A stretch of 64,000 nt of DNA, from NCBI GenBank assembly GCA_017467805.1, contig JAFUKJ010000065.1, positions 1 through 64,000 of the forward strand, read 5' to 3'. Below, one piece after another: positions 1 through 64,000 of the stretch (position 1 is its first letter; the number at the start of each line of letters is the position of its first letter). The stretch is from Lachnospiraceae bacterium (GTDB taxonomy: Bacteria; Bacillota; Clostridia; Lachnospirales; Lachnospiraceae). Position numbers and translations under genes: made by a program. Below the pieces are notes generated by a model, which was given only the letters and a program-made list of their open reading frames with translations, made no database searches and was not told the origin of the DNA.

Positions 1-1
1 C

Positions 2-112
2 TATAATTTTAGACAATGTAATGAGGAATTTAATTACATTTTAAATGAGATTAGAACACCTAAATGGAAAAAAGTGATAAAAAATTTTCTTAAAAAGATT
101 TATAGTCAATAA
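2..112 (+). CDS. 3' end of an upstream gene (partial, product unknown)
   Basis: An open frame enters from the left edge and stops at the TAA at 110-112. The 36 visible residues are lysine- and asparagine-rich and end in a basic helix (motif KNFLKKIYSQ). They are too few to assign a family. The next gene starts 40 bases later in the same direction, so this is probably another member of the polysaccharide operon. A basic C-terminal helix is common in glycosyltransferases of such loci, but that is only a guess. Confidence 0.55.
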   Translation, partial: YNFRQCNEEFNYILNEIRTPKWKKVIKNFLKKIYSQ

Positions 113-151
113 TTATTGTTTGCAAACTGGAATATTCTAGGAGAACAATGT

Positions 152-1261
152 ATGGATGAAAAGATATTTGTAACAAAAGCCTTTATGCCACCAATTGAGG
201 AGTATGTAGCAGAAATTCAAGGTTTATGGGATACGCATATAATAACCAATATGGGAGCTAAGCATAAGGAGCTTGAAAAAAAACTTAATGAGTATTTGCA
301 GGTTAAAAATATTTCTTTGATGGTAAATGGACATATGGCATTGGAACTTGCAATTCAAGCGATGAATTTATCGGGAGAGGTTATAACAACGCCATTTACA
401 TTTGCATCTACAACGCATGCGATTGTAAGAAATGGATTAACACCAATTTTTTGTGATATTAATCCAGAAACTTTTACAATAGACGTGGACAAAATTGAAA
501 ATCTAATTACAGATAGGACTTCCGCTATTGTACCAGTGCATGTATATGGAAATATCTGTGACGTTGAGAAAATAGATATAATAGCAAGAAAATATGGGTT
601 GAAGGTAATATATGATGCGGCTCATGCATTTGGAGAATTCTACAAAGGAATTGGTGTTGGAAATTTTGGAGATGCATCGATGTTTAGCTTCCATGCTACC
701 AAGGTATTTAACACAATAGAAGGCGGAGCTGTTTGCTTTAATAGTGAGGAGTTCGGCTTGGATTTGTACCGTTTAAAGAATTTTGGAATTCGAAATCCAG
801 AAAAAGTTGATTATGTAGGATCGAATGCTAAAATGAACGAGTTTCAGGCGGCGATGGGATTATGTAATTTGCGGTATGTAGATGCTGAGATAGCGAAGAG
901 AAAAAAAGTTTATGAAAGATACATAGAATTATTAGAAGATGTTTCTGGTATACAATTAATGAAGTTGAATCCAGATGTAAAATATAATTACGCATATTTT
1001 CCAGTAGTATTTAATGAGGAATTTGGTGCAACGCGTAATGAAGTGTTTGATGCATTGGCGAAGGAGAATATATATAGTAGAAAGTATTTTTACCCGCTGA
1101 CGAATACATATGATTGTTTTCATGGAAAATATGATGTGGAGATGACACCTGAAGCACTTAGGATTTCGAAAAGAGTGTTGACATTACCGATGGCATCGGA
1201 TTTAGAAGATGAAAATATAGTGAAAATATGTACTATTATAAAGAAAGTATCGGAAAGATAG
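152..1261 (+). CDS. DegT/DnrJ/EryC1-type PLP sugar aminotransferase
   Basis: This 369-residue protein has the length and motif order of nucleotide-sugar aminotransferases. It has an N-terminal dimerisation region, the YDAAHAFG motif that contacts the PLP cofactor, and the SFHATK segment whose lysine (about residue 184) should form the internal aldimine. An EGG motif follows. Such enzymes aminate 4-keto or 3-keto nucleotide sugars to make amino-deoxysugars for surface glycans. The ATG at 152 is chosen over the TTG at 116 because AGGAGA at 139-144 lies seven bases upstream of it. The gene ends nine bases before the ABC permease, which points to one operon. The exact sugar cannot be told because no partner dehydratase is visible nearby. 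Confidence 0.85.
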   Translation: MDEKIFVTKAFMPPIEEYVAEIQGLWDTHIITNMGAKHKELEKKLNEYLQVKNISLMVNGHMALELAIQAMNLSGEVITTPFTFASTTHAIVRNGLTPIFCDINPETFTIDVDKIENLITDRTSAIVPVHVYGNICDVEKIDIIARKYGLKVIYDAAHAFGEFYKGIGVGNFGDASMFSFHATKVFNTIEGGAVCFNSEEFGLDLYRLKNFGIRNPEKVDYVGSNAKMNEFQAAMGLCNLRYVDAEIAKRKKVYERYIELLEDVSGIQLMKLNPDVKYNYAYFPVVFNEEFGATRNEVFDALAKENIYSRKYFYPLTNTYDCFHGKYDVEMTPEALRISKRVLTLPMASDLEDENIVKICTIIKKVSER

Positions 1262-1269
1262 GAGATACA

Positions 1270-2073
1270 ATGATTAGAGGTTTTATAAATTTTTTTGTAG
1301 ATATATTTAAAGATCGAAAGGTAGTATTTGAGTTAGCAAAGAATGATTTTAAGGCAAAATATACGAATTCTTTATTGGGTATTGCGTGGGCATTTGTTTT
1401 GCCGCTGGCAATAATTTTGGTATTATGGTTTGTTTTTCAAGTTGGATTTAAAAGTGAACCAGTAGATGGAGTTCCGTTTATTTTATGGTACATTCCAGCA
1501 TTTTTGTCATGGCAGTTTTTTTCAGATGCATTTGGTACGGGAGCAGGGTGCATATTCGATTATTCATATTTAGTAAAAAATATGCAGTTCCGTGTCAGCG
1601 CGTTGCCATTAGTAAAGATTATTTCGGCAAGCTTTGTTCATTTCTTTTTTATTGGGTTTATTTTGGTGATTTATTATATTTATGGGTATTATCCAAGTAT
1701 TTATAATATCCAAGTTATCTATTACTATTTATGTACGGTAGTATACTTATTAGGATTGACATGGATAATGTCTGCATTGGCAGTTTTTTCTAGAGATATA
1801 TTAAATGTGATTTCGTTAATTATACAGGTTGGATTTTGGGCAACGCCATTGGTATGGGATCCGAGAAGTATGCCGTTGAACGTTCAAACTATCGTAAAGA
1901 TTAATCCTATGTACTATATCTGTATGGGATATCGAGAATCATTTACGTCTCAATCGTGGTTTTGGGAACATCCAGGGGATACTTTGTACTTTTGGATTGT
2001 TGCATTAGGATTTTTGTTTGTTGGTGCGTATGTATTCCATAGATTGAGACCACAATTTGCAGATATGTTATAG
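1270..2073 (+). CDS. Polysaccharide ABC transporter permease (Wzm/TagG family)
   Basis: A 267-residue integral membrane protein with about six hydrophobic segments, of the ABC-2 permease type that exports O-antigen or teichoic-acid-like polymers. The N-terminal amphipathic stretch and the motif NSLLGIAWAFVLP before the first membrane span are typical of Wzm/TagG proteins. The ATG at 1270 follows GGAGAT at 1261-1266. The ATPase gene starts 13 bases after the stop, and the two proteins should form the exporter that carries a lipid-linked glycan across the membrane. A flippase is also encoded later in the locus. Confidence 0.9.
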   Translation: MIRGFINFFVDIFKDRKVVFELAKNDFKAKYTNSLLGIAWAFVLPLAIILVLWFVFQVGFKSEPVDGVPFILWYIPAFLSWQFFSDAFGTGAGCIFDYSYLVKNMQFRVSALPLVKIISASFVHFFFIGFILVIYYIYGYYPSIYNIQVIYYYLCTVVYLLGLTWIMSALAVFSRDILNVISLIIQVGFWATPLVWDPRSMPLNVQTIVKINPMYYICMGYRESFTSQSWFWEHPGDTLYFWIVALGFLFVGAYVFHRLRPQFADML

Positions 2074-2086
2074 AAAAGAGGTAATT

Positions 2087-3412
2087 ATGGGAGAATTTGC
2101 AATTGAAGTAAATGATTTAACCAAGACTTATAAGCTATATGAGAACAACAAACGGAGAATTATAGAAGGATTATTTCCGAATGCGAAACCGCAGTATAAG
2201 GAATTTAATGCTCTGAAGAATGTCAGTTTTAAGATTAAGAAGGGTGAGATTGTTGGAATTATCGGGAAAAACGGCAGTGGAAAGTCTACTTTACTTAAAA
2301 TAATTACAGGAGTATTAAACTCAACAGAAGGAAGCGTAGTTGTAGATGGAAGAATATCGGCTTTGCTAGAACTGGGAGCGGGATTTAATCCAGAATATAC
2401 AGGGATAGAAAATATCTATCTTAATGGTACGTTAAATAAAATTAGTCGTGAAGAAATGAGTAAAAGAATTGAAGATATTGCAGCATTTGCAGATATTGGA
2501 GACTTTATACATCAGCCAGTAAAAAATTACTCAAGTGGTATGTTTGTACGATTGGCATTTGCAGTTGCGGTATATTCAGATCCAGACATTCTTATAGTAG
2601 ATGAAGCACTTGCTGTAGGCGATGCTGCTTTTCAGGCAAAATGCATGGCACGCATGAATCAAATTATGAAGTCGGGGGCTACAGTTCTTTTTGTTACACA
2701 TGATATGAATACAGTTAAACGTTTGTGCCAAAGATGTATTTATCTCGAAAATGGTACAAAAATCATGGAGGGACCAGCAGAAGAATTGGCTGATATTTAT
2801 TTAAAGAGAATTAGAGCATCTATGAATGAGGAACATTTAAAAATAGATGAAGCTGATATGAAGCCAGTAGGGAACAACTCAGTGGAAAATGACTCTGTTA
2901 TTGAAATTACAGAAGAAAAAGAGATTGAAAACAAAGAGTTTATGGAAAAAACAAAGATGTTCAAGGAAGGTAATGGAGATGTTGAGTTCATTGATTTGAA
3001 GTTACTGGATGAAAATAGAAATCAAACATTATCTTTTTCATTTGAACAGAAAATGACTATGAAGGTGAGAGCGAAGGTACATGTGGATGGGGTTTTCGGT
3101 GTCGCTTATCATATAAGAGATGATAAAAATACTGAATTATTAGGAAGTTCTACTTTGCGTGAAACAGGTCAGTTATTTCAAGGGAAAGCAGGAGAAGTAT
3201 ACGATATTGAAATAACAACGCCATTACCACTTATAGAGGGGAATTACAATATAACATTGGTGGCGTCTCGTCCTGTTATAGAAAATAGAACAGCTTTATT
3301 TTTGGCTTATATTGAGAATGCAGCAGTGTTTTCTGTAGAAGAAAACACCAAAATGAAATTATGGGATAAGTTCTATATCAAGAATGAAGTATGCGTTAAA
3401 AAGCTTTGTTAG
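2087..3412 (+). CDS. Polysaccharide ABC transporter ATPase with C-terminal glycan-binding-type domain (Wzt family)
   Basis: The N-terminal ~240 residues form an ABC ATPase: Walker A (GKNGSGKST, around residues 60-68), signature YSSGMFVRLAF, and Walker B ILIVDEALAVGD. An acidic linker follows, then a beta-rich domain of about 150 residues (roughly 285-435). In the Wzt family an extra domain in this position recognises the finished, end-capped polysaccharide before export, so chain-end recognition is a reasonable inference here. The ATG at 2087 has AGAGG just upstream. It forms a pair with the permease in front of it. The total of 441 residues fits extended Wzt proteins rather than the short TagH-like ones. 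Confidence 0.9.
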   Translation: MGEFAIEVNDLTKTYKLYENNKRRIIEGLFPNAKPQYKEFNALKNVSFKIKKGEIVGIIGKNGSGKSTLLKIITGVLNSTEGSVVVDGRISALLELGAGFNPEYTGIENIYLNGTLNKISREEMSKRIEDIAAFADIGDFIHQPVKNYSSGMFVRLAFAVAVYSDPDILIVDEALAVGDAAFQAKCMARMNQIMKSGATVLFVTHDMNTVKRLCQRCIYLENGTKIMEGPAEELADIYLKRIRASMNEEHLKIDEADMKPVGNNSVENDSVIEITEEKEIENKEFMEKTKMFKEGNGDVEFIDLKLLDENRNQTLSFSFEQKMTMKVRAKVHVDGVFGVAYHIRDDKNTELLGSSTLRETGQLFQGKAGEVYDIEITTPLPLIEGNYNITLVASRPVIENRTALFLAYIENAAVFSVEENTKMKLWDKFYIKNEVCVKKLC

Positions 3413-3453
3413 AAAAAGGAACTTTAAATTGGAATACTGTGTAGGTGAGTGAC

Positions 3454-4161
3454 ATGCGATTAGGAATTATGCAACCATATTTTTTTCCGTATATAGGTTA
3501 TATATCGTTAATTAAACATACAGATGAATTTATTTTATTTGACACACCACAGTTTATTCGTCATGGTTGGATTGAAAGAAATAGAATTTTAAAGCCTAAC
3601 GGAGGTTGGATGTATATCTCTGTTCCTTTGATAAAGCATCATCAAAGAACGAATATAGCAGAAATTCAAATTAACAATGATACAGCGTGGAAAGAAAAGA
3701 TTATTGCACAGCTAAATCATTATAAAAAAGCACCTTATTACAAACAGATAATAGGTTTGTTGGGAGATGTTTTCTGTATTGATTATAAGTATATTACAAG
3801 TTTGAACAAGAAAAGTTTGGAATCAATCTGTGAGTATTTAGGCGTTAATGCAAATATTTCAGTTTTTTCAGAAATGAATCTTGAAGTTGATGAAGTTAAT
3901 GCTCCAGATGAATGGGCATTAAATATATGTAAAGCTATTCCAGGGGCAGATGAATATTGGAATCCGCCTGGAGGAATGGAATTTTTTGATGTTTCAAAAT
4001 ACGAGAAGGCTGGTATAGATATCAGGTTTCAAAAAATGAATTTGCATGAATATAGGCAAGGAAAAAGTGAATTTGAAAAAGGATTATCAATTATAGATGT
4101 TATGATGTATAATTCCCCAGAAAAAATTCATGAAATGCTAGATGATTTTGAGTTGATTTAA
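3454..4161 (+). CDS. WbqC-like family protein
   Basis: A 235-residue soluble protein with the family hallmarks: an N-terminal MQPYFFPYIGY motif, then DTPQFIRHGWIERNRI, and a C-terminal region containing NPPGG. WbqC-like proteins recur in O-antigen and capsule clusters beside aminotransferases. They are thought to act on amino sugars, but their reaction is not settled. The ATG at 3454 is preferred to the GTG at 3445 because AGGTGA sits five bases before it. It follows the exporter genes and precedes a deacetylase, consistent with a role in modifying one residue of the repeat unit. Confidence 0.75.
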   Translation: MRLGIMQPYFFPYIGYISLIKHTDEFILFDTPQFIRHGWIERNRILKPNGGWMYISVPLIKHHQRTNIAEIQINNDTAWKEKIIAQLNHYKKAPYYKQIIGLLGDVFCIDYKYITSLNKKSLESICEYLGVNANISVFSEMNLEVDEVNAPDEWALNICKAIPGADEYWNPPGGMEFFDVSKYEKAGIDIRFQKMNLHEYRQGKSEFEKGLSIIDVMMYNSPEKIHEMLDDFELI

Positions 4162-4193
4162 AATATAAGATAATCAATATAGAGAGAAAAGAT

Positions 4194-5003
4194 ATGGGTA
4201 GAAAAACTAAAGTGATTGTGAATGCAGATGACTTTGGAATGTCACACGAAAAAAATGTGGCGATTGATGAGTTGATGCAAAATGGAATATGTACGAATAC
4301 GTCGATAGTTGTAAATATGGAGCATACAGAAGAAGCTGTTAAAATGGCTTTCGAAAGTGGATATCAAGATAAAGTATCATTACATATTAATTTAACAGAA
4401 GGAGATTCATTAACACAAGGAATTCGAGATATATCACTTTACTATGCAGAGAATAAATTTGTTCATAGACCGATTATTAAAATAAATGAGCAAATATATC
4501 CAAAATATATTAAGCAACTTAGAGAAGAAATCGAAGCACAAATTCAAAAATTTATAGAGTATGGTTTTGAGATAAATAGTATTGATTCACATAATTGGGT
4601 ACATTTGAGAATTCCCGTATGGATTGCGCTTAAACCATTGATAAAAAAATATAATATTTCAATTGTAAGACCAATGTGGAGCGGATATAAGAGACCAGAA
4701 ATAGCATCAGAAAAATGGAGTAAGTATTTTTCGATTTTCCAGCCATGGTTACTAAAATGTCCGCAGTGTAATATGTTAAAGCATACAAGCAATATTGAAC
4801 AGTTTTTGGTAGATGAGAAGTTGTTAGAGAATATGGATTTTGTTGAGGTATTTACGCATCCACAGGTGATAGATGGTAAAAATATAGATACATCAAGTTC
4901 GTATTTAAAGAAGCCAAAAGATACAGTAGAGAATAATGTAAGATTGTTAAATGCATATGAGAGAATAACAATAAAGCAAATGTTAGAGGAGGTTCAACGA
5001 TGA
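4194..5003 (+). CDS. ChbG/YdjC-type carbohydrate deacetylase
   Basis: This 269-residue protein opens with VIVNADDFGMS. The DD pair of NADDFG is the metal-binding signature of YdjC/ChbG deacetylases, which remove acetyl groups from N-acetylated sugars. LHINLTEG (about residue 65), IDSHNWVH and the C-terminal FTHPQV supply further histidines of the metal site. In this locus it probably deacetylates a glycan intermediate or nucleotide sugar. The stop overlaps the next gene by four bases (ATGA), so the two are translationally coupled. Confidence 0.8.
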   Translation: MGRKTKVIVNADDFGMSHEKNVAIDELMQNGICTNTSIVVNMEHTEEAVKMAFESGYQDKVSLHINLTEGDSLTQGIRDISLYYAENKFVHRPIIKINEQIYPKYIKQLREEIEAQIQKFIEYGFEINSIDSHNWVHLRIPVWIALKPLIKKYNISIVRPMWSGYKRPEIASEKWSKYFSIFQPWLLKCPQCNMLKHTSNIEQFLVDEKLLENMDFVEVFTHPQVIDGKNIDTSSSYLKKPKDTVENNVRLLNAYERITIKQMLEEVQR

Positions 5004-5992
5004 AGAAAGTAGTCATTATTGGGGCAACTGGAGAGACAGGAATGTATATCACAGATTACTTTTGTGATATTGCTAAAGATGAATATGAAGTGGTTGCAGC
5101 AGGACTACGAAAAACAGACTTTTTCGATAGATATGGGATTAAATATTATAGTATTGATATAAGCAAGGAAGAGCAATTTGAACAATTACCGACAGAGGAT
5201 GTACATGCAGTTATTTATACAGCTGCGATGATGCCAGGAAGAATGGTCGGTTATGAGCCTATGAAGTATATAGATACCAACATAAAGGGAACATTAAATG
5301 TGTTGGAATATTGTAGAAGAGTTCATGCGAATAGAATTATCTTTACTCAAACGATTAGAGATTTGGGAAATAAAATTGGAAAAGAAATAATCGAAGCAGA
5401 TGCGACACGTGATTTCTCGTATAAAGGTGATCATGCAGTATATGTGATTTCAAAAAATGCAGCAGTTGATTTGATAGAACATTATTATCAAGAGTACGGT
5501 TTGAAGAGATTTATTTTCCGTTTACCAACTATTTATATGTATACACCAAGTAAGTACTATTGTGTTGATGGTCAAAAGAAAGTGATGGGATTCCGTCATA
5601 TGATAGATCAAGCGATTGCAGGGAATGATATCGAAGTATGGGGAGATCCGTCAAAAGCGCATGATGTTGTGTATGTCAAAGATTTGGCGAAAATATTTTA
5701 TCTAGCTTGTAACTGTGAGACCACCGATGGAGGAATGTATAATGTAGGAACAGGTAAGCCAGTAACTCTCTTACAACAAGTTGAGGGTATGGTAGAGGTT
5801 TTTGGACAAGCAGATAATAAATCAAAAATAGTGTTCTGTCCTAATAAACCAAATGCAAGACAATATGATATTGATATTAGCAAGACTTGTAGGGACCTAG
5901 GTTATGAACCAAGCTATTCATATGTTGAATATCTTAAAGACTTCAAGAAGGAAATGGAATTAAATCGATTTAAAGATTTATTTAAATTATAG
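5000..5992 (+). CDS. NAD(P)-dependent epimerase/dehydratase (extended SDR)
   Basis: A 330-residue protein with the N-terminal nucleotide-binding motif GATGETG and a catalytic YVISK (Tyr-x3-Lys) at about residues 152-156. This is the extended short-chain dehydrogenase fold used by nucleotide-sugar epimerases, dehydratases and reductases. The conserved substrate-side motif DVVYVKDLA and a late NVGTG also fit. Its ATG overlaps the stop of the deacetylase gene. The substrate cannot be told from sequence alone, and synthesis of a modified hexose for the polymer is the likely role. Confidence 0.85.
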   Translation: MKKVVIIGATGETGMYITDYFCDIAKDEYEVVAAGLRKTDFFDRYGIKYYSIDISKEEQFEQLPTEDVHAVIYTAAMMPGRMVGYEPMKYIDTNIKGTLNVLEYCRRVHANRIIFTQTIRDLGNKIGKEIIEADATRDFSYKGDHAVYVISKNAAVDLIEHYYQEYGLKRFIFRLPTIYMYTPSKYYCVDGQKKVMGFRHMIDQAIAGNDIEVWGDPSKAHDVVYVKDLAKIFYLACNCETTDGGMYNVGTGKPVTLLQQVEGMVEVFGQADNKSKIVFCPNKPNARQYDIDISKTCRDLGYEPSYSYVEYLKDFKKEMELNRFKDLFKL

Positions 5993-6007
5993 TTGTTGAG
6001 GCATTTT

Positions 6008-7783
6008 ATGAAAATATCAGTAATATTAACATCTTACAATCATGAAAAATTTATTGCTCAAAGTATTGAAAGCGTCTTAAATCAAACGTATCAAGATTTT
6101 GAGTTTATAATTGTAGACGATTGTTCTACGGATTCGTCATGGGAAATTATTAGTAGATATAAGGAAAAATATCCTCAAATCAAGGTGATTCGCCATGATT
6201 ATAATTGGCATGGAGGAACCGTAGAGGATACCATAAGGAATTATGCAACGGGAGATTATATTGCATTGCACCATAGTGATGATGTGTGGGATGAGAATAA
6301 GCTGCAAATGCAGATAACAGAAATGGAAAATAATCCTGGATGTGCTGCTGTGTTTACAAATGCAAAAGCTATTGATGATAATGGTGAAGATTATTCAGAT
6401 GAAAATGGATTTTACTATAATCTGTTCCAAGTAGAGAATAGATCAAGATATGAATGGCTGAATTATTTCTTTTACAATGGAAATTGTCTTTGCCATCCAA
6501 GTATATTAATCAGAAAAGACATCTATGAAGAGGATGGTTTCTTTAGAAAGGGTTTGAGACAAATACCAGATTTTGTCAAATGGATTCAAGTTTGTCGCAA
6601 ACATGAGATCCGTGTGCTGGCTGAACCACTTGTAAAGTTTCGCGTGCATGAAGCTGGTAAAAACGCCAGTGGAATGAGAGCGGAAACGCAAATCAGATCT
6701 ACTATAGAGTTGTATTTGATGCTTGAGGAATATGCAAAGATTAAGGAGTATGATGAATTCATATCTGTTTTTCCAGAGGAGACAGAATACTGTGTAAAAG
6801 ATTTCTTTATTCCAGAGTATGCATTGGGGAGAATTTGTACGAAACCGAATCTGCAACCTTATACCAGAATTTATGGAATTAGTTTGTTATATCAAGTGTT
6901 AAATGATTCGGCTAAAGCAGATGTGATTAAAAACGTATATCACTATACAATGCAGGATTTTATGGATGAGAATGGTAAGTACGATATTTTTGGAATTTTA
7001 CCAGAGGCATTTGAACAGCAGAGGAGTATATATGTCGATACAGGTAATGGTTTCAATACAGATGAAGTCTATCACCAGAAGTTTACGCTGGGTGACTCGG
7101 AAATTGTTGATTGGAAGTGTGAGATAAAAGTAGAAAGTGGTAAACAAATTAGACGCTTACGATTTGACCCTGCCGAATCTGTAATGATAAAAAATACGAT
7201 TATCAGTATTACAATAAATGGAAACAAAGTAGAGTGCATTCCGACTAATGCTCTTGTTAAAAAGGATGGAAAAGACATTTTTGTTAGCCTAGATCCCATT
7301 TATGAGATTGAGATGCATGGAGAGTTCCAGAAAGATGAACAAATAGTGTTATCGATAGTTGGAGAGATTGAGAGACTTACAGACGATGAAATTGCAAATG
7401 TGGTTTCAGACATGGTATACGAAAAGCGAGATGCTATTTATGAGTGCCAGGCAAAACTTCTTGAAAAAGAGAATGTTATTCGCGAGTATCAAACAAATCT
7501 TCTCGAAAAAGAAAATGTTATTCAGGAAGAGCGCGTGAATCTTCTTAAAAAAGAAGAGGAGTTGCGAGAAGCATTTTGCGTTCAACGAAATTTACAAGCG
7601 GAGTTTGATTGTATTACAAGAGAGCATGATGAGTTGCTTAATGCTTATAACAATATGGTAAATCAAAATACTGAGTTGACAGAAAAATATCACCAACTCG
7701 TAGATGAATTGGAAGAAATAAAACAACATTGGATGTATCGAGTGTTTAAAAAGCACGGATGCAAGGAGGAAAAACAGACATAA
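6008..7783 (+). CDS. Family 2 glycosyltransferase with long coiled-coil C-terminus
   Basis: The first ~230 residues are a GT-A (family 2) domain with VILTSYNHEKF, VDDCSTD and the metal-binding HHSDD motif, then a conserved LCHPSILIRK. The middle (about 340-470) is beta-rich and unassigned. The last ~120 residues hold near-repeats of the heptad type LLEKENVI..., and should form a coiled coil. The protein probably transfers a sugar in repeat-unit assembly while the coiled coil links it to a partner or polymer-length scaffold. The start at 6008 follows GAGG at 5998-6001. The TAA overlaps the next ATG by one base. Confidence 0.85.
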   Translation: MKISVILTSYNHEKFIAQSIESVLNQTYQDFEFIIVDDCSTDSSWEIISRYKEKYPQIKVIRHDYNWHGGTVEDTIRNYATGDYIALHHSDDVWDENKLQMQITEMENNPGCAAVFTNAKAIDDNGEDYSDENGFYYNLFQVENRSRYEWLNYFFYNGNCLCHPSILIRKDIYEEDGFFRKGLRQIPDFVKWIQVCRKHEIRVLAEPLVKFRVHEAGKNASGMRAETQIRSTIELYLMLEEYAKIKEYDEFISVFPEETEYCVKDFFIPEYALGRICTKPNLQPYTRIYGISLLYQVLNDSAKADVIKNVYHYTMQDFMDENGKYDIFGILPEAFEQQRSIYVDTGNGFNTDEVYHQKFTLGDSEIVDWKCEIKVESGKQIRRLRFDPAESVMIKNTIISITINGNKVECIPTNALVKKDGKDIFVSLDPIYEIEMHGEFQKDEQIVLSIVGEIERLTDDEIANVVSDMVYEKRDAIYECQAKLLEKENVIREYQTNLLEKENVIQEERVNLLKKEEELREAFCVQRNLQAEFDCITREHDELLNAYNNMVNQNTELTEKYHQLVDELEEIKQHWMYRVFKKHGCKEEKQT

Positions 7784-8622
7784 TGGAATTAGTTAGTGTG
7801 ATTATGCCATGTTATAACGATGGTAAGTATATAAAAGAAGCAATAGAGTCTGTTAAAGCACAGACTTATAAAAATTGGGAATTGATAATTATTGATGATG
7901 GTTCCGATGATGAAGAAACTATAAATATTATTAATAATATTGAAGATGACCGTATTACAATTTTTCATACGGAGCATCTGAAACCAGCAGGTGCTAGAAA
8001 TTATGGTATTAGTAATGCCAAAGGTAAGTATATCTTACCAGTTGATTCTGATGACAAAATTGAAGCAACTTATATGGAAAAAGCTGTTGAAAAAATTGAA
8101 ACCGATGAAAAAATTGGCGTGGTATATTGTGAAGCAGATTTGTTTGGTGAAAAGAGCGGAAAATGGGACTTGCCAAAATACTCTTTTAATACAATGCTTT
8201 TAGATAATATTGTATTTGTTACTGCGTTATTTTATCGCGAGGACTGGGAAAAGCTTGGCGGATTTAATACTAATATGGCTGCAGGCATGGAGGATTATGA
8301 TTTTTGGTTGGGTATTTTGGGATTAGGTAGAGAAATATACCAGATACCAGAAATCTTGTTCCATTACAGAATTAAGCCAGTATCCAGAACCACTGGTTTT
8401 CAGTCGGATTACATACAAGTGCAGAATGTATATCGTCAAATGTATGATAATCACAAAGAATTTTATGCGAAATATAATGAGCAATATGCAAAGGTATTAC
8501 GTGACGCCTTGATAGAACAAATTGCAATTCGAACAAAGTATGAGCGTATATTTGAAAAAGCGCAAAAAATATCAGAAATTCCATTAATAGGAAGAATAGT
8601 AAAGAAAATTATTACAGAATAG
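7783..8622 (+). CDS. Family 2 glycosyltransferase
   Basis: A 279-residue GT-A enzyme. It starts with VSVIMPCYNDGKYI, has IIDDGSDD for nucleotide binding, LPVDSDD as the metal-binding acidic motif, and MEDYDFWL as the likely catalytic ED region. These features match inverting family 2 transferases of capsule and O-antigen clusters. The ATG at 7783 overlaps the preceding stop (TAATG), with AGGAGG at 7764-7769. Donor and acceptor are unknown. Confidence 0.88.
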   Translation: MELVSVIMPCYNDGKYIKEAIESVKAQTYKNWELIIIDDGSDDEETINIINNIEDDRITIFHTEHLKPAGARNYGISNAKGKYILPVDSDDKIEATYMEKAVEKIETDEKIGVVYCEADLFGEKSGKWDLPKYSFNTMLLDNIVFVTALFYREDWEKLGGFNTNMAAGMEDYDFWLGILGLGREIYQIPEILFHYRIKPVSRTTGFQSDYIQVQNVYRQMYDNHKEFYAKYNEQYAKVLRDALIEQIAIRTKYERIFEKAQKISEIPLIGRIVKKIITE

Positions 8623-8640
8623 ATAAAACGGGAGATTATT

Positions 8641-9726
8641 ATGATAGTATTTACATCAATTTGTACTAATTATGCACATAAGGCAAGAACATTAGCGGAG
8701 TCAGTAAAGAAAAACATTCCAGATGCAAAGTTTTTGGTATGTTTAACAGAGAGAGAAGTTCCTGAATCAATGAATTCACCATATTTTGATGAAGTTATTT
8801 TATCTAAAGATATGTGGGAAGGTAACTTTAACAGATACATTTATAAGCATGCAATTGTAGAAGCATCAACATCTGTAAAAGGACACTTTTTTAAGTATAT
8901 TATTGAACACTATCCAGAAGAGGATAAGTTTGTGTACCTTGATCCAGATTGTTATGTATATTCTGACTTTGTAGAGTTAAGAGAATTATTAAACACAAGA
9001 CCTATTGTGCTTTGTCCGCATTTGCTCCAACCAGGAAATATAGATATGGAGTTATCTTCTACAGCTCATGGTGTATATAATCTTGGATTTTTGGCGGTAA
9101 ATAGAAGTGAAGAAGCTGTTAAGTTTATTAATTGGTGGGCAGATAGACTTTACTTATTCTGCTATGATGATATTTTAAGAGGTATTTTTACTGATCAGAA
9201 GTGGATTGACTTGGCACCTTGCTTCTTCGATGTTGAGGTATTTAAGCATCGAGGATATGATTTTGCAACGTGGTCGTTATTGGATTGTGGATTAACAGAA
9301 GAAAATGGACAGTATTTTGTTAAAGGCGATCCATTAAGATTTATTCATTTCTCAGGATATGGTGCAACAATCGAGAAATGTATGAAGGATTGGTTGCCAG
9401 AGGGTGAGCATCCATTTAGGGATTTGTATAAAGAGTATTCTTTATTGCATGATAAAAATAATGAAGATGGAGTGTCAAAAACACCGTGGAGTTATAGCCT
9501 CTATTATTCAGGTGAGAAGATTGATGATAAGCTTCGTACGGAGTATCGTAGTAATAATGATGTGATGTTTAGTATAGAAGATCCTTTTGCATTGAGCAAT
9601 CAAGAAATGAAGCGTATTTTAGAAAATAAGACTCCTTCTTTGATGAAATTAGGATTAGAGTCACTGAAAAAAGACGGCGTAAAAGAGACATATAGAAAGA
9701 CAATGACAGTACTTAAGCAGAAATAG
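8641..9726 (+). CDS. Putative GT-A glycosyltransferase (DxD-containing, family 8-like)
   Basis: A 361-residue soluble protein that lacks the family 2 start motif. It carries FVYLDPDCYVY at about residue 97, a D-x-D-type metal motif, followed by FLAVNRSEEAVKF and DQKWIDLAP. This order is seen in nucleotide-diphospho-sugar transferases that retain stereochemistry. A late FIHFSGYG also fits. It lies between a family 2 transferase and an acyltransferase in one operon, so it probably adds one sugar of the repeat unit. The family call is tentative; a transferase is likely. Confidence 0.65.
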   Translation: MIVFTSICTNYAHKARTLAESVKKNIPDAKFLVCLTEREVPESMNSPYFDEVILSKDMWEGNFNRYIYKHAIVEASTSVKGHFFKYIIEHYPEEDKFVYLDPDCYVYSDFVELRELLNTRPIVLCPHLLQPGNIDMELSSTAHGVYNLGFLAVNRSEEAVKFINWWADRLYLFCYDDILRGIFTDQKWIDLAPCFFDVEVFKHRGYDFATWSLLDCGLTEENGQYFVKGDPLRFIHFSGYGATIEKCMKDWLPEGEHPFRDLYKEYSLLHDKNNEDGVSKTPWSYSLYYSGEKIDDKLRTEYRSNNDVMFSIEDPFALSNQEMKRILENKTPSLMKLGLESLKKDGVKETYRKTMTVLKQK

Positions 9727-9778
9727 AACGTACGGGAAAAGGATTAAGCGAGAAGATTATGGTGCGAGAGGTGAATCC

Positions 9779-10774
9779 ATGTGTAAAGCAAATCATATAG
9801 ATTTGAGATGTGCTGATGCAATAAAAGAACGTATTCAGATAACAATTGAAGGGGAGAACAATGTAGTTATCATTGAGGAATTAGTAGAAGTTGCGGATAA
9901 ATTGTCTATTTATATTGCGGATAATAATAATATTGTTCACATTGGTAGGGGAACTACATTTGAAGAAACCACAATCGCCGTAGCTGATTGTAATAATCAC
10001 GTTTGTATCGGTGAGGATTGTATGTTTGCTAGAAATACAAGAATTATGGCATCAGATTTTCATTCAATAATTGATTTACAAACTGGGCAAAGAATTAATA
10101 ATACAAAAGGATGTGCTATTGATAATCATGTATGGGTTGGTTATGGGGCTGTGATTTTAAAAAATACACATATTTACGCAAATAGTATTATTAGTGCAAT
10201 GGCTACTGTACATGGAATTATTTATGCTAACTCTACTTATATTGGAAAAATAAGTAAGGTAAAACAGTTGCAGAATAATCTTTTGAGAAGAACAAAAGAG
10301 ATAACGTGGGAACGTCAAAGACAAATAGAAATTATACCAGTTCAATTATATAAAGTTAAAAAGTGCGAAAGATTTGATGAAATTGAAGAAATGGATGATA
10401 TTATTGTAAATTTAGAAAATAATATTGAGGTGTTTTTTAATAAAATTCAAGGATGGGCAATTTGGAAAGGGAAAAACTCACAGGACTCAGAAGTGTATAT
10501 CCGTTGCTTGTTTCGTGGTGCAAAAAAGGAAATGAACTGGGTTATACCACTTACAAAAATAGAAAGAGATGATGTGGTATCGTATTTGAAGGGTGATGCT
10601 TATAAGTTAAGCGGTTTCAATTCGTATATGCCAGCATTAGTTATTAATAATTGGAAAAATATAGTGCGAGTAGAATTAATAATTAAGAATAATTCTGAAT
10701 GCGGGAAAAAAATTCTTATTAGAAGGGATTCTGATGGAGACGAAAAAGGAAAAAATCGAGGGGATGAAAACTGA
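9779..10774 (+). CDS. Left-handed beta-helix acyltransferase (hexapeptide repeat) with extra C-terminal domain
   Basis: Residues ~50-165 consist of imperfect hexapeptide turns (for example NHVCIGEDCMF and NHVWVGYGAVI), the left-handed beta-helix of sugar O- or N-acetyltransferases. HVWVGYGA is the usual CoA-site signature. The last ~130 residues are a separate domain that I do not recognise and may bind the glycan. The start follows AGAGGTG at 9767-9773. A 41-base overlap with the next gene suggests translational coupling. Acetyl is the likely acyl group. Confidence 0.75.
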   Translation: MCKANHIDLRCADAIKERIQITIEGENNVVIIEELVEVADKLSIYIADNNNIVHIGRGTTFEETTIAVADCNNHVCIGEDCMFARNTRIMASDFHSIIDLQTGQRINNTKGCAIDNHVWVGYGAVILKNTHIYANSIISAMATVHGIIYANSTYIGKISKVKQLQNNLLRRTKEITWERQRQIEIIPVQLYKVKKCERFDEIEEMDDIIVNLENNIEVFFNKIQGWAIWKGKNSQDSEVYIRCLFRGAKKEMNWVIPLTKIERDDVVSYLKGDAYKLSGFNSYMPALVINNWKNIVRVELIIKNNSECGKKILIRRDSDGDEKGKNRGDEN

Positions 10775-12908
10775 CGTTATGATGCTGAATGGAAAAAAAA
10801 GTAATGATATGCATGTGCAAAGAATACATACAAAAATAGTAATAGTGTTTTTTATATGTTTAGCAATATTGTTTAATTTTGTTCGAGTTATGTTTTTGTA
10901 TCCAAGCGTTGAGGTAGATTTAAGCTGTACTAGTGTAGGCAGTAAAGTAGCATTATTTTATTGTGTAGATGGGGAACATTATTCAGATGATAAATACCTG
11001 AATAGTGGAATCGAAACTAGTGAAAAAAAAACTTATCATTTGGCGATGCAAGATGATTTTGACAATATAAGGCTTTGTTTTGGAGAAAAAGAAGGACAAA
11101 CAATAATATATAAGTTTACTATAAAGAATACATTATTCTCGAAATGTGAGGTGCCTCTTGATGTTTTAATGAATTCAGCTGGGTTATTAGGAGAAGAAGT
11201 ACAATATGAGGATGGAGTTATAAGAATGCAGGCTTCGTCTTCGGGGCCTTCGGAAATTTACTTGGATATATCATTAGTAGAAGAGTATAGAGAATTAGAT
11301 TTAAGCTACTTTGTCGAATTGCTTATGGGATCAGTTATTTTATTTTTAATTTTATATGGGGGATATCGATTCGAAAAACATTTTGATATTAGAAGAAAAA
11401 TATTAGAAGTATTAAACTGTTTGATTAGTATAGGCGCAAAACACAGTAAGAATATAGGGGCAGTTGCTTTTGTGGTTTTGTTTTTTTCATTACCGTTACT
11501 ATTTACTTATGACAGTTCAATATACTTGCAGTATGTTGATTTTTTTAATGGAGAACTATCATGGGGAGAATGGGGAAAAACTAGAGGTTGGGGATTACCT
11601 ATTTTCTTATGGTTGGCGTCAAGTATATTTGGTGAGTCATCGTACGGTATGCAAGTAGCATTCTTTTTTATTTACTTGGTTTATATGTGTATTGCTTATA
11701 AGTTGATTGATGTTGTAAGCGTGAAAAAGAAAAATAGGTGGATTTACATATTGTTTATAATGTTAAATCCAATAATATTAGGCTATTTCCATTTGGTGTT
11801 AACAGAAGCAGTGGCAGCTATGGTCTGCGTTGTAGTTATTTATGTTCTGTTAAAGAGACAAGATGAATATTTGAATGGTAAAATAAAGGAAATTGCGTAT
11901 TGTACACAAGTGTTTGCAATGGTTTTGGTTACAAGCATATATTTGTATTTCCTTAAACAAATGTTTTTCGTGATTCCGATTATAGCTTTTTCAATAAGTG
12001 AAATATATTTGGTAGTAAAACGAAAAGAAAAACTGGTAAGATATTTTTTATTGTTAATTTCGAGTTTGATTATTTTAGCTATAAGTATTAAGGGGTGGAA
12101 CCTTTTTATTGATAATTCAAAAAATGCGGTACAAGTTGCAGAGACAGAAACGTTTCAAGAACTTAATAGTTCAGGAAATGAATTAATAAGTAGGTATCTT
12201 GTGCGAGGGGCAGTTAATTTTGAGTGGTTAGCAGGTGAGAAGCAGATTTTAGTAAAGTGCAATGACGAGACTATAGATTGCATTAAATATGAGGGAGAAT
12301 TATCTTCTGTTGGTTATTGGCTAAAGTGCCTAAAAAGCCATCCATTGCTGTTAATGCAAGGATATATCGACAATTATTTGGTATTAGCGAATTTGTATAC
12401 ATTAGAGGCGCAAGAAAATTATACAATGTCAATTGCAAAGATAAAGAAAGAGGTTTCATTTACACGTGGATTAGAAAATTTTGCTTTGGCAGAATATCCG
12501 AGATGGTATGATTATGAGCTGAATACGGTTGAAGAAATGGGGAATACAGAGACTTTGAAACAGTATGGAGTGTGGACAGATGGAAATGTAGTAACGGAGT
12601 GTCTGTATGATATGACTGTTTTGCGAATTTTTAATTTCCTATATACCATTTCTATTTTATATGCACCGTTTGCATTAATGCTACATGTTATTTTAGCATT
12701 AAAGAAAGAGACGGCAGACCATTATCATGGAAAACAAGCAATACTATCTGGAACAGCGTTTTTTTATGGGTGTGCTTTAAGTGCTATGTGTATGCGAATA
12801 GATAGATATGCGTTTCCTATATTGATTTTTGCATTGATTGTGTTGATTTTGGATGTAGTGTGTGTAATTAGATATTTTGGTCACAAATTATTGCCAAGAA
12901 AAATTTAG
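10734..12908 (+). CDS. Polytopic membrane protein of the surface-polysaccharide locus (GT-C-like)
   Basis: A 724-residue protein with one N-terminal membrane anchor, an extracellular beta-rich segment (about residues 55-185), then many hydrophobic spans from about 190 to the end with a second soluble loop near 470-600. The layout resembles GT-C transferases or polysaccharide polymerases, but I see no diagnostic motif. The start at 10734 has AAGGGA six bases upstream and lies inside the previous gene. No separate Wzy polymerase is visible in the locus, so this protein is one candidate for that job. Confidence 0.6.
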   Translation: METKKEKIEGMKTDVMMLNGKKSNDMHVQRIHTKIVIVFFICLAILFNFVRVMFLYPSVEVDLSCTSVGSKVALFYCVDGEHYSDDKYLNSGIETSEKKTYHLAMQDDFDNIRLCFGEKEGQTIIYKFTIKNTLFSKCEVPLDVLMNSAGLLGEEVQYEDGVIRMQASSSGPSEIYLDISLVEEYRELDLSYFVELLMGSVILFLILYGGYRFEKHFDIRRKILEVLNCLISIGAKHSKNIGAVAFVVLFFSLPLLFTYDSSIYLQYVDFFNGELSWGEWGKTRGWGLPIFLWLASSIFGESSYGMQVAFFFIYLVYMCIAYKLIDVVSVKKKNRWIYILFIMLNPIILGYFHLVLTEAVAAMVCVVVIYVLLKRQDEYLNGKIKEIAYCTQVFAMVLVTSIYLYFLKQMFFVIPIIAFSISEIYLVVKRKEKLVRYFLLLISSLIILAISIKGWNLFIDNSKNAVQVAETETFQELNSSGNELISRYLVRGAVNFEWLAGEKQILVKCNDETIDCIKYEGELSSVGYWLKCLKSHPLLLMQGYIDNYLVLANLYTLEAQENYTMSIAKIKKEVSFTRGLENFALAEYPRWYDYELNTVEEMGNTETLKQYGVWTDGNVVTECLYDMTVLRIFNFLYTISILYAPFALMLHVILALKKETADHYHGKQAILSGTAFFYGCALSAMCMRIDRYAFPILIFALIVLILDVVCVIRYFGHKLLPRKI

Positions 12909-12938
12909 ATTTTGAAATAAAAATAATTGGAGATACAG

Positions 12939-13628
12939 ATGAGAATTCTAATAATTATTCCTTGCTATAATGAGGAAAAGAATATTGAAAGAGTGGTAAA
13001 TAATCTACAAAAGAATTTTCCGCAGTATGATTATTTAATCGTTAATGATTGTTCTACTGATACAACGAAAGAAATATGTAAAGAGAAGCAATACAATTAT
13101 GTTTCTTTATGTACTAATTTAGGAATCGGTGGTGGTGTACAGACTGGCTACATCTATGCGGCAGAGAAGGGGTATGATGTTACTGTTCAGGTAGATGGAG
13201 ATGGTCAGCACGATCCTGCATACATAGAGAAATTGATTGATGTGATGCAAGCGAATGAAGCAGATATGGTAATCGGTTCGAGATTTATTCAGAATCAAGG
13301 ATTTCAAACATCTGCAAGTCGTCGATTAGGTATTAGGATTATTAATGCAGTGATTGGGCTTTGCTCTGGAGTAAAAATTACTGATTCGACAAGCGGTTTT
13401 AGAGCCTGTTCAAAACGTATGACAGAGTTCTTTGCGAAGAATTATGCACAGGATTATCCTGAGCCAGAAGCAATAGTAGCAGCGACATTACATGGTTATA
13501 AGGTCATGGAATGTCCAGTAGAAATGAGAGCGCGTGAGGGTGGGACTTCTTCCATCAATCTGGTACGAAGTATATATTATATGATAAAAGTCACTTGCGC
13601 AATTATATTACAAAGATTTGCGAGATAG
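12939..13628 (+). CDS. Family 2 glycosyltransferase, dolichol-phosphate-mannose-synthase-like
   Basis: A 229-residue protein with IIIPCYNEEKNI, LIVNDCSTD and the QVDGDGQHDP metal-binding motif. SRFIQNQGF and STSGFRA follow in the order found in DPM1/GtrB-like transferases that charge a polyprenyl-phosphate with a sugar. The ATG at 12939 is supported by GGAGAT at 12928-12933. The gene is followed by a DUF2304-type membrane protein, a pairing common in polysaccharide clusters. It probably supplies a lipid-linked sugar donor for a membrane transferase. Confidence 0.88.
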   Translation: MRILIIIPCYNEEKNIERVVNNLQKNFPQYDYLIVNDCSTDTTKEICKEKQYNYVSLCTNLGIGGGVQTGYIYAAEKGYDVTVQVDGDGQHDPAYIEKLIDVMQANEADMVIGSRFIQNQGFQTSASRRLGIRIINAVIGLCSGVKITDSTSGFRACSKRMTEFFAKNYAQDYPEPEAIVAATLHGYKVMECPVEMRAREGGTSSINLVRSIYYMIKVTCAIILQRFAR

Positions 13629-13638
13629 GAGCTGAGCA

Positions 13639-14025
13639 ATGAACCAAAGATTACAGATATGTTTAGTGGTTGGAATTATAGTATTTGCTATGATATTAGT
13701 CCGCTCTTTAATTAAGAAAAAGCTTAATTTAAAGTATACATTGGTATGGCTACTGGCAGTTGTAGTTATGCTTTTTGCAGTGATTTTTCCAGATGTAATA
13801 TTTAGTTTGGCACATTTATTAGGTATACGTACACCTTCAAATTTTACTTTTGTAGTATTTGGATTTTTTGTGTTGCTTATAATTTTCACGTTAACAGGAA
13901 TTGTGTCACGTTTTAATGCACAAATATATAGATTGGTACAAACACAGGCGATTATGGAGAAGAGAATACGCGATTTGGAGAAGGAATTGTTGAGAGGGCA
14001 GCAGGAAGATGGACAGAGTGTATAG
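13639..14025 (+). CDS. Small membrane protein, DUF2304 type
   Basis: A 128-residue protein with three hydrophobic segments (about residues 5-22, 33-52 and 68-90) and a basic, helical cytoplasmic tail. Size, topology and position directly after a DPM1-like transferase match DUF2304 proteins, which are thought to anchor or assist such transferases. AGGAGC precedes the ATG at 13639. It overlaps the next gene by 17 bases. Confidence 0.75.
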   Translation: MNQRLQICLVVGIIVFAMILVRSLIKKKLNLKYTLVWLLAVVVMLFAVIFPDVIFSLAHLLGIRTPSNFTFVVFGFFVLLIIFTLTGIVSRFNAQIYRLVQTQAIMEKRIRDLEKELLRGQQEDGQSV

Positions 14026-15229
14026 GAAAAAAGAGAACTGTTATGGTTGTACAGCGTGTGAGAATATATGTCCGAAAAAAGCTATTTCGATGAAAGCGGA
14101 TGAAAAGGGCTTTTTGTATCCAGAGATTGATTCAACAAAATGTGTTGACTGTAGCATGTGTGAAAAGGTATGTCCATATAATTGTGATGTACGTAAAACA
14201 AATTTTAAACAGAGATACTTTGCTGTTCAGAATCTGGATGCGAATGTTGTGTTTCACAGCTCTTCAGGCGGTTTTTTTACAGCAATATCAGATCAGATAT
14301 TAGCAAGTGATGGAGTGGTTTATGGAGCTTGTTTTGATGAAGGATTTGTTGTAAAACACGCCAGAGCTACAGATAAGTCAGCTCGAGATGAATTTATAGG
14401 TTCAAAGTATGTGCAGAGCAATATGGCAGGTATTATGCAATCGCTGTTACTGGATTTGGAACGAGGAAAAATGGTTTTGTTTACGGGAACACCATGTCAG
14501 GTAGCGGGTGTATCGTCATTTGTTATGAAGAAAAGACATTCGTTAGATGGCTTACTGTTGTGTGATTTTATTTGTCATGGAGCAAGCAGTCCAATGGTAT
14601 GGGAATCCTACGTTGATTTTTTCTCTCAGAAATATGAAGGAGGATTAACAGTATATCAATTTAGAGGTAAAAAGCAAGGATGGCATCAGAGATATCCAAT
14701 CATAATGAATAAGGAGAAAGAATTATCAGAAGAGTATAGAAAGAAAGATTCTTATCTTTTGTTATATCAGACTTGTTTTGCGAATCGAGAAAGTTGTTAT
14801 TCCTGTAAATATACATCATATGAGAGAGCATCAGATATTACAATGGCTGATTTTTGGAATATTGGAAAAGTGTGTACTGAGATGGATGATAATAAGGGAA
14901 CCTCAGAGATATTGATAAATTCTGTAAAGGGATTAGAGTGGTTTGAAAAATGTAAGGAGTATATTCGATATGTGGAGTGTAGTAAAGAAGATGTATGGCA
15001 GCCACATTTAGAATATCCAGAGGCAATGTCACCGAAAAGAGAGTTGTTTTGGAATGAATATCATGCGAAGGATTTTTCGGAAATACTTGCCAAATATGGA
15101 AAAGGTGATTTTATGACTAAGATGAAAAATCTTATAACACCTATTGCAAAAAAAATAGGGATATATGTATTGCTAGGCAAGTTGTATAGATTGCTCTTTG
15201 TTAGGAAGGAAAAGGCAGATGACAGATAG
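14009..15229 (+). CDS. FrhB-like iron-sulphur protein of a polysaccharide locus (coenzyme F420 hydrogenase beta-subunit family)
   Basis: A 406-residue protein with two [4Fe-4S] ferredoxin motifs at the N-terminus (CYGCTACENICP and CVDCSMCEKVCP). The FrhB-type flavin domain follows, with TGTPCQVAG and CDFICHGASSP. Homologues occur in polysaccharide clusters beside pyruvyltransferases and flippases, as here, where the role in glycan chemistry is unproven. A reductive or dehydrogenase step on a sugar is the reasonable inference. Its electrons could in principle serve other steps, such as the RfbH reaction encoded downstream. Confidence 0.8.
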   Translation: MDRVYRKKENCYGCTACENICPKKAISMKADEKGFLYPEIDSTKCVDCSMCEKVCPYNCDVRKTNFKQRYFAVQNLDANVVFHSSSGGFFTAISDQILASDGVVYGACFDEGFVVKHARATDKSARDEFIGSKYVQSNMAGIMQSLLLDLERGKMVLFTGTPCQVAGVSSFVMKKRHSLDGLLLCDFICHGASSPMVWESYVDFFSQKYEGGLTVYQFRGKKQGWHQRYPIIMNKEKELSEEYRKKDSYLLLYQTCFANRESCYSCKYTSYERASDITMADFWNIGKVCTEMDDNKGTSEILINSVKGLEWFEKCKEYIRYVECSKEDVWQPHLEYPEAMSPKRELFWNEYHAKDFSEILAKYGKGDFMTKMKNLITPIAKKIGIYVLLGKLYRLLFVRKEKADDR

Positions 15230-16502
15230 TAAGTCTGACAATTTAGGTATAAATAAGAAGAGTTTTATTTGGAATATTATCGGTAGTGTTTTAGGAGCGA
15301 TTTCTTCGTTTGTTTTATTGTTATGCGTGACAAGAACAGTAGGTGCGACTGAGGGCGGTATTTTTTCCTTGGCATTTGCAACAGCGCAGATTTTGCTTAC
15401 ACTAGGCAAATTTGGAGTTCGCTCTTATCAAGCTACAGATATCAATGATGAGATTGAATTGGGAACTTATCTGGTTACTAGAATATGGTTCTGCATATTG
15501 ATGCTATTTATTGGAGTATTATATGTATTGATAGCTGGGTATGATATGAGGAAGAGTCTCATATTCATATTCGTTTGTATTATTAAAATGGTTGATGCGA
15601 TAGAAGATGTTTTTCATGGACAACTGCAAAAGATTGGGCATTTAGATGTAGCAGGTAAGCTTTTGGCGCTTAGAAATATGATTACCATTTTATGTTTTGC
15701 GATAGCATTGTATGGGACAAGGAATTTGTTGTTTGGATGTATCATTACGGCAGGAATTAGTGTAGTTATTGGATTGTTTGGAAATATTGCTGTTACTAAG
15801 CAGTACATGTCTGTTCAATTAACTGTGAATCATCAGCACGAAAAAAAACTTATTTTGGCATGTCTGCCTTTGTTTATTGGTTCGTTCCTGTCAATATATA
15901 TATATAATGTACCTAAGTATGCTTTGGATTTTATGGGGACAGAATCAGAAATAGCAGTATATTCCATTATATTTATGCCTGCATTTGTAATAAATTTATT
16001 CAGTGAATTTGTTTTTAAACCACTGCTTACAATGATTGCTTCTTATTGGAATAATCACCAAATGGAGAAGTTTATTTCAGTGGTAGTTAAATTAATGATT
16101 AATATTATGGTAATTACTATTATTGTGATGCTGGGAGCATATTTGATAGGAGCACAATTGTTGTCTGTGTTCTATGCAGTAGATGTGGTTACTTATCGTA
16201 GGGAATTGGTTATTTTAATGTTAAGTGGAGGATTTAGTGCAGCAGTTTATTTATTATATAATGTTTTGACCTCTATGAGAGCGCAGAAGATTATTATTGC
16301 TAATTATGCCATTGTAGCTGTATTGATAACAATTATAGCGGCGGTGGGGGTATATAATTGGAAAATTACAGGTGGAGCTGTTGCATACTTAATTAGCGAA
16401 ATAATTTTATTTGGATTAATGTTAATAGGGACACTAGTTGGATATTGGAAGGAATGCAGTCGGAATGAAGATAGGAATTGTAACATTTCAGGAAACGAAT
16501 AA
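15219..16502 (+). CDS. Wzx-like oligosaccharide flippase (MOP superfamily)
   Basis: A 427-residue hydrophobic protein with about twelve to fourteen membrane spans and an N-terminal FIWNIIGSVLGA segment typical of polysaccharide flippases. It should move the lipid-linked repeat unit across the membrane. The ATG at 15219 lies after GGAAGGAAAAGG and overlaps the previous gene by 11 bases. Its 3' end overlaps the pyruvyltransferase gene by 38 bases. Having both this flippase and a Wzm/Wzt exporter in one locus is unusual. Confidence 0.85.
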   Translation: MTDSKSDNLGINKKSFIWNIIGSVLGAISSFVLLLCVTRTVGATEGGIFSLAFATAQILLTLGKFGVRSYQATDINDEIELGTYLVTRIWFCILMLFIGVLYVLIAGYDMRKSLIFIFVCIIKMVDAIEDVFHGQLQKIGHLDVAGKLLALRNMITILCFAIALYGTRNLLFGCIITAGISVVIGLFGNIAVTKQYMSVQLTVNHQHEKKLILACLPLFIGSFLSIYIYNVPKYALDFMGTESEIAVYSIIFMPAFVINLFSEFVFKPLLTMIASYWNNHQMEKFISVVVKLMINIMVITIIVMLGAYLIGAQLLSVFYAVDVVTYRRELVILMLSGGFSAAVYLLYNVLTSMRAQKIIIANYAIVAVLITIIAAVGVYNWKITGGAVAYLISEIILFGLMLIGTLVGYWKECSRNEDRNCNISGNE

Positions 16503-17538
16503 CTATGGAGCTGTTTGGCAAAATTATGCGTTGCAACAGGCAATAATAAAAAGAGGTCATGAAGCTGAAACTATAGATTATAAGAGTGAATATATAGGAC
16601 GACCATATAGATTTTCACACTTGACAAATAAAGGGTTATTTTCCTATTTGTTTGGTGTGATGGGATATATTATATATCTTCCTCGAACCAAGAAGTGTAG
16701 GGAGTTTAGAAAAAAACTCTTCTATTCTCGGGCTGTTAAGAAAGCAGATTTGAGTAAGTTTAATGAAGAATATGATTGTTTTATTATTGGAAGTGATCAG
16801 GTTTGGAATCATAAGCTTACGGGAATGGATGCTACATACATGTTAGATTTTGTTACAGACAAGACGAAGTGTAATAGTTTTGCAGCGAGTGTAGGTTTAA
16901 GTTGTATTGAAGAAGAAAAACAGAAGGAATATAAGAGGTTATTGGAAGGATATGCTAACATCACTGTTCGTGAAAAAAGTGCTAGGCAATTGCTGGAGCC
17001 GATTGTGGGGCGTGATGTTGAGACAGTGTCTGATCCATGTGTTTTACTATCTTATGATGAGTGGTCTTCTGTTGCAAAGCCGATGCGCCCAAAGAATTCA
17101 TATGTTGTAGTTTATCAATTAGGTGTTTCTGCAGACGTGGTTAAGCTTGCAAAGAAAATAGCAAAAGAGAACAATCTAAAAGTAGTATATGTACCATTTC
17201 CAGTTGGAAGTTTTGGAAAAGGAACATGGGATGTAACTGCTGGAAATGCAGAATTACTCGGTTACATACGGGATGCTGCATATGTTGTTACCGATTCTTT
17301 CCATGGAACACTATTGTCTATTATATTAAATAAGCAATTTTTTACAAAGGTGTCAGGAACGCATGCAGGAGTTGGGTCACGAATTGTTGATTTGTTAGAT
17401 GGATTTGGATTAAGTAATAGGATTATTAGTGACAATCTGAATCATTGTGATAAGATAGACTATAGTGCTGTTAATCCGTTGTTAGAACAGAGAAGAACGG
17501 AAGCGGGAAATTGTTTAGAAAAGATTTTGAGTAAATAA
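16465..17538 (+). CDS. Polysaccharide pyruvyltransferase family protein
   Basis: A 357-residue protein beginning IGIVTFQETNNYGAVWQNYALQ, a glycine- and asparagine-rich opening typical of this family. FIIGSDQVWN (about residue 105) and VTDSFHGTLL (about residue 272) are its other conserved motifs. These enzymes transfer pyruvate from phosphoenolpyruvate to a sugar hydroxyl as a ketal, adding negative charge to the glycan. The ATG at 16465 follows AAGGA at 449-453 of the same kilobase. It closes the AT-rich part of the locus. Confidence 0.88.
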   Translation: MKIGIVTFQETNNYGAVWQNYALQQAIIKRGHEAETIDYKSEYIGRPYRFSHLTNKGLFSYLFGVMGYIIYLPRTKKCREFRKKLFYSRAVKKADLSKFNEEYDCFIIGSDQVWNHKLTGMDATYMLDFVTDKTKCNSFAASVGLSCIEEEKQKEYKRLLEGYANITVREKSARQLLEPIVGRDVETVSDPCVLLSYDEWSSVAKPMRPKNSYVVVYQLGVSADVVKLAKKIAKENNLKVVYVPFPVGSFGKGTWDVTAGNAELLGYIRDAAYVVTDSFHGTLLSIILNKQFFTKVSGTHAGVGSRIVDLLDGFGLSNRIISDNLNHCDKIDYSAVNPLLEQRRTEAGNCLEKILSK

Positions 17539-17558
17539 GATATAATAGGGGTTTACGA

Positions 17559-18341
17559 ATGAAGGTAGTAATTTTAGCAGGTGGATTAGGAACAAGAATT
17601 AGTGAGGAGAGCCATATCAGACCAAAGCCAATGATTGAGATAGGTCAGAAGCCTATTCTTTGGCATATCATGAAGGAATATTCCTATCATGGATTTAATG
17701 AGTTTATTATTTGCTGTGGCTATAAGCAGCAGATTATTAAGGAATGGTTTGCGAATTATTATCTTTATAATAGTGATGTAACCTTTGACTTTACCAAGGA
17801 GAACTCCATGGAGGTACATTCTAATGTAGCGGAGCCGTGGAAGGTCACATTGGTATATACGGGCTTGCATACTATGACAGGCGGGCGTATTAAGAGGATT
17901 CAGCCATATATCGGAGATGAGACCTTTATGCTGACTTATGGTGATGCGGTATCAGATGTGGATATTGAGAAGCTGGTGGAGTTTCACAAGTCACATAAGA
18001 AGATAGCAACCATGACGGCAGTGACAATTGACCAGCAGTTTGGGGTATTGGAGATAGAGCCTGACGGTCTGATTAGTAAGTTCAGAGAGAAGGATACCTC
18101 GGATGCGGCTGTGATTAATGCAGGATATATGGTCCTGGAACCACAGATATTCGATTATCTTGAGGATGATAATACAGTGTTTGAAAGGGGACCAATAGAG
18201 ACTCTATCCAAGCAGGGGCAGCTGATGGCATATAAGCATGATGGCTTCTGGAAGTGTATGGACACCCAGAGAGATAAGCTGTGTTTGGAGAATTTGATAA
18301 TTGCAGATCAGGCACCATGGATGAAGTGGAAGAAAAAATAG
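17559..18341 (+). CDS. rfbF: Glucose-1-phosphate cytidylyltransferase (RfbF/DdhA)
   Basis: This 260-residue enzyme makes CDP-glucose from CTP and glucose 1-phosphate, the first step of CDP-3,6-dideoxyhexose synthesis. It has the nucleotidyltransferase start VVILAGGLGTRISEES, RPKPMIEIGQKPI and the acidic LTYGDAVSDVD metal motif. The length matches RfbF. It heads a block of five genes with only short gaps, all assignable to one pathway. From here on the codon choice is less AT-rich than in the genes before it, which suggests a separate origin for this block. Confidence 0.93.
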   Translation: MKVVILAGGLGTRISEESHIRPKPMIEIGQKPILWHIMKEYSYHGFNEFIICCGYKQQIIKEWFANYYLYNSDVTFDFTKENSMEVHSNVAEPWKVTLVYTGLHTMTGGRIKRIQPYIGDETFMLTYGDAVSDVDIEKLVEFHKSHKKIATMTAVTIDQQFGVLEIEPDGLISKFREKDTSDAAVINAGYMVLEPQIFDYLEDDNTVFERGPIETLSKQGQLMAYKHDGFWKCMDTQRDKLCLENLIIADQAPWMKWKKK

Positions 18342-18353
18342 GGGACGAATGCT

Positions 18354-19688
18354 ATGTTTGAGAATATGACAGAAGATCAGGCACGCGGGGAAATTCTCTC
18401 ACTTGTGCAGGAGTATTGCAATAAATATCATATTAAAAAGGAATTTGAAGAGGGAGACAGAATTCCTTATGCGTCGAGAGTTTACGATAGTGCGGAGATG
18501 TGCAATCTGGTAGACAGTGCATTGGAGTTCTGGCTGACTTCAGGAAGATATACGGATGAATTTGAGCAGAAGCTGGCAAAGTACTTAGGAGTGAAATATT
18601 GCTCCTTGGTAAATTCTGGTTCTTCTGCTAATTTGAATGCCTTTATGGCATTAACCTCCCCGCTGTTGGGCGATAGACGTGTAAAAAGAGGAGACGAGAT
18701 TATTACTGTGGCAGCAGGCTTTCCGACTACAGTGACACCAGCGATTCAGTATGGAGCAGTTCCTGTATTCGTGGATGTAACGATTCCACAGTATAACATT
18801 GATGTAGATATGCTAGAAGAAGCTTTGTCAGATAGGACAAAGGCGGTAATGATTGCGCATACACTGGGCAATCCTTTTGATTTGACTGCAGTGAAAGCGT
18901 TCTGTGATAAGCACAAGCTTTGGCTGGTAGAAGATAACTGTGATGCTTTAGGCTCTAAGTATGTGATAAATGGCGAGGAGCGATTTACGGGTACGATTGG
19001 AGATATTGGAACCTCCAGCTTCTATCCGCCACATCATATGACGATGGGTGAGGGTGGCGCAGTTTATACCAATAATGCTTTACTTCATAAGGCAATTCGT
19101 TCCTTCAGAGATTGGGGAAGAGATTGCGTGTGTCCTTCGGGAAGAGATAATCTTTGTAATCATAGATTTGATAAGCAGTATGGAGAGTTACCATTAGGTT
19201 ATGACCATAAGTATGTATACTCTCATTTCGGATATAATCTGAAGGCTACAGATATGCAGGCGGCGATTGGCTGCGCCCAGTTGGACAAGTTCCCGTCCTT
19301 TGTGGAGCGTAGAAGACACAATTTTGATAGATTAAAGGCTGCATTAGCATCAATAGAGGATAAGCTGATTCTTCCGATTGCCTGCGAGAACTCGACACCT
19401 AGCTGGTTTGGCTTCCTGCTTACTTGTAGGGAAGGTGTAGAGCGTAATAAGGTGGTGCCATATATTGAGTCAAAGGGTGTACAGACAAGAATGCTGTTTG
19501 CAGGTAACCTTGTGAAACATCCTTGCTTTGATGAGATGCGTGCTATAGGAGAAGGCTATAGAGTGGTCGGCAGCTTGGAGAATACGGACCGTATTATGAG
19601 AGATACCTTTTGGGTTGGTGTATATCCTGGAATGACGGATGAGATGATTGATTACATGGCGAAGGTAATTATTGAGGCAGTGCAATGA
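18354..19688 (+). CDS. rfbH: CDP-4-keto-6-deoxyglucose-3-dehydrase (RfbH/DdhC, E1)
   Basis: A 444-residue PMP-dependent member of the aminotransferase fold that removes the C-3 hydroxyl of CDP-4-keto-6-deoxyglucose. Its diagnostic feature is visible: the catalytic lysine of aminotransferases is replaced by histidine in FYPPHHMTMGEGG (His227). Cys196 and the C-x-C-x7-C set at 258, 260 and 268 match the [2Fe-2S] ligand pattern known for this family. In Yersinia and Salmonella it needs an iron-sulphur flavoprotein reductase (RfbI/DdhD/E3), which is not encoded in this window. The ATG at 18354 follows GGGGAC. Confidence 0.93.
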   Translation: MFENMTEDQARGEILSLVQEYCNKYHIKKEFEEGDRIPYASRVYDSAEMCNLVDSALEFWLTSGRYTDEFEQKLAKYLGVKYCSLVNSGSSANLNAFMALTSPLLGDRRVKRGDEIITVAAGFPTTVTPAIQYGAVPVFVDVTIPQYNIDVDMLEEALSDRTKAVMIAHTLGNPFDLTAVKAFCDKHKLWLVEDNCDALGSKYVINGEERFTGTIGDIGTSSFYPPHHMTMGEGGAVYTNNALLHKAIRSFRDWGRDCVCPSGRDNLCNHRFDKQYGELPLGYDHKYVYSHFGYNLKATDMQAAIGCAQLDKFPSFVERRRHNFDRLKAALASIEDKLILPIACENSTPSWFGFLLTCREGVERNKVVPYIESKGVQTRMLFAGNLVKHPCFDEMRAIGEGYRVVGSLENTDRIMRDTFWVGVYPGMTDEMIDYMAKVIIEAVQ

Positions 19689-19716
19689 GAGTCAGCACTA
19701 TAAGGGGATGAAGAGG

Positions 19717-21555
19717 ATGAAACAGAGATTAGCAGATTATGTTGCTGACTTCCTGGCAGAGCATGGAGTGAAGGATGTATTCAGTGTGGTTGGCGGTGGA
19801 GCAATGCATTTGAATGATGCATTAGGTCATCATGAAAAGCTGCATGTTACATACAATCATCATGAACAGGCTTGTGCCATAGCTGCTGAGGCTTATGCCA
19901 GAATAGATAATAGGATTGCCGCTGTATGTGTGACAACTGGACCTGGCGGTGTCAATGCATTGACAGGAGTGTTAGGCGGCTGGCTTGATAGTATTCCGAT
20001 GTTTGTGATTTCGGGACAGGTTAGATATGATACGACTGCGCGTTTTGAAGAAAAGACTACAGGAGCAATTGTCCGTGCAGTTGGTGACCAGGAGTATGAT
20101 ATTACAAAGGCTGTTAAGCATATGTGTAAATATGCCGAGATGTTGGAGAAGCCTGAGGATATTCGATATATGCTGGAGAAAGCGTGGCATTTGGCTACAA
20201 CAGGAAGACCAGGGCCTGTATGGGTGGATATTCCTGTGAATTTTCAAGGTAGCTATATAGAGACAGATACATTACAGGGCTATGATTCGACAGAGGATGA
20301 TGAGCTTTTACCACCTAAGGTTACAGAGCAGACGGTAGCAGAGGTTCTTGAGTTATTGCAGAGTGCAAAACGTCCTGTGATTTATGCAGGCTACGGTATT
20401 CGTTTGGCAAAAGCATTCGATGAGTTTAGAAGTGTAGCAGATAAGCTGGGAATTCCGATAGTGACTTATTGGAATGCCATTGATTTAATAGAGGATGAGC
20501 ATCCGCTTTATGTTGGACGCGGAGGAAATATGGGGGATCGCCCTGGCAACTTTGCGGTACAGAATGCGGATATGGTGCTTGCGATTGGAACGCGTATTTC
20601 TATTCGTCAGGTTGGCTATAATTGGGAAACTTGGGCAAGAGCTGCCAAGGTTATTATGGTTGATATTGATGCAGGAGAGATGGATAAGCATACGCTTCAT
20701 GTAGATAAGAAGATATGGGCGGATGCAAAGGATTTTCTTCAGACGATGCAAAGGGCGTTGGAGAAGGAGAACTTTCCTATAGCATCACAGCAAGCATGGC
20801 GTGACCAATGTCAGAGTTGGAAGAACAAGTATCCTGCGACCTTACCAAGACACTGGGAGGAGAATGGTGAAACTGCTAATGTGTATGCTTTTATTAAGCA
20901 TCTAAGTGGGCAGTTGAAGCCGAACAGTCTGACTGCGGTTTCAAATGGTGCATGTTGCGTAGTTGGTCATCAGAACTACGTGATTAAGGAAGGCAGTCGC
21001 TTTGTAATTAACAGTGCAACTGCCAGTATGGGATATGGCTTACCAGCAGCGATTGGTGTTTGTAAGGCGGCAGATAATAAGGAAACTATCTGCTTGGAAG
21101 GTGATGGCTCTGTGATGATGAACCTGCAGGAGCTACAGACAGTTATTACCAATAGATTACCTATTAAGATATTTTTGATTAATAATCAGGGATATCATTC
21201 GATACGATTAACACAGAATAACTTATTCTCTGATAAATGCAAGGTGGGTATTGGACCAGAGTCTCAGGATTTGAGCTTCCCACAGTATAAGAAGCTGGCA
21301 GAGGCTTTTGGTTATCCTTATTATGAGGCGCATTCGAATGAAGAGATGAAGGTGGCAGTGGCAAAGACTTTACAGGAGGATAGCTTTGCATTCTGCGAAA
21401 TATTTACAGATACGGTGCAGGTGTGGGAGCCTAAGAGCAGTACGAAGAGACTGGAAGATGGCACATTGGAAAGTCCGCCGTTAGAGGACTTGGCACCATT
21501 TTTATCTAGAGAAGAACTGGCAGAGAATATGTATATTACGATGTTGGAAGAATAG
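19717..21555 (+). CDS. Thiamine-diphosphate enzyme, acetolactate-synthase-like (YerE-type candidate)
   Basis: A 612-residue protein with the three-domain layout of acetohydroxyacid synthases. The catalytic glutamate is in NHHEQACAIAAEAYAR (about residue 48), and the C-terminal thiamine motif begins EGDGSVMMN and ends in NNQGYHS. Its place between RfbH and an SDR reductase in a CDP-dideoxyhexose operon matches YerE of the yersiniose pathway. YerE uses pyruvate to attach a two-carbon branch to the 4-keto sugar. That substrate is an inference from context. The start at 19717 lies nine bases after AAGGGG, so the longer upstream frame is unlikely to be used. Confidence 0.8.
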   Translation: MKQRLADYVADFLAEHGVKDVFSVVGGGAMHLNDALGHHEKLHVTYNHHEQACAIAAEAYARIDNRIAAVCVTTGPGGVNALTGVLGGWLDSIPMFVISGQVRYDTTARFEEKTTGAIVRAVGDQEYDITKAVKHMCKYAEMLEKPEDIRYMLEKAWHLATTGRPGPVWVDIPVNFQGSYIETDTLQGYDSTEDDELLPPKVTEQTVAEVLELLQSAKRPVIYAGYGIRLAKAFDEFRSVADKLGIPIVTYWNAIDLIEDEHPLYVGRGGNMGDRPGNFAVQNADMVLAIGTRISIRQVGYNWETWARAAKVIMVDIDAGEMDKHTLHVDKKIWADAKDFLQTMQRALEKENFPIASQQAWRDQCQSWKNKYPATLPRHWEENGETANVYAFIKHLSGQLKPNSLTAVSNGACCVVGHQNYVIKEGSRFVINSATASMGYGLPAAIGVCKAADNKETICLEGDGSVMMNLQELQTVITNRLPIKIFLINNQGYHSIRLTQNNLFSDKCKVGIGPESQDLSFPQYKKLAEAFGYPYYEAHSNEEMKVAVAKTLQEDSFAFCEIFTDTVQVWEPKSSTKRLEDGTLESPPLEDLAPFLSREELAENMYITMLEE

Positions 21556-21563
21556 GGCAGAAC

Positions 21564-22484
21564 ATGAAGAAAGCAATAATTACAGGTCCTACAGGGGTTG
21601 TAGGAATTGCATTAGTAGAATATTTGATAAAACAAAATGTGGCAGTTACGGCGGTATGCCGTTCGGGGTCAAAGAGGATAAGCAGACTTCCTAAGTCTGA
21701 ATCATTGACGATTATTGAATGTGATTTGACTGAATTGTCGAAGCTGTCCGAAATGATTGATGAGGAACAGGATGTGTTCTATCATTTGGCATGGGATGGA
21801 ACCTTTGGCGATGCTCGAAATGCTACTGCGGTTCAGGTGCAGAATATCCAATACACCTTAGATGCAGTGGAGGCTGCTGCTAAGCTTGGCTGCAAGAGAT
21901 TTGTAGGTGCTGGCTCACAGGCGGAATATGGACGTGTGGAAGGTATGCTTGATGCCATGACACCAGTATTCCCAGAAAATGGTTATGGAATGGCAAAGCT
22001 CTGCGCAGGACAGATGAGCAGGCTTCGTTGTGAACAGTTGGGAATAGAGCATGTCTGGACTAGAATCTTAAGTGTTTACGGACCAGGCGATGGAGAGAAA
22101 ACTTTGGTTTCTTCCTTAATTAGAAAGTTCTTGAGTGGCGAAGTGCCTGCCTGTACAAAGGGTGAGCAGATATGGGATTATCTGTATTCTAAGGATGCAG
22201 CGAGAGCCTTGTATCTGCTTGGAGATAAAGGGGGGCATGGTAAGACCTATTGCATTGGAAGTGGGGATGCTGAGTCTTTGGCAGACTATATCAGGGTGAT
22301 TCGAGATATTGTGAATCCTGATATGGAGATTGGATTTGGCGAGATTCCTTATAGTGAGAAACAGGTTATGCATCTGTGCGCTGATATAGAGGAATTAAGA
22401 CAGGATACAGGATTTGCTCCGCAGTATACCTTTGAACAGGGGATTGTAGAAACTGTGGATTGGATAAAAGGGAGCGATAAGTGA
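21564..22484 (+). CDS. NAD(P)-dependent sugar epimerase/reductase (YerF-type candidate)
   Basis: A 306-residue extended SDR with TGPTGVVG for nucleotide binding and YGMAK as the catalytic pair. Its glycine motif is slightly altered from GxxGxxG. Coming directly after the thiamine enzyme, it is the natural candidate to reduce the acetyl side chain or the 4-keto group of the branched sugar, as YerF does in Yersinia. Other final reductases of CDP-dideoxyhexose routes (for example tyvelose or abequose enzymes) are also SDRs, so the specificity is open. Its stop overlaps the next start. Confidence 0.75.
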   Translation: MKKAIITGPTGVVGIALVEYLIKQNVAVTAVCRSGSKRISRLPKSESLTIIECDLTELSKLSEMIDEEQDVFYHLAWDGTFGDARNATAVQVQNIQYTLDAVEAAAKLGCKRFVGAGSQAEYGRVEGMLDAMTPVFPENGYGMAKLCAGQMSRLRCEQLGIEHVWTRILSVYGPGDGEKTLVSSLIRKFLSGEVPACTKGEQIWDYLYSKDAARALYLLGDKGGHGKTYCIGSGDAESLADYIRVIRDIVNPDMEIGFGEIPYSEKQVMHLCADIEELRQDTGFAPQYTFEQGIVETVDWIKGSDK

Positions 22485-23551
22485 TGTTGGATATGTCATT
22501 TTATAAGGATAAGAAGGTGCTGGTTACAGGGCATACAGGCTTTAAAGGAGCTTGGATGTGTGAGGTACTGCTTATGGCTGGAGCTCATGTGACGGGGTAT
22601 GCGTTGGAAACACCGACTAATCCAAGTTTATACGAGCTTTGTAGTTTGCAGAAGCGGATGAATTCTATAATTGGAGATGTTCGCGATCTTGAGCATTTGA
22701 AGAGGGTATTTGATGAAGTACAGCCTGAAATAGTGATTCATATGGCGGCACAGCCGATTGTGCGGGAGTCTTATAAGAATCCCGTATATACTTATGAAAC
22801 GAATGTCATGGGTACGGTAAATGTTTTGGAATGTGTTAGATTGACTGATTCTGTAAAGTCATTTTTGAATGTGACGACAGATAAGGTATATAAGAATCGC
22901 GAGTGGGAATGGGGCTATCGTGAGAATGAGGAGTTAAATGGTTATGACCCTTATTCGAATAGTAAGTCCTGCTCCGAATTGGTAACGGATAGCTATAAGA
23001 ATGCTTTCTTTTCTGACAAGCGTGTTGCAATTTCGACTGCAAGAGCAGGTAATGTGATTGGCGGTGGTGACTTTGCCATGGACAGAATCGTACCTGATTG
23101 TGTACGCGCTGCATCTGAGGGAGCGCCTATTATTGTGAGAAATCCCCATTCTACAAGACCTTATCAGCATGTGTTAGAGCCTATATTTGCATATCTTATG
23201 ATAGCAAAGGCACAGTATGAGGATATACAAATGGCAGGTTCCTACAATGTGGGACCAGATGAGAATGACTGTTGGACAACTGGCAGACTGGTGGACTTAT
23301 TCTGTGAGAAGTGGAATGCTGTTATGGATACACAAGCATCTTGGAAGAATGCGTATGATGGCGGCCCGCATGAAGCGAATTTCTTAAAGCTTGATTGCTC
23401 TAAGTTGAAGAAAACCTTTGGCTGGAAGCCAAGGTGGAATGTCACTGAGACGATGGAGAAGATAGTAGAGTGGAATAAAGGGTATTTGCAAGGAGAGGAT
23501 GTTGCTTCTTGCATGAGGCAGCAGATAGAGGAGTATATTTCGTGTTTATAA
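22484..23551 (+). CDS. rfbG: CDP-glucose 4,6-dehydratase (RfbG/DdhB)
   Basis: A 355-residue extended SDR starting KKVLVTGHTGFKGAWM, with the dehydratase motif TTDKVYKN (Thr-Thr-Asp-Lys) and a catalytic YSNSK. RNPHSTRPYQHV is characteristic of CDP-glucose 4,6-dehydratases. The reaction gives CDP-4-keto-6-deoxyglucose, the substrate of RfbH. The ATG at 22484 overlaps the previous stop by one base and has GGGAG upstream. Here it comes last in the block, unlike the ddhDABC order of Yersinia. Confidence 0.93.
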   Translation: MLDMSFYKDKKVLVTGHTGFKGAWMCEVLLMAGAHVTGYALETPTNPSLYELCSLQKRMNSIIGDVRDLEHLKRVFDEVQPEIVIHMAAQPIVRESYKNPVYTYETNVMGTVNVLECVRLTDSVKSFLNVTTDKVYKNREWEWGYRENEELNGYDPYSNSKSCSELVTDSYKNAFFSDKRVAISTARAGNVIGGGDFAMDRIVPDCVRAASEGAPIIVRNPHSTRPYQHVLEPIFAYLMIAKAQYEDIQMAGSYNVGPDENDCWTTGRLVDLFCEKWNAVMDTQASWKNAYDGGPHEANFLKLDCSKLKKTFGWKPRWNVTETMEKIVEWNKGYLQGEDVASCMRQQIEEYISCL

Positions 23552-23570
23552 GACACGATATATTTTATGT

Positions 23571-23622
23571 AACCCCTCAAAATGCGGGGTTGAAATGTCA
23601 AAATCACGAGTTTTTACATTTC
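23571..23622 (+). terminator. Two tandem hairpins after the polysaccharide operon
   Basis: AACCCC at 23571-23576 pairs with GGGGTT at 23586-23591, and GAAATGT at 23592-23598 pairs with ACATTTC at 23616-23622. Neither is followed by a clear T-run, so termination is only a possible role; RNA stabilisation is another. Confidence 0.4.
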
Positions 23623-23717
23623 GAGTGGACTTTTATATTGGCTCATGTTACCTTCTGTTGAGAACAAATGATATGCGCATTTCTGAAGTTCAAATCTATA
23701 ATCAAGGAAGGTAATCT

Positions 23718-24722
23718 ATGACCAAAGAAGTTGACAAGTCATCTCCGTCTTTTTTACAGGATAAGCTATGGGATGAGATTACAAAGTCTATTGCAGACCG
23801 TATGCCGAATCAGTTATTTCCACTGTTTAAGGAGGCGTTTGGGAAGGAGTATCCGAAGGGTACACCGATAAGAATTATACAGACAGAGTATCCTGTGCCT
23901 GAGGGAGATAAGACTGTGATTTATTCTGACATTGTTCTGCTGGTGGACGAGAAGGATTTATATCATTTAGAGTGTCAGATGACAAATGACAGCGACATGG
24001 TGGTGCGTATGATAGAGTATGATTTTCACACTGCATTGCGCCATGGTATTCAGATGGAGTCGCCGAATGTATTTACATTGCATTTCCCGAATTCGACAGT
24101 GTTATACCCACAGTGTAATAACAGGCTCCCAGATAAGCTGATATGTAATGTCATTTTTCCCGATGGAAGCAGCCACAGATATGAGGTGCCGACCATCAGG
24201 ATTCAGAAGTATTCGTTAGAGGATATCAGAGAGAAGCATTTGACGATGTTTATACCATTTAAGCTCTTAAGCTTTCGTCCGAGGGTGAATTCCAAGAAGA
24301 ATCCGATACAGGAAAACGAATTGACACAGTATGTGAAAAGACTTATATTAATCTTAGAAGAAGAGTACGAGGCGGGGAACATATCGAGCCTGGAGTACAA
24401 GGATTATGTGAAGTTTATTAATCTTGCGGCGGAGCGTGTGTTTCATGCGCAGCAACACTATGCAGAGGAGGTATTCGAAGTGACGAAATCAGTATTGGAA
24501 TTACCAAGCGATATTTATCGTAAGGCTGAGATGGCGGAGAAGCTCCAGCAGGAGTTGAAGGAGCGAGAGGAAGAGTTTTCGTTGCGTGAAGAAGAATTCT
24601 CACAACGAGAAGAAGAGTTTGAGGTAACTCTTGCGCAGCAGAAAAAGAAGTTTTCGCAACGTGAAGAGGAGTATATGCGAAGAATAGCCCAGCTTGAGGC
24701 ACAGTTGAAGGATAAAGAATAA
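23718..24722 (+). CDS. PD-(D/E)XK nuclease-like protein (Rpn/transposase-associated type) with coiled coil
   Basis: A 334-residue protein. Residues ~60-95 contain YSDIVLLVDEKDLYHLECQ, which fits the D...ExQ active site of PD-(D/E)XK nucleases of the Rpn/PDDEXK-transposase kind. The last ~65 residues repeat REEEFS/QREEE units and should form a charged coiled coil. Such proteins are abundant as paralogues in Lachnospiraceae, but their function is unclear. AAGGAAGG precedes the ATG at 23718. A terminator follows. It stands alone between the polysaccharide and fatty-acid operons. Confidence 0.65.
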   Translation: MTKEVDKSSPSFLQDKLWDEITKSIADRMPNQLFPLFKEAFGKEYPKGTPIRIIQTEYPVPEGDKTVIYSDIVLLVDEKDLYHLECQMTNDSDMVVRMIEYDFHTALRHGIQMESPNVFTLHFPNSTVLYPQCNNRLPDKLICNVIFPDGSSHRYEVPTIRIQKYSLEDIREKHLTMFIPFKLLSFRPRVNSKKNPIQENELTQYVKRLILILEEEYEAGNISSLEYKDYVKFINLAAERVFHAQQHYAEEVFEVTKSVLELPSDIYRKAEMAEKLQQELKEREEEFSLREEEFSQREEEFEVTLAQQKKKFSQREEEYMRRIAQLEAQLKDKE

Positions 24723-24730
24723 TCAAACAA

Positions 24731-24765
24731 TAGGTGCTGGTTCAGTGTGAACTGGCACCTTTTTA
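24731..24765 (+). terminator. Rho-independent terminator after the nuclease-like gene
   Basis: AGGTGC...GTTCA pairs with TGAAC...GCACCT around a GTG loop with a TG/TG internal mismatch, followed by TTTTT. Confidence 0.85.
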
Positions 24766-24842
24766 CTAACCAATATTTTTGTTCAAATCCACCAAATTCC
24801 CTTGCCAACATTTGGTAGAACCCCAAATTTCATAAATTACAG

Positions 24843-24871
24843 TTGACAATAAGATGATTAAGAAGTATTAT
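24843..24871 (+). promoter_or_regulatory. SigA-type promoter of the fatty-acid operon
   Basis: TTGACA at 24843-24848 and TATTAT at 24866-24871 are separated by exactly 17 bases. The expected start site is near 24878, about 117 bases before the acpP ATG. Two operator-like repeats lie directly downstream. Confidence 0.8.
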
Positions 24872-24885
24872 GTGCTAGTAAATAC

Positions 24886-24914
24886 TTTGATAGTCAAAAT
24901 ATTTGAATGTCAAA
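24886..24914 (+). promoter_or_regulatory. Tandem FabT-like operators
   Basis: Two inverted repeats, TTTGATAGTCAAA (24886-24898) and TTTGAATGTCAAA (24902-24914), share the form TTTGA-N3-TCAAA with centres 16 bases apart. This is close to the published FabT operator core of streptococci and lactococci (TTTGATTATCAAA-like). They sit just after the predicted start site, so a bound repressor would block initiation or early elongation. A FabT-like MarR protein is encoded at the 3' end of this operon. Confidence 0.75.
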
Positions 24915-24994
24915 ACATTCGACAGCAAAGTATAAGTCATTTTAGGGAATGACAGCAAGTGTAATATTATGTGATAGTAAAAAGGAGAAAAACT

Positions 24995-25225
24995 ATGTTA
25001 GAAAGAGTAATTGAAATTATTGAAGAACAGTTAAATTTAGACGGAGTAGAGATTACAGAGGATTCTAGATTCAAAGAGGATTTAGAGGCAGATTCACTTG
25101 ACTTATTCGAGCTTGTTATGGCTTTCGAAGAGGAGTACGGTGTTGAGATTCCTTCAGAGGATTTAGAGAAGATTACAACAGTTGGTTCAGTTATTGAGTA
25201 CATGAAGAATAAGGGTGTTGAATAA
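24995..25225 (+). CDS. acpP: Acyl carrier protein
   Basis: A 76-residue acidic four-helix protein with the phosphopantetheine attachment motif EADSLDLFEL (serine at about residue 37). It carries the growing acyl chain as a thioester for all the Fab enzymes encoded downstream. The ATG at 24995 follows AAAGGAG at 24981-24987, and the upstream GTG at 24971 has no such site. It is the first gene of the fatty-acid operon. Confidence 0.95.
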   Translation: MLERVIEIIEEQLNLDGVEITEDSRFKEDLEADSLDLFELVMAFEEEYGVEIPSEDLEKITTVGSVIEYMKNKGVE

Positions 25226-25232
25226 GAATACT

Positions 25233-26159
25233 ATGAAGACTAGAGTGACAGAGTTATTAGGGATAGAGTATCCGGTAATTCAGGGCGGTATGGCTTGGGT
25301 TGCAGAGTATCATCTTGCAGCAGCAGTTTCTAATGCAGGTGGCTTAGGAATCATTGGCGCGGGTGGTGCTCCAGCAGAGTTTGTCAGAGATCAGATTAGA
25401 AAGGCAAAGGAATTAACCGATAAGCCATTTGGTGTTAATGTAATGCTTATGAACCCGGAGGCAGATGCGATTGCCCAGGTAATCGTAGATGAAGGTGTTA
25501 AGGTAGTTACTACAGGTGCTGGTAATCCTGCTAAGTACATGGAGATGTGGAAGGCAGCAGGCATTAAGGTGATTCCTGTTGTTGCAAGCGTTGCGTTAGC
25601 GAAGTTGATGGAAAGAGGCGGCGCAGATGCGGTTGTTGCTGAAGGTATGGAAAGTGGTGGACATATTGGTTCTACTACTACTATGGCTTTAGTTCCTCAG
25701 GTAGTTGATGCAGTGAAGATTCCTGTTATTGCAGCAGGTGGTATTGCAGATGGCAGAGGAATTGCAGCAGGATTTATGCTTGGTGCAGAGGCTGTTCAGA
25801 TGGGGACTGTTTTCCTTACAGCTAAGGAGTGTACTGTTCATCAGAATTATAAGGACATGGTAATCAAGGCTAAGGATATTGATTCAGTTGTAACTGGTAC
25901 ATCAACAGGTCATCCTGTTCGCGGTATCCGTAATATGATGACTAAGGAATATCTTCGTCTCGAGAAGGAAGGCGCTGAGTTAATGGAGCTTGAGAAGTTA
26001 ACTTTAGGTGCTTTGAGAAAGGCTGTTGTGGAAGGTGACGTTGTAAATGGTACAGTGATGGCAGGTCAGATTGCAGGTCTTGTGAAAACTGAGCCGTCTT
26101 GCGAAGAGATTGTTACAGGACTGATGGCACAGGCAGAGGCGTTATTAAAGAGAGCATAG
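25233..26159 (+). CDS. fabK: Enoyl-ACP reductase II (FabK), FMN-dependent
   Basis: A 308-residue TIM-barrel flavoprotein of the FabK/nitronate monooxygenase family, with VIQGGMAW at the N-terminus, ESGGHIG and VIAAGGIADGRGIAAG for flavin phosphate binding. Length and the acpP-fabK-fabD-fabG-fabF order match the classical FabK operons of Firmicutes that lack FabI. It reduces the enoyl-ACP double bond, the last step of each elongation round. It starts at ATG 25233 and follows acpP by seven bases. A second family member lies later in the operon. Confidence 0.9.
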   Translation: MKTRVTELLGIEYPVIQGGMAWVAEYHLAAAVSNAGGLGIIGAGGAPAEFVRDQIRKAKELTDKPFGVNVMLMNPEADAIAQVIVDEGVKVVTTGAGNPAKYMEMWKAAGIKVIPVVASVALAKLMERGGADAVVAEGMESGGHIGSTTTMALVPQVVDAVKIPVIAAGGIADGRGIAAGFMLGAEAVQMGTVFLTAKECTVHQNYKDMVIKAKDIDSVVTGTSTGHPVRGIRNMMTKEYLRLEKEGAELMELEKLTLGALRKAVVEGDVVNGTVMAGQIAGLVKTEPSCEEIVTGLMAQAEALLKRA

Positions 26160-26195
26160 GCATTTTGCAGGACAAGATGCTTTGAGAAGAGAATA

Positions 26196-26239
26196 TATGC
26201 ACTGGGGGGAGATGTTTCGACATCTTCTTTCGGTGCATA
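26196..26239 (+). promoter_or_regulatory. Long hairpin between fabK and fabD
   Basis: Bases 26197-26215 pair with 26220-26238 in an unbroken 19-base-pair stem (several G-U pairs) closed by a TTCG loop. No T-run follows, so it is not a standard terminator. It may set relative expression or protect one side of the mRNA after cleavage. Confidence 0.6.
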
Positions 26240-26276
26240 AAATTTGTAGATTTGTAGAAAGGTATAGGTAACTAGA

Positions 26277-27203
26277 GTGGGAAAGACAGCGTTTATTTTT
26301 CCAGGTCAGGGCGCACAGTATGTTGGCATGGGAAAGGACTTTTATGATACATATGAGACAGCTAAGAATGTTTACAAGTTAGCTGAGGAAGCAAGCGGCA
26401 TTAATATGGCAGAGCTTTGCTTTGAAGCGAATGAGAAGATTAATATTACTGAATATACACAGATTGCAATGTTGGCTACAGAGGTAGCGATTTTAAAGGT
26501 GTTCGAGGAGCAGGGAATCAAGGCTGATGTAAGCGCAGGCTTAAGCCTTGGTGAGTATGGTGCTCTTGCAGCAGCTGATGTTATGGATTTGAAGGATTTA
26601 TTCCATCTTATCAGACAGCGTGGTATCTATATGCAGGAGGCATATCCTGTAGGCGGAGCTATGTCAGCTGTATTGGGCATGGATGCAGATAAGATTAAGG
26701 AAATCTGTGATGCAACAGAAGGTATTGTTACCATCGCTAATTATAACTGTCCTGGACAGATTGTAATCACAGGTGAGGAGGCAGCAGTTGCAGCAGCAGG
26801 TGAAAAGCTTTCAGAGGCTGGAGCTAAGAGAGTAGTTCCGTTAAAGGTTAGCGGACCTTTCCATTCAGCATTATTAGGTAATGCAGGAGAGAAGCTTGCA
26901 GCAGATTTGGACAAGATTGAGATTCGTAATCCAAAGATTCCATATGTATGTAATGTAGATGCTACATATGTAGAGTCTGCTGACAGAATTAAGGGATTAT
27001 TAGAAAAACAGGTATCAAGCTCTGTATGCTGGCAGCAGAGTGTGGAAAGAATGATAGAGGATGGTGTAGACACCTTTATCGAGATTGGACCTGGTAAGAC
27101 TTTGACGGGATTCATGAAGAAGATTAATAAAGAGGTAACTGTTATGAATATTGATAAGCTGGAGGATATGGAAAAGGTATTAACAGCTTTGAGAGGAGAG
27201 TAA
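26277..27203 (+). CDS. fabD: Malonyl-CoA:ACP transacylase (FabD)
   Basis: A 308-residue protein starting with FIFPGQGAQYVGMG. It has the nucleophilic serine in AGLSLGEYGA (about residue 89) and the catalytic histidine in GPFHSALL (about residue 196). It moves the malonyl group from CoA to ACP. The start is a GTG at 26277, which fits the alignment of the family N-terminus. It follows the hairpin-containing gap after fabK and lies two bases before fabG. Confidence 0.94.
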   Translation: MGKTAFIFPGQGAQYVGMGKDFYDTYETAKNVYKLAEEASGINMAELCFEANEKINITEYTQIAMLATEVAILKVFEEQGIKADVSAGLSLGEYGALAAADVMDLKDLFHLIRQRGIYMQEAYPVGGAMSAVLGMDADKIKEICDATEGIVTIANYNCPGQIVITGEEAAVAAAGEKLSEAGAKRVVPLKVSGPFHSALLGNAGEKLAADLDKIEIRNPKIPYVCNVDATYVESADRIKGLLEKQVSSSVCWQQSVERMIEDGVDTFIEIGPGKTLTGFMKKINKEVTVMNIDKLEDMEKVLTALRGE

Positions 27204-27205
27204 GT

Positions 27206-27946
27206 ATGTTAACAGGAAAGGTAGCGTTGGTTACAGGCGCAAGCAGAGGCATCGGTAAGGAAATCGCACTTACTTTAGCAGCAAATGGTGCAACAGTTAT
27301 TGTAAATTATAACGGTTCTAAGGAGCGTGCAGATGAGGTAGTAGCAGAGATTACAGCAAATGGCGGAGAGGCTTGTGCTGTTCAGTGTGATGTTTCTGAT
27401 TTTGCAGCATGTGAAGAGATGGTAAAGAAGGTACTTGCAGACTATAAGAAGGTAGACATTTTAGTAAATAATGCAGGTATTACAAAGGATAATTTGGTAA
27501 TGCGTATGTCTGAGCAGGAGTACGATGCAGTATTGAATACAAACTTAAAGGGTACATTTAATACAATTCGTCACCTCTCAAGACAGTTCTTAAAGCTTAA
27601 GGCAGGAAAGATTATCAATCTTTCTTCGGTAAGCGGTGTGCTTGGTAATGCAGGACAGGCAAATTACTCTGCATCTAAGGCAGGCGTAATTGGTCTTACT
27701 AAGAGTGTTGCAAGAGAAATGGCAAGCAGAGGAATCTGTGTAAATGCAGTTGCACCTGGATTTATTGATACAGAGATGACAGCAGCATTATCTGATAGTG
27801 CTAAGGAAACTTTAAGTGAGATGATTCCAATGGGTAGAATGGGAAGTACTAAGGATATTGCTAATATGGTACTGTTTCTTGCAGGTAATCAGTCAGATTA
27901 CATTACAGGACAGGTATTTAGTGTAGATGGCGGTATGGCAATTTAG
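27206..27946 (+). CDS. fabG: 3-oxoacyl-ACP reductase (FabG)
   Basis: A 246-residue classical SDR: NADP motif TGASRGIG at residues 12-19, NNAG, catalytic serine in NLSSVSG and YSASK as the Tyr-x3-Lys pair. It reduces 3-ketoacyl-ACP to the 3-hydroxy form. AGAGGAGAG lies just before the ATG. Length and motifs are all standard. Confidence 0.95.
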   Translation: MLTGKVALVTGASRGIGKEIALTLAANGATVIVNYNGSKERADEVVAEITANGGEACAVQCDVSDFAACEEMVKKVLADYKKVDILVNNAGITKDNLVMRMSEQEYDAVLNTNLKGTFNTIRHLSRQFLKLKAGKIINLSSVSGVLGNAGQANYSASKAGVIGLTKSVAREMASRGICVNAVAPGFIDTEMTAALSDSAKETLSEMIPMGRMGSTKDIANMVLFLAGNQSDYITGQVFSVDGGMAI

Positions 27947-27966
27947 TTGGAAAGGCAAGGATTATT

Positions 27967-29202
27967 ATGAAGAAAAGAGTAGTAGTAACAGGCATGGGAG
28001 CAATTACTCCTATAGGAAACAGTGTTGATGCTTTCTGGGAGAGTGTTCATCAGGAGAAAATCGGATTTGCACCGATTACTTACTTTGATACAACAGATTA
28101 TAAGGCTAAGTTAGCAGCAGAGGTTAAGGATTTTGATGCTGGTGAATATATGGATAAGAAGGCAGCTCGTAGAATGGAGCTTTTCTGTCAGTATGCAGTT
28201 GCAGCAACTAAGGAAGCCATTGAGGATGCAAAGCTTGATATGGAGAAGGAAGATCCATACAGAGTAGGTTGTGCTGTAGGAAGCGGTATCGGAAGTCTTC
28301 AGACAATGGAGAGAGAACATTCAAAGCTTCTTGAGAAGGGACCAAATAAGATGGCTCCTTTAACTATTCCGTTAATGATTTCTAATATGGCAGCAGGTAA
28401 TGTAAGTATTGCATATGGCTTAAAGGGTAAAAGTATTAATGTAGTAACAGCATGTGCTACAGGTACAAACTCTATTGGTGAAGCTTTCAGAACGATTCAG
28501 TATGGTGACGCTGATGTTATGGTAGCTGGTGGTACAGAAGGCTGTATCGCACCAATTGGTGTAGCAGGTTTCTCTGCTTTAACAGCATTATCTTCATGCG
28601 AAGACCCTGCAAAGTGTTCTATTCCATTTGATAAGGATAGAAGTGGATTTGTTATGGGTGAAGGTGCTGCTATCGTTGTATTAGAAGAGCTTGAGCATGC
28701 TTTAGCTCGTGGAGCAAAGATTTACGCAGAGGTAATTGGTTACGGATGTACATCTGATGCATACCATATCACATCTCCTGCAGAGGATGGTGCAGGTGCA
28801 GCTAATGCTATGTTAAACGCAGTTAAGGATGGCGGTATTGCTCCAGAGGATATCACATATATTAATGCACATGGTACAAGTACACATCATAATGATTTGT
28901 TTGAGACAAGAGCAATTAAGCTTGCTTTTGGTGACCATGCTAAGGATATCAAGATTAACTCTACAAAGTCTATGATAGGTCATTTATTAGGTGCAGCAGG
29001 TGCAATTGAGTTTGTTACTTGTGTTAAGGAAATGGAAGAGGGCTTTATTCATAAGACTGTTGGCTTGACAGAAACAGAAGAGGATATGGATTTAAATTAC
29101 TGTAAGGAAAGCTATAACGAGGAAGTTCCTTATGCATTAAGTAACTCTCTTGGTTTTGGCGGACACAATGCAAGTATTTTGATTAAGAAATATAGTGAGT
29201 AA
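27967..29202 (+). CDS. fabF: 3-oxoacyl-ACP synthase II (FabF)
   Basis: A 411-residue condensing enzyme with the nucleophilic cysteine in [10 protein letters not shown], the first histidine in [11 protein letters not shown] and the lysine/histidine pair in [20 protein letters not shown] closes the active site. It extends acyl-ACP with malonyl-ACP. It is the only FabB/FabF-type enzyme in the operon, so it should carry all elongation cycles. Confidence 0.95.
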
Positions 29203-29213
29203 GGAATGAGATT

Positions 29214-29642
29214 ATGGCAGTATATACAACAAAAGAAATTTTAGAGATTATCCCACATAGACATCCATTTATGCTCATTGATACTATCGAAGAGCTGGAA
29301 GAGGGCGTTAGAGCAGTAGGTAAGAAGTGTGTAAGCTTTAATGAGCCATATTTTGCGGGTCATTTTCCAGGTAATCCTGTAATGCCTGGCGTACTCATTA
29401 TTGAGGCACTTGCCCAGGTTGGAGCTGTGGCTATGCTTGGTATGCCTGAGTGGAAGGGGAAGACTGCTTATTTTGTAGGTATTGATAAGGCGAAGTTTAA
29501 GCAGAAGGTACTTCCTGGGGATGAATTGATGTTAGAGACTAAGATTATCAAGGTAAAAGGACCAATCGGTGTTGGAGAAGCGACTGCATATGTGAAGGGC
29601 AAGATGGTTTGCAAGGCAGAGCTCACCTTTGCAATTGGCTAA
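29214..29642 (+). CDS. fabZ: 3-hydroxyacyl-ACP dehydratase (FabZ)
   Basis: A 142-residue hot-dog-fold protein with HRHPFMLID (catalytic histidine), [18 protein letters not shown] (catalytic glutamate) and GIDKAKFK. It dehydrates 3-hydroxyacyl-ACP to the trans-2-enoyl form. It lies 11 bases after fabF. In many Firmicutes accB sits between fabF and fabZ and accC after fabZ; neither gene is present here. Confidence 0.94.
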
Positions 29643-29670
29643 AGGTTGATTGGTTAGGAGGAATTTAGAG

Positions 29671-31443
29671 ATGGCAAAGTTTCAGATTGGAAAGAGAGAC
29701 AGATTCTTTCCCATTAACTTACACAATGACTTAGAGGAAAAGTTGAAAACAGAAAAGCAGGAGACTCCAGTGGCAGAAAAGGAAGCTGAGCCTGCTGGTG
29801 ATAAAAACTTAATCAAATGTCCAAAGTGTGGAAAGATGGTGGATAAGGAGGAAGTTGTTAAGAAGAAATATGTATGCTATGAGTGTGGCGGATATTTCAG
29901 AGTAAAGACAAGCAACAGAATCCGTATGGTTGCTGACCCTAAGACATTTGAGCCTTGGTTTGAGGATATGCCTGTAAGCAATCCTTTGAATTATGATGGC
30001 TATGAAGATAAGCTTGCAGATGCAAGAGAGAAGACAGGCTTGAATGAGGCTGTTACGGTAGGTCGTTGTAAGGTATTCGGAGAGGATATCGTATTAGGTG
30101 TCTGCGACTCAAGATTTATGATGGCTAGTATGGGTCATGTAGTTGGTGAGAAGATTACAAGAGCAATTGAGAAGGCTACTGAGCTTAAGCTTCCTGTATT
30201 TATTTTCTGCTGTTCAGGTGGTGCCAGAATGCAGGAGGGTATTGTATCCCTGATGCAGATGGCAAAGACATCAGCAGCGATTAAGAAGCATGGAGAGGCT
30301 GGCCAGTTCTACTGTTCTATTTTAACAGACCCTACAACAGGTGGTGTTACAGCAAGCTTTGCGATGCTGGGTGATGTCATTATGGCTGAGCCTGGTGCGC
30401 TTGTTGGTTTTGCAGGACCTCGTGTTATCAAGCAGACAATCGGACAGGATTTGCCAGAAGGCTTCCAGACAGCAGAGTTCTGTGTAGAGCATGGTATTAT
30501 TGATGGTATTGTTGAAAGAGAGAATCTTAAGAAGACAATTTATTTCTTAGTAAAGACACATCAGTGTACAGGAAAGACAACTTATGCAGATTTCCAGCCT
30601 GACAGCGATTTCCATTTTGAGTTAAGCGAGGCATTGAAGGAGCAGGTATTCCATTCTGTTGCAAGAAGTGCATGGGAGAAGGTTAAGGCTGTAAGACAGG
30701 TTGACAGACCATCGGCACTTGATTATATGGAGCATATTTTTGACCATTTTGTAGAGGCACATGGAGACAGAGCTTTCAGTGATGATAAGGCTATGGTAGG
30801 CGGCTTGGCATTTATTGATGGTCAGCCTGTTACGATTATTGCTGATGTAAAGGGTAAGACCTTTAAGGAGTGCCAGGAGCGTAATTATGGTATGCCGATG
30901 CCTGAGGGGTATCGTAAGGCGCTTCGTCTGATGAAGCAGGCTGAGAAGTTCAACAGACCGATTATCAGCTTTGTTAATACATCAGGTGCGTTCTGTGGTA
31001 TTGAGGCTGAGGAGCGCGGACAGGGTGAAGCGATTGCCAGAAACCTTATGGAGATGTCTGCATTGAAGGTGCCTGTATTGTGTATCTTAATCGGTGAAGG
31101 CGGTAGCGGCGGTGCGCTTGCAACTGCTGTAGGAAATGAAGTATGGATGATGGAGAATGCAACCTATTCTATTCTTTCACCAGAAGGATTTGCTTCTATT
31201 CTTTGGAAGGATGCAAACCGTGCAAAGGAAGCAAGTGAGGTAATGAACATTACGGCACAGGATCTTAAGAGATTGAATATTATCGAAAGAATTATTCCTG
31301 AGTTTGGCGGAGCTGATGCAAAGACAGCAGAGGCCATTGCGGGATATATGAAGGAACATATTAAGCTCTTCCTTGAGAAGTTTGAGGGTATGAGTGGAGA
31401 TGAAATTGCCAAGGCAAGATATGACAGATTCCGCAACTTTTAG
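29671..31443 (+). CDS. accDA: Acetyl-CoA carboxylase carboxyltransferase, beta-alpha fusion (AccD-AccA)
   Basis: A single 590-residue chain carries both carboxyltransferase subunits. Residues ~40-70 form the AccD zinc ribbon (C-x2-C-x15-C-x2-C). The beta domain follows with [12 protein letters not shown] and [12 protein letters not shown]. From about residue 325 the chain becomes AccA, with [17 protein letters not shown] and [10 protein letters not shown]. The protein transfers carboxyl from biotin to acetyl-CoA, giving malonyl-CoA for FabD. The ATG at 29671 has TAGGAGG upstream. The biotin carrier and biotin carboxylase genes must lie elsewhere. Confidence 0.93.
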
Positions 31444-31470
31444 CTTTTAGCATAGAAAGGCAAATTTATC

Positions 31471-32508
31471 ATGAAAATTAATGAGTTAGTAATTGGCGAT
31501 TTGCGCGCTAAGATTCCTGTAGTACAGGGCGGTATGGGAGTAGGCGTAAGCCTCTCCAGCCTTGCGGGAGCAGTAGCGGCTGCAGGTGGCATTGGTATTA
31601 TTTCTACTGCACAGATAGGGTATAGAGAGCCTGAATTTACTAAGAATCCAATAGAGACAAATCTTAAAGCAATCAAGAAAGAGTTAGATAAGGCAAGAGA
31701 GCTTGCAAAAGGCGGTGTTATCGGTGTCAATATTATGGTAGCAACCCGTAGGTATGAGGACTATGTAAAAGCTGCAGTTGAGGCTGGAGCAGATTTGATT
31801 ATCTCGGGTGCAGGATTGCCTATGACGTTGCCTGAGCTGGTAGGTCAGGCGAAGACAAAGATTGCACCGATTGTGTCTAGTGCTAAGTCTCTTAGCGTGA
31901 TTGCAAAGTACTGGATGAAGAAGTATCAGAGAAAGCCTGATATGGTAGTGATTGAAGGACCTGAGGCAGGTGGACACCTTGGTTTTAGCAAGGAGGAACT
32001 TTCGTCGATTACAAAGGAAACCTTTGATGAGGAGATTAAGAAGATAATTTCTCTTACAAAGGAGATGAAAGTACCTGTAATCGTAGGCGGAGGTGTGTAC
32101 ACAAGAGAAGATATGGAGCATTATCTTGCTCTTGGTGCAGATGGCGTGCAGATGGCAACCCGATTTGTGACGACACAGGAATGTGATGCCAGTGATGCTT
32201 ATAAGCAGGCGTATATCAACGCTCGTAAGGAAGATATTGAAATCGTTAGCAGTCCTGTTGGTATGCCAGGTAGAGCGATTCATAATGCCTTTTTAGACAG
32301 AGTAAAGGCAGGAGAACGTTTTATGCGTGGCTGTAAGCAGTGTATTATTACCTGCAAGCCAGCGACAGCACCATATTGTATTACTGAGGCATTGATTAAT
32401 GCCGTGAAAGGAAAGCTTGATGAAGGCTTGATTTTCTGTGGAAGTAATGCTTATCGTGCAGAGCGTATTGAGACAGTTGCAGACATTATGGAGGAATTTA
32501 AATCATGA
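31471..32508 (+). CDS. Second FabK/nitronate-monooxygenase-family flavoprotein
   Basis: A 345-residue TIM-barrel flavoprotein with VVQGGMGVG, EGPEAGGHLG and VPVIVGGGVYTREDMEHYLALG, the same family as fabK but longer. A C-terminal CKQCIITCKPATAPYC stretch adds four cysteines not seen in the first copy. It could be a second enoyl reductase, a nitronate-type detoxification enzyme or an enzyme with another role in lipid synthesis. Being inside the operon and overlapping fabH by four bases, it is co-expressed with fatty-acid synthesis. Confidence 0.8.
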   Translation: MKINELVIGDLRAKIPVVQGGMGVGVSLSSLAGAVAAAGGIGIISTAQIGYREPEFTKNPIETNLKAIKKELDKARELAKGGVIGVNIMVATRRYEDYVKAAVEAGADLIISGAGLPMTLPELVGQAKTKIAPIVSSAKSLSVIAKYWMKKYQRKPDMVVIEGPEAGGHLGFSKEELSSITKETFDEEIKKIISLTKEMKVPVIVGGGVYTREDMEHYLALGADGVQMATRFVTTQECDASDAYKQAYINARKEDIEIVSSPVGMPGRAIHNAFLDRVKAGERFMRGCKQCIITCKPATAPYCITEALINAVKGKLDEGLIFCGSNAYRAERIETVADIMEEFKS

Positions 32509-33476
32509 CAATGAAGATAATCGGTACCGGAAGTGCTTTGCCTGAAAAGGTAGCCACTAATTTTGATATGGCTGAAATCGTTGAGACTTCTGATGAGTGG
32601 ATTCGAGAGAGAACTGGTATCGTAGAGAGACATATATCAACAGGAGATACTGTATCAACTCTTGCGGCTAAGGCTGCTCTGAAGGCGTTAGAGGATGCAG
32701 GAAAGACTGCAGAAGAGATAGAGTTAATTATTGTAGCAACCTGTTCGCCAGAGATGGAATTACCATGCTGTGCGTGTCAGGTACAGAGCATTATTGGCGC
32801 AACAAATGCAACAGCATTTGATTTGAATGCAGCCTGCTCAGGATTTTTATTCGGCTTAAGTACAGCATATGGTTATATGTGTGCAGGCGTGTATAAGAAT
32901 GCACTTGTAATTGGTTCGGAGGTATTATCTAAGATTATCGACTGGACAGACCGTTCAACCTGCGTATTATTCGGTGATGGTGCAGGTGCTGCTGTGGTTG
33001 AAGCACAGGAGGGAGATGCGCCAGGTATGCTGGGCATTGCTCAGGGTGCAGATGGTACTAAGGGAATGGTATTAAGCTGTGCAGACAGAGCTTTAAATAA
33101 CCCTTATGTACAGAATCCGATTGAGACAGGCTATGTACAGATGGATGGACAGGAAGTTTACAAGTTTGCAACCCGTCAGGTGCCAAACTGTATTCAAAAG
33201 GCATTAGAGAATGCAAAGCTTACAGTTGATGATATTGATTTGTTTGTATTGCATCAGGCAAATATTAGAATTATCGAAGCTGTGGCAAAGAGATTGAAGG
33301 CAGATTTATCTAAGTTCCCAACAAATCTCGCAAGAGTAGGTAATATGTCATCTGCAACAATCCCTGTATTGTTGGATGAATTAAACAGAGAAGGAAAGTT
33401 AAAACGTGGAGACAAGATTGTACTCTCTGGATTTGGCGCTGGTTTAACATACGGTGCTTGTGTACTGGTTTGGTAG
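32505..33476 (+). CDS. fabH: 3-oxoacyl-ACP synthase III (FabH)
   Basis: A 323-residue initiating condensing enzyme with the cysteine in FDLNAACSGFLFGL (about residue 113), histidine in FVLHQANIRI (about residue 249) and asparagine in GNMSSATIPVLL. It joins acetyl-CoA with malonyl-ACP to start each chain. The start overlaps the previous stop (ATGA). In many Firmicutes fabH lies at the head of the operon; here it is near the end. Confidence 0.94.
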   Translation: MTMKIIGTGSALPEKVATNFDMAEIVETSDEWIRERTGIVERHISTGDTVSTLAAKAALKALEDAGKTAEEIELIIVATCSPEMELPCCACQVQSIIGATNATAFDLNAACSGFLFGLSTAYGYMCAGVYKNALVIGSEVLSKIIDWTDRSTCVLFGDGAGAAVVEAQEGDAPGMLGIAQGADGTKGMVLSCADRALNNPYVQNPIETGYVQMDGQEVYKFATRQVPNCIQKALENAKLTVDDIDLFVLHQANIRIIEAVAKRLKADLSKFPTNLARVGNMSSATIPVLLDELNREGKLKRGDKIVLSGFGAGLTYGACVLVW

Positions 33477-33491
33477 AAAGGATTATCGCAT

Positions 33492-33932
33492 ATGTGGCAA
33501 CGTACGAACAGGACTTTAAATGAGTTGCTGGTCAGTTTATTTGAAAACGTTATGGATATGGAAGAGAAGGCTATTATCACTGAGGAGTTCAAGGATATAA
33601 CCAATAATGATATGCATATCCTGGAAGCGATAGGAATTGAAGAGCCAAGAAGAATGTCAGAGATTGCGAAGAGACGTTCTGTAACCGTAGGAACTTTGAC
33701 AACGAGCATGAACAGCTTGGAGGATAAGGGATATATCGAGCGCCAAAGAAGCAATACAGACAAGAGAGTTGTTTTGGTTACACTTACAGAGAAGGGTAAA
33801 AAAGCATTCTATCATCATAGAGATTTTCATAAGAAGATGATTCAGTCATTGGTGAGAGACTTGAAAGAGGATGAGATGAAGGCATTGATTAAGTGTCTTT
33901 CAAATTTAGACCAGTTTTTTAGAATGCAATAG
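33492..33932 (+). CDS. fabT: MarR-family repressor, FabT-like
   Basis: A 146-residue winged-helix protein. The recognition region RRSVTVGTLTTSMNSLEDKGYI and the beta-wing RQRSNTDKRVVLVTLTEKG are typical of MarR proteins. FabT repressors of this family bind TTTGA-N3-TCAAA-type sites with acyl-ACP as co-repressor. Two such sites lie at the operon promoter 8.6 kb upstream, which supports the assignment. AAAGGA precedes the ATG. The gene closes the operon, so it would repress its own transcription as well. Confidence 0.8.
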   Translation: MWQRTNRTLNELLVSLFENVMDMEEKAIITEEFKDITNNDMHILEAIGIEEPRRMSEIAKRRSVTVGTLTTSMNSLEDKGYIERQRSNTDKRVVLVTLTEKGKKAFYHHRDFHKKMIQSLVRDLKEDEMKALIKCLSNLDQFFRMQ

Positions 33933-33938
33933 ATAATG

Positions 33939-33975
33939 AAAAGCTTTGAGCGAAATTATTCGTTCAAAGCTTTTT
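33939..33975. terminator. Bidirectional terminator between fabT and the diguanylate cyclase
   Basis: A 16-base stem (arms 33939-33954 and 33959-33974) with A-run on the left and T-run on the right. It overlaps the last codons of the minus-strand gene and should stop both transcripts. Confidence 0.85.
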
Positions 33976-35623
33976 CTTGTTTTAACATCTTTTTGGTTTC
34001 ATACATTTTGGCGTCAGCCATTGCCATTGCTTCGGCAAGCGGCATACCTTGACTTAGCACAAAGCCATGTGCAGCTTCCATGCAGTAGCTGATTCCTACA
34101 GTATGGTTGTAATCATCACAGTATTGGCGAAGTGCATCTATGCCGATACGATAATCCTTCTCAGGATCTTGTCCGTTTAAGATGACAAGGAATTCGTCAC
34201 CACCCATACGGTAACAGTTTCCTTTTCCTACAAAGCTTGCTGTCAGACAGGCCGCAAAAGAGGAGATTAGTAAATCACCTTGGTCATGTCCCAGTGTGTC
34301 GTTGACAGTTTTTAAGTTGTTTAAGTCAAATTGTAGAACACCGAGTGGCGTTTTATGGTTAATCAGACGGTTATAGGTACTCTGATGTTCTGCGAAGCCT
34401 GTTCTGTTATAGAGGTTTGTCATATAATCTCTAAGTGCCAATTCGTGAACGAAATCAGCTTCTAAGCCTTTTCGGTACATATCCATAAACACGTTAAAAT
34501 TATAGAGCAGTAGAAAGATATTCAAACAGGTAACAGCAACTAATGCCATGATTGCTGAGTCGGCAAAAAAATCCAATATATATCCGCCTAGTCCAATGAT
34601 AATGCAAATACTGGTGGTAAGCAGCAGAGCAAAAAGAGTTTTCTTATGTTTTTTTGTAATTTCGTCTGCCAGATAGCTTTTTATAAGAAGAGCCAGTAAA
34701 GGCACCATTAGTCCAAGTAAAATATGAGTAATTGTCAGTTGGTCATGGAAGTTTGAAATACCCGTCAAGTGTAGGATGCAGGTAATAGGTACATTTAATA
34801 TGCTCAGTGCAACGTATATTCCAGCGAATAATTTACCTTTCTTTTGCAGACGATAGTACGCCAAAAGTCCTATTGGCAGTGGTATGGCAATGAGTGAAAG
34901 GTATGTGCATAATTGAAAGAACTCCGTATAGCCAAAGAGAAACTGTAGGAATAAGGACTCCATGGTGGTCCATGCGGTGATGAGCATGGTGCTTATGCTT
35001 AGGTAAATGATGTCTCTTCCCATAGGGAGCTTTCTTTTTAGGAATATATATGAGAAAAATAGTATCAGTCCAACAATAAAAAGCACAAAGGAAGCCAAAT
35101 ATGTTCCTAAAAGAGGCACAATTACTGCGCGGGTAACCTCCTGATAGCTGCCTGTATAAATGCGGTTGATTGCACATCGGGAAGAATCAAAGGCCAGTGT
35201 TGCATCAATGTGAACGGTAACAGGTGTATCGTGTTTGCCAAGCGGAATAAAATGCCAGCGATTGCCCGTGGTAGAGCAAAAAAGATTACCTTGGATTTCT
35301 TTGTCGGATGAAACTAACACGTCATCAACATAGATGTCTAAAAACACATGCCTTGCGCGTAATGCCAGTACCTGATTGGCATCTGTTTGTTGAAAGGTAT
35401 AATTTATGCTGTAAAAATTTACATTCTCTACATCAGGAAATCCATTAATAGGAATGGTGGTGCCATTTTCATCTACCCATTCGTCACCAATTCGTGTGCT
35501 TTTAGAATAACTGTAATTTTGGTAATTCTCATATAAGCCGATGAACACCAGTATAATTAATATTATAATTTCGATGGCAACAAACTCTCTTGCCCAAACT
35601 TCTATTTTTTGAAAAAGTTTCAT
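33956..35623 (-). CDS. Membrane-bound diguanylate cyclase (7TM sensor plus GGDEF)
   Basis: A 555-residue protein with an N-terminal membrane anchor, an extracellular beta-rich domain (about residues 35-165), about seven membrane spans (170-370) and a C-terminal GGDEF domain. The layout is like 7TMR-DISM sensors. The active-site motif RMGGDEFLVIL is intact (GGDEF at residues 474-478), so c-di-GMP synthesis is expected. The RxxD inhibitory site that normally lies a few residues before GGDEF is not present. The signal is unknown. It is a single-gene unit, convergent with the fatty-acid operon. Confidence 0.85.
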   Translation of the reverse strand: MKLFQKIEVWAREFVAIEIIILIILVFIGLYENYQNYSYSKSTRIGDEWVDENGTTIPINGFPDVENVNFYSINYTFQQTDANQVLALRARHVFLDIYVDDVLVSSDKEIQGNLFCSTTGNRWHFIPLGKHDTPVTVHIDATLAFDSSRCAINRIYTGSYQEVTRAVIVPLLGTYLASFVLFIVGLILFFSYIFLKRKLPMGRDIIYLSISTMLITAWTTMESLFLQFLFGYTEFFQLCTYLSLIAIPLPIGLLAYYRLQKKGKLFAGIYVALSILNVPITCILHLTGISNFHDQLTITHILLGLMVPLLALLIKSYLADEITKKHKKTLFALLLTTSICIIIGLGGYILDFFADSAIMALVAVTCLNIFLLLYNFNVFMDMYRKGLEADFVHELALRDYMTNLYNRTGFAEHQSTYNRLINHKTPLGVLQFDLNNLKTVNDTLGHDQGDLLISSFAACLTASFVGKGNCYRMGGDEFLVILNGQDPEKDYRIGIDALRQYCDDYNHTVGISYCMEAAHGFVLSQGMPLAEAMAMADAKMYETKKMLKQEKALNE

Positions 35624-35850
35624 GATAATACCAATGCCTTTCGCTATTTTGCTGATTTACATAATGCATATTGCATAAAAAATGCAAAAAAACATAGAAA
35701 CATTTATATATATATGATAAAATATTTTTAAAAATATTCCAATAAAAATCTGCAAATTGATTTAAAAAAGGAATGTAAACACTAATAATTTTGAAATATC
35801 TGATTGGGGAGTCGGATATGGGGGATCATAGTATATAGGGGGAAATTCAT

Positions 35851-36069
35851 ATGGAAAAAACAGGTAAAATTGTAAAACGTTATATGTATTATTGTTCAAA
35901 GTGCAAGTATTTGAGTTTTCAGTATTCGTATTGCGAGAAATGCGGTGGTGAGGATATGCGAATTACACCAAGAAAATATGGCTTGACTAATTTAGCGTGT
36001 ATCAGCATGTCCGTAATGGATTTTGAGGCTATGAAGCAGGAATTTATCCAAGGGGAGAGGGAACTGTAG
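35851..36069 (+). CDS. Small zinc-ribbon protein
   Basis: A 72-residue protein with two CxxC knuckles (CSKC near residue 15 and CEKC near residue 28) that should bind one zinc ion. The rest is a short helical tail. GGGGGAA precedes the ATG. It lies one base before another small gene and in front of a secreted LRR protein, so the three may be one transcript. Family unknown. Confidence 0.6.
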   Translation: MEKTGKIVKRYMYYCSKCKYLSFQYSYCEKCGGEDMRITPRKYGLTNLACISMSVMDFEAMKQEFIQGEREL

Positions 36070-36070
36070 G

Positions 36071-36271
36071 ATGCAAAATGAAATAAATGAAATGGAAATA
36101 CTTGAGAGAAATATTATAGCAAGGTATAATGAATTGTTACAGTCACTGTTAGAAGAGGGGGACATTGAAACTCTTGAGCGCGTGATTACGGACGAGGACT
36201 ACAGAAAGATGCTTATGGAGATGCATGTGAGTGAGAATGCTCAGACATGCAAATTATACGGTGTTTTGTAA
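36071..36271 (+). CDS. Small helical hypothetical protein
   Basis: A 66-residue acidic protein, predicted to be mostly helical (for example LLQSLLEEGDIETLERVI). It starts one base after the stop of the zinc-ribbon gene, with AAGGGGAGAGG upstream in that gene's end. I recognise no family. Tight spacing is the main support for it being real. Confidence 0.5.
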   Translation: MQNEINEMEILERNIIARYNELLQSLLEEGDIETLERVITDEDYRKMLMEMHVSENAQTCKLYGVL

Positions 36272-36296
36272 GTGTAGTGAAAGGAAGGGATTTATT

Positions 36297-37421
36297 ATGA
36301 AAAAGAGAAAAAGAATATCGCTTGCGATTTGTCTGGCATGTATTTTGATGATGCTGATGCCAATGACTGCAAGTGCTAATTCGCTTGCATGGACAACCTT
36401 TGACAATGGAGTCATGGTAATTAATGGAACGATGGTAACTGTGAGAGTAGCTTACGATACCTTGTACATAGAAGGAACAGGAGAAATACCTGATTATACC
36501 TTGGATACTCTGACATCAAGACCGTGGAACGGCTTGGATTTTAAAAAGGTATATATTGCAGATGGCATTACCAAGATAGGCAGCTATGCTTTCTATGGAA
36601 AGTCTAATATTAATTATGTTACAATGCCTGCAACTACTTTTATTCAGGATGGTACAGCATTTACAGGTGTTGCATCGGATGTTATTTTCAGAGTAACAGG
36701 AACAGGATGTGCTTATAAGCAGTTTAATACTATTTTATATAGCAGTATAGACAGTATTTCAGCGAATACACCAGTTTCTTATTATAGTGGTGAGAAATGC
36801 TCCATTATTATGGATAATGACAGTATGGCACAGCAGATGAGAGTAACAGCTTATCCATATTTGAAGTATATATATTCGGCTACTGATACAGACAGTCCAT
36901 GGAACTCAAGAAAAGATATGACGGATGGCGCGCCATTCCAGTCGCTTGCAACGATTGATGCAGAGAGTAAGGAGACAATATTCGATACTATGACTGCACA
37001 GATAAAGCCTCAGGGTACACAGTACATGGAGACTATTTCGTATTTTCTTGATGGTTATACCTATTTACGGGCATATAATATGACTTTGACAACTGGAAGT
37101 AATTATCAGTTCGTGAAATATACAACAGATTATGAAAAGTATGTATTGAAGCTTTCGACAGTGGATCAGGTGCCATATAGAGAGTATCGACTGATACAGA
37201 TTATGCCGACAGGACATGTTTTATATCTGGAGGATTTGGATGACAATAAGGAGACGGTAACATTTTCAACATTCTATCCGTCAACAACTTATGCATTGGT
37301 ATATAAGGATAATTATTTAGGTGCTTCGAATGGAAGTTCAGCTACTGACAGTGAGGCAGCTATGGCAGAGTACAATTTCATTATGAGTATGCTGCCTTCT
37401 AATAATATAGTTAGCAAATAA
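36297..37421 (+). CDS. Secreted BspA-like leucine-rich-repeat protein
   Basis: A 374-residue protein with a basic start, a hydrophobic signal core and an ASA cleavage site near residue 26. Residues ~65-125 contain KVYIADGITKIGSYAFYG and a following repeat, the BspA/LRR_5 pattern found in surface adhesins. The remaining two thirds carry no motif I know. The ATG at 36297 follows AAGGAAGGG. It is probably exported and acts at the surface; no LPxTG anchor or dockerin is visible. Confidence 0.7.
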   Translation: MKKRKRISLAICLACILMMLMPMTASANSLAWTTFDNGVMVINGTMVTVRVAYDTLYIEGTGEIPDYTLDTLTSRPWNGLDFKKVYIADGITKIGSYAFYGKSNINYVTMPATTFIQDGTAFTGVASDVIFRVTGTGCAYKQFNTILYSSIDSISANTPVSYYSGEKCSIIMDNDSMAQQMRVTAYPYLKYIYSATDTDSPWNSRKDMTDGAPFQSLATIDAESKETIFDTMTAQIKPQGTQYMETISYFLDGYTYLRAYNMTLTTGSNYQFVKYTTDYEKYVLKLSTVDQVPYREYRLIQIMPTGHVLYLEDLDDNKETVTFSTFYPSTTYALVYKDNYLGASNGSSATDSEAAMAEYNFIMSMLPSNNIVSK

Positions 37422-37427
37422 AATGAT

Positions 37428-37452
37428 AAAGGAGTGGTCTTCCACTCCTTTT
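37428..37452. terminator. Bidirectional terminator
   Basis: AAAGGAGTGG and CCACTCCTTT form a perfect ten-base stem with a TCTT loop, followed by TTTTG. It separates the LRR gene from the convergent PHP gene. Confidence 0.85.
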
Positions 37453-37463
37453 GTATTGCAAAT

Positions 37464-38231
37464 CTAGGCTTCTGATAGAGCCTTTTTTCGTCTGCGATAT
37501 CTGGCAATCCATGCAAAACGATTATAGAGCCAGAAGGATTCTATTAATAAATGATGGAAAATGCCCATTCGATGCTTGACCGTGCCATGATATAAATGTC
37601 CGCCGCATGTAACGGGCTTGTGCGCTTTGATATATTGAATAAGGTCCGATTCGCAGGTAATTGGCTCTTCAAATTTCGTATATGCTGTACCTACGCAATT
37701 GGCATGGTGCGAATCGCTGCCACCTGTTGTTGGTAGATTGTATTTGGCAGCAAGTGCCTTGGCGTGTACGTTAGACTCCAAATCTTCACAGGCATTGAAG
37801 CCTTCCAAAAAATCAAAATTAGCCATAAGCTCAGGATGTTTTTTATAGAATTTAGTCTGTGTGATGCTTAGATGACGGTCACCAAAGGGGTGAGCAGGAC
37901 CTAAGATACCACCATAAAAATGAACAATCTCCTGTAAAATTCTGGCAGGAAGTCCACGGCATTCCAAAAGCGGAAGCTTTACGTTTTCTGGCATAATAAC
38001 AAGGATGTGTCCTGCATCTATGGTATCATATTCGATTCCCTTTAATACCACAAAGTCGGAGATATTATTTTTTAAACAGTGTTTATACTTTCGATAGCCA
38101 TTGTAGGAATTGTGGTCAGTCACAACCATTCCCTGAAACCCTTGATTCTTTAAAAGACCGATATATTCGGCAATCGTTATTTTACCGTCAAGGGACCCCT
38201 CTTTTGTATGACAATGCATATCAAATTTCAT
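37464..38231 (-). CDS. PHP-domain metal-dependent phosphoesterase
   Basis: A 255-residue protein with all PHP motifs: FDMHCHTKEGS, VVTDHNS, GPAHPFG and GGSDSHHA. These histidines and aspartates bind a trinuclear metal site. Relatives hydrolyse small phosphoesters or nucleotides (for example 3',5'-bisphosphates). The substrate is unknown here. A TGGAGG site lies upstream of the minus-strand ATG. It is transcribed alone. Confidence 0.8.
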   Translation of the reverse strand: MKFDMHCHTKEGSLDGKITIAEYIGLLKNQGFQGMVVTDHNSYNGYRKYKHCLKNNISDFVVLKGIEYDTIDAGHILVIMPENVKLPLLECRGLPARILQEIVHFYGGILGPAHPFGDRHLSITQTKFYKKHPELMANFDFLEGFNACEDLESNVHAKALAAKYNLPTTGGSDSHHANCVGTAYTKFEEPITCESDLIQYIKAHKPVTCGGHLYHGTVKHRMGIFHHLLIESFWLYNRFAWIARYRRRKKALSEA

Positions 38232-38420
38232 GTGTAACCTCCATTAAACTGAAACAACACTCAACAAACATTTTATATGAAATAATAGAAATTATCAAAG
38301 ATTAGAATATGGAATTTAAGGAAAAAAATTCATGAAATTTAGTAGGGGAAATTTGGTTATAATTAAGATTTGCATAGTATTTTGTTAAGAGAAAATGAAA
38401 ATTGTATAAAAGTGTGTGCA

Positions 38421-38454
38421 TATATTGACCGATTGTCAATATATCGGCTACAAT
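38421..38454 (+). promoter_or_regulatory. Promoter with inverted repeat over the -35 box
   Basis: TTGACC (38425-38430) and TACAAT (38449-38454) with 18 bases between form a SigA-type promoter. A perfect inverted repeat, TATATTGAC-N5-GTCAATATA (38421-38443), covers the -35 box and looks like a repressor site. Confidence 0.65.
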
Positions 38455-38499
38455 AGGTTTTGTTAATTGTGCAAAATGGAGAAAGGGTTAAGGTGTAAA

Positions 38500-38901
38500 A
38501 TGATTGAGAATGGTATTTTTAAGATATGGACTAATGAAGATGGAAGACGAATTGTATATTCCAGAGGAAAGGGTGTAGCATCTGCAGATGATGTTCAGGG
38601 CTTGATTGATGCGATTATGGAGCTTTCTGCGCAGTGGCAGGATGAGAAGGGCTTTGCATATATGGCATTTATTGAGAACTTAGAGCAGGTAGAGCCGATG
38701 GCAAGTGAGAAGTATGTATTGCTGCACGAGACGATGTCTAAGTCACACTGTAAGTGTATTGCATATATCGAAGGTAATTCATATGAGGTTTCGGTGCAGG
38801 CATCAAAGCATAAGAAGCGTTCAGAGTCTCCAGAGACTGTGAATAAGTATTTTGCAATCGAAGAAGAAGGCTTACATTGGTTTGAAGAGTTTGGATTCTA
38901 G
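38500..38901 (+). CDS. Hypothetical protein, possibly STAS/SpoIIAA-like
   Basis: A 133-residue soluble protein. The order of alternating strands and helices, with a YSRGKGVASADDVQGLIDAI segment, resembles STAS or SpoIIAA-like folds, but there is no conserved phosphorylation motif that I can point to. The ATG at 38500 is chosen because AAGG at 38490-38493 lies before it; TTG 38467 and ATG 38476 are alternatives in frame. It has its own promoter with an operator-like repeat. Confidence 0.5.
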   Translation: MIENGIFKIWTNEDGRRIVYSRGKGVASADDVQGLIDAIMELSAQWQDEKGFAYMAFIENLEQVEPMASEKYVLLHETMSKSHCKCIAYIEGNSYEVSVQASKHKKRSESPETVNKYFAIEEEGLHWFEEFGF

Positions 38902-38993
38902 GACAAGTTAGTTTAGGCATACAATTGTAATGAAACTTCAATACAATACATTCAAGCTACAATGTATGGGAGTATAAGGAAAGTGATAAAGGA

Positions 38994-39674
38994 ATGAACA
39001 AGAAGATAAAGAAATTGTGCCAGAGATATAAAATACTCATTATTATGGGGATTTATATGTTGGTATATTTGACAGCGTTTTTCTTTTTGGAGCAAAGAAA
39101 GACGACATACCATATTATACGTTCGGGATTGGATGGTTATATTCCGTTTTGTGAGATATTTATCGTGCCGTATTTGTTATGGTTTTTCTATGTTGCGCTG
39201 ACTGTAATTTATTTGTGTTTTAAGGAAAGTGATGAAACGAATAGACTTGCGGTATTTTTGATGATTGGTATGACGGCATTTATTGTGGTATCGGCGATTT
39301 ATCCGAATGGTCACAGATTAAGACCGCAGAGCTTCGAGAGAGATAATATATTTACATATATGGTTTCTTTGTTGTATCAGACAGATACTTCAACGAATAT
39401 TTTGCCAAGTATTCATGTTTACAATTCTATCGCAGTGATGATTGCAGTAGCGAGAGCAAAGGAGTTCAGACAGCATAAGCTTGTGAGCTTTGGAATGCAG
39501 GTACTGGGACTCCTCATTATTCTCTCTACAATGTTTTTGAAGCAACATTCTGTAGTGGATGTAATGCTCGCATTGATTTTGGCAGCAGTAGTACAGGTTA
39601 TTGTCTACCGCAGACCAAATGAACAGGAAGATGTAGAAACTGGACTGATTACGAAACGTTCGATACAGTCGTAG
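38994..39674 (+). CDS. PAP2-family membrane phosphatase/transferase
   Basis: A 226-residue protein with about six membrane spans. PSIHVYNS (the PSxH motif) and the late STMFLKQHSVVDVMLA (histidine and aspartate of the third motif) match the PAP2 superfamily close to inositol-phosphoceramide-synthase-like members. The first K-x6-RP motif is partly visible as HRLRPQSFERD. It probably acts on lipid phosphates at the membrane. Its last ~70 bases overlap, in antisense, the antitoxin gene below. Confidence 0.75.
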   Translation: MNKKIKKLCQRYKILIIMGIYMLVYLTAFFFLEQRKTTYHIIRSGLDGYIPFCEIFIVPYLLWFFYVALTVIYLCFKESDETNRLAVFLMIGMTAFIVVSAIYPNGHRLRPQSFERDNIFTYMVSLLYQTDTSTNILPSIHVYNSIAVMIAVARAKEFRQHKLVSFGMQVLGLLIILSTMFLKQHSVVDVMLALILAAVVQVIVYRRPNEQEDVETGLITKRSIQS

Positions 39675-39805
39675 CTTTCTTCCGGCATTATATAAACTTT
39701 GCGGTTATTCTTTAGGGTAAGAGTAACCGCTTCTTTATTTTCATTTACCTGGTTACATACGTTGTCAAAATCATTCTTAAGGGTTGTAAAAGAAATCTCG
39801 TTCAT
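39605..39805 (-). CDS. Orphan Phd/YefM-type antitoxin
   Basis: A 66-residue protein starting MNEISFTTLKNDFDNVCNQV and continuing NRKVYIMPEESYDCI, which fits the DNA-binding half of Phd/YefM antitoxins. The usual C-terminal toxin-binding arm is shortened and is read from the antisense of the PAP2 gene. GGAGG (complement of 39811-39815) supports the start at 39805. No RelE/YoeB-like toxin gene follows, because the PAP2 gene occupies that place. It is probably a solitary regulator or the remnant of a toxin-antitoxin pair. Confidence 0.6.
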   Translation of the reverse strand: MNEISFTTLKNDFDNVCNQVNENKEAVTLTLKNNRKVYIMPEESYDCIERFVISPVSTSSCSFGLR

Positions 39806-40109
39806 GGGAACCTCCATTTTAATTAATTGATGTCACTTTGGGGAATTAGTAGTGACTTTCCTAATAATACATAAAAAGTGTTTTGATTTCAAGTACAATT
39901 CGGAAAATAAATTTGAAAGTTTACATAATTGTGTAGAATGACAAAAATTAAAAGAATGTTTTGTGAAACTTTGGCAAATGTTAGGAACTGTGTAAAGAAT
40001 GTATGAAAATAAGGGAATTGATAGAGTGCTTTAGGGAGAGAAGTAAAAACTTATGTAAATCGCACAATTAAAATAGTGCAGTTTACCTATAGAATATTCT
40101 GTAAACCTA

Positions 40110-40118
40110 TGCTATACT
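40110..40118 (+). promoter_or_regulatory. Extended -10 promoter of the structured RNA
   Basis: TGCTATACT is an extended -10 element. A weak -35 (TAGAAT at 40090-40095) lies 17 bases upstream. A GTTTAC...GTAAAC inverted repeat at 40081-40106 overlaps this region. Confidence 0.5.
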
Positions 40119-40120
40119 AC

Positions 40121-40316
40121 AATTGTTATATCGGATATGGAATTTAACAGTTGCATTTCCAAACCGAACGACATAACTTTTATTACTTGAATATTTTACT
40201 TGAATGATTACTAGATTAGACGGTTTAAGGCTTGCATGGAATGACATAATTGGAGATGTGAACTTTGATACCATAAGTATAACAACTAAGCTCTCGCTTT
40301 TAGCGAGAGCTTTTTT
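40121..40316 (+). ncRNA. Structured small RNA, 6S-RNA-like
   Basis: A stretch of about 190 bases with a promoter in front and a strong terminator behind, but no open frame. Its ends pair: TTGTTATA (40123-40130) with TATAACAA (40278-40285), and TATGG with CCATA just inside. Further in, CATTTCC pairs with GGAATG and AAACCG (40161-40166) with CGGTTT (40221-40226). One long rod closed by its ends, with a large unpaired centre, is the 6S RNA architecture, and the size fits. The identity is inferred from shape only; 6S RNA binds the housekeeping RNA polymerase. Confidence 0.5.
40288..40316 (+). terminator. Terminator of the structured RNA
   Basis: AAGCTCTCGCT and AGCGAGAGCTT form a perfect stem with a TTT loop, followed by TTTT. 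Confidence 0.9.
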
Positions 40317-40321
40317 ATGTA

Positions 40322-40338
40322 CAAATTCGGGTTTGTCG
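40322..40338 (+). repeat. Left terminal inverted repeat
   Basis: CAAATTCGGGTTTGTCG, the exact reverse complement of 40944-40960. It begins six bases after the terminator of the structured RNA. Confidence 0.85.
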
Positions 40339-40943
40339 GACTAGCGGACGGTACTCTGGCCTTCTCCACGGAACGAACTATGGTTTAACGCAAAAGTAGA
40401 CGCCACGAGTAGAGTTATTCTAAGCGTTTTTATATAAATGTTCGAATACGTACACAACCGATGGATATTCGACATCCATGTCTCAAATCCATCTGCCGCC
40501 TTCGTCCAAGCGGCGGCTTGCTATGTATCTCAAAAACGACAAGAATAACTAACTACTCTCCGCAATACTTTTGCTTATAAATCCATAGTTCTTTCCTTGT
40601 GTGGAGCAGGACAGAGTACCTGCGCGTACAACAAATACATCTTTTGTGATTAGGTGATTAAAAGCAGCTAAAACAATGTAATTGGGAATATAGAAAAAAA
40701 TCATCTCAGGCTTCACAATTTTAGCCTGCTTTTGCTTGTTTTCATGGGTAAAATAGAAGTTTTTGTGAATATACAAGAAAATGTTTCTTGTATTCACAGA
40801 AAAACTCGAAAATTTGTGAAGTGAAAGAACTATTTTTTCTATATTTACAAATTCCCTTTTCTAATACGCTTTTATCCGATTACCTAGGTGCAAGCACTAA
40901 CAGCTTTCGAATGAAACCAGTTAGTGCGGGCGCCGAGCTAAGT

Positions 40944-40960
40944 CGACAAACCCGAATTTG
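40944..40960 (-). repeat. Right terminal inverted repeat
   Basis: CGACAAACCCGAATTTG, the exact reverse complement of 40322-40338. Similarity continues inward imperfectly (ACTTAGC against ACTAGC). Confidence 0.85.
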
Positions 40961-41024
40961 GGGAGATGATGGTGTGGAAAGTAGTTCTACAATTAGTGAA
41001 AATTGCATAAAATGTAAATCAATG

Positions 41025-41062
41025 AAAAAGATAAGGTATTTATTGTACTTTATCTTTTTTTA
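41025..41062 (+). terminator. Terminator-like hairpin before the M13 peptidase gene
   Basis: AAAGATAAGG pairs with CTTTATCTTT and is followed by a T-run. It ends only 31 bases before the ATG at 41093, so it could end readthrough from the element or act as an attenuator. Confidence 0.65.
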
Positions 41063-41092
41063 AGGTAAAATATTATGTAAAGAGGTTTTGTA

Positions 41093-43141
41093 ATGAAAAA
41101 AAGATGTGTAATGAGGAGGCTGATAGCCTCAGGGGTGGCAGTCATTCTGGCGTTTTCGATAACGGGATGCTCCTTGACTGCAAAGCGTTTGTCGAACGCA
41201 TTAGATGATGGAACGATTTATATTACTGAAGACGTAGAGAACGTTAGATATCAGGACGATTTTTATGAATATATTAATGAAGAGCTTTTAGATGAGGTAG
41301 AGCTTGGAGCGAGTGATGCGCAGTGGTCATGGTTCGGAGAGCTGGATGCAGTGGTTGCTTATGATATGAAGCAGATGATTCGTGAGCTGTCAAAGAGCAA
41401 GGAAGAATACCCTAAGGGAAGCTCTGAGCAGAAGATTCGTGACATGTATGAGTGTATCAGTAATATGGAGAACCGTAATGAGACAGGACTTGGTCCGTTA
41501 CAGCCATATCTTGATATGATTCGTGGCGCAGAGAGTATAGATGAGTATGTAGAGGCGCTTGCAGACTTAAGTGGGCAGTTTGGCTTTAGCAGTATTGTAG
41601 GCGGTTATTATATAGACCAGGATAAGGCGGATTCAAGTCGCAATGCCGTTTATCTGATGTATGCGGATACCCTGATTGGCAAGGAATATCTGGAGAATCC
41701 GCAGCTGCAGTCATATGTTGATGTGTATTACGAATATATGGTGGATATGTTGGTAGAGTTTGGTATGTCTGAAGAGGAAGCGGTTAAGGTGCAGGGACAG
41801 ATAGATGTTTTATTGAGGGACATCTGCGCATCTACTCTTTCTACGGAGCAGTATTATGCACCGTCTGTTACCTATAATGTATTTACGAAGGAAGAGCTTC
41901 AGGAGCTTTATACCAATATTAATATAGATGAGATGTTAAGTCGGCTGCGTATTGATGTAGCAGATACCTATGTGGTAATAGACGTGGAGCAGGCAAAGAA
42001 GATTAATACGCTTTTGGTGGAGGAGAATCTTCAGGTACTGAAGGATTTTTCGACCTTTGTCATGCTAAATGATGTAGCAGAGTATTCGACGGAAGGGTAT
42101 GCTAAGCTCTATGACAATATGACAAATATGCTTTATGGTTTGTCGGAGAGTGCCAGTGATGAGGATACCTGGATGTATCTGACTCAGGATTTGCTGCCAT
42201 GGGATTTTGGTAAGATATATGTAGATAGATATTTTAATCAGGAGAGTAAACAGCAGGTAGAGGCGATGATTGAGGAAATTATCGATGCATATAAGGAAAT
42301 TATAGCAGAGCAGGACTGGATGAGCGATACTACGAAGGCGAAAGCAATTAAGAAGCTGGAGACTATTCGTGTTAAGATAGGATATCCTGACGAATGGCCT
42401 GATAGTATGGAAATGATGCAGGTAACGCCTATTAGTGAAGGTGGAAGCCTTTTATCCAATCTTCTGGTAAATATGCAGGTATCAATAGAGGATTCGCTCG
42501 ATGATATAGGAGAGGAAGCTAATCGTGATGAGTGGGGGATGACGCCACAGATGATTAATGCTTATTACAATCCTAACAACAATGAAATTGTATTTCCTGC
42601 GGCGATTTTGCAGAGCCCGTTTTATGATGTAGAGGCTGATTATGCACAAAATCTTGGCGGAATCGGTTTTGTAATTGCTCATGAGATTAGTCATGCATTT
42701 GATTCAAATGGTGCTGAGTTTGATGAGAATGGTAATTATAATATCTGGTGGACCGAGGAGGATTATCAGCGTTATCAGGAGTTTGCGCAGGAGATTGTAG
42801 AATATTATGAGTGCTATAAGGTGATAGGGGAGCCTGTGAATGGCACATTAACATTGTCGGAGAATATAGCGGATTTGGGAGCAATGGCATGTATCACCAG
42901 AATTTTGGAGGGGGATACAGCAGCACTAAGCGATGCTTTCATACAGTTTGCGTATATTTGGGCAAGTGAGGAAACGGTAGAGTATCAGCTATACTTGTTA
43001 GGATATGATACACATGCGCCGAATAAGGTTAGAGTGAATGCTGTTTTAAGTGCATGTGATGCCTTTTATGAGGTATATGATATCGCTGAGACGGATGGTA
43101 TGTATGTACCGCCAGAGAATAGAGTAGGGATTTGGAAATAA
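41093..43141 (+). CDS. M13-family (neprilysin/PepO-like) zinc metallopeptidase lipoprotein
   Basis: A 682-residue exported protein. The signal peptide ends in the lipobox SITGC (Cys26), so it should be lipid-anchored outside the cell. The zinc site is VIAHEISHAFD (His530, Glu531, His534) with the third ligand in ENIADLGA (Glu590), as in neprilysins and PepO. These enzymes cut short peptides. AGAGG precedes the ATG. It is followed after 33 bases by a secreted SH3-like protein, possibly in the same transcript. Confidence 0.9.
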   Translation: MKKRCVMRRLIASGVAVILAFSITGCSLTAKRLSNALDDGTIYITEDVENVRYQDDFYEYINEELLDEVELGASDAQWSWFGELDAVVAYDMKQMIRELSKSKEEYPKGSSEQKIRDMYECISNMENRNETGLGPLQPYLDMIRGAESIDEYVEALADLSGQFGFSSIVGGYYIDQDKADSSRNAVYLMYADTLIGKEYLENPQLQSYVDVYYEYMVDMLVEFGMSEEEAVKVQGQIDVLLRDICASTLSTEQYYAPSVTYNVFTKEELQELYTNINIDEMLSRLRIDVADTYVVIDVEQAKKINTLLVEENLQVLKDFSTFVMLNDVAEYSTEGYAKLYDNMTNMLYGLSESASDEDTWMYLTQDLLPWDFGKIYVDRYFNQESKQQVEAMIEEIIDAYKEIIAEQDWMSDTTKAKAIKKLETIRVKIGYPDEWPDSMEMMQVTPISEGGSLLSNLLVNMQVSIEDSLDDIGEEANRDEWGMTPQMINAYYNPNNNEIVFPAAILQSPFYDVEADYAQNLGGIGFVIAHEISHAFDSNGAEFDENGNYNIWWTEEDYQRYQEFAQEIVEYYECYKVIGEPVNGTLTLSENIADLGAMACITRILEGDTAALSDAFIQFAYIWASEETVEYQLYLLGYDTHAPNKVRVNAVLSACDAFYEVYDIAETDGMYVPPENRVGIWK

Positions 43142-43174
43142 ATGTGTAAAAGACGTGCATAAGGGGGAGACATC

Positions 43175-44092
43175 ATGAGAAGAATCAAAAGACGAGACAG
43201 GAAGTCTAAGGTCGTTAGGGTAATGTCGATGGCATTGCTGGCAGCCATGCTTGCAGGAACAGGAGCGATGGCATCTGTAAGTGCTACCGAGTTTATAGGG
43301 ACGCAGTATACGGTAGAGGAGACATCGGCTGTATTGTACAGCTGTAAGGGTACGGTAGCCTATGCGTCACCTGATTTTAATTCCGTAATGGTTACAACGA
43401 TTAACGCTAATCTGCCTGTTCAGGTAGTGGGCGTGACATCGAATGGCTGGTTTCAGATAGATTTGGGTACGATTTGCTATGTACCTGGCTATTCTCTGAC
43501 ACAGGAGCCTACGGGTGAGGCTAAGGTGGTTTATACGGAAGAGCAGATTCAGGATTTCATCAGGGGTACTTATGCGTATTATGACAATGCAGAGCTTTCC
43601 TCTTTTACTGTTGAAGAGATTGAAGAGATGAATGCTACAATGTATATTCGATATATGGATTCTTTTTTAGCGGGAAATGGATTGGCGCAGGATTGTATCG
43701 TGCAGACAACAGGAGATACTTTACAGGCATTTTATGAGGAAGCCTGTCAGGAGGATTCGGAGTACACCTATATGTCTATGCGTAATTTTCTGACACTGTA
43801 TCGCAATGAATATCTGGAGCAGAGCTACTGGGGACCATGCATGAGTGTTGATGAATTGAAGATTACATTGAACAGAGCATTGAGATACGGTGAGGATGAG
43901 TTTATTACCGTCTATAAGAATGCTACTGTAGGTTCAGATAAGACAAAGATGAATAAGGTAATGTCCCAGTTGAAGGAAACGATGCTGGCAGAACAGGGTG
44001 TTATGTTCTCTTATCAGATGAGCTACGGCTCATATGAAACGGAAGAGGGTAATACTGCTTCGGGCTGGATACTGGAATTTGCAAGAGGATAG
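43175..44092 (+). CDS. Secreted protein with N-terminal SH3-like domain
   Basis: A 305-residue protein with a very basic start, a hydrophobic signal (about residues 17-37) and an SVSA cleavage region. Residues ~50-105 have an SH3-like (bacterial SH3) pattern ending in GVTSNGWFQIDLGTICYVPG, closely like the domain of the carboxypeptidase two genes downstream. The rest has a helical region I do not recognise. It probably binds cell wall. GGGGGAGA precedes the ATG. Confidence 0.65.
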   Translation: MRRIKRRDRKSKVVRVMSMALLAAMLAGTGAMASVSATEFIGTQYTVEETSAVLYSCKGTVAYASPDFNSVMVTTINANLPVQVVGVTSNGWFQIDLGTICYVPGYSLTQEPTGEAKVVYTEEQIQDFIRGTYAYYDNAELSSFTVEEIEEMNATMYIRYMDSFLAGNGLAQDCIVQTTGDTLQAFYEEACQEDSEYTYMSMRNFLTLYRNEYLEQSYWGPCMSVDELKITLNRALRYGEDEFITVYKNATVGSDKTKMNKVMSQLKETMLAEQGVMFSYQMSYGSYETEEGNTASGWILEFARG

Positions 44093-44102
44093 AGGTATAT
44101 AG

Positions 44103-44930
44103 ATGAAGAATCATATTGCTTATATTGACCGACAGGGAGAGTATTATTGCAGAGCTGTTCATGCGGTGATGAGTGATAAGAAGGATCAAATGATATGTGG
44201 AATTGGATGTCCCTGCTTTCAGGGAAAGACGAAAGAGGGGTATCCGATTTGCAGATATAACAGTGCGTGTGTTGCAGACGATACGATTACGCCAGACAAG
44301 CTGTACCAGATGGTGCAGCAGGAGATTGAAGATGGAAGAGAACCACTCTTTCCAATAACAGATGGAGATTCGCCAGAAGTACTAAGAGCATACGATTTTG
44401 CAGCGAAAGCACATGCAAAGCAGCGACGTAAGGGTACACAGCTTCCTTATCTGACGCATATTATTACCACGATGAAGTATGCTAAGCTGCTGACAGATGA
44501 TACAGAAGTATTAATTGCTGCAGCACTTCACGATACAGTAGAGGATACATGGGTTACCTTAGAAATGGTCTGTAAGGAATTCGGTGACAGGGTAGCGTGG
44601 TATCTTGAGGCAGAGACGGAGAATAAGAGGACAAGTCTTCCTGCAAGCGATACGTGGGAGCTTCGTAAGCAGGAGAATATTAAGCATATTCATCAGGCTA
44701 CGACAGATGTAAAGATGATATTTCTTGCCGATAAGGCGGCGAATGCAGAGTCTTTGGTTCGAGAGCTTCATCAGGATGGTGAGATTCTTTGGACCAAGTT
44801 CAATCAAAAGGATAAGAAGAAGCATGCGTGGTATTACAGAGAGTGTGCAAATGCTCTTTGGGAATTTGCAGATACAGAGGTGTATCGTTTGCTAAGAGAG
44901 TATATACAGGTATTGTTTCAGGGAATTTAG
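44103..44930 (+). CDS. HD-domain protein, RelA/SpoT-type alarmone hydrolase-like, with Cys-rich N-terminus
   Basis: Residues ~95-200 match the (p)ppGpp hydrolase domain: AYDFAAKAHAKQRRKGTQLPYLTHI, then AAALHDTVEDT with the metal-binding HD pair. No synthetase domain is present, so it resembles small alarmone hydrolases (MESH1-like). The N-terminal ~60 residues contain six cysteines (CGIGCPC, then CRYNSAC), probably a metal-binding module not typical of the family. It lies between two wall-associated proteins. Hydrolysis of (p)ppGpp or a related nucleotide is inferred. Confidence 0.7.
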   Translation: MKNHIAYIDRQGEYYCRAVHAVMSDKKDQMICGIGCPCFQGKTKEGYPICRYNSACVADDTITPDKLYQMVQQEIEDGREPLFPITDGDSPEVLRAYDFAAKAHAKQRRKGTQLPYLTHIITTMKYAKLLTDDTEVLIAAALHDTVEDTWVTLEMVCKEFGDRVAWYLEAETENKRTSLPASDTWELRKQENIKHIHQATTDVKMIFLADKAANAESLVRELHQDGEILWTKFNQKDKKKHAWYYRECANALWEFADTEVYRLLREYIQVLFQGI

Positions 44931-44945
44931 AATTACGAAGGAAGT

Positions 44946-44975
44946 CTTGCGGACAGGCTTAGTGCCTGACGCAAG
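44946..44975 (+). promoter_or_regulatory. Strong hairpin in front of the D,D-carboxypeptidase gene
   Basis: CTTGCG and CGCAAG enclose an inner CAGGC/GCCTG stem. It ends two bases before the first ATG at 44978 and covers the AAGG in front of it. There is no T-run. It may hide one start and favour the ATG at 44996. Confidence 0.65.
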
Positions 44976-44995
44976 GTATGAGGGATAGAAGAATT

Positions 44996-46141
44996 ATGAA
45001 TCAGAAGGTTTTAAAGAGAGTAAATGGCTATAGTAGGTTGGTTTTGGCGCTTGCTATAGCTTTTGTTGTGTTAATGACATGTGGCATGAAGGCGTCAGCA
45101 GCGGAGTATAGCGTGACACCTTTTGCGGCATATATGTATACGGGAGATGAGGCAGAGATATTTACGGAGCCTGATCCGACTACCTTAGCAACAGTATTTC
45201 CTGGGGATTTACCTATTCAGATTACAGGAATCACATCAAACGGTTATTATCAGATTCTGGTAAATGGAGTAACCTACTATGCACATAGCGGTGCATTGTC
45301 TACTAAGACAGGTACTACGGCATATAAGCTCACTTCTGTGGATGCCAAGGCAGCTTTGGTAGCAGATATGGCTACAGGAGAAATCATTTATCAGCAGAAT
45401 ATGCTGGATAGACTGGTGCCTGCAAGCACTACGAAGGTAATGACGGCATTATTGGTATTAGAGTCGATTTCGCAGGGAAACATTGCATTAGATACTCCTG
45501 TTGTGGTATCATCAACTGCGCTGGCAGGAGTTCCAAGTGATGCCAGTCATGTGAATCCGCGTCTGAAGGCAGGAGAGGTTATGAATGTACTTTCTCTTTT
45601 GGAAGCAGTTATGATAAAATCGGACTGTCATGCTTGTAATGTATTAGCAGAGCTTGTGGCAGGCAGTGTTGATAATTTTGTAGCATTGATGAATATGAAA
45701 GCAACAGCTCTTGGCTGTGTGGATACGAACTTTGTAAATGCATCGGGTTATCCTGCTAATAATCACTATACGAATGCGTATAGTTTGTCGTTGATTATGC
45801 GAGAGGCAATGAAGTATCAGACCTTTCAGACGATTATTAGTTTGAAGACGGTTGAGATTCCAGCGACAAACTTAAGTAAAGCCCGTACCTTGGAGAATAC
45901 GAATGCACTGATATTAGCAGGCGATTATTATAATCCATATGTGATTGGCGGAAAGACAGGCTATTGTAAGGCGTCTAAGAACTGTCTTATGACAGCAGCT
46001 GTGAAGGATGGAAAGGGATTAATTACAGTAATACTTGGTGCGGAAACGAATGAGATGACGGATGGAGCGGTATTAAAGCAGCAGTTTAGTGAGACAAATA
46101 AGCTGATTGAGATTGGCTTTGCAGCGCTTGGAGCGTCATAG
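44996..46141 (+). CDS. Serine-type D-Ala-D-Ala carboxypeptidase family protein (DacF-like) with SH3-like domain
   Basis: A 381-residue exported protein: signal peptide (about residues 12-36), SH3-like domain (~40-105) and an S11 penicillin-binding-protein domain. PASTTK (Ser144 to Lys147) and GGKTGYC (Lys320) supply the first and third catalytic motifs. The second motif, normally SxN, reads S-D-C (residues 209-211), so the asparagine is replaced by cysteine. It should trim peptidoglycan stem peptides if active. The start at 44996 has GAGGG upstream; 44978 is an alternative that lies behind a hairpin. Confidence 0.82.
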   Translation: MNQKVLKRVNGYSRLVLALAIAFVVLMTCGMKASAAEYSVTPFAAYMYTGDEAEIFTEPDPTTLATVFPGDLPIQITGITSNGYYQILVNGVTYYAHSGALSTKTGTTAYKLTSVDAKAALVADMATGEIIYQQNMLDRLVPASTTKVMTALLVLESISQGNIALDTPVVVSSTALAGVPSDASHVNPRLKAGEVMNVLSLLEAVMIKSDCHACNVLAELVAGSVDNFVALMNMKATALGCVDTNFVNASGYPANNHYTNAYSLSLIMREAMKYQTFQTIISLKTVEIPATNLSKARTLENTNALILAGDYYNPYVIGGKTGYCKASKNCLMTAAVKDGKGLITVILGAETNEMTDGAVLKQQFSETNKLIEIGFAALGAS

Positions 46142-46168
46142 GCTATTTAGAAAGGTAAGATTTTAGAG

Positions 46169-47320
46169 ATGGATAAGAAACAGGAAAAATGTCCTTATGT
46201 GGAAAGATGTGGTGCTTGTAATTTAGGTAAGGTACCTTATGAAGAGACTTTGGTTGAGAAGAAGAAGTGGGTAGAGGAGTGTATCGGAAAGCACTGTAAG
46301 GTGATTCATGATGTAGCAGGTATGTATTACCCATATCATTATCGTAATAAGGTACATGCGGTATTCGGCAGACAGAAGGATAAGGTAATTTCAGGTACCT
46401 ATGCAGAGGGTACGCATACCATCATTCCAATAGAGGATTGTCAGATTGAGGATGCACAGGCTTCAGCAATTATTAAAACAGTAACAGAACTGATTAATTC
46501 CTTTAAGCTTTGGGTATATAATGAGGATACGGGACGTGGTCTGATGCGCCATATTCTGATTCGTAAGGGAATGTCTACAAAGCAGATTATGGTAGTGTTG
46601 GTAACTGCTGCGCCTGAGTTCCCGCATAAGAATAACTTTGTAGATGCTTTGAGAAAGCGTCATCCTGAGATTACAACTATTGTTCAGAATATTAATTCCC
46701 AGCAGACTACAATGGTGCTTGGGGATAGGAATAAGCCGCTCTATGGACCTGGATATATCGAGGATGTGTTATGTGGCCTAAGATTCCGTATTTCGCCGAA
46801 TTCCTTCTATCAGATTAATTCTGCGCAGACACAGGTACTGTATAAGAAGGCAATTGCGGCAGCGGCTTTAACAGGCAAGGAAACAGTGATAGATGCGTAT
46901 TGCGGTATTGGTACTATCGGTATGGCGATGGCTTTTAAGGCTGGAAAGGTGCTTGGTATTGAGCTTAACAAGGATGCCGTGAAGGATGCAAGAGCTAATG
47001 CCAAGAGAAATCAGATTCAGAATATCCACTTTGTGGCAGCAGATGCTACAGATTATATGATAGAGATGGCAGAGGAGGGTAAGACTGTTGATGTGGTAGT
47101 GATGGATCCGCCTCGTAGCGGTAGCACGGAGGAGTTTATCATGGCAACAGCAGATATCAATCCTTCCAGAGTTGTTTATATCTCTTGTAATCCTGAGACA
47201 CTTGGCCGTGACCTTGGATGGTTTAAGAGAGAGGGCTATCAGGCGAAGGAAGCTTGGCCTGTAGATTTATTCTGTCACACCAATCATTGTGAGTGCGTGG
47301 TGTTGTTGGAGAAGAGATAG
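46169..47320 (+). CDS. rlmD: 23S rRNA (uracil-C5)-methyltransferase, RlmD/RlmCD family
   Basis: A 383-residue RumA/TrmA-type enzyme. The N-terminus has CPYVERCGACNLG, cysteines for a [4Fe-4S] cluster. The methyltransferase part has VIDAYCGIGTIGMAMA for SAM, MDPPRSG and the nucleophilic cysteine in VVYISCNPETLGRDL. It methylates a uracil of 23S rRNA. A separate TRAM domain is not visible at the N-terminus, so it is a short form. AAAGGT precedes the ATG. Confidence 0.88.
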   Translation: MDKKQEKCPYVERCGACNLGKVPYEETLVEKKKWVEECIGKHCKVIHDVAGMYYPYHYRNKVHAVFGRQKDKVISGTYAEGTHTIIPIEDCQIEDAQASAIIKTVTELINSFKLWVYNEDTGRGLMRHILIRKGMSTKQIMVVLVTAAPEFPHKNNFVDALRKRHPEITTIVQNINSQQTTMVLGDRNKPLYGPGYIEDVLCGLRFRISPNSFYQINSAQTQVLYKKAIAAAALTGKETVIDAYCGIGTIGMAMAFKAGKVLGIELNKDAVKDARANAKRNQIQNIHFVAADATDYMIEMAEEGKTVDVVVMDPPRSGSTEEFIMATADINPSRVVYISCNPETLGRDLGWFKREGYQAKEAWPVDLFCHTNHCECVVLLEKR

Positions 47321-47333
47321 AAAAATTGGTATA

Positions 47334-47376
47334 AAACAGGGATATGTAACGACGGAAGTGTACATATCCCTATTTT
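47334..47376. terminator. Bidirectional terminator after rlmD
   Basis: GGGATATGT (47339-47347) pairs with ACATATCCC (47362-47370), with an A-rich left side and TATTTT on the right. It lies between convergent genes. Confidence 0.8.
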
Positions 47377-47381
47377 AATGT

Positions 47382-47588
47382 CTAATCTTCTTCAAAAGAA
47401 AATAGCTCTTCCACAGTGGTATCAAATACCTTGGCAATATCCATGGCAAGCTTGAGGGATGGGTTATACTGTCCCTTTTCAATGCGGATAATGGTCTCAC
47501 GACGCACATCTACAAGCTCTGCAAGGGTATCCTGCTTCATGTCGAATTTTGCACGATATTCTTTGATTTTTGTTTTCATTGTAGGCAT
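47382..47588 (-). CDS. XRE-family helix-turn-helix regulator (YozG-like)
   Basis: A 68-residue protein that is almost entirely a Cro/C1-type [30 protein letters not shown]. Short regulators of this kind often pair with a membrane protein gene, as here. GGTGA precedes the minus-strand ATG at 47588. Three palindromic sites lie at the promoter of the upstream membrane gene, so this protein probably represses the pair. Confidence 0.82.
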
Positions 47589-47600
47589 GGTGTCACCGTC

Positions 47601-48071
47601 CTATTCTAAGTTACATTTCTCTAAGATAATAAAGATAATATTTTCCACTAGCTGTGAAAACATAAAAATAGTGATTGGAAGACGTAAATTATCTATGAAA
47701 TCGCCTGTAAATGCAAAGCTGAAATCCTTAATACACCACATTGCTAATATGATGCATAAGATACAGATGTATTTGGAAATATAACCAGCTTTGTATTTAT
47801 TGTGTGATGAAAGTTCATCCCCTTTTTCTGTATTTTTAGTTTGAGCTATAGCTAGAATGCCTATTATGATTAGGAGTATAGACGATGCAGATGATATGAA
47901 CAGGGGTAGAGGAACTGGTGCTAAATAATCTTCTGCTGTGAAAATAATTTGATTCTTGATAAACATTACAATGTTAATAACAACTAACGTTGCCTCGAGA
48001 ATAGCTGACCACGCGGCATTTTTTACAAGAGAGGTTTTCTTGGGTTTATTCATTGTTCCTGTAGTTTCCAT
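47601..48071 (-). CDS. Hypothetical membrane protein, partner of the XRE regulator
   Basis: A 156-residue protein with four hydrophobic segments (about residues 20-40, 50-75, 95-115 and 125-150). I recognise no family beyond the general DUF-type membrane partners of YozG-like regulators. The start at 48071 is chosen because AAAGGAG lies 9-10 bases upstream. The regulator gene begins 12 bases after its stop. Confidence 0.7.
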   Translation of the reverse strand: METTGTMNKPKKTSLVKNAAWSAILEATLVVINIVMFIKNQIIFTAEDYLAPVPLPLFISSASSILLIIIGILAIAQTKNTEKGDELSSHNKYKAGYISKYICILCIILAMWCIKDFSFAFTGDFIDNLRLPITIFMFSQLVENIIFIILEKCNLE

Positions 48072-48110
48072 AAGTATATTCTCCTTTGTGTAAAATAGAT
48101 TAGTAAACAC

Positions 48111-48189
48111 GTGATATATTTGTCACTTGATGTGATAAATATATCACTATGTATTATACTTGTCAATAGAAAAGTGATAAATACATCAC
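48111..48189 (-). promoter_or_regulatory. Promoter with three phased 16-bp operators
   Basis: On the minus strand TTGACA (complement of 48161-48166), 17 bases, then TATATT (complement of 48138-48143). Three near-identical palindromes of type GTGATAAATAYATCAC lie at 48111-48126, 48132-48147 and 48174-48189. Their starts are 21 and 42 bases apart, that is two and four helical turns. The middle one covers the -10 box. They are probably sites for the XRE regulator encoded by this operon. Confidence 0.85.
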
Positions 48190-48401
48190 ATTTTGTATGG
48201 GACTATTAGTAGTATGAAGATAAAACTTTTCCCGATACAAGATTGGTAGATATTGGCATAATAAAACTTCGTTAAAATATACACAAATATTGAAAAATAA
48301 CTGTCAAAGGAATAAAATATAAATAGATTTCTGAAAGCGATGATTGGTTTATAAAAGGAGTTTTCAGAGACTTACAATATATTTAGTCAGGAGTGGTGAA
48401 T

Positions 48402-50108
48402 ATGAAGACAAAGTTAAACGAGATGAGGATCAAAGCAAGATTGACGTATACGTTCAGAATGATTTTGATTATGACAAGTGCGGTCGCAATTGCAGGGATG
48501 ATTTTCATATTCTTTATGAATAGCCAGTACAGTCATACCCTTACATATTATGCGTTTCCGCAGGGAGACATTGGACTTGCCATGAATGAATTTGCGGAGG
48601 TACGAAGTGCGACGAGAGCCGTAATTGGTTACGAGGAGCAGTATGCAATAGACGAAGCTATGGCGCAGCATGACGAAGCGGTGGCAGAGCTTGAGAAATA
48701 TATGGCTTTGATTGAGCCTACTATGGTAACGGCAGAAGGAAAAGCTTCTTTTGCGGCGATTCAGGATGCTTTAGCGGCATATTACGAGGTAGAAGCACAG
48801 GTTTTAGAGATTGGTGCCACAACGGATCAGGAATTATGTGCGCAGGCACAGGAGATGGCACTTCATGAATTGACAGATGTATATAATGCAGCAGATGCTA
48901 CATTTATCGCATTAATGGATGTTAACGTGCAGAAGGGCGATGCCAGCCATGATATGCTGGAAATGTTGGAAATTATATTATTTATCGTAATGATTGTTAT
49001 ACTGGTAATGGCAGTTTCTATTTCAACTAAGCTTGCAGTGACAATTTCTAAGGGAATTGAAAAACCATTAAGCGCGATGCAGGAGCGTTTGAAGAGCTTT
49101 GCAGAGGGTGATTTATCTTCGCCATTTCCAACAGTTGATTCAAAAGATGAAATTGCGGATATGGTAGAGCAGGCTCAGGTTATGGCGAGCAGATTAAATC
49201 AGATTATTGAAGATGTAAGCTATCAGACAGATGAAATGGCAGAAGGTAATTTTGCTGTTAGAACAAAGATGGAAGCGCAGTATACAGGTGATTTTATGAA
49301 TCTGCTTACAGCGATTCGTAAGATGAAGAGTGAGATGAGCAAGACCTTGACAGAGGTTGATGACGCAGCAAGACAGGTTTCAGATGGCTCTACACATCTT
49401 GCAGAGGCGGCGCAGTCATTGGCAGAAGGTTGTACTGATCAGGCTGCATCGGTTCAGGAGATTCAGGCAACAGTAGATAGCCTTGTAGATGGCGTAAAGG
49501 ATACGACCAGACAGGTAGAAGAGTCATATTCTCAGGCGCAGAAGTATGCAGACGAGGCGGAAAAGAGTCGCGTACAGATGGAAGCTATGATGGATGCAAT
49601 GCAGCGTATTAACGATACATCGACACAGATTCAAAATATCATCGGTGAGATAGAGGATATTGCGGAGCAGACGAATCTGTTATCTCTGAATGCGGCAATC
49701 GAGGCTGCAAGAGCAGGTGAGGCAGGTAAGGGCTTTGCGGTGGTTGCAGACCAGATTAGAAATCTTGCAGAGCAGAGTGCGAAGTCTGCAGTAGACACAA
49801 GAGCTTTAATAGAAGGTTCCTTAAAGGAAGTAGATGAGGGTAATAAGGTTGCAATGAAGGCAACTGAATCAATGAAGCTGATAGTAGAGGGAGTTAAGCA
49901 CATTGCTGAAACTTCAAAGCATATCAGTGATTTGTCGGTAGAGCAGTCAGAGGCAATTGAGCAGGTAGATGTGGGAATCAGTAAGATTTCTGAGGTTGTA
50001 GAAGCAAACTCTGCAACAGCACAGGAAACATCTGCTACAAGTGAGGAGCTTGCAGCACAGGCAGCTACTATGAGTGATTTGGTAAGCAGATTTAAGGTAA
50101 TGAAATAA
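48402..50108 (+). CDS. Methyl-accepting chemotaxis protein
   Basis: A 568-residue receptor: membrane span 1 (about 20-42), a four-helix-type sensor domain, span 2 (about 188-210), a HAMP domain ([22 protein letters not shown]) and a cytoplasmic signalling helix bundle. The hairpin tip [23 protein letters not shown] is the fully conserved contact for CheA/CheW. AGGAGTGG precedes the ATG at 48402. The ligand is unknown. It is a stand-alone gene. Confidence 0.93.
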
Positions 50109-50121
50109 TTCAGGTATGATA

Positions 50122-50151
50122 AAAGGCGGTTCAAGAGTGAACCGCCTTTGC
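50122..50151. terminator. Bidirectional terminator
   Basis: AAAGGCGGTTCA and TGAACCGCCTTT form a perfect 12-base stem with an AGAG loop. The T-run is on the minus strand (TTTTAT), so it mainly serves the CPBP gene. Confidence 0.85.
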
Positions 50152-50154
50152 TAA

Positions 50155-51117
50155 TTAACAAGCTTCCATTGGCTTCTTCTTCCAAAAGTATAAAATCAAT
50201 GTACCTGCAATAAGAACGATTGATACAGAAAGGCTTCCTTCTAAGCCAAAGCTGCCACCGCTGAATAGCTCTTTTCCATCGACTGTAGCTGTGGAAAGCA
50301 ATGCGCCGTCAACAGGATTGCCGCTAACCAGAATGCCGTAGAAGTTGCCCTGTACAAAATTCCAAATAGAATGAAGTGCGCCAATGCCCCAAAGGCTTCC
50401 TCTGCGAATAAAATATACAGAAGCAAAGATTCCAAACAGAATAAGGTTAATAAAGGATAATGTAGTAATTCCGCTGTTTCCGAGATGTAATATGGCAAAT
50501 ACGAGAGCATTAGCAAGTATAGCAGCATACATAGGATACCTTCTTGCATAAGAAACCATGAAGTAGCCTCTGCAAAGTACTTCTTCTGCCATACCCTGAA
50601 TCATAAAGCCTAATAAATACAGAATAAATAAGCCCAGTGAAAATGTAGGCGAGATACCTTCAATCTTTAATCCGCCTGTAACGACTCCGATTAATACAGC
50701 AATTGAAAAAATTACAAAACCTACAACGGCACCAATCAGGTATTCTTTTATCATACCTTTCTTAACAAATCCCATGGTAGACATTTTTCTCTTCTGTATT
50801 AATTTACAGAACAGGCAGGCTACAACAATCATCATTATTTCCGAAAAAAGCATGATGAGAAACATAACGTTGTTGGTAGCGATAGTCATAGAGGCTTCCA
50901 TAATGGCAGCTATATCACCAGACTGTACAGCACGCATATAATCTGCGTCACTAAAAGCAATAATCATTGTTGCAGGAGTCTGAATGATACCCATAAACAT
51001 ATTACAGGCAAAAAAAACTGCGATGAATACCAAAATTTCAAGTATCCAGTTCATTCCTTTTTTGGCCGCGGCTGCATCTTCTACGAACTGCGGTCTTTTA
51101 AATAAATCTTTACTCAT
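50155..51117 (-). CDS. CPBP-family intramembrane metalloprotease
   Basis: A 320-residue protein with about eight membrane spans. The family motifs are [13 protein letters not shown] (EExxxR) and FAILHLGN (the F-x3-H motif), in the correct order for CPBP/Rce1-like proteases. In bacteria these enzymes act in bacteriocin immunity, peptide maturation or signalling; which applies here is unknown. The start at 51117 follows AAGGAG on the minus strand. It has its own promoter, divergent from the GH43 gene. Confidence 0.85.
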
Positions 51118-51182
51118 ATAAACTCTCTCCTTAGATAAATTATGTAAACTTTCACACGATAACGTAAGAAAGTTGCAAGGGT

Positions 51183-51211
51183 ATTGTAGCATGTAGTTTA
51201 CATAATTTCAA
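51183..51211 (-). promoter_or_regulatory. Promoter of the CPBP gene
   Basis: On the minus strand TTGAAA (complement of 51206-51211), 17 bases, then TACAAT (complement of 51183-51188), preceded by TGC (extended -10). Confidence 0.7.
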
Positions 51212-51248
51212 TAAATACACAAGGAATCTGTTCGGAAATGGGAAAATA

Positions 51249-51257
51249 TGCTACAAT
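51249..51257 (+). promoter_or_regulatory. Promoter of the GH43 gene (extended -10)
   Basis: TGCTACAAT, an extended -10 box, with no good -35. An 11-base stretch around it (ATGCTACAATA) is the mirror image of the divergent promoter's -10 region. Confidence 0.55.
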
Positions 51258-51293
51258 ATTTTTGATGGGTTACATAAGTTTGGGAGGTACTTT

Positions 51294-53534
51294 ATGAGAA
51301 GATTGAATAAGAAATTTTTATGTCTTGTATTGGCGGGATGTATGACGATGCAGTTAACTGCTTGCGGTGGCTCGAATACGACTGATACAAGTACAACACC
51401 AGAGACAGCAGTTGAGTCTTCGACACAGGTGGAGTCGGCATCTGTGGCAGAGACAACAGAGACAGAGGAAACACAGGTAGTAGAGGAGACAGGCTATGTA
51501 TTTACACCAACCTCATCTGACCTTGTGCCGATGGATTATGATGTGAAGGTAGCGGCTAACCGTAATGATGACGGCAGCAAGAAGTATGTGACAAGCGAGA
51601 TTACACCGACGATTTGCTATGACAACCTTTCGCTTGGATATCTGACAGAGGATGCGAAGACTTATACTCTTGAGCTTGTTGAAGGAGCAGTAGACAGTGT
51701 AGAGGTGTCTGCCATTGATGAGAATTATGCAAGTATCAGTGTGGAAGAATTGGCAGCTTGGAATGAGGCAAGTAATACATTAACCGCAAATCAAAGTGCT
51801 GCTAAGAATGGCAAGGTATTTTTGGATTTGAAGAAGGGCAGTGATGTGGTATTTACAGTATCCGTCAATGTTGCCGCAGCCTATCCTTCAGACCCTGACT
51901 ATGATATTGATAAAGAAACCATGGATAATGGTGAGTTTGAGTTCCTTTGGAATGAGTATGACGGTAACTGCAATGTTCATGATCCGTCCTTAACAGAGGT
52001 AGAGATTGACGGACAGCGTTACTACTATATGGTACAGACAGGCTGGGAGGGCGGTAATCAGATTCGCCGTTCTACCGATTTGTTCCATTGGGAGCATCTT
52101 GGCTATACAACACCTTCCGCAGATAAGATGGAAGAGTATGGCTGGACCGAGATGAATGATTGGATGCTTAAGGATGCATCTAAGTGCCAGTATTGGGCAG
52201 CAGATATTGTGCCTGCTTCTTATGGTGGATACTGGTTATATACATGTGTGGTAAACTCAGCAGTGGATGAAGAAAAGCATGACAGAGTATGTACAGTGCT
52301 TGCGTGGTCGCCAACCTTAGAGGGTGGTTCCTTCCAGTATGTGGGATGTATTTTGCAGTCTATCAGTGATTACGCGCAGGATGCTTTATATTACAATGTG
52401 GTAGCACTTGACCCACAGGTAGTATATGATGCAGACGGTAATATGTACTTAACCTTTGGTTCCTTTGGCGCGGGTACTTATATGATAGAGCTTGACCCTG
52501 AGACAGGACTTCGTAAGGACGGTATCAATGAGTGGCTTTCAGAGGATATCATTAATACCTATATGGAAGAGGCAAGAGCAACTGGTATTGGTGATGTTCA
52601 CTCGTACTATGGAAGACATATGACCTACTGTGCAGAGGGTAGCTTGATTACACATCAGTATGATGTTCCTATCGTGGCTGAAGATGGTACAGTAACAGAG
52701 GTTAAGGACGATTATTATTATCTGATGACTTGTCTTGGTGTATTATCAAGAAACTATGTACTTTTTACAGCAAAGAGTGATGATATTACTTCATTTACTA
52801 ACTTAAGCGGTGACCCTATGGCATCTGGTTGGATTGGTAAGGAGCTTGTAACGGGCTTATTCCCACCATTGTCAGGTTATCGAAAGGATTTGGATAGAGA
52901 AGGCTATATTACAACTGCAGAGCGCATCGAGGGAAGTACGGAGTATATTGCGATGTCATCCTTCAAGTGGGCTGATTATGATTTTGATATTCATGCACCA
53001 GGGCATGGTGATTTATATACTACAAGCGATGGTGTCAATATTGCACAGCTTATGGTTAGAACATTGGCTTATCAGGCAGATAAGACTGGAGCTTGTGATA
53101 ATGGACATCCACTGGCAGCATCAAGTACAAAGTTCATGCAGCAGGCACATCAGTACTATATTAATTCTGTTGGTGATATTGTCATCAATGCAAACCGCTA
53201 CGCAGGTGAGGTTGACCGCCCTGTAACACAGGAAGAGTTCCTGTCATTTGCAGAGAACGGAGAGTTCCAGATGGTGCTTGCGGGTGACCCATATGTGACA
53301 ACAGAGGCAATATATGTGAATCTCAATACAGATGGAACTATCAGCGGAAGTGCAACAGGTACATGGATGATGTATGGCGATAATTACATCAAGTTAGTAG
53401 TAGACGGATATGATACCTACTATGGTGTGGTAGGCGTGTCATGGCTTGATAATAAGGGATGTGTGGGAACAACAGTAACAGCCATGGGACAGACTACAGG
53501 ATGGCCGTTATATATGAACAGTGAGACAGAATAA
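51294..53534 (+). CDS. GH43-like arabinanase-type lipoprotein
   Basis: A 746-residue exported protein. The signal ends in the lipobox LTAC (Cys24), then a Thr/Ser/Glu linker. A beta-rich domain (about 70-195) precedes the five-bladed GH43 propeller. Candidate catalytic residues are Asp230 in NVHDPSL (base), Asp373 in LDPQVVYD and Glu448 in CAEGSLITH (acid). The last ~90 residues resemble the C-terminal beta-domain of extracellular endo-1,5-alpha-arabinanases. It probably cuts arabinan side chains of plant pectin at the cell surface. It is monocistronic. Confidence 0.8.
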   Translation: MRRLNKKFLCLVLAGCMTMQLTACGGSNTTDTSTTPETAVESSTQVESASVAETTETEETQVVEETGYVFTPTSSDLVPMDYDVKVAANRNDDGSKKYVTSEITPTICYDNLSLGYLTEDAKTYTLELVEGAVDSVEVSAIDENYASISVEELAAWNEASNTLTANQSAAKNGKVFLDLKKGSDVVFTVSVNVAAAYPSDPDYDIDKETMDNGEFEFLWNEYDGNCNVHDPSLTEVEIDGQRYYYMVQTGWEGGNQIRRSTDLFHWEHLGYTTPSADKMEEYGWTEMNDWMLKDASKCQYWAADIVPASYGGYWLYTCVVNSAVDEEKHDRVCTVLAWSPTLEGGSFQYVGCILQSISDYAQDALYYNVVALDPQVVYDADGNMYLTFGSFGAGTYMIELDPETGLRKDGINEWLSEDIINTYMEEARATGIGDVHSYYGRHMTYCAEGSLITHQYDVPIVAEDGTVTEVKDDYYYLMTCLGVLSRNYVLFTAKSDDITSFTNLSGDPMASGWIGKELVTGLFPPLSGYRKDLDREGYITTAERIEGSTEYIAMSSFKWADYDFDIHAPGHGDLYTTSDGVNIAQLMVRTLAYQADKTGACDNGHPLAASSTKFMQQAHQYYINSVGDIVINANRYAGEVDRPVTQEEFLSFAENGEFQMVLAGDPYVTTEAIYVNLNTDGTISGSATGTWMMYGDNYIKLVVDGYDTYYGVVGVSWLDNKGCVGTTVTAMGQTTGWPLYMNSETE

Positions 53535-53546
53535 TATATTAAGTAG

Positions 53547-53585
53547 ATAGGCAAACCTATGTAAAGGTTTGCCTATTCGGTTTTA
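53547..53585 (+). terminator. Terminator after the GH43 gene
   Basis: ATAGGCAAACCT (53547-53558) and AGGTTTGCCTAT (53565-53576) form a perfect 12-base stem, followed by a short T-run (TTTT) a few bases later. Confidence 0.75.
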
Positions 53586-53632
53586 TGGTATCTTTTCTTA
53601 TATATTGGAGAATACTACTTATAGCATATTAA

Positions 53633-53683
53633 GTGCAAGAATTGCACCAAGTCTTGACAAAAGTGCAATTTCTGCACTAATAT
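53633..53683 (+). promoter_or_regulatory. Promoter with two operators for the HTH-MntA gene
   Basis: TTGACA (53654-53659), 18 bases, TAATAT (53678-53683). GTGCAAGAATTGCAC (53633-53647) lies upstream of the -35, and GTGCAATTTCTGCAC (53663-53677) fills the spacer. Centres are 30 bases apart. Autoregulation by the HTH domain of the gene product is the likely use. Confidence 0.8.
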
Positions 53684-53701
53684 GAATGTGGAGGTGTAAA
53701 T

Positions 53702-54175
53702 ATGGGTAAGATCAAAGAAATGAGATTAGATAAAAACATGACGCAACAAGAAGTTGCAGATTTAGTTGGGATTTCATTGCGTTCTTATAAATCATATGAA
53801 AATGATGAAAATAAGGAAGGAACAATTAAATACAAGTATATTATTGAGCAGTTAGAAAAAATTAACTTTATCGATGAAGATCATGGAGTATTGACCATAA
53901 AAGATATTGAGAAAAAATGTTCAAAAGTATTGGAGCAGTATGATGTAAGCTTTTGCTACTTGTTTGGTTCTTATGCTAAAGATAAGGCTACACCTACTAG
54001 TGATGTTGATTTGCTTCTTTCATCAAATGTGAAAGGATTGAAATTTTATGGATTAGTTGAGGAATTGCGGATTGCACTTCGAAAAAGGGTAGATGTTCTC
54101 GATATAAATCAATTAAAAGACAATCTGGAATTAACAGAGGAAATACTAAAAGATGGAGTACGAATTTATGGATAA
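53702..54175 (+). CDS. HTH-fused MntA-type nucleotidyltransferase antitoxin
   Basis: A 157-residue fusion. Residues 1-55 are an XRE helix-turn-helix (MTQQEVADLVGISLRSYKSYE), and residues ~65-155 are a minimal nucleotidyltransferase with the exact GS-x10-D-x-D motif (Gly89, Ser90, Asp101, Asp103). MntA antitoxins of this type AMPylate and silence the HEPN RNase HepT. A HepT remnant follows directly and overlaps by eight bases, so this was once a full MntA-HepT pair. The HTH domain adds DNA binding for self-control. GGAGG precedes the ATG. Confidence 0.85.
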   Translation: MGKIKEMRLDKNMTQQEVADLVGISLRSYKSYENDENKEGTIKYKYIIEQLEKINFIDEDHGVLTIKDIEKKCSKVLEQYDVSFCYLFGSYAKDKATPTSDVDLLLSSNVKGLKFYGLVEELRIALRKRVDVLDINQLKDNLELTEEILKDGVRIYG

Positions 54176-54322
54176 TAGAAAGAATAATATATACCATGGA
54201 ATGCAATGAGTGGTATGTGCAACAGAATTGTACATGATTATGGAAATGTGGATTTGAATGTAGTATATGAAACTTTAAAAAATGACATTCCTGAACTTTT
54301 GGATTTGCTAGACAAGGATTAA
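54168..54322 (+). pseudogene. Decayed HepT-type HEPN toxin
   Basis: The start ATG at 54168 overlaps the antitoxin stop and gives 13 codons (MDNRKNNIYHGMQ) before a TGA. From about 54191, in another frame, the normal HepT C-terminus appears: IPWNAMSGMCNRIVHDYGNV and a final NDIPELLDLL. About 65 central codons are missing, which fits an internal deletion with frameshift. In the R-x4-H-x-Y active site the arginine is now cysteine. The toxin should therefore be dead, leaving an orphan antitoxin. Confidence 0.8.
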
Positions 54323-54411
54323 TATAGTAGATTTTGAAAGAGAATGTAGGTTGACTATGTTCTCTTTTATAGAGTTAATTAGATGATTTTGAGAGATTGG
54401 AGACATTAATT

Positions 54412-55206
54412 ATGAACAACAAATCATTTGACTTTGAACGTATTGCACAAGGCTATGCTAAGGATAGACCTTGGTTGCATCCACAGGTGATGGAAAGACT
54501 AAGAGAGGATTTACAGATAAAGGATAATTTTCATAATGGATTAGATGTGGGATGTGGTGCAGGTCTCTCAACAAAAGCTTTAAAACTAATATGTGACAAG
54601 GTCACAGGTACAGATATTTCAGAGGAAATGATAAAGGTATGTAAGGTGCTTTATCCTGAGTCAGAGTATATTTTTGAGCAGAGTGCGGCAGAAGCGACGA
54701 TAGCTGAGGTGAATACCTTCGATATTGTTACAGCAGCAGGAGTAATTAACTGGGTAGATGAAGAAAAGTTCTTACATAGTTTGCATAAGGTTATGTGTGA
54801 CAAAGGCTTGCTGTGTATTTATGATTTCTGGATATCTGACCGCATGAAGAATAACGAAGCTTACACCAAGTGGTATCAGGAAAAATATTTAAAAACTTTC
54901 CCAAAGCCACCACGTAAGGAATATACTTGGACAGATGCTAATCTCATTGATGGTTTTCGGATACTTAAACAGGTGCAGTATCAGTTAACACATGAATTTG
55001 ATAAGGATTCTTTCATTCGTTTTATGATGATTCAATCCAATGTAAATGCACAGATAGACGCAGGACAGAAGCGTGTTGAGGAAGTGAAAGAGTGGTTTGA
55101 AGATACATTGCGGGATGTCTGGGCATCTGAGAAACATACTTTGATTTTTGAAGGTTACAGTTGGTATATTGAATTGAATAAATATAAGAACTCCAGTTGT
55201 TTTTAG
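54412..55206 (+). CDS. Class I SAM-dependent methyltransferase
   Basis: A 264-residue protein with SAM motif I GLDVGCGAGLSTKAL (about residue 45), motif II acidic TGTDISEEM and a post-motif TAAGVINWVDEEKFL. It is like small-molecule methyltransferases of the UbiE/trans-aconitate type. The substrate is unknown. GGAGA precedes the ATG at 54412. A short copy of its central part, with a stop codon, lies just after its own stop. Confidence 0.8.
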   Translation: MNNKSFDFERIAQGYAKDRPWLHPQVMERLREDLQIKDNFHNGLDVGCGAGLSTKALKLICDKVTGTDISEEMIKVCKVLYPESEYIFEQSAAEATIAEVNTFDIVTAAGVINWVDEEKFLHSLHKVMCDKGLLCIYDFWISDRMKNNEAYTKWYQEKYLKTFPKPPRKEYTWTDANLIDGFRILKQVQYQLTHEFDKDSFIRFMMIQSNVNAQIDAGQKRVEEVKEWFEDTLRDVWASEKHTLIFEGYSWYIELNKYKNSSCF

Positions 55207-55243
55207 ACGGCAGCAGGTGTGATTAACTAGGTAGATAAAAAAG
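55207..55243 (+). pseudogene. Remnant of a methyltransferase paralogue
   Basis: These 37 bases match 54730-54768 inside the methyltransferase gene except for about five substitutions and a small gap. They would read TAAGVIN-stop-VDKK. Most changes are at third positions, so the copy diverged as a gene before it was lost and is not a fresh duplication. Confidence 0.7.
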
Positions 55244-55322
55244 TAGCTACTATTATGTCAACTAGACATAAAATGTGTTAATATGCAAGAGTACGACAAA
55301 TTCTTCAGTAGAGGTAACAACA

Positions 55323-56495
55323 ATGTATAGATTTATGAGCGAAGAAGAAATTGAAATCAGACAAATCAGTGATTTGAAAATGATTCATCTCTATCAGCTG
55401 AATGGTAATGATGCCATAGCTGCATATTATGGTGACAATAAACAGATCAATTTGTGTGCATTAGATGAAAATTATAATCTTCTAATGGAAAAAATACTTA
55501 CTCTGTATTCTCAATGTGAAGATAAAGATTCTATTGTAATAGAAGATAGTGCAAGAAAAATTCTGGATAAGGTTATAACACGCGATATACATCATACTTC
55601 TTTTTTTAATCGAATTGGAGAATTTTATGCCAGACAAGAAGGTGTCTTATGTCCTCGCTTTGCATCCGATGGCATTATTCGGGATACCTTAATTCCGATG
55701 CTTCAATATTATTTACATCAGTTATATCATATGTGGAATGTGGAAATTAAGTTTGGTCAGGAGTCAGTTGGCTGGCATCGAAACTGCGTGATGAACGCGA
55801 CCTATGGTAATGAAACATTTATTATGCCTGTTAGGATAACTATGTTAAATGATCATGATTATAAAATAGCAGTAGGCAACTTTATGCATAACTTTAGTAA
55901 TATAGAATTCGAGATTTCATATAGTGAAGACAAACTAAGTATAATTTTCGAAAATGCCAAAATGGAGCTTTTCGGAGAAAGCTACTTTAAATTAAACAAC
56001 CAGCAGATGAAAGCTTATACCACTATTTATATTGAGAAAAAAGCGGTATACCATCAAGATGAGCCTTTAGAACAACTTACCTATACGGAAGAACATTTAC
56101 AGTGTGCGCTGAAGCAAAAAGCTTTTTTAGCAGATGTGGATTCTGTATTTACATATGCAGCTATTTATCGGCTTCCTTGGAATGATTTTATCATTTATCG
56201 TGATAATCATACCCAAGATGAACAGTACAATCGAAACGATTATGATAACCTTTACGTCAATGAATATCAGGGTAAGTTTGTCTTAAGACAATATTCTTAT
56301 GGTTTAGTAGAAGACAAGTCAAATGGTTTAAAACTCAGAACGGATGGTGCTGTTATGAGAAAAATTTACTATGGCGATAAACGTAACGAAATAGAGACAT
56401 TTTTTATGCCTGTTGGATATTATTCGGGCTGGGATTACAAGGAATACTTGGAAGATAAATACTTTTATCATACAACGGAGGAAATGCAGGAATGA
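55323..56495 (+). CDS. Hypothetical protein A of the AAA+ operon
   Basis: A 390-residue soluble protein that I do not recognise. It is rich in aromatic residues and has a mixed alpha/beta pattern, with no membrane span or signal. Motifs that stand out are SVGWHRNCVMNATYGNETF near residue 155 and FVLRQYSYGLVEDKSNG near residue 320. GAGG precedes the ATG at 55323. Its stop overlaps the start of the ATPase gene (ATGA), so it is translated with it. It is a possible substrate-binding or effector partner. Confidence 0.65.
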   Translation: MYRFMSEEEIEIRQISDLKMIHLYQLNGNDAIAAYYGDNKQINLCALDENYNLLMEKILTLYSQCEDKDSIVIEDSARKILDKVITRDIHHTSFFNRIGEFYARQEGVLCPRFASDGIIRDTLIPMLQYYLHQLYHMWNVEIKFGQESVGWHRNCVMNATYGNETFIMPVRITMLNDHDYKIAVGNFMHNFSNIEFEISYSEDKLSIIFENAKMELFGESYFKLNNQQMKAYTTIYIEKKAVYHQDEPLEQLTYTEEHLQCALKQKAFLADVDSVFTYAAIYRLPWNDFIIYRDNHTQDEQYNRNDYDNLYVNEYQGKFVLRQYSYGLVEDKSNGLKLRTDGAVMRKIYYGDKRNEIETFFMPVGYYSGWDYKEYLEDKYFYHTTEEMQE

Positions 56496-58708
56496 GTTTA
56501 TTTGATAAAAAATATGAAAAAGATATGGAATCACAGAATAGATTAAAAGCTATGATACGTCAGATGAAAAATGAGTATGAAAATACCCATGCTTATGATA
56601 GTGCTTTCTTTCAGTATTTGGAGGTAATAGCCAAAAGACCTGAGTTTTCAGTCATTCAACCACTTGAGCTTTTTGTGGAGATGTTTTCTACTATGCAGCA
56701 AAACACACGTGATTATAGTATTCATACATACTATACTGCCATTCAAAAAGCGGAAGATATCTATCAGAAAATGTTTCCTTACGGTGTAAATACAGATGAT
56801 TTTCCTCATCTTGCATATGCATTTGTGAATTTTTTTAAACCGAATAGTCTGTCTGTCTTAGAGTTGTTTGATGTGAAACTGATGTCAACCTTCAGCAATA
56901 AGCAAAACTATGTTGAATATATGAGCACAATTACAGATGCCAGGAAATTCAAAGAATGCCTGAATCATATTTCTCAATATGGCTTGAAAGTAAGACAATA
57001 TTTTGTAGATGATGCTACATATACTGCTAATATGAAGCAGGTAACACAGATGCTGTTTTTATCTGCTGATAAAGCAGGCGTTATAGAAGAGAACCTTCAA
57101 AAAGTGGAACGAATGGCTGGTATCTATAATATAGACGAAGCAGATGTCGCGAAAGCAGAACATCAACTTCTGCAGGCAAATGCTCTTTTGAATCAGACGC
57201 TGGGTATTTTGACACAGGCTGACAAAAAAAGTGAGCAATTAAATCGTATTATGAAGGATACGACGGAGACAATACAAAGTATCTCAAAGCGTGAAACGGA
57301 CTTATTAACCGCAAAAGCAATAAGTGCCAAGGAAGATATCAATGCTGCTTATCAAAGCTTTTTGGAAACACAGCGTCATGAAGTGATATTACAAAAAGAT
57401 GTTTTGTTAGACCAGTTATTTAAGGAGTCTGAATCAAAGCTTAACGAATTAAGAACTATGGCGAGAGCCATTGCTGCTTCTGCTAATGCCGAGCTGGTGC
57501 GAATTAATACGGAAGCATCAAATGCTTTGGATAAACTCAATAATTATGTAAGTACGGATGAACACTTAGCTAATATCTTAGCAAAAGCCAACGAAAGCAA
57601 TGAATTATATGAAAAGATATCCAAACTAGAATTGTTAAATGCTGTCAATATCGAAGCCCTTACCAAAGGGTTGGAAGCCAAAAAGGCGACAGAGGCTGTG
57701 GTTACAGAGAACGTATCTACGGCTGCACAAAGTGTTGTTTTGGCGGTGGATTCGTCTGAGGATACTCAACCAGCTGTAATACCTACAGTAAATCCGATGC
57801 TTGACCCTTCGATTCCGTTTGAACAGAGATTTGGTATGGTAAAAGCAGAAAAGCAGCGAAGAATCCAGCGAGGCGAACATTTCCATGCAATGTTTGATGA
57901 TGTGATTACTGTGCTTATGGAAAACGCCAATCCATACTTAATTGGTCCATCAGGATGTGGAAAAACGTTTATGATTAAACAGATTTCTGAAATATTAAAC
58001 CTTGATTATATTGATATTGGATATATCAATGAAGAATATGATATCTTAGGCTTCCAGACTGCAACTGGAGGATATAGTACGCCTAATTTCTATCGTTGCT
58101 ACAAATATGGCAAAATTGCATTTTGTGACGAGTTGGATAATGGTAATAGCCGTGCTACTGTAAAGTTGAATTCCTTTTTATCTTCAGAAACAGATGCAGG
58201 TTATAGTTTTCCTAACGGTGAAAATGTTAAAAGACATAGTAATTTCCGCATTATTGCTGCTGGTAATACTGCTGGAAATGGAGCAGATGCCAATTATAAT
58301 ACGCGTGAAAAAATTGAGGAATCCGTACAGCAGAGATTTACGCCTATCTATGTGGGATACGATAATGCTGTGGAAGAAAAAATTCTTGGTAAATATAAGG
58401 ACTGGTATCAATTTGTAGTATTATTCCGTCAGGCAACTGAGGCGTGGGGAAATTTGAACGATTGTGCAGCTCCTGGAATCGTTACGACAAGAGATGCTGC
58501 CAGAATTAAAAAATATCTGGACAATAAGAGTCTTGATATGGCTAGAATTCTTAATTATGAATTTATTCAGACTAAGGATATGGATTATTTGACATTCTTG
58601 AAAAAGCACATAGGTGAAAGCATTAAGTCTTACCCTGATGCAAAAGCAATTTACACGATGTTTGACGCGATGATTGAATCTTTAAGGAAGAAAGGCGGCT
58701 CGAGATAG
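56492..58708 (+). CDS. Coiled-coil MoxR/dynein-type AAA+ ATPase (protein B)
   Basis: A 738-residue protein. The first ~410 residues are helical with long coiled-coil stretches (about 200-370). The C-terminal third is an AAA+ module of the AAA_5/MoxR kind: Walker A GPSGCGKT (485-492), Walker B IAFCDELDN (Asp546, Glu547), sensor-1 FRIIAAGNT and a late QQRFTPIYV arginine. MoxR-like ATPases work as chaperone rings with VWA-domain partners. Here the next gene encodes a candidate partner. The ATG overlaps the previous stop, with GGAGG at 56476-56480. Confidence 0.85.
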   Translation: MSLFDKKYEKDMESQNRLKAMIRQMKNEYENTHAYDSAFFQYLEVIAKRPEFSVIQPLELFVEMFSTMQQNTRDYSIHTYYTAIQKAEDIYQKMFPYGVNTDDFPHLAYAFVNFFKPNSLSVLELFDVKLMSTFSNKQNYVEYMSTITDARKFKECLNHISQYGLKVRQYFVDDATYTANMKQVTQMLFLSADKAGVIEENLQKVERMAGIYNIDEADVAKAEHQLLQANALLNQTLGILTQADKKSEQLNRIMKDTTETIQSISKRETDLLTAKAISAKEDINAAYQSFLETQRHEVILQKDVLLDQLFKESESKLNELRTMARAIAASANAELVRINTEASNALDKLNNYVSTDEHLANILAKANESNELYEKISKLELLNAVNIEALTKGLEAKKATEAVVTENVSTAAQSVVLAVDSSEDTQPAVIPTVNPMLDPSIPFEQRFGMVKAEKQRRIQRGEHFHAMFDDVITVLMENANPYLIGPSGCGKTFMIKQISEILNLDYIDIGYINEEYDILGFQTATGGYSTPNFYRCYKYGKIAFCDELDNGNSRATVKLNSFLSSETDAGYSFPNGENVKRHSNFRIIAAGNTAGNGADANYNTREKIEESVQQRFTPIYVGYDNAVEEKILGKYKDWYQFVVLFRQATEAWGNLNDCAAPGIVTTRDAARIKKYLDNKSLDMARILNYEFIQTKDMDYLTFLKKHIGESIKSYPDAKAIYTMFDAMIESLRKKGGSR

Positions 58709-58709
58709 T

Positions 58710-59639
58710 ATGGGTAAAATCAATTATGGAGTACGTCCTGAGGAATGTCCATTCCTTACAATTGAAAGAGCGGAGCAAAACTATATATATCGGGCAGCCT
58801 TCCCTTCACTAAGTCAATTGTATTTGTTTTTATCATCTAATCCGACTTTGAATAACTTTACCTTTGCCACACAGAAAAGTATGACCTTTTCTGAAGCGTT
58901 TGCAGGAGAACCGTTAGATATAGCCATTGATTATTGTCTTGGTGGTTATGAAAAAGATTTTTCTATGTTTATTAAGCTAAAGAGAGATATCGACAGGGTT
59001 AATTTACGTCATGTTCCAAGTCGAAGGCCGCGGCCTTCCGTTGTTGGTTCACGCCCTAATGTACCTGCTTTCGTAGCTGGTGCTCCTCTTTCCATGTATC
59101 GTATGGATAGAGTAAAGCCCAAAAAGCTGATTACGGTATATATCAATCTGGCTTATAATAACAACACTACGGAGGCTCAGATTCGTAATCGTGGTATTCT
59201 GACACTTAATCTGATTAAGCTATTAGAAAATAATGACTATATTGTAAATTTTAAAGTGTTTGAAATATGTGCTGTACATAATGAAATATTTGTAGTGAAC
59301 ATTGGACTAAAAAAGCCTGGCGAACTTCTTGATGTAAAAAAATGTTACTATCCGTTATGTGGCAAAGAATTTTTACGTAGAGTGATTAGCAGAGTGAAAG
59401 AATCTATGCCTTTTCGTGAAAAATGGCATATGACTTATGGGCAGTTAGTCAATGAGCAATTAGCCAGGGAACTTATGGATATTCCAGAGGATGCAATTTT
59501 AATTAGTGATCCGGATTCCATGCAAATATATGGCGAAAACATCTATGCGGATGCGGATGCATTTTTGGAGAAGCTACATCTTTCGGAGATGATTTCCGTG
59601 CCCAATTATACACAAGAGTCGAAGGAGCATAAAAATTGA
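58710..59639 (+). CDS. Possible VWA-like/DUF7192-type partner of the AAA+ ATPase (protein C)
   Basis: A 309-residue protein. Residues ~140-210 contain KKLITVYINLAYNNNTTEAQ followed by RGILTLNLIKLLENNDYIVNF, which looks like the beta-strand plus helix of a VWA-like or DUF7192-type fold. The canonical MIDAS motif DxSxS is not preserved. The N-terminal half is unassigned. It starts one base after the ATPase stop, in the place where MoxR operons encode their VWA protein. The next gene overlaps it by four bases. Confidence 0.6.
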   Translation: MGKINYGVRPEECPFLTIERAEQNYIYRAAFPSLSQLYLFLSSNPTLNNFTFATQKSMTFSEAFAGEPLDIAIDYCLGGYEKDFSMFIKLKRDIDRVNLRHVPSRRPRPSVVGSRPNVPAFVAGAPLSMYRMDRVKPKKLITVYINLAYNNNTTEAQIRNRGILTLNLIKLLENNDYIVNFKVFEICAVHNEIFVVNIGLKKPGELLDVKKCYYPLCGKEFLRRVISRVKESMPFREKWHMTYGQLVNEQLARELMDIPEDAILISDPDSMQIYGENIYADADAFLEKLHLSEMISVPNYTQESKEHKN

Positions 59640-60490
59640 GTGAGACATATATGAGTCAGATAATGACTGATAATTCTGAAAGTGCTTTGACAGAAGAGGA
59701 ATTACAAGAAGTTGAGAAATATTATACTACAATTGATTTATCGGATTCTGCTGCTATCATAGAGTATGGTTTGGATGTACAAAAAAAGCTTTCTGAATTA
59801 TCAGAAAGAATGCTTTCTGGTATTTATTCTCAGGGTATGGAAAATATTGGCAGCACTCTGGATACAACCGTGGCTTATTTGAGAGACATTGAAGAGGAGA
59901 ATAATAGAGTTACTTTGTTCAGGAGTAAGAAGCAGAAAAACATGAGAGAAAAGTATTGTCGAGCCAAACAAAATGTTGACAGCCTTACAGATACACTTCA
60001 GAAGCATCAAATACAGCTTATGAAGAACTGTGCCTTGATTAGTCAGCTTAACCATATGCATACGGTATTTTTTCGTGAGTTAAAGGTTCGGATTATTGCA
60101 GCTGATAGAAAATTGAATGACTGCAGACTGCTTCTTGTACAACTTCAAAATAAAGCAGCTGTATCTGGTCTTGAACAGGATGTCTTAGAGGTCGTTAAAC
60201 TGAACACGCAAATTGATAAGCTGGAGAAACGAATGCAGGCTTTGTTGCTTACAGAAGCTGTGTCTGTACAATCGGAAGCTTTGATTCGCTTCGCTCAGTC
60301 TAATCAAACTACGATGGCTCAGAAGCTTCAAACTATTTTGCTTAATACAATTCCTCTTTGGAAAGAACAGATGATATTGGCAATCAAGTCAGCCTCTAAC
60401 AATACGATGCCAGATACTAACAAAGTATTAATGGATAAATTATCTGAGGTAATTTGTATTCAAAATCAGAAACTCAAGATTGAGGGATAG
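59636..60490 (+). CDS. Coiled-coil protein D of the AAA+ operon
   Basis: A 284-residue, almost wholly helical protein with heptad-like stretches, for example residues ~60-130 and 165-200. It may act as a scaffold or adaptor, perhaps binding the coiled-coil half of the ATPase. The start is taken as TTG at 59636, which overlaps the previous stop (TTGA) and has AAGGAG eight bases upstream. ATG at 59651 is the alternative. I recognise no family. It is the last gene of the four. Confidence 0.65.
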   Translation: MSETYMSQIMTDNSESALTEEELQEVEKYYTTIDLSDSAAIIEYGLDVQKKLSELSERMLSGIYSQGMENIGSTLDTTVAYLRDIEEENNRVTLFRSKKQKNMREKYCRAKQNVDSLTDTLQKHQIQLMKNCALISQLNHMHTVFFRELKVRIIAADRKLNDCRLLLVQLQNKAAVSGLEQDVLEVVKLNTQIDKLEKRMQALLLTEAVSVQSEALIRFAQSNQTTMAQKLQTILLNTIPLWKEQMILAIKSASNNTMPDTNKVLMDKLSEVICIQNQKLKIEG

Positions 60491-60499
60491 GTTTTTTGA

Positions 60500-60540
60500 G
60501 CATGATATGATAGAATGAGCCATATATCATGCATTTTGGG
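60500..60540 (+). terminator. Hairpin after the AAA+ operon
   Basis: GCATGATAT (60500-60508) pairs with ATATCATGC (60524-60532), followed by ATTTT. Weak as a terminator but in the right place. Confidence 0.5.
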
Positions 60541-60551
60541 AGGAAAGATAC

Positions 60552-61820
60552 ATGAAATTGAATTATAAGAGAACCGTATTAATTGGACTTGCATTCCTGT
60601 CAATTAGCTCATTTTGGCAGATGTATGACAATGTAATACCGTTGATTTTAAAGAATAGCTTTGGTTTAGGAGAGACAGTTACAGGTTTCATTATGGCAGC
60701 GGACAATGTGCTTGCTTTATTTTTATTACCTGTTTTTGGTATGATTTCTGATAAAGTGGACACACCTATAGGTAAGAGAATGCCGTTCATCTTAGGTGGA
60801 ACAGCATTGGCACTTTGCTTTTTGATGATACTTCCATATGCGGATAATACGCGTAATCTTGTATTGTTTGTAGTAGGCTTGTTTTTTCTGTTGTTATCTA
60901 TGGGACTTTATCGCTCGCCTGCAATTGCACTGATGCCTGATTTGACCCAGAAGCCGCTTAGAAGTACAGCAAACGCGATTATTAATCTGCTTGGTACATT
61001 AGGTGCAGTATATTCGCTTGTGATGATTAAGGTATTAGTAGGAAAAGGCGATACTCCAAATTATCAGCCGCTGTTTATGGCAGTAGGATTGCTGATGTTG
61101 GTAAGCGTTGTAGTTCTTTTTTTAACGATAAAGGAGAAAAAGCTTAGAGTAGAGCTTGGGATTGAGGAACAGGTAGAAGAGGAGAAGAACTCAACCGACG
61201 AAAAGCTTCCACCTGATATGAAGAAGAGTCTAATCCTGATTTTATTATCAGTATCCTTCTGGTTTATGGCTTATAATGCAGTAACGACAGCATTTTCTCG
61301 CTATGCGACTACGGTTTGGAATGTAGAAGGCGGTGGCTATGCAGATTGTCTTATGGTAGCAACTGTGGCAGCAGTCATCAGCTATTTACCGATTGGAGCT
61401 ATTTCTAATCGAATTGGACGTAAGAAGACAATACAGATGGGCATTATTCTGCTTGGACTTTGCTTTTTGATTGCAGGCTTTTATACCAATTATCATGTGA
61501 GCATGAATTTCTTCTTTGCATTGATTGGTTTTGCTTGGGCAGCTATTGGTGTGAATTCATTGCCGATGGTAGTAGAGATATGTTCAGCAGGAAATGTAGG
61601 TAAGTACACAGGCTATTATTATACATTCTCTATGTCGGCGCAGGTGTTAACACCGATTATGTCGGGATTTTTATTAGAGCATGTATCCTATAGAACATTG
61701 TTCCCGTATTCAGTTGTGTTCTGTATTCTGGCATTTGTAACATTTTCAATGGTAAAGCATGGAGATTCCAAGCCAGAGCAGAAGAAGAGTGTTTTAGAGA
61801 ATTTTGATGTGGAAGATTAG
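60552..61820 (+). CDS. MFS transporter (sugar-transporter-like)
   Basis: A 422-residue protein with twelve hydrophobic spans and a charged central loop (about residues 205-230). GMISDKVDTPIGKRMPF between spans 2 and 3 is the MFS signature loop. The opening and overall pattern are like SLC45/GPH-type sugar carriers of Firmicutes. The substrate is unknown. GGGAGGAAAG precedes the ATG. The phosphodiesterase gene follows 30 bases later. Confidence 0.82.
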   Translation: MKLNYKRTVLIGLAFLSISSFWQMYDNVIPLILKNSFGLGETVTGFIMAADNVLALFLLPVFGMISDKVDTPIGKRMPFILGGTALALCFLMILPYADNTRNLVLFVVGLFFLLLSMGLYRSPAIALMPDLTQKPLRSTANAIINLLGTLGAVYSLVMIKVLVGKGDTPNYQPLFMAVGLLMLVSVVVLFLTIKEKKLRVELGIEEQVEEEKNSTDEKLPPDMKKSLILILLSVSFWFMAYNAVTTAFSRYATTVWNVEGGGYADCLMVATVAAVISYLPIGAISNRIGRKKTIQMGIILLGLCFLIAGFYTNYHVSMNFFFALIGFAWAAIGVNSLPMVVEICSAGNVGKYTGYYYTFSMSAQVLTPIMSGFLLEHVSYRTLFPYSVVFCILAFVTFSMVKHGDSKPEQKKSVLENFDVED

Positions 61821-61850
61821 GGTAAAATTATATAGAAGGTGAGGAGTATC

Positions 61851-62657
61851 ATGACTGCGGTCAAGATTATAGTTGTTTTATTAGTGATATATATCTTTTT
61901 GATATGTCCGAGAATCTTTAAAAAGGCAGACAGAAATCCTTTGATGGGAATACATTATGCTCATAGAGGTTTGTTCGATAATGCGTCGGAAAGTCCTGAG
62001 AATTCACTGTCAGCATTTGCAAAGGCAGTGGAGGCGGGATATGGAATAGAGCTTGATGTGCAGTTAAGCAAGGACGATATACCTGTTGTTTTCCATGATG
62101 CAACCTTGGAGAGGATGTGCGGTGTGGAAGGCAATGTCTGGGACTATACGTTAGCAGAGCTGCAAAGCATGAAGCTTGCAGATTCACAGGAAACCATTCC
62201 GACCTTGGCACAGGCGCTCGAGGTGATTGGCGGAAAGACACCGATTATTATTGAATATAAGATGGACAGACCTGATGTGAAGGTTTGCGAACTTGGAAAT
62301 GAGTTATTAGAGAATTACGAAGGTGTGTATTGCATGGAATCCTTTCATCCCTTTGCTGTGCGCTGGTATCGGTTCAAGCGTCCTGATATTGTAAGAGGCC
62401 AGCTATGTATGGATTATTGGAAGGATGATGTGTATAAGAAGAAGCCAATGTATTGGCTGGTAGGCATTATGCTTACCAATTTCCTTGGCAGACCTGACTT
62501 TATTGCATTTAAGCACAGTGATGCAGGAAATGTGTCCAGACAGGCATGTCGTTTACTTGGCGGCTTGTCAGTTGCATGGACAATCAAGAGCAAGGAAGAA
62601 TATGAAAAGGCTAAAGACCAGTTTGATTTATTTATTTTTGATAGCTGCAGGTTGTAG
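61851..62657 (+). CDS. Glycerophosphodiester phosphodiesterase, membrane-anchored
   Basis: A 268-residue protein with an N-terminal membrane segment (residues 3-22) and a GDPD TIM-barrel. The active site is visible: YAHRGLFDNASESPENSLSA (HR and ENS), GIELDVQLSKDDIPVVFHD (E-x-D and the second histidine) and IIEYK. It hydrolyses glycerophosphodiesters to glycerol 3-phosphate and an alcohol, probably at the membrane face. The ATG at 61851 follows GGTGAGGAG. Confidence 0.9.
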   Translation: MTAVKIIVVLLVIYIFLICPRIFKKADRNPLMGIHYAHRGLFDNASESPENSLSAFAKAVEAGYGIELDVQLSKDDIPVVFHDATLERMCGVEGNVWDYTLAELQSMKLADSQETIPTLAQALEVIGGKTPIIIEYKMDRPDVKVCELGNELLENYEGVYCMESFHPFAVRWYRFKRPDIVRGQLCMDYWKDDVYKKKPMYWLVGIMLTNFLGRPDFIAFKHSDAGNVSRQACRLLGGLSVAWTIKSKEEYEKAKDQFDLFIFDSCRL

Positions 62658-62673
62658 ATAGTATTTTAAAGCT

Positions 62674-62706
62674 AAAAATCCACTCTCAGAACGAGGGTGG
62701 ATTTTT
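62674..62706. terminator. Bidirectional terminator
   Basis: AAAAATCCAC and GTGGATTTTT flank a short loop; A-run and T-run on the two sides. It lies between convergent genes. Confidence 0.9.
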
Positions 62707-62723
62707 AAGTTTGGATAATATTT

Positions 62724-63368
62724 TTACATCATAGGCTCTTTAGGATTTTCCTTACGTGTCTCCGTAAGAAGCTGTTTCATACGGCGCTCCATCTCGTCAA
62801 GCTCACTGGCGTAATGACGAAATGCGTATAGAGTTTCTTCAGATGTTTCATCCTTATAACATATGCGGTGCTCCATGCTTGCCCACAAATCCATGGACAG
62901 TGTACGGAACTGAATCTCTACAGGATAGTATTGCATACCTTCTACACGATACACAGGTACGCCCAGTACCATATGATAGCTCTTGTAGCCACTTGGCTTA
63001 GGGTAATTGATATAATCGGATTCCTTTAATATTAATAAATCGGTTTGTTCTTTGATTAGGGATAATATGTTGTAGATATCCTCGATAAAGTAACAAATAA
63101 CACGAATACCTGCAATATCCGTCAGATTATCCTTGGCAGAATAAGCGGATACTTCTAATTCTCTAGATTTTAATTTGTTTTCTATGCTCTTTTTGCTTTT
63201 GATTCTTGCTTGTACGTTATGAATTGGATAGTCACGATATTTCTTACGATAGTCTTCATTTAATCCATTGATACGCACCTCTAAACGCGTCATGGCTTCT
63301 TTATATGGGTCTATGAGTTGTTCATAGTCTTCTCTTGGAATTTTTGATGTCGTGAGTTCTTCTGACAA
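62724..63368 (-). CDS. Small (p)ppGpp synthetase (RelA/SpoT synthetase domain only)
   Basis: A 214-residue protein with the synthetase motifs ARIKSKKSIENKL, LTDIAGIRVICYF, KPSGYKSYHMV and the catalytic glutamate region VEIQFRTLSMDLWASMEHRICYK. There is no HD hydrolase domain, so it is a small alarmone synthetase of the YjbM/YwaC (RelQ/RelP) type. It makes (p)ppGpp from ATP and GDP or GTP, independent of ribosomes. AGGAGG lies upstream on the minus strand. A hydrolase-like HD protein is encoded 18 kb away. Confidence 0.92.
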   Translation of the reverse strand: MSEELTTSKIPREDYEQLIDPYKEAMTRLEVRINGLNEDYRKKYRDYPIHNVQARIKSKKSIENKLKSRELEVSAYSAKDNLTDIAGIRVICYFIEDIYNILSLIKEQTDLLILKESDYINYPKPSGYKSYHMVLGVPVYRVEGMQYYPVEIQFRTLSMDLWASMEHRICYKDETSEETLYAFRHYASELDEMERRMKQLLTETRKENPKEPMM

Positions 63369-63512
63369 TGCCCAAACCTCCTATGTACTCTGAATAATTA
63401 CATTATACTACATCTTCTGTTAAAAATGTGTAAAATCACAAAGAATACAAGCTTTTTTCACAGGTTATTGTTGAAAAAAGCGAGAAAATGCTACGATTGA
63501 CATAAATAGTCT

Positions 63513-63540
63513 TTGATTAACCATACAGATATGTTACAAT
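63513..63540 (+). promoter_or_regulatory. Promoter of the RpiB-like gene
   Basis: TTGATT (63513-63518), 16 bases, TACAAT (63535-63540) with TG one base upstream (extended -10). Confidence 0.6.
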
Positions 63541-63575
63541 CAAACTATCGAAATTGAAAAAGGATGGTATGAGAA

Positions 63576-64000
63576 ATGAAAATCGCATTAATTAATGAGA
63601 ACAGTCAGGCAGCTAAGAATGCTTTGATTTGTGAGACCTTGAAGAAGGTTGTAGAGCCAATGGGACATGAGGTAGTGAACTATGGTATGTACTCTGCAGA
63701 GGATGCTAACCAGCTTACATATGTTCAGATTGGTATCTTAACAGCAGTATTATTAAATTCAGGAGCAGCTGATTTCGTAATCACAGGTTGTGGTACAGGT
63801 GAGGGGGCTATGCTTGCTTGTAACTCATTCCCAGCAGTACTTTGCGGACATGTTGAGTCTCCATTGGATGCTTATTTATTCTCTCAGGTAAATGACGGTA
63901 ACTGTATCGCACTTCCATTCGCTGAGAACTTCGGATGGGGCGGAGAGTTGAATCTTCAGTACATCTTTGAGAAGTTATTCTGCACACCAGGTGGCGGCGG
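63576..64000 (+). CDS. RpiB/LacA/LacB-family sugar-phosphate isomerase (5' part)
   Basis: The first 141 residues are visible; the gene runs off the window. The start MKIALINENSQ, FVITGCGTGEGAMLACNSFP and HVESPLDAYLF fit the family's phosphate- and ring-opening region, where ITGCGTGEG carries the conserved cysteine and glycines. It should interconvert ribose 5-phosphate and ribulose 5-phosphate or a related pair. AAAGGATGG precedes the ATG at 63576. Confidence 0.8.
   Translation, partial: MKIALINENSQAAKNALICETLKKVVEPMGHEVVNYGMYSAEDANQLTYVQIGILTAVLLNSGAADFVITGCGTGEGAMLACNSFPAVLCGHVESPLDAYLFSQVNDGNCIALPFAENFGWGGELNLQYIFEKLFCTPGGG

Follow-up and report, generated by a model that had tools for sequence, protein, structure and literature searches.

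In the NorQ-NorD system, NorD needs its full MIDAS signature for activation of cNOR. MoxR-vWA pairs are described as the cores of proposed conflict systems, and some divergent vWA partners may lose MIDAS aspartates, according to the accessible part of PMC7159879; for jumbo phages, the accessible part of PMC7824862 proposes that a MoxR-vWA pair aids virion assembly. The same part of the latter source reports the proposal that Ter systems with TelA counter superinfecting phages and treats MoxR-vWA and TelA separately, and the available portion of PMC12791056 states that the mechanism of Listeria TelA in resistance is not known. Here we describe an operon that encodes an AAA+ ATPase, a DUF7192 protein and a divergent TelA together with a fourth protein. 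The four-gene set was not found in the literature searched, which agrees with an earlier reading made from the sequence only that could match it to no named system.

The operon lies in a 64,000-nt stretch of contig JAFUKJ010000065.1 from a Lachnospiraceae bacterium (the window) and consists of four genes on the + strand: A (55323..56495; 390 aa, unknown family), B (56492..58708; 738 aa, AAA+ ATPase), C (58710..59639; 309 aa, DUF7192 protein) and D (59636..60490; 284 aa, divergent TelA with a TTG start). We recovered all four frames in the tightly packed arrangement first noted: the reading frames of A and B share 4 bases (ATGA, 56492-56495), as do those of C and D (TTGA, 59636-59639), and a single base (58709) separates B from C. 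The start of A was placed at 55323 rather than at the GTG at 55275 because 10/10 homologues start at the same point, and TTG was accepted as the start of D because its homologues are alignable from MSxxxMS. Motif scans, which were not used as evidence, returned 25 promoter-like matches against 20.6 expected and 5 terminator-like matches against 2.6 expected. The GC3 of A-D (0.29-0.35) falls inside the range of the window (mean 0.346, sd 0.068), so that composition gives the stretch no foreign mark.

Regional identities divide B into a variable N-terminal part (residues 1-215), a coiled-coil-like region (216-400, by eye) and an AAA core (approximately 430-738). The protein carries GPSGCGKT (485) and FCDELDN (544), which we take to be the Walker A and Walker B motifs, as well as AAGNT (589) and QQRF (613), presumably sensor-1-like and arginine-finger-like, respectively. 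B matched PF07728 in Pfam (3.2e-11) and phrog_249 (2.8e-33). The core alone matched ClpX (0.018) and NirQ/NorQ (0.079) weakly, and a profile of full-length B gave no match at 0.001. A profile of the core plus four phage homologues matched midasin (2.1e-63), NorQ/CbbQ (2.5e-16) and CobS (2.1e-13), with other AAA+ proteins ranking behind (5e-9); with the phage homologues in the profile, the earlier assignment of B as a MoxR-type AAA+ held. For the helix 2 insert, the criterion of the MoxR/NorQ/CobS clade in the accessible definition of PMC7159879, a sequence alignment showed that B aligns with its NirQ/NorQ counterpart between Walker A and Walker B. As judged from the profile comparison, B is a member of this clade.

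C matched PF23822 (DUF7192) at 1.2e-16, with 61.3 bits against a curated cut-off of 27, in agreement with its description as DUF7192-like; the literature searched did not contain DUF7192 by name. The best structural match of the C model was NorD, with a weak Z, which supports the VWA-like fold that had also been suggested for this protein. Residues 105-135 are the most conserved stretch of C and are proposed to form a pore finger. A full DxSxS (MIDAS) signature at the first strand was absent from the eight rows examined, the residues being NLAYN in C, DLTYD in two related loci (L014 and L031) and NSSIS in phage GH15. C is predicted to be a co-chaperone of VWA-like type whose metal site is degenerate. 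The C gene adjoins the AAA+ gene in 12/12 loci that have B and C, as does its phage counterpart in 4/4 phage loci, and the evidence supports B and C as a motor pair.

Compared with NorQ-NorD, the AAA of B falls by profile in the same clade and C has NorD as its best structural match; however, C lacks a full DxSxS, and the operon has no nor genes and has TelA and A added. The VMAP/iSTAND MoxR-vWA ternary systems, as described in the accessible source text, likewise combine a MoxR-like AAA+, a VWA-like protein and a further protein, but carry effector domains on the vWA protein, whereas C has no effector domain. Among the third components named in that text, VMAP, iSTAND, FtsH and beta-propeller, no such Pfam family was found in A, C or D by a general Pfam scan.

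The same two families as in B-C, adjacent and in the same order, were found in 4/4 phages (Acinetobacter AM24, Mycobacterium DyoEdafos, Staphylococcus GH15 and Listeria LP-124). The sequence-only reading likened B-C to a MoxR-VWA pair, which the present evidence supports, and missed this phage counterpart. The phage pair is annotated as hypothetical or 'porphyrin biosynthesis', and no function was found for it. The phage AAA proteins are 338-417 aa long, in contrast to the 738 aa of B, and the four phage records lack the TelA that the operon has. The AAA of B was matched in 408 of 50,697 phage records, the AAA-DUF7192 pair being checked in four; among the matches listed, none spans more than 40% of B, and all fall within residues 365-704. 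A tblastn search with C found none in phages, a C profile gave 13 pattern matches in IMG/VR, of which 0 were confirmed, and B had one weak AAA match among plasmids.

D, initially described merely as a coiled-coil protein, belongs to a named family: it matched PF05816 (TelA, toxic anion resistance) at 3.3e-40, with 138.6 bits against a curated cut-off of 30. The 11 D proteins of the module form one group with support of 99/96 in an unrooted tree of 24 rows. D shares the TelA family with Ter, XpaC-TelA and YceG-TelA-TerD loci; however, whereas TelA of congeners is partnered by XpaC (L045) or by YceG and TerD (L047), TelA of the operon is partnered by an AAA+ and a DUF7192 protein, and TerD, TerC and XpaC are absent from the operon. 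A Pfam scan of seven window proteins (the operon, two upstream neighbours and one downstream neighbour) found no TerD, TerC, TerB or nucleoside-type enzymes. Nine TelA matches occur in human faecal records that bear the label Bacteriophage sp., and no homologues of A, B or C were found in two of these records (L037 and L039). Proximity of TelA to the motor in phages was ruled out for the seven records tested; in Lactobacillus phage LpeD, an AAA gene lies approximately 2.9 kb upstream of TelA, but this gene is of PF00004 type and the record is without DUF7192.

A is on average the least conserved of the four proteins, its homologues being 19-53% identical to the A of the window. In its model, the N-terminal part mixes helices and strands, and residues 148-364 form a region rich in beta structure. 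A belongs to no recognisable cofactor-binding family; a copper-binding Pfam model was touched by 1/11 A homologues at an E of 0.095, which is not meaningful.

The order A-B-C-D is kept in all 11 complete loci examined (the window, L006-L012, L014, L015 and L031), a twelfth contig (L013) stopping inside C. The recurrence of the same four proteins in the same order argues that the arrangement exceeds chance. Distances between pairs of loci, taken for each of the four proteins over 10 loci, are correlated (r 0.81-0.99). The module is rare: C is present in 4/397 genomes of the family and 1/39 of the genus, and the DUF7192 model matched in 1/291 genomes of the class, the genome of the window itself. 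The 5.3-kb stretch that bears the operon (55185..60507) is absent from the congener G881, where both flanks are kept with 5 bases between their ends at 12541 and 12547 (window 54408-55184 corresponding to 11765-12541 of locus L032 at 84%, and window 60508-62666 to 12547-14722 at 82%). This empty site and the occurrence in a single genome of the genus mark the operon as accessory and without a fixed place, as had been supposed. No reported repeat pair joins the two ends of the stretch as a mobile-element signature, and loss from G881 rather than insertion here may account for the difference.

Upstream, a class I methyltransferase gene (54397..55206, + strand) lies outside the module; far from being debris, as it had been labelled, it is intact, and G881, which lacks the operon, has its orthologue in the corresponding position. 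A toxin-antitoxin-like neighbour does exist in the form of a gene for an HTH and MntA-type nucleotidyltransferase protein (53702..54175, + strand; PF18765 2.3e-15, HTH_3 3.5e-8), but it sits in a separate stretch (53578-54407) that is likewise absent from G881. By eye, a nucleotidyltransferase/HEPN-like pair was seen upstream in L013.

We tentatively propose, with somewhat less than an even chance of being right, that the operon encodes a NorQ/NorD-like motor, that this motor acts on an envelope-protecting assembly built on TelA, and that A serves as a variable partner. B would form the AAA+ ring of an ATP-driven remodelling machine like NorQ/NorD or CobS/CobT, and C would be its VWA-like partner, with segment 105-135 as a putative pore finger. 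The motor would act on an assembly based on D, its target or effector, and this assembly may shield the envelope of the cell from toxic anions, from cationic peptides or from antibiotics directed at the cell wall. The part of variable recognition subunit or client would fall to A. A bolder version is doubtful: the four proteins would make up a machine whose NorQ/NorD-type motor, akin to the phage pair and with a VWA partner of degenerate metal site, powers TelA assembly or disassembly at the membrane, while A serves as a recognition subunit that diverges rapidly; this would be the first ATP-driven TelA system.

Alternatively, the motor and TelA could block phage or other incoming DNA in the manner of Ter or MoxR-vWA systems, with A as sensor or effector. 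Such an anti-phage or conflict role would be in keeping with the conflict cores and TelA-bearing Ter systems proposed in the accessible parts of PMC7159879 and PMC7824862, the patchy spread and empty site, and the L013 pair seen by eye. Two window neighbours also match PADLOC, the nucleotidyltransferase to PDC-S09 (2.1e-14) and the methyltransferase to mad2 (4e-12, over the methyltransferase-domain stretch); however, the latter is an ordinary methyltransferase that G881 has at the same place without the operon, and the former lies in a stretch of its own. Against PADLOC-DB 2.0.0, A, C and D had no match at E <= 1 and B matched only mad8 (0.04), and 0/9 scanned flank proteins from six loci of relatives matched PADLOC. 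The same four proteins are kept throughout, and swapped effector domains were not seen. Of the accessory or defence role first suggested, the accessory part agrees with the empty site, and we consider defence unlikely.

Maturation of a cofactor or complex, in which B-C would open its client A to let a metal be inserted or assembly proceed, much as NorQD acts on cNOR, with TelA as a scaffold, appears more improbable still. The closest solved relatives of B-C (NorQD, CobS and CbbQ) do insert metals or remodel enzymes and A is the first gene of the operon, but A is poorly conserved and has no recognisable cofactor-binding family, and the first strand of C lacks the full MIDAS signature that NorD needs. 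We regard as very unlikely that B-C is a domesticated phage morphogenesis chaperone that still works on phage-like assemblies or has drifted. The DUF7192 model is found in one of 291 class genomes compared with 4/4 phages, beside the AAA gene, and the virion-assembly proposal for jumbo phages (accessible part of PMC7824862) points the same way; on the other side stand the partial coverage of B by the phage matches listed, the long divergence (A down to 19% identity) and intactness of the module, and the flanks read, where inspection by eye picked out no phage gene.

If a motor acting on TelA is the correct reading, a TelA with a dedicated motor would represent a novel mode of operation for a protein already known to be protective, and so compact a TelA-motor operon would offer a direct biochemical handle on TelA mechanism through ATPase activity, ring assembly and TelA remodelling. 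The operon is also a cellular counterpart to the unexplained AAA-DUF7192 pair of phages.

The four genes lie tightly packed on the forward strand, as the sequence-only reading had described: A (55323–56495) and B (56492–58708) share an ATGA overlap, B and C (58710–59639) are 1 base apart, and C and D (59636–60490) share a TTGA overlap. Homologues back ATG as the start codon of A and TTG as that of D. Family and profile scans placed A in no family. B carries a C-terminal AAA core (PF07728, 3.2e-11; phrog_249, 2.8e-33) preceded by an N-terminal region of approximately 430 residues, and C is a DUF7192 protein (PF23822, 1.2e-16; phrog_1909, 4.7e-21). D had been described as a coiled-coil protein only; the gene is present, but its membership of the TelA family (PF05816, 3.3e-40) had been overlooked. 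A crude hydropathy scan showed no obvious membrane segment in A, B, C or D.

When the genome_contigs collection was scanned by pattern with C as the query, eight loci came up, all in MAGs titled Lachnospiraceae; seven keep the A-B-C-D order and the contig of the eighth stops inside C. Genome searches added two more loci with the full order (L014 in G073 and L015 in G189), and G1082 supplied a third (L031). The co-occurrence of A–D in other genomes therefore holds, the same order being found in all 11 complete loci, the window included. Across ten loci the distance matrices of the four proteins correlate in all six pairs (r = 0.81–0.99), with 0 to 3 of 2,000 permutations reaching the observed value; this fits joint inheritance, and host relatedness by itself would likewise produce such correlations. 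Mean pairwise identity is 65% for C, 60% for B, 53% for D and 44% for A, and homologues of B are 64–81% identical to the window protein over the AAA core and 20–47% over residues 1–215.

The module is rare. Among genomes of the family, A turned up in 3 of 200 and C in 4 of 397; at class level C was seen in 1 of 391 genomes, and at phylum level B in 1 of 299 (E ≤ 1e-30). Within the genus, C was found in 1 of 39 genomes; if only those with completeness of 90% or more and contamination of 5% or less are counted, the figure is 1 of 19. The samples overlap, and the window's own genome is part of every count. Alignment to the congener G881 pairs window positions 54408–55184 with 11765–12541 of its locus L032, and 60508–62666 with 12547–14722, so that the 5.3 kb carrying the operon is missing from the aligned site; as the proposal of a new system had supposed, the operon is not at a fixed place in relatives. 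C was not found elsewhere in the G881 genome (96% complete). The more economical explanation is that the stretch was inserted in the window's lineage, because C was found in no other genome of the genus; loss from G881 is possible. Base composition gave no mark of foreignness for the operon stretch, and no repeat pair joins its two ends.

B and C as a NorQ/NorD-like motor is a supported reading, the motor match depending on phage rows. A full DxSxS was found at the first VWA-like strand in none of eight rows (NLAYN in the window's C, DLTYD in the C proteins of L014 and L031, NSSIS in phage GH15), so the metal site of C appears degenerate at these positions. In NorD, excerpts of the published work report that MIDAS mutants kept NorQ binding and lost target activation (PMC9976466); by analogy, a partner with a degenerate MIDAS could still engage the ring, and its target would need to be held some other way. 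Residues 105–135 of C, directly before the first VWA-like strand, are its most conserved region among 11 bacterial rows (mean top-residue frequency 0.90; 14 of 31 positions invariant), with a small lead once phage rows are added (0.54 versus 0.51 for residues 201–240). This segment may correspond to the NorD pore finger, given as residues 403–448 in the excerpt consulted (PMC13036017). Mycobacterium phage DyoEdafos (NC_053511.1) carries two DUF7192 genes, 69311–70153 and 73042–73866, the second of which adjoins an AAA gene.

Of the genus's 39 genomes, among them that of the window, 26 carry a TelA, and the eight fetched copies stand in other contexts than the module: L045 has an XpaC-TelA pair, L047 has YceG-TelA-TerD-TerD (the second TerD by similarity only), and the contexts at L046 and L048–L052 were judged from layout alone. 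In an unrooted tree with long branches, the D proteins of the 11 modules make up a single group (support 99/96), and the window's genome (95% complete) yielded no further TelA. According to excerpts of published work, TelA contributes to nisin and tellurite tolerance in Listeria; for Ter systems, the proposal is that TelA and a vWA protein together build structures beneath the membrane. DUF7192 and TelA occur together in none of seven phage records, so the motor–TelA link is so far particular to the A–D module. One human faecal record that bears the name Bacteriophage sp. (L037, MT836617) resembles a bacterial chromosome fragment, with ribosomal protein, tRNA synthetase and glycogen genes recognized by eye near XpaC-TelA.

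A role in defence would agree with the PADLOC matches of both neighbours that precede the operon in the window, yet A, C and D have no such match and B has only mad8 at 0.04. The methyltransferase, previously taken for debris, is intact and also present in G881, and is therefore backbone; since its mad2 match (4e-12) moreover covers a methyltransferase-domain stretch (residues 35–162 versus 283–415 of 492), it says little on defence. The other neighbour, an HTH and MntA-type nucleotidyltransferase gene (53702–54175; PDC-S09, 2.1e-14) next to which no HEPN partner was seen, lies in a second stretch missing from G881 (53578–54407; GC 0.30 versus 0.41 in 40001–53500), and represents an insertion distinct from the adjoining module. 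At six relative loci, none of the nine flank proteins scanned matched PADLOC, a tenth having been set aside because its frame was wrong and the flanks of L007, L008, L013, L015 and L031 being left out. By eye, the neighbours include DNA polymerase, IspG, HtpG and elongation factor G type genes at L014 and L015, and tryptophan synthase at L006, L008, L011 and L012. Hints of a conflict role come from a same-strand DUF4132 gene that immediately precedes A in L006–L008 (L006 1314–5360, PF13569 8.3e-51; L007 and L008 assigned by clustering), and from a nucleotidyltransferase/HEPN-like pair recognized by eye upstream of A on the short contig L013 (529–1285). In the E. coli yeh locus, DUF4132 adjoins MoxR-like AAA and VWA genes.

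Gene order, conservation, the empty site and the families of B, C and D are observations; from these we propose that the conserved segment of C would enter the B ring, that ATP cycles would drive movement of C, that C or the N-terminal region of B would act on D, A or both, and that the resulting assembly would shield the envelope. The low sequence conservation of A and of the B N-terminal region would fit components whose target keeps changing; other explanations are possible. We found no published description of the A-B-C-D set in the literature searched. The motor type and TelA are already known; their combination, and A itself, appear to be new.
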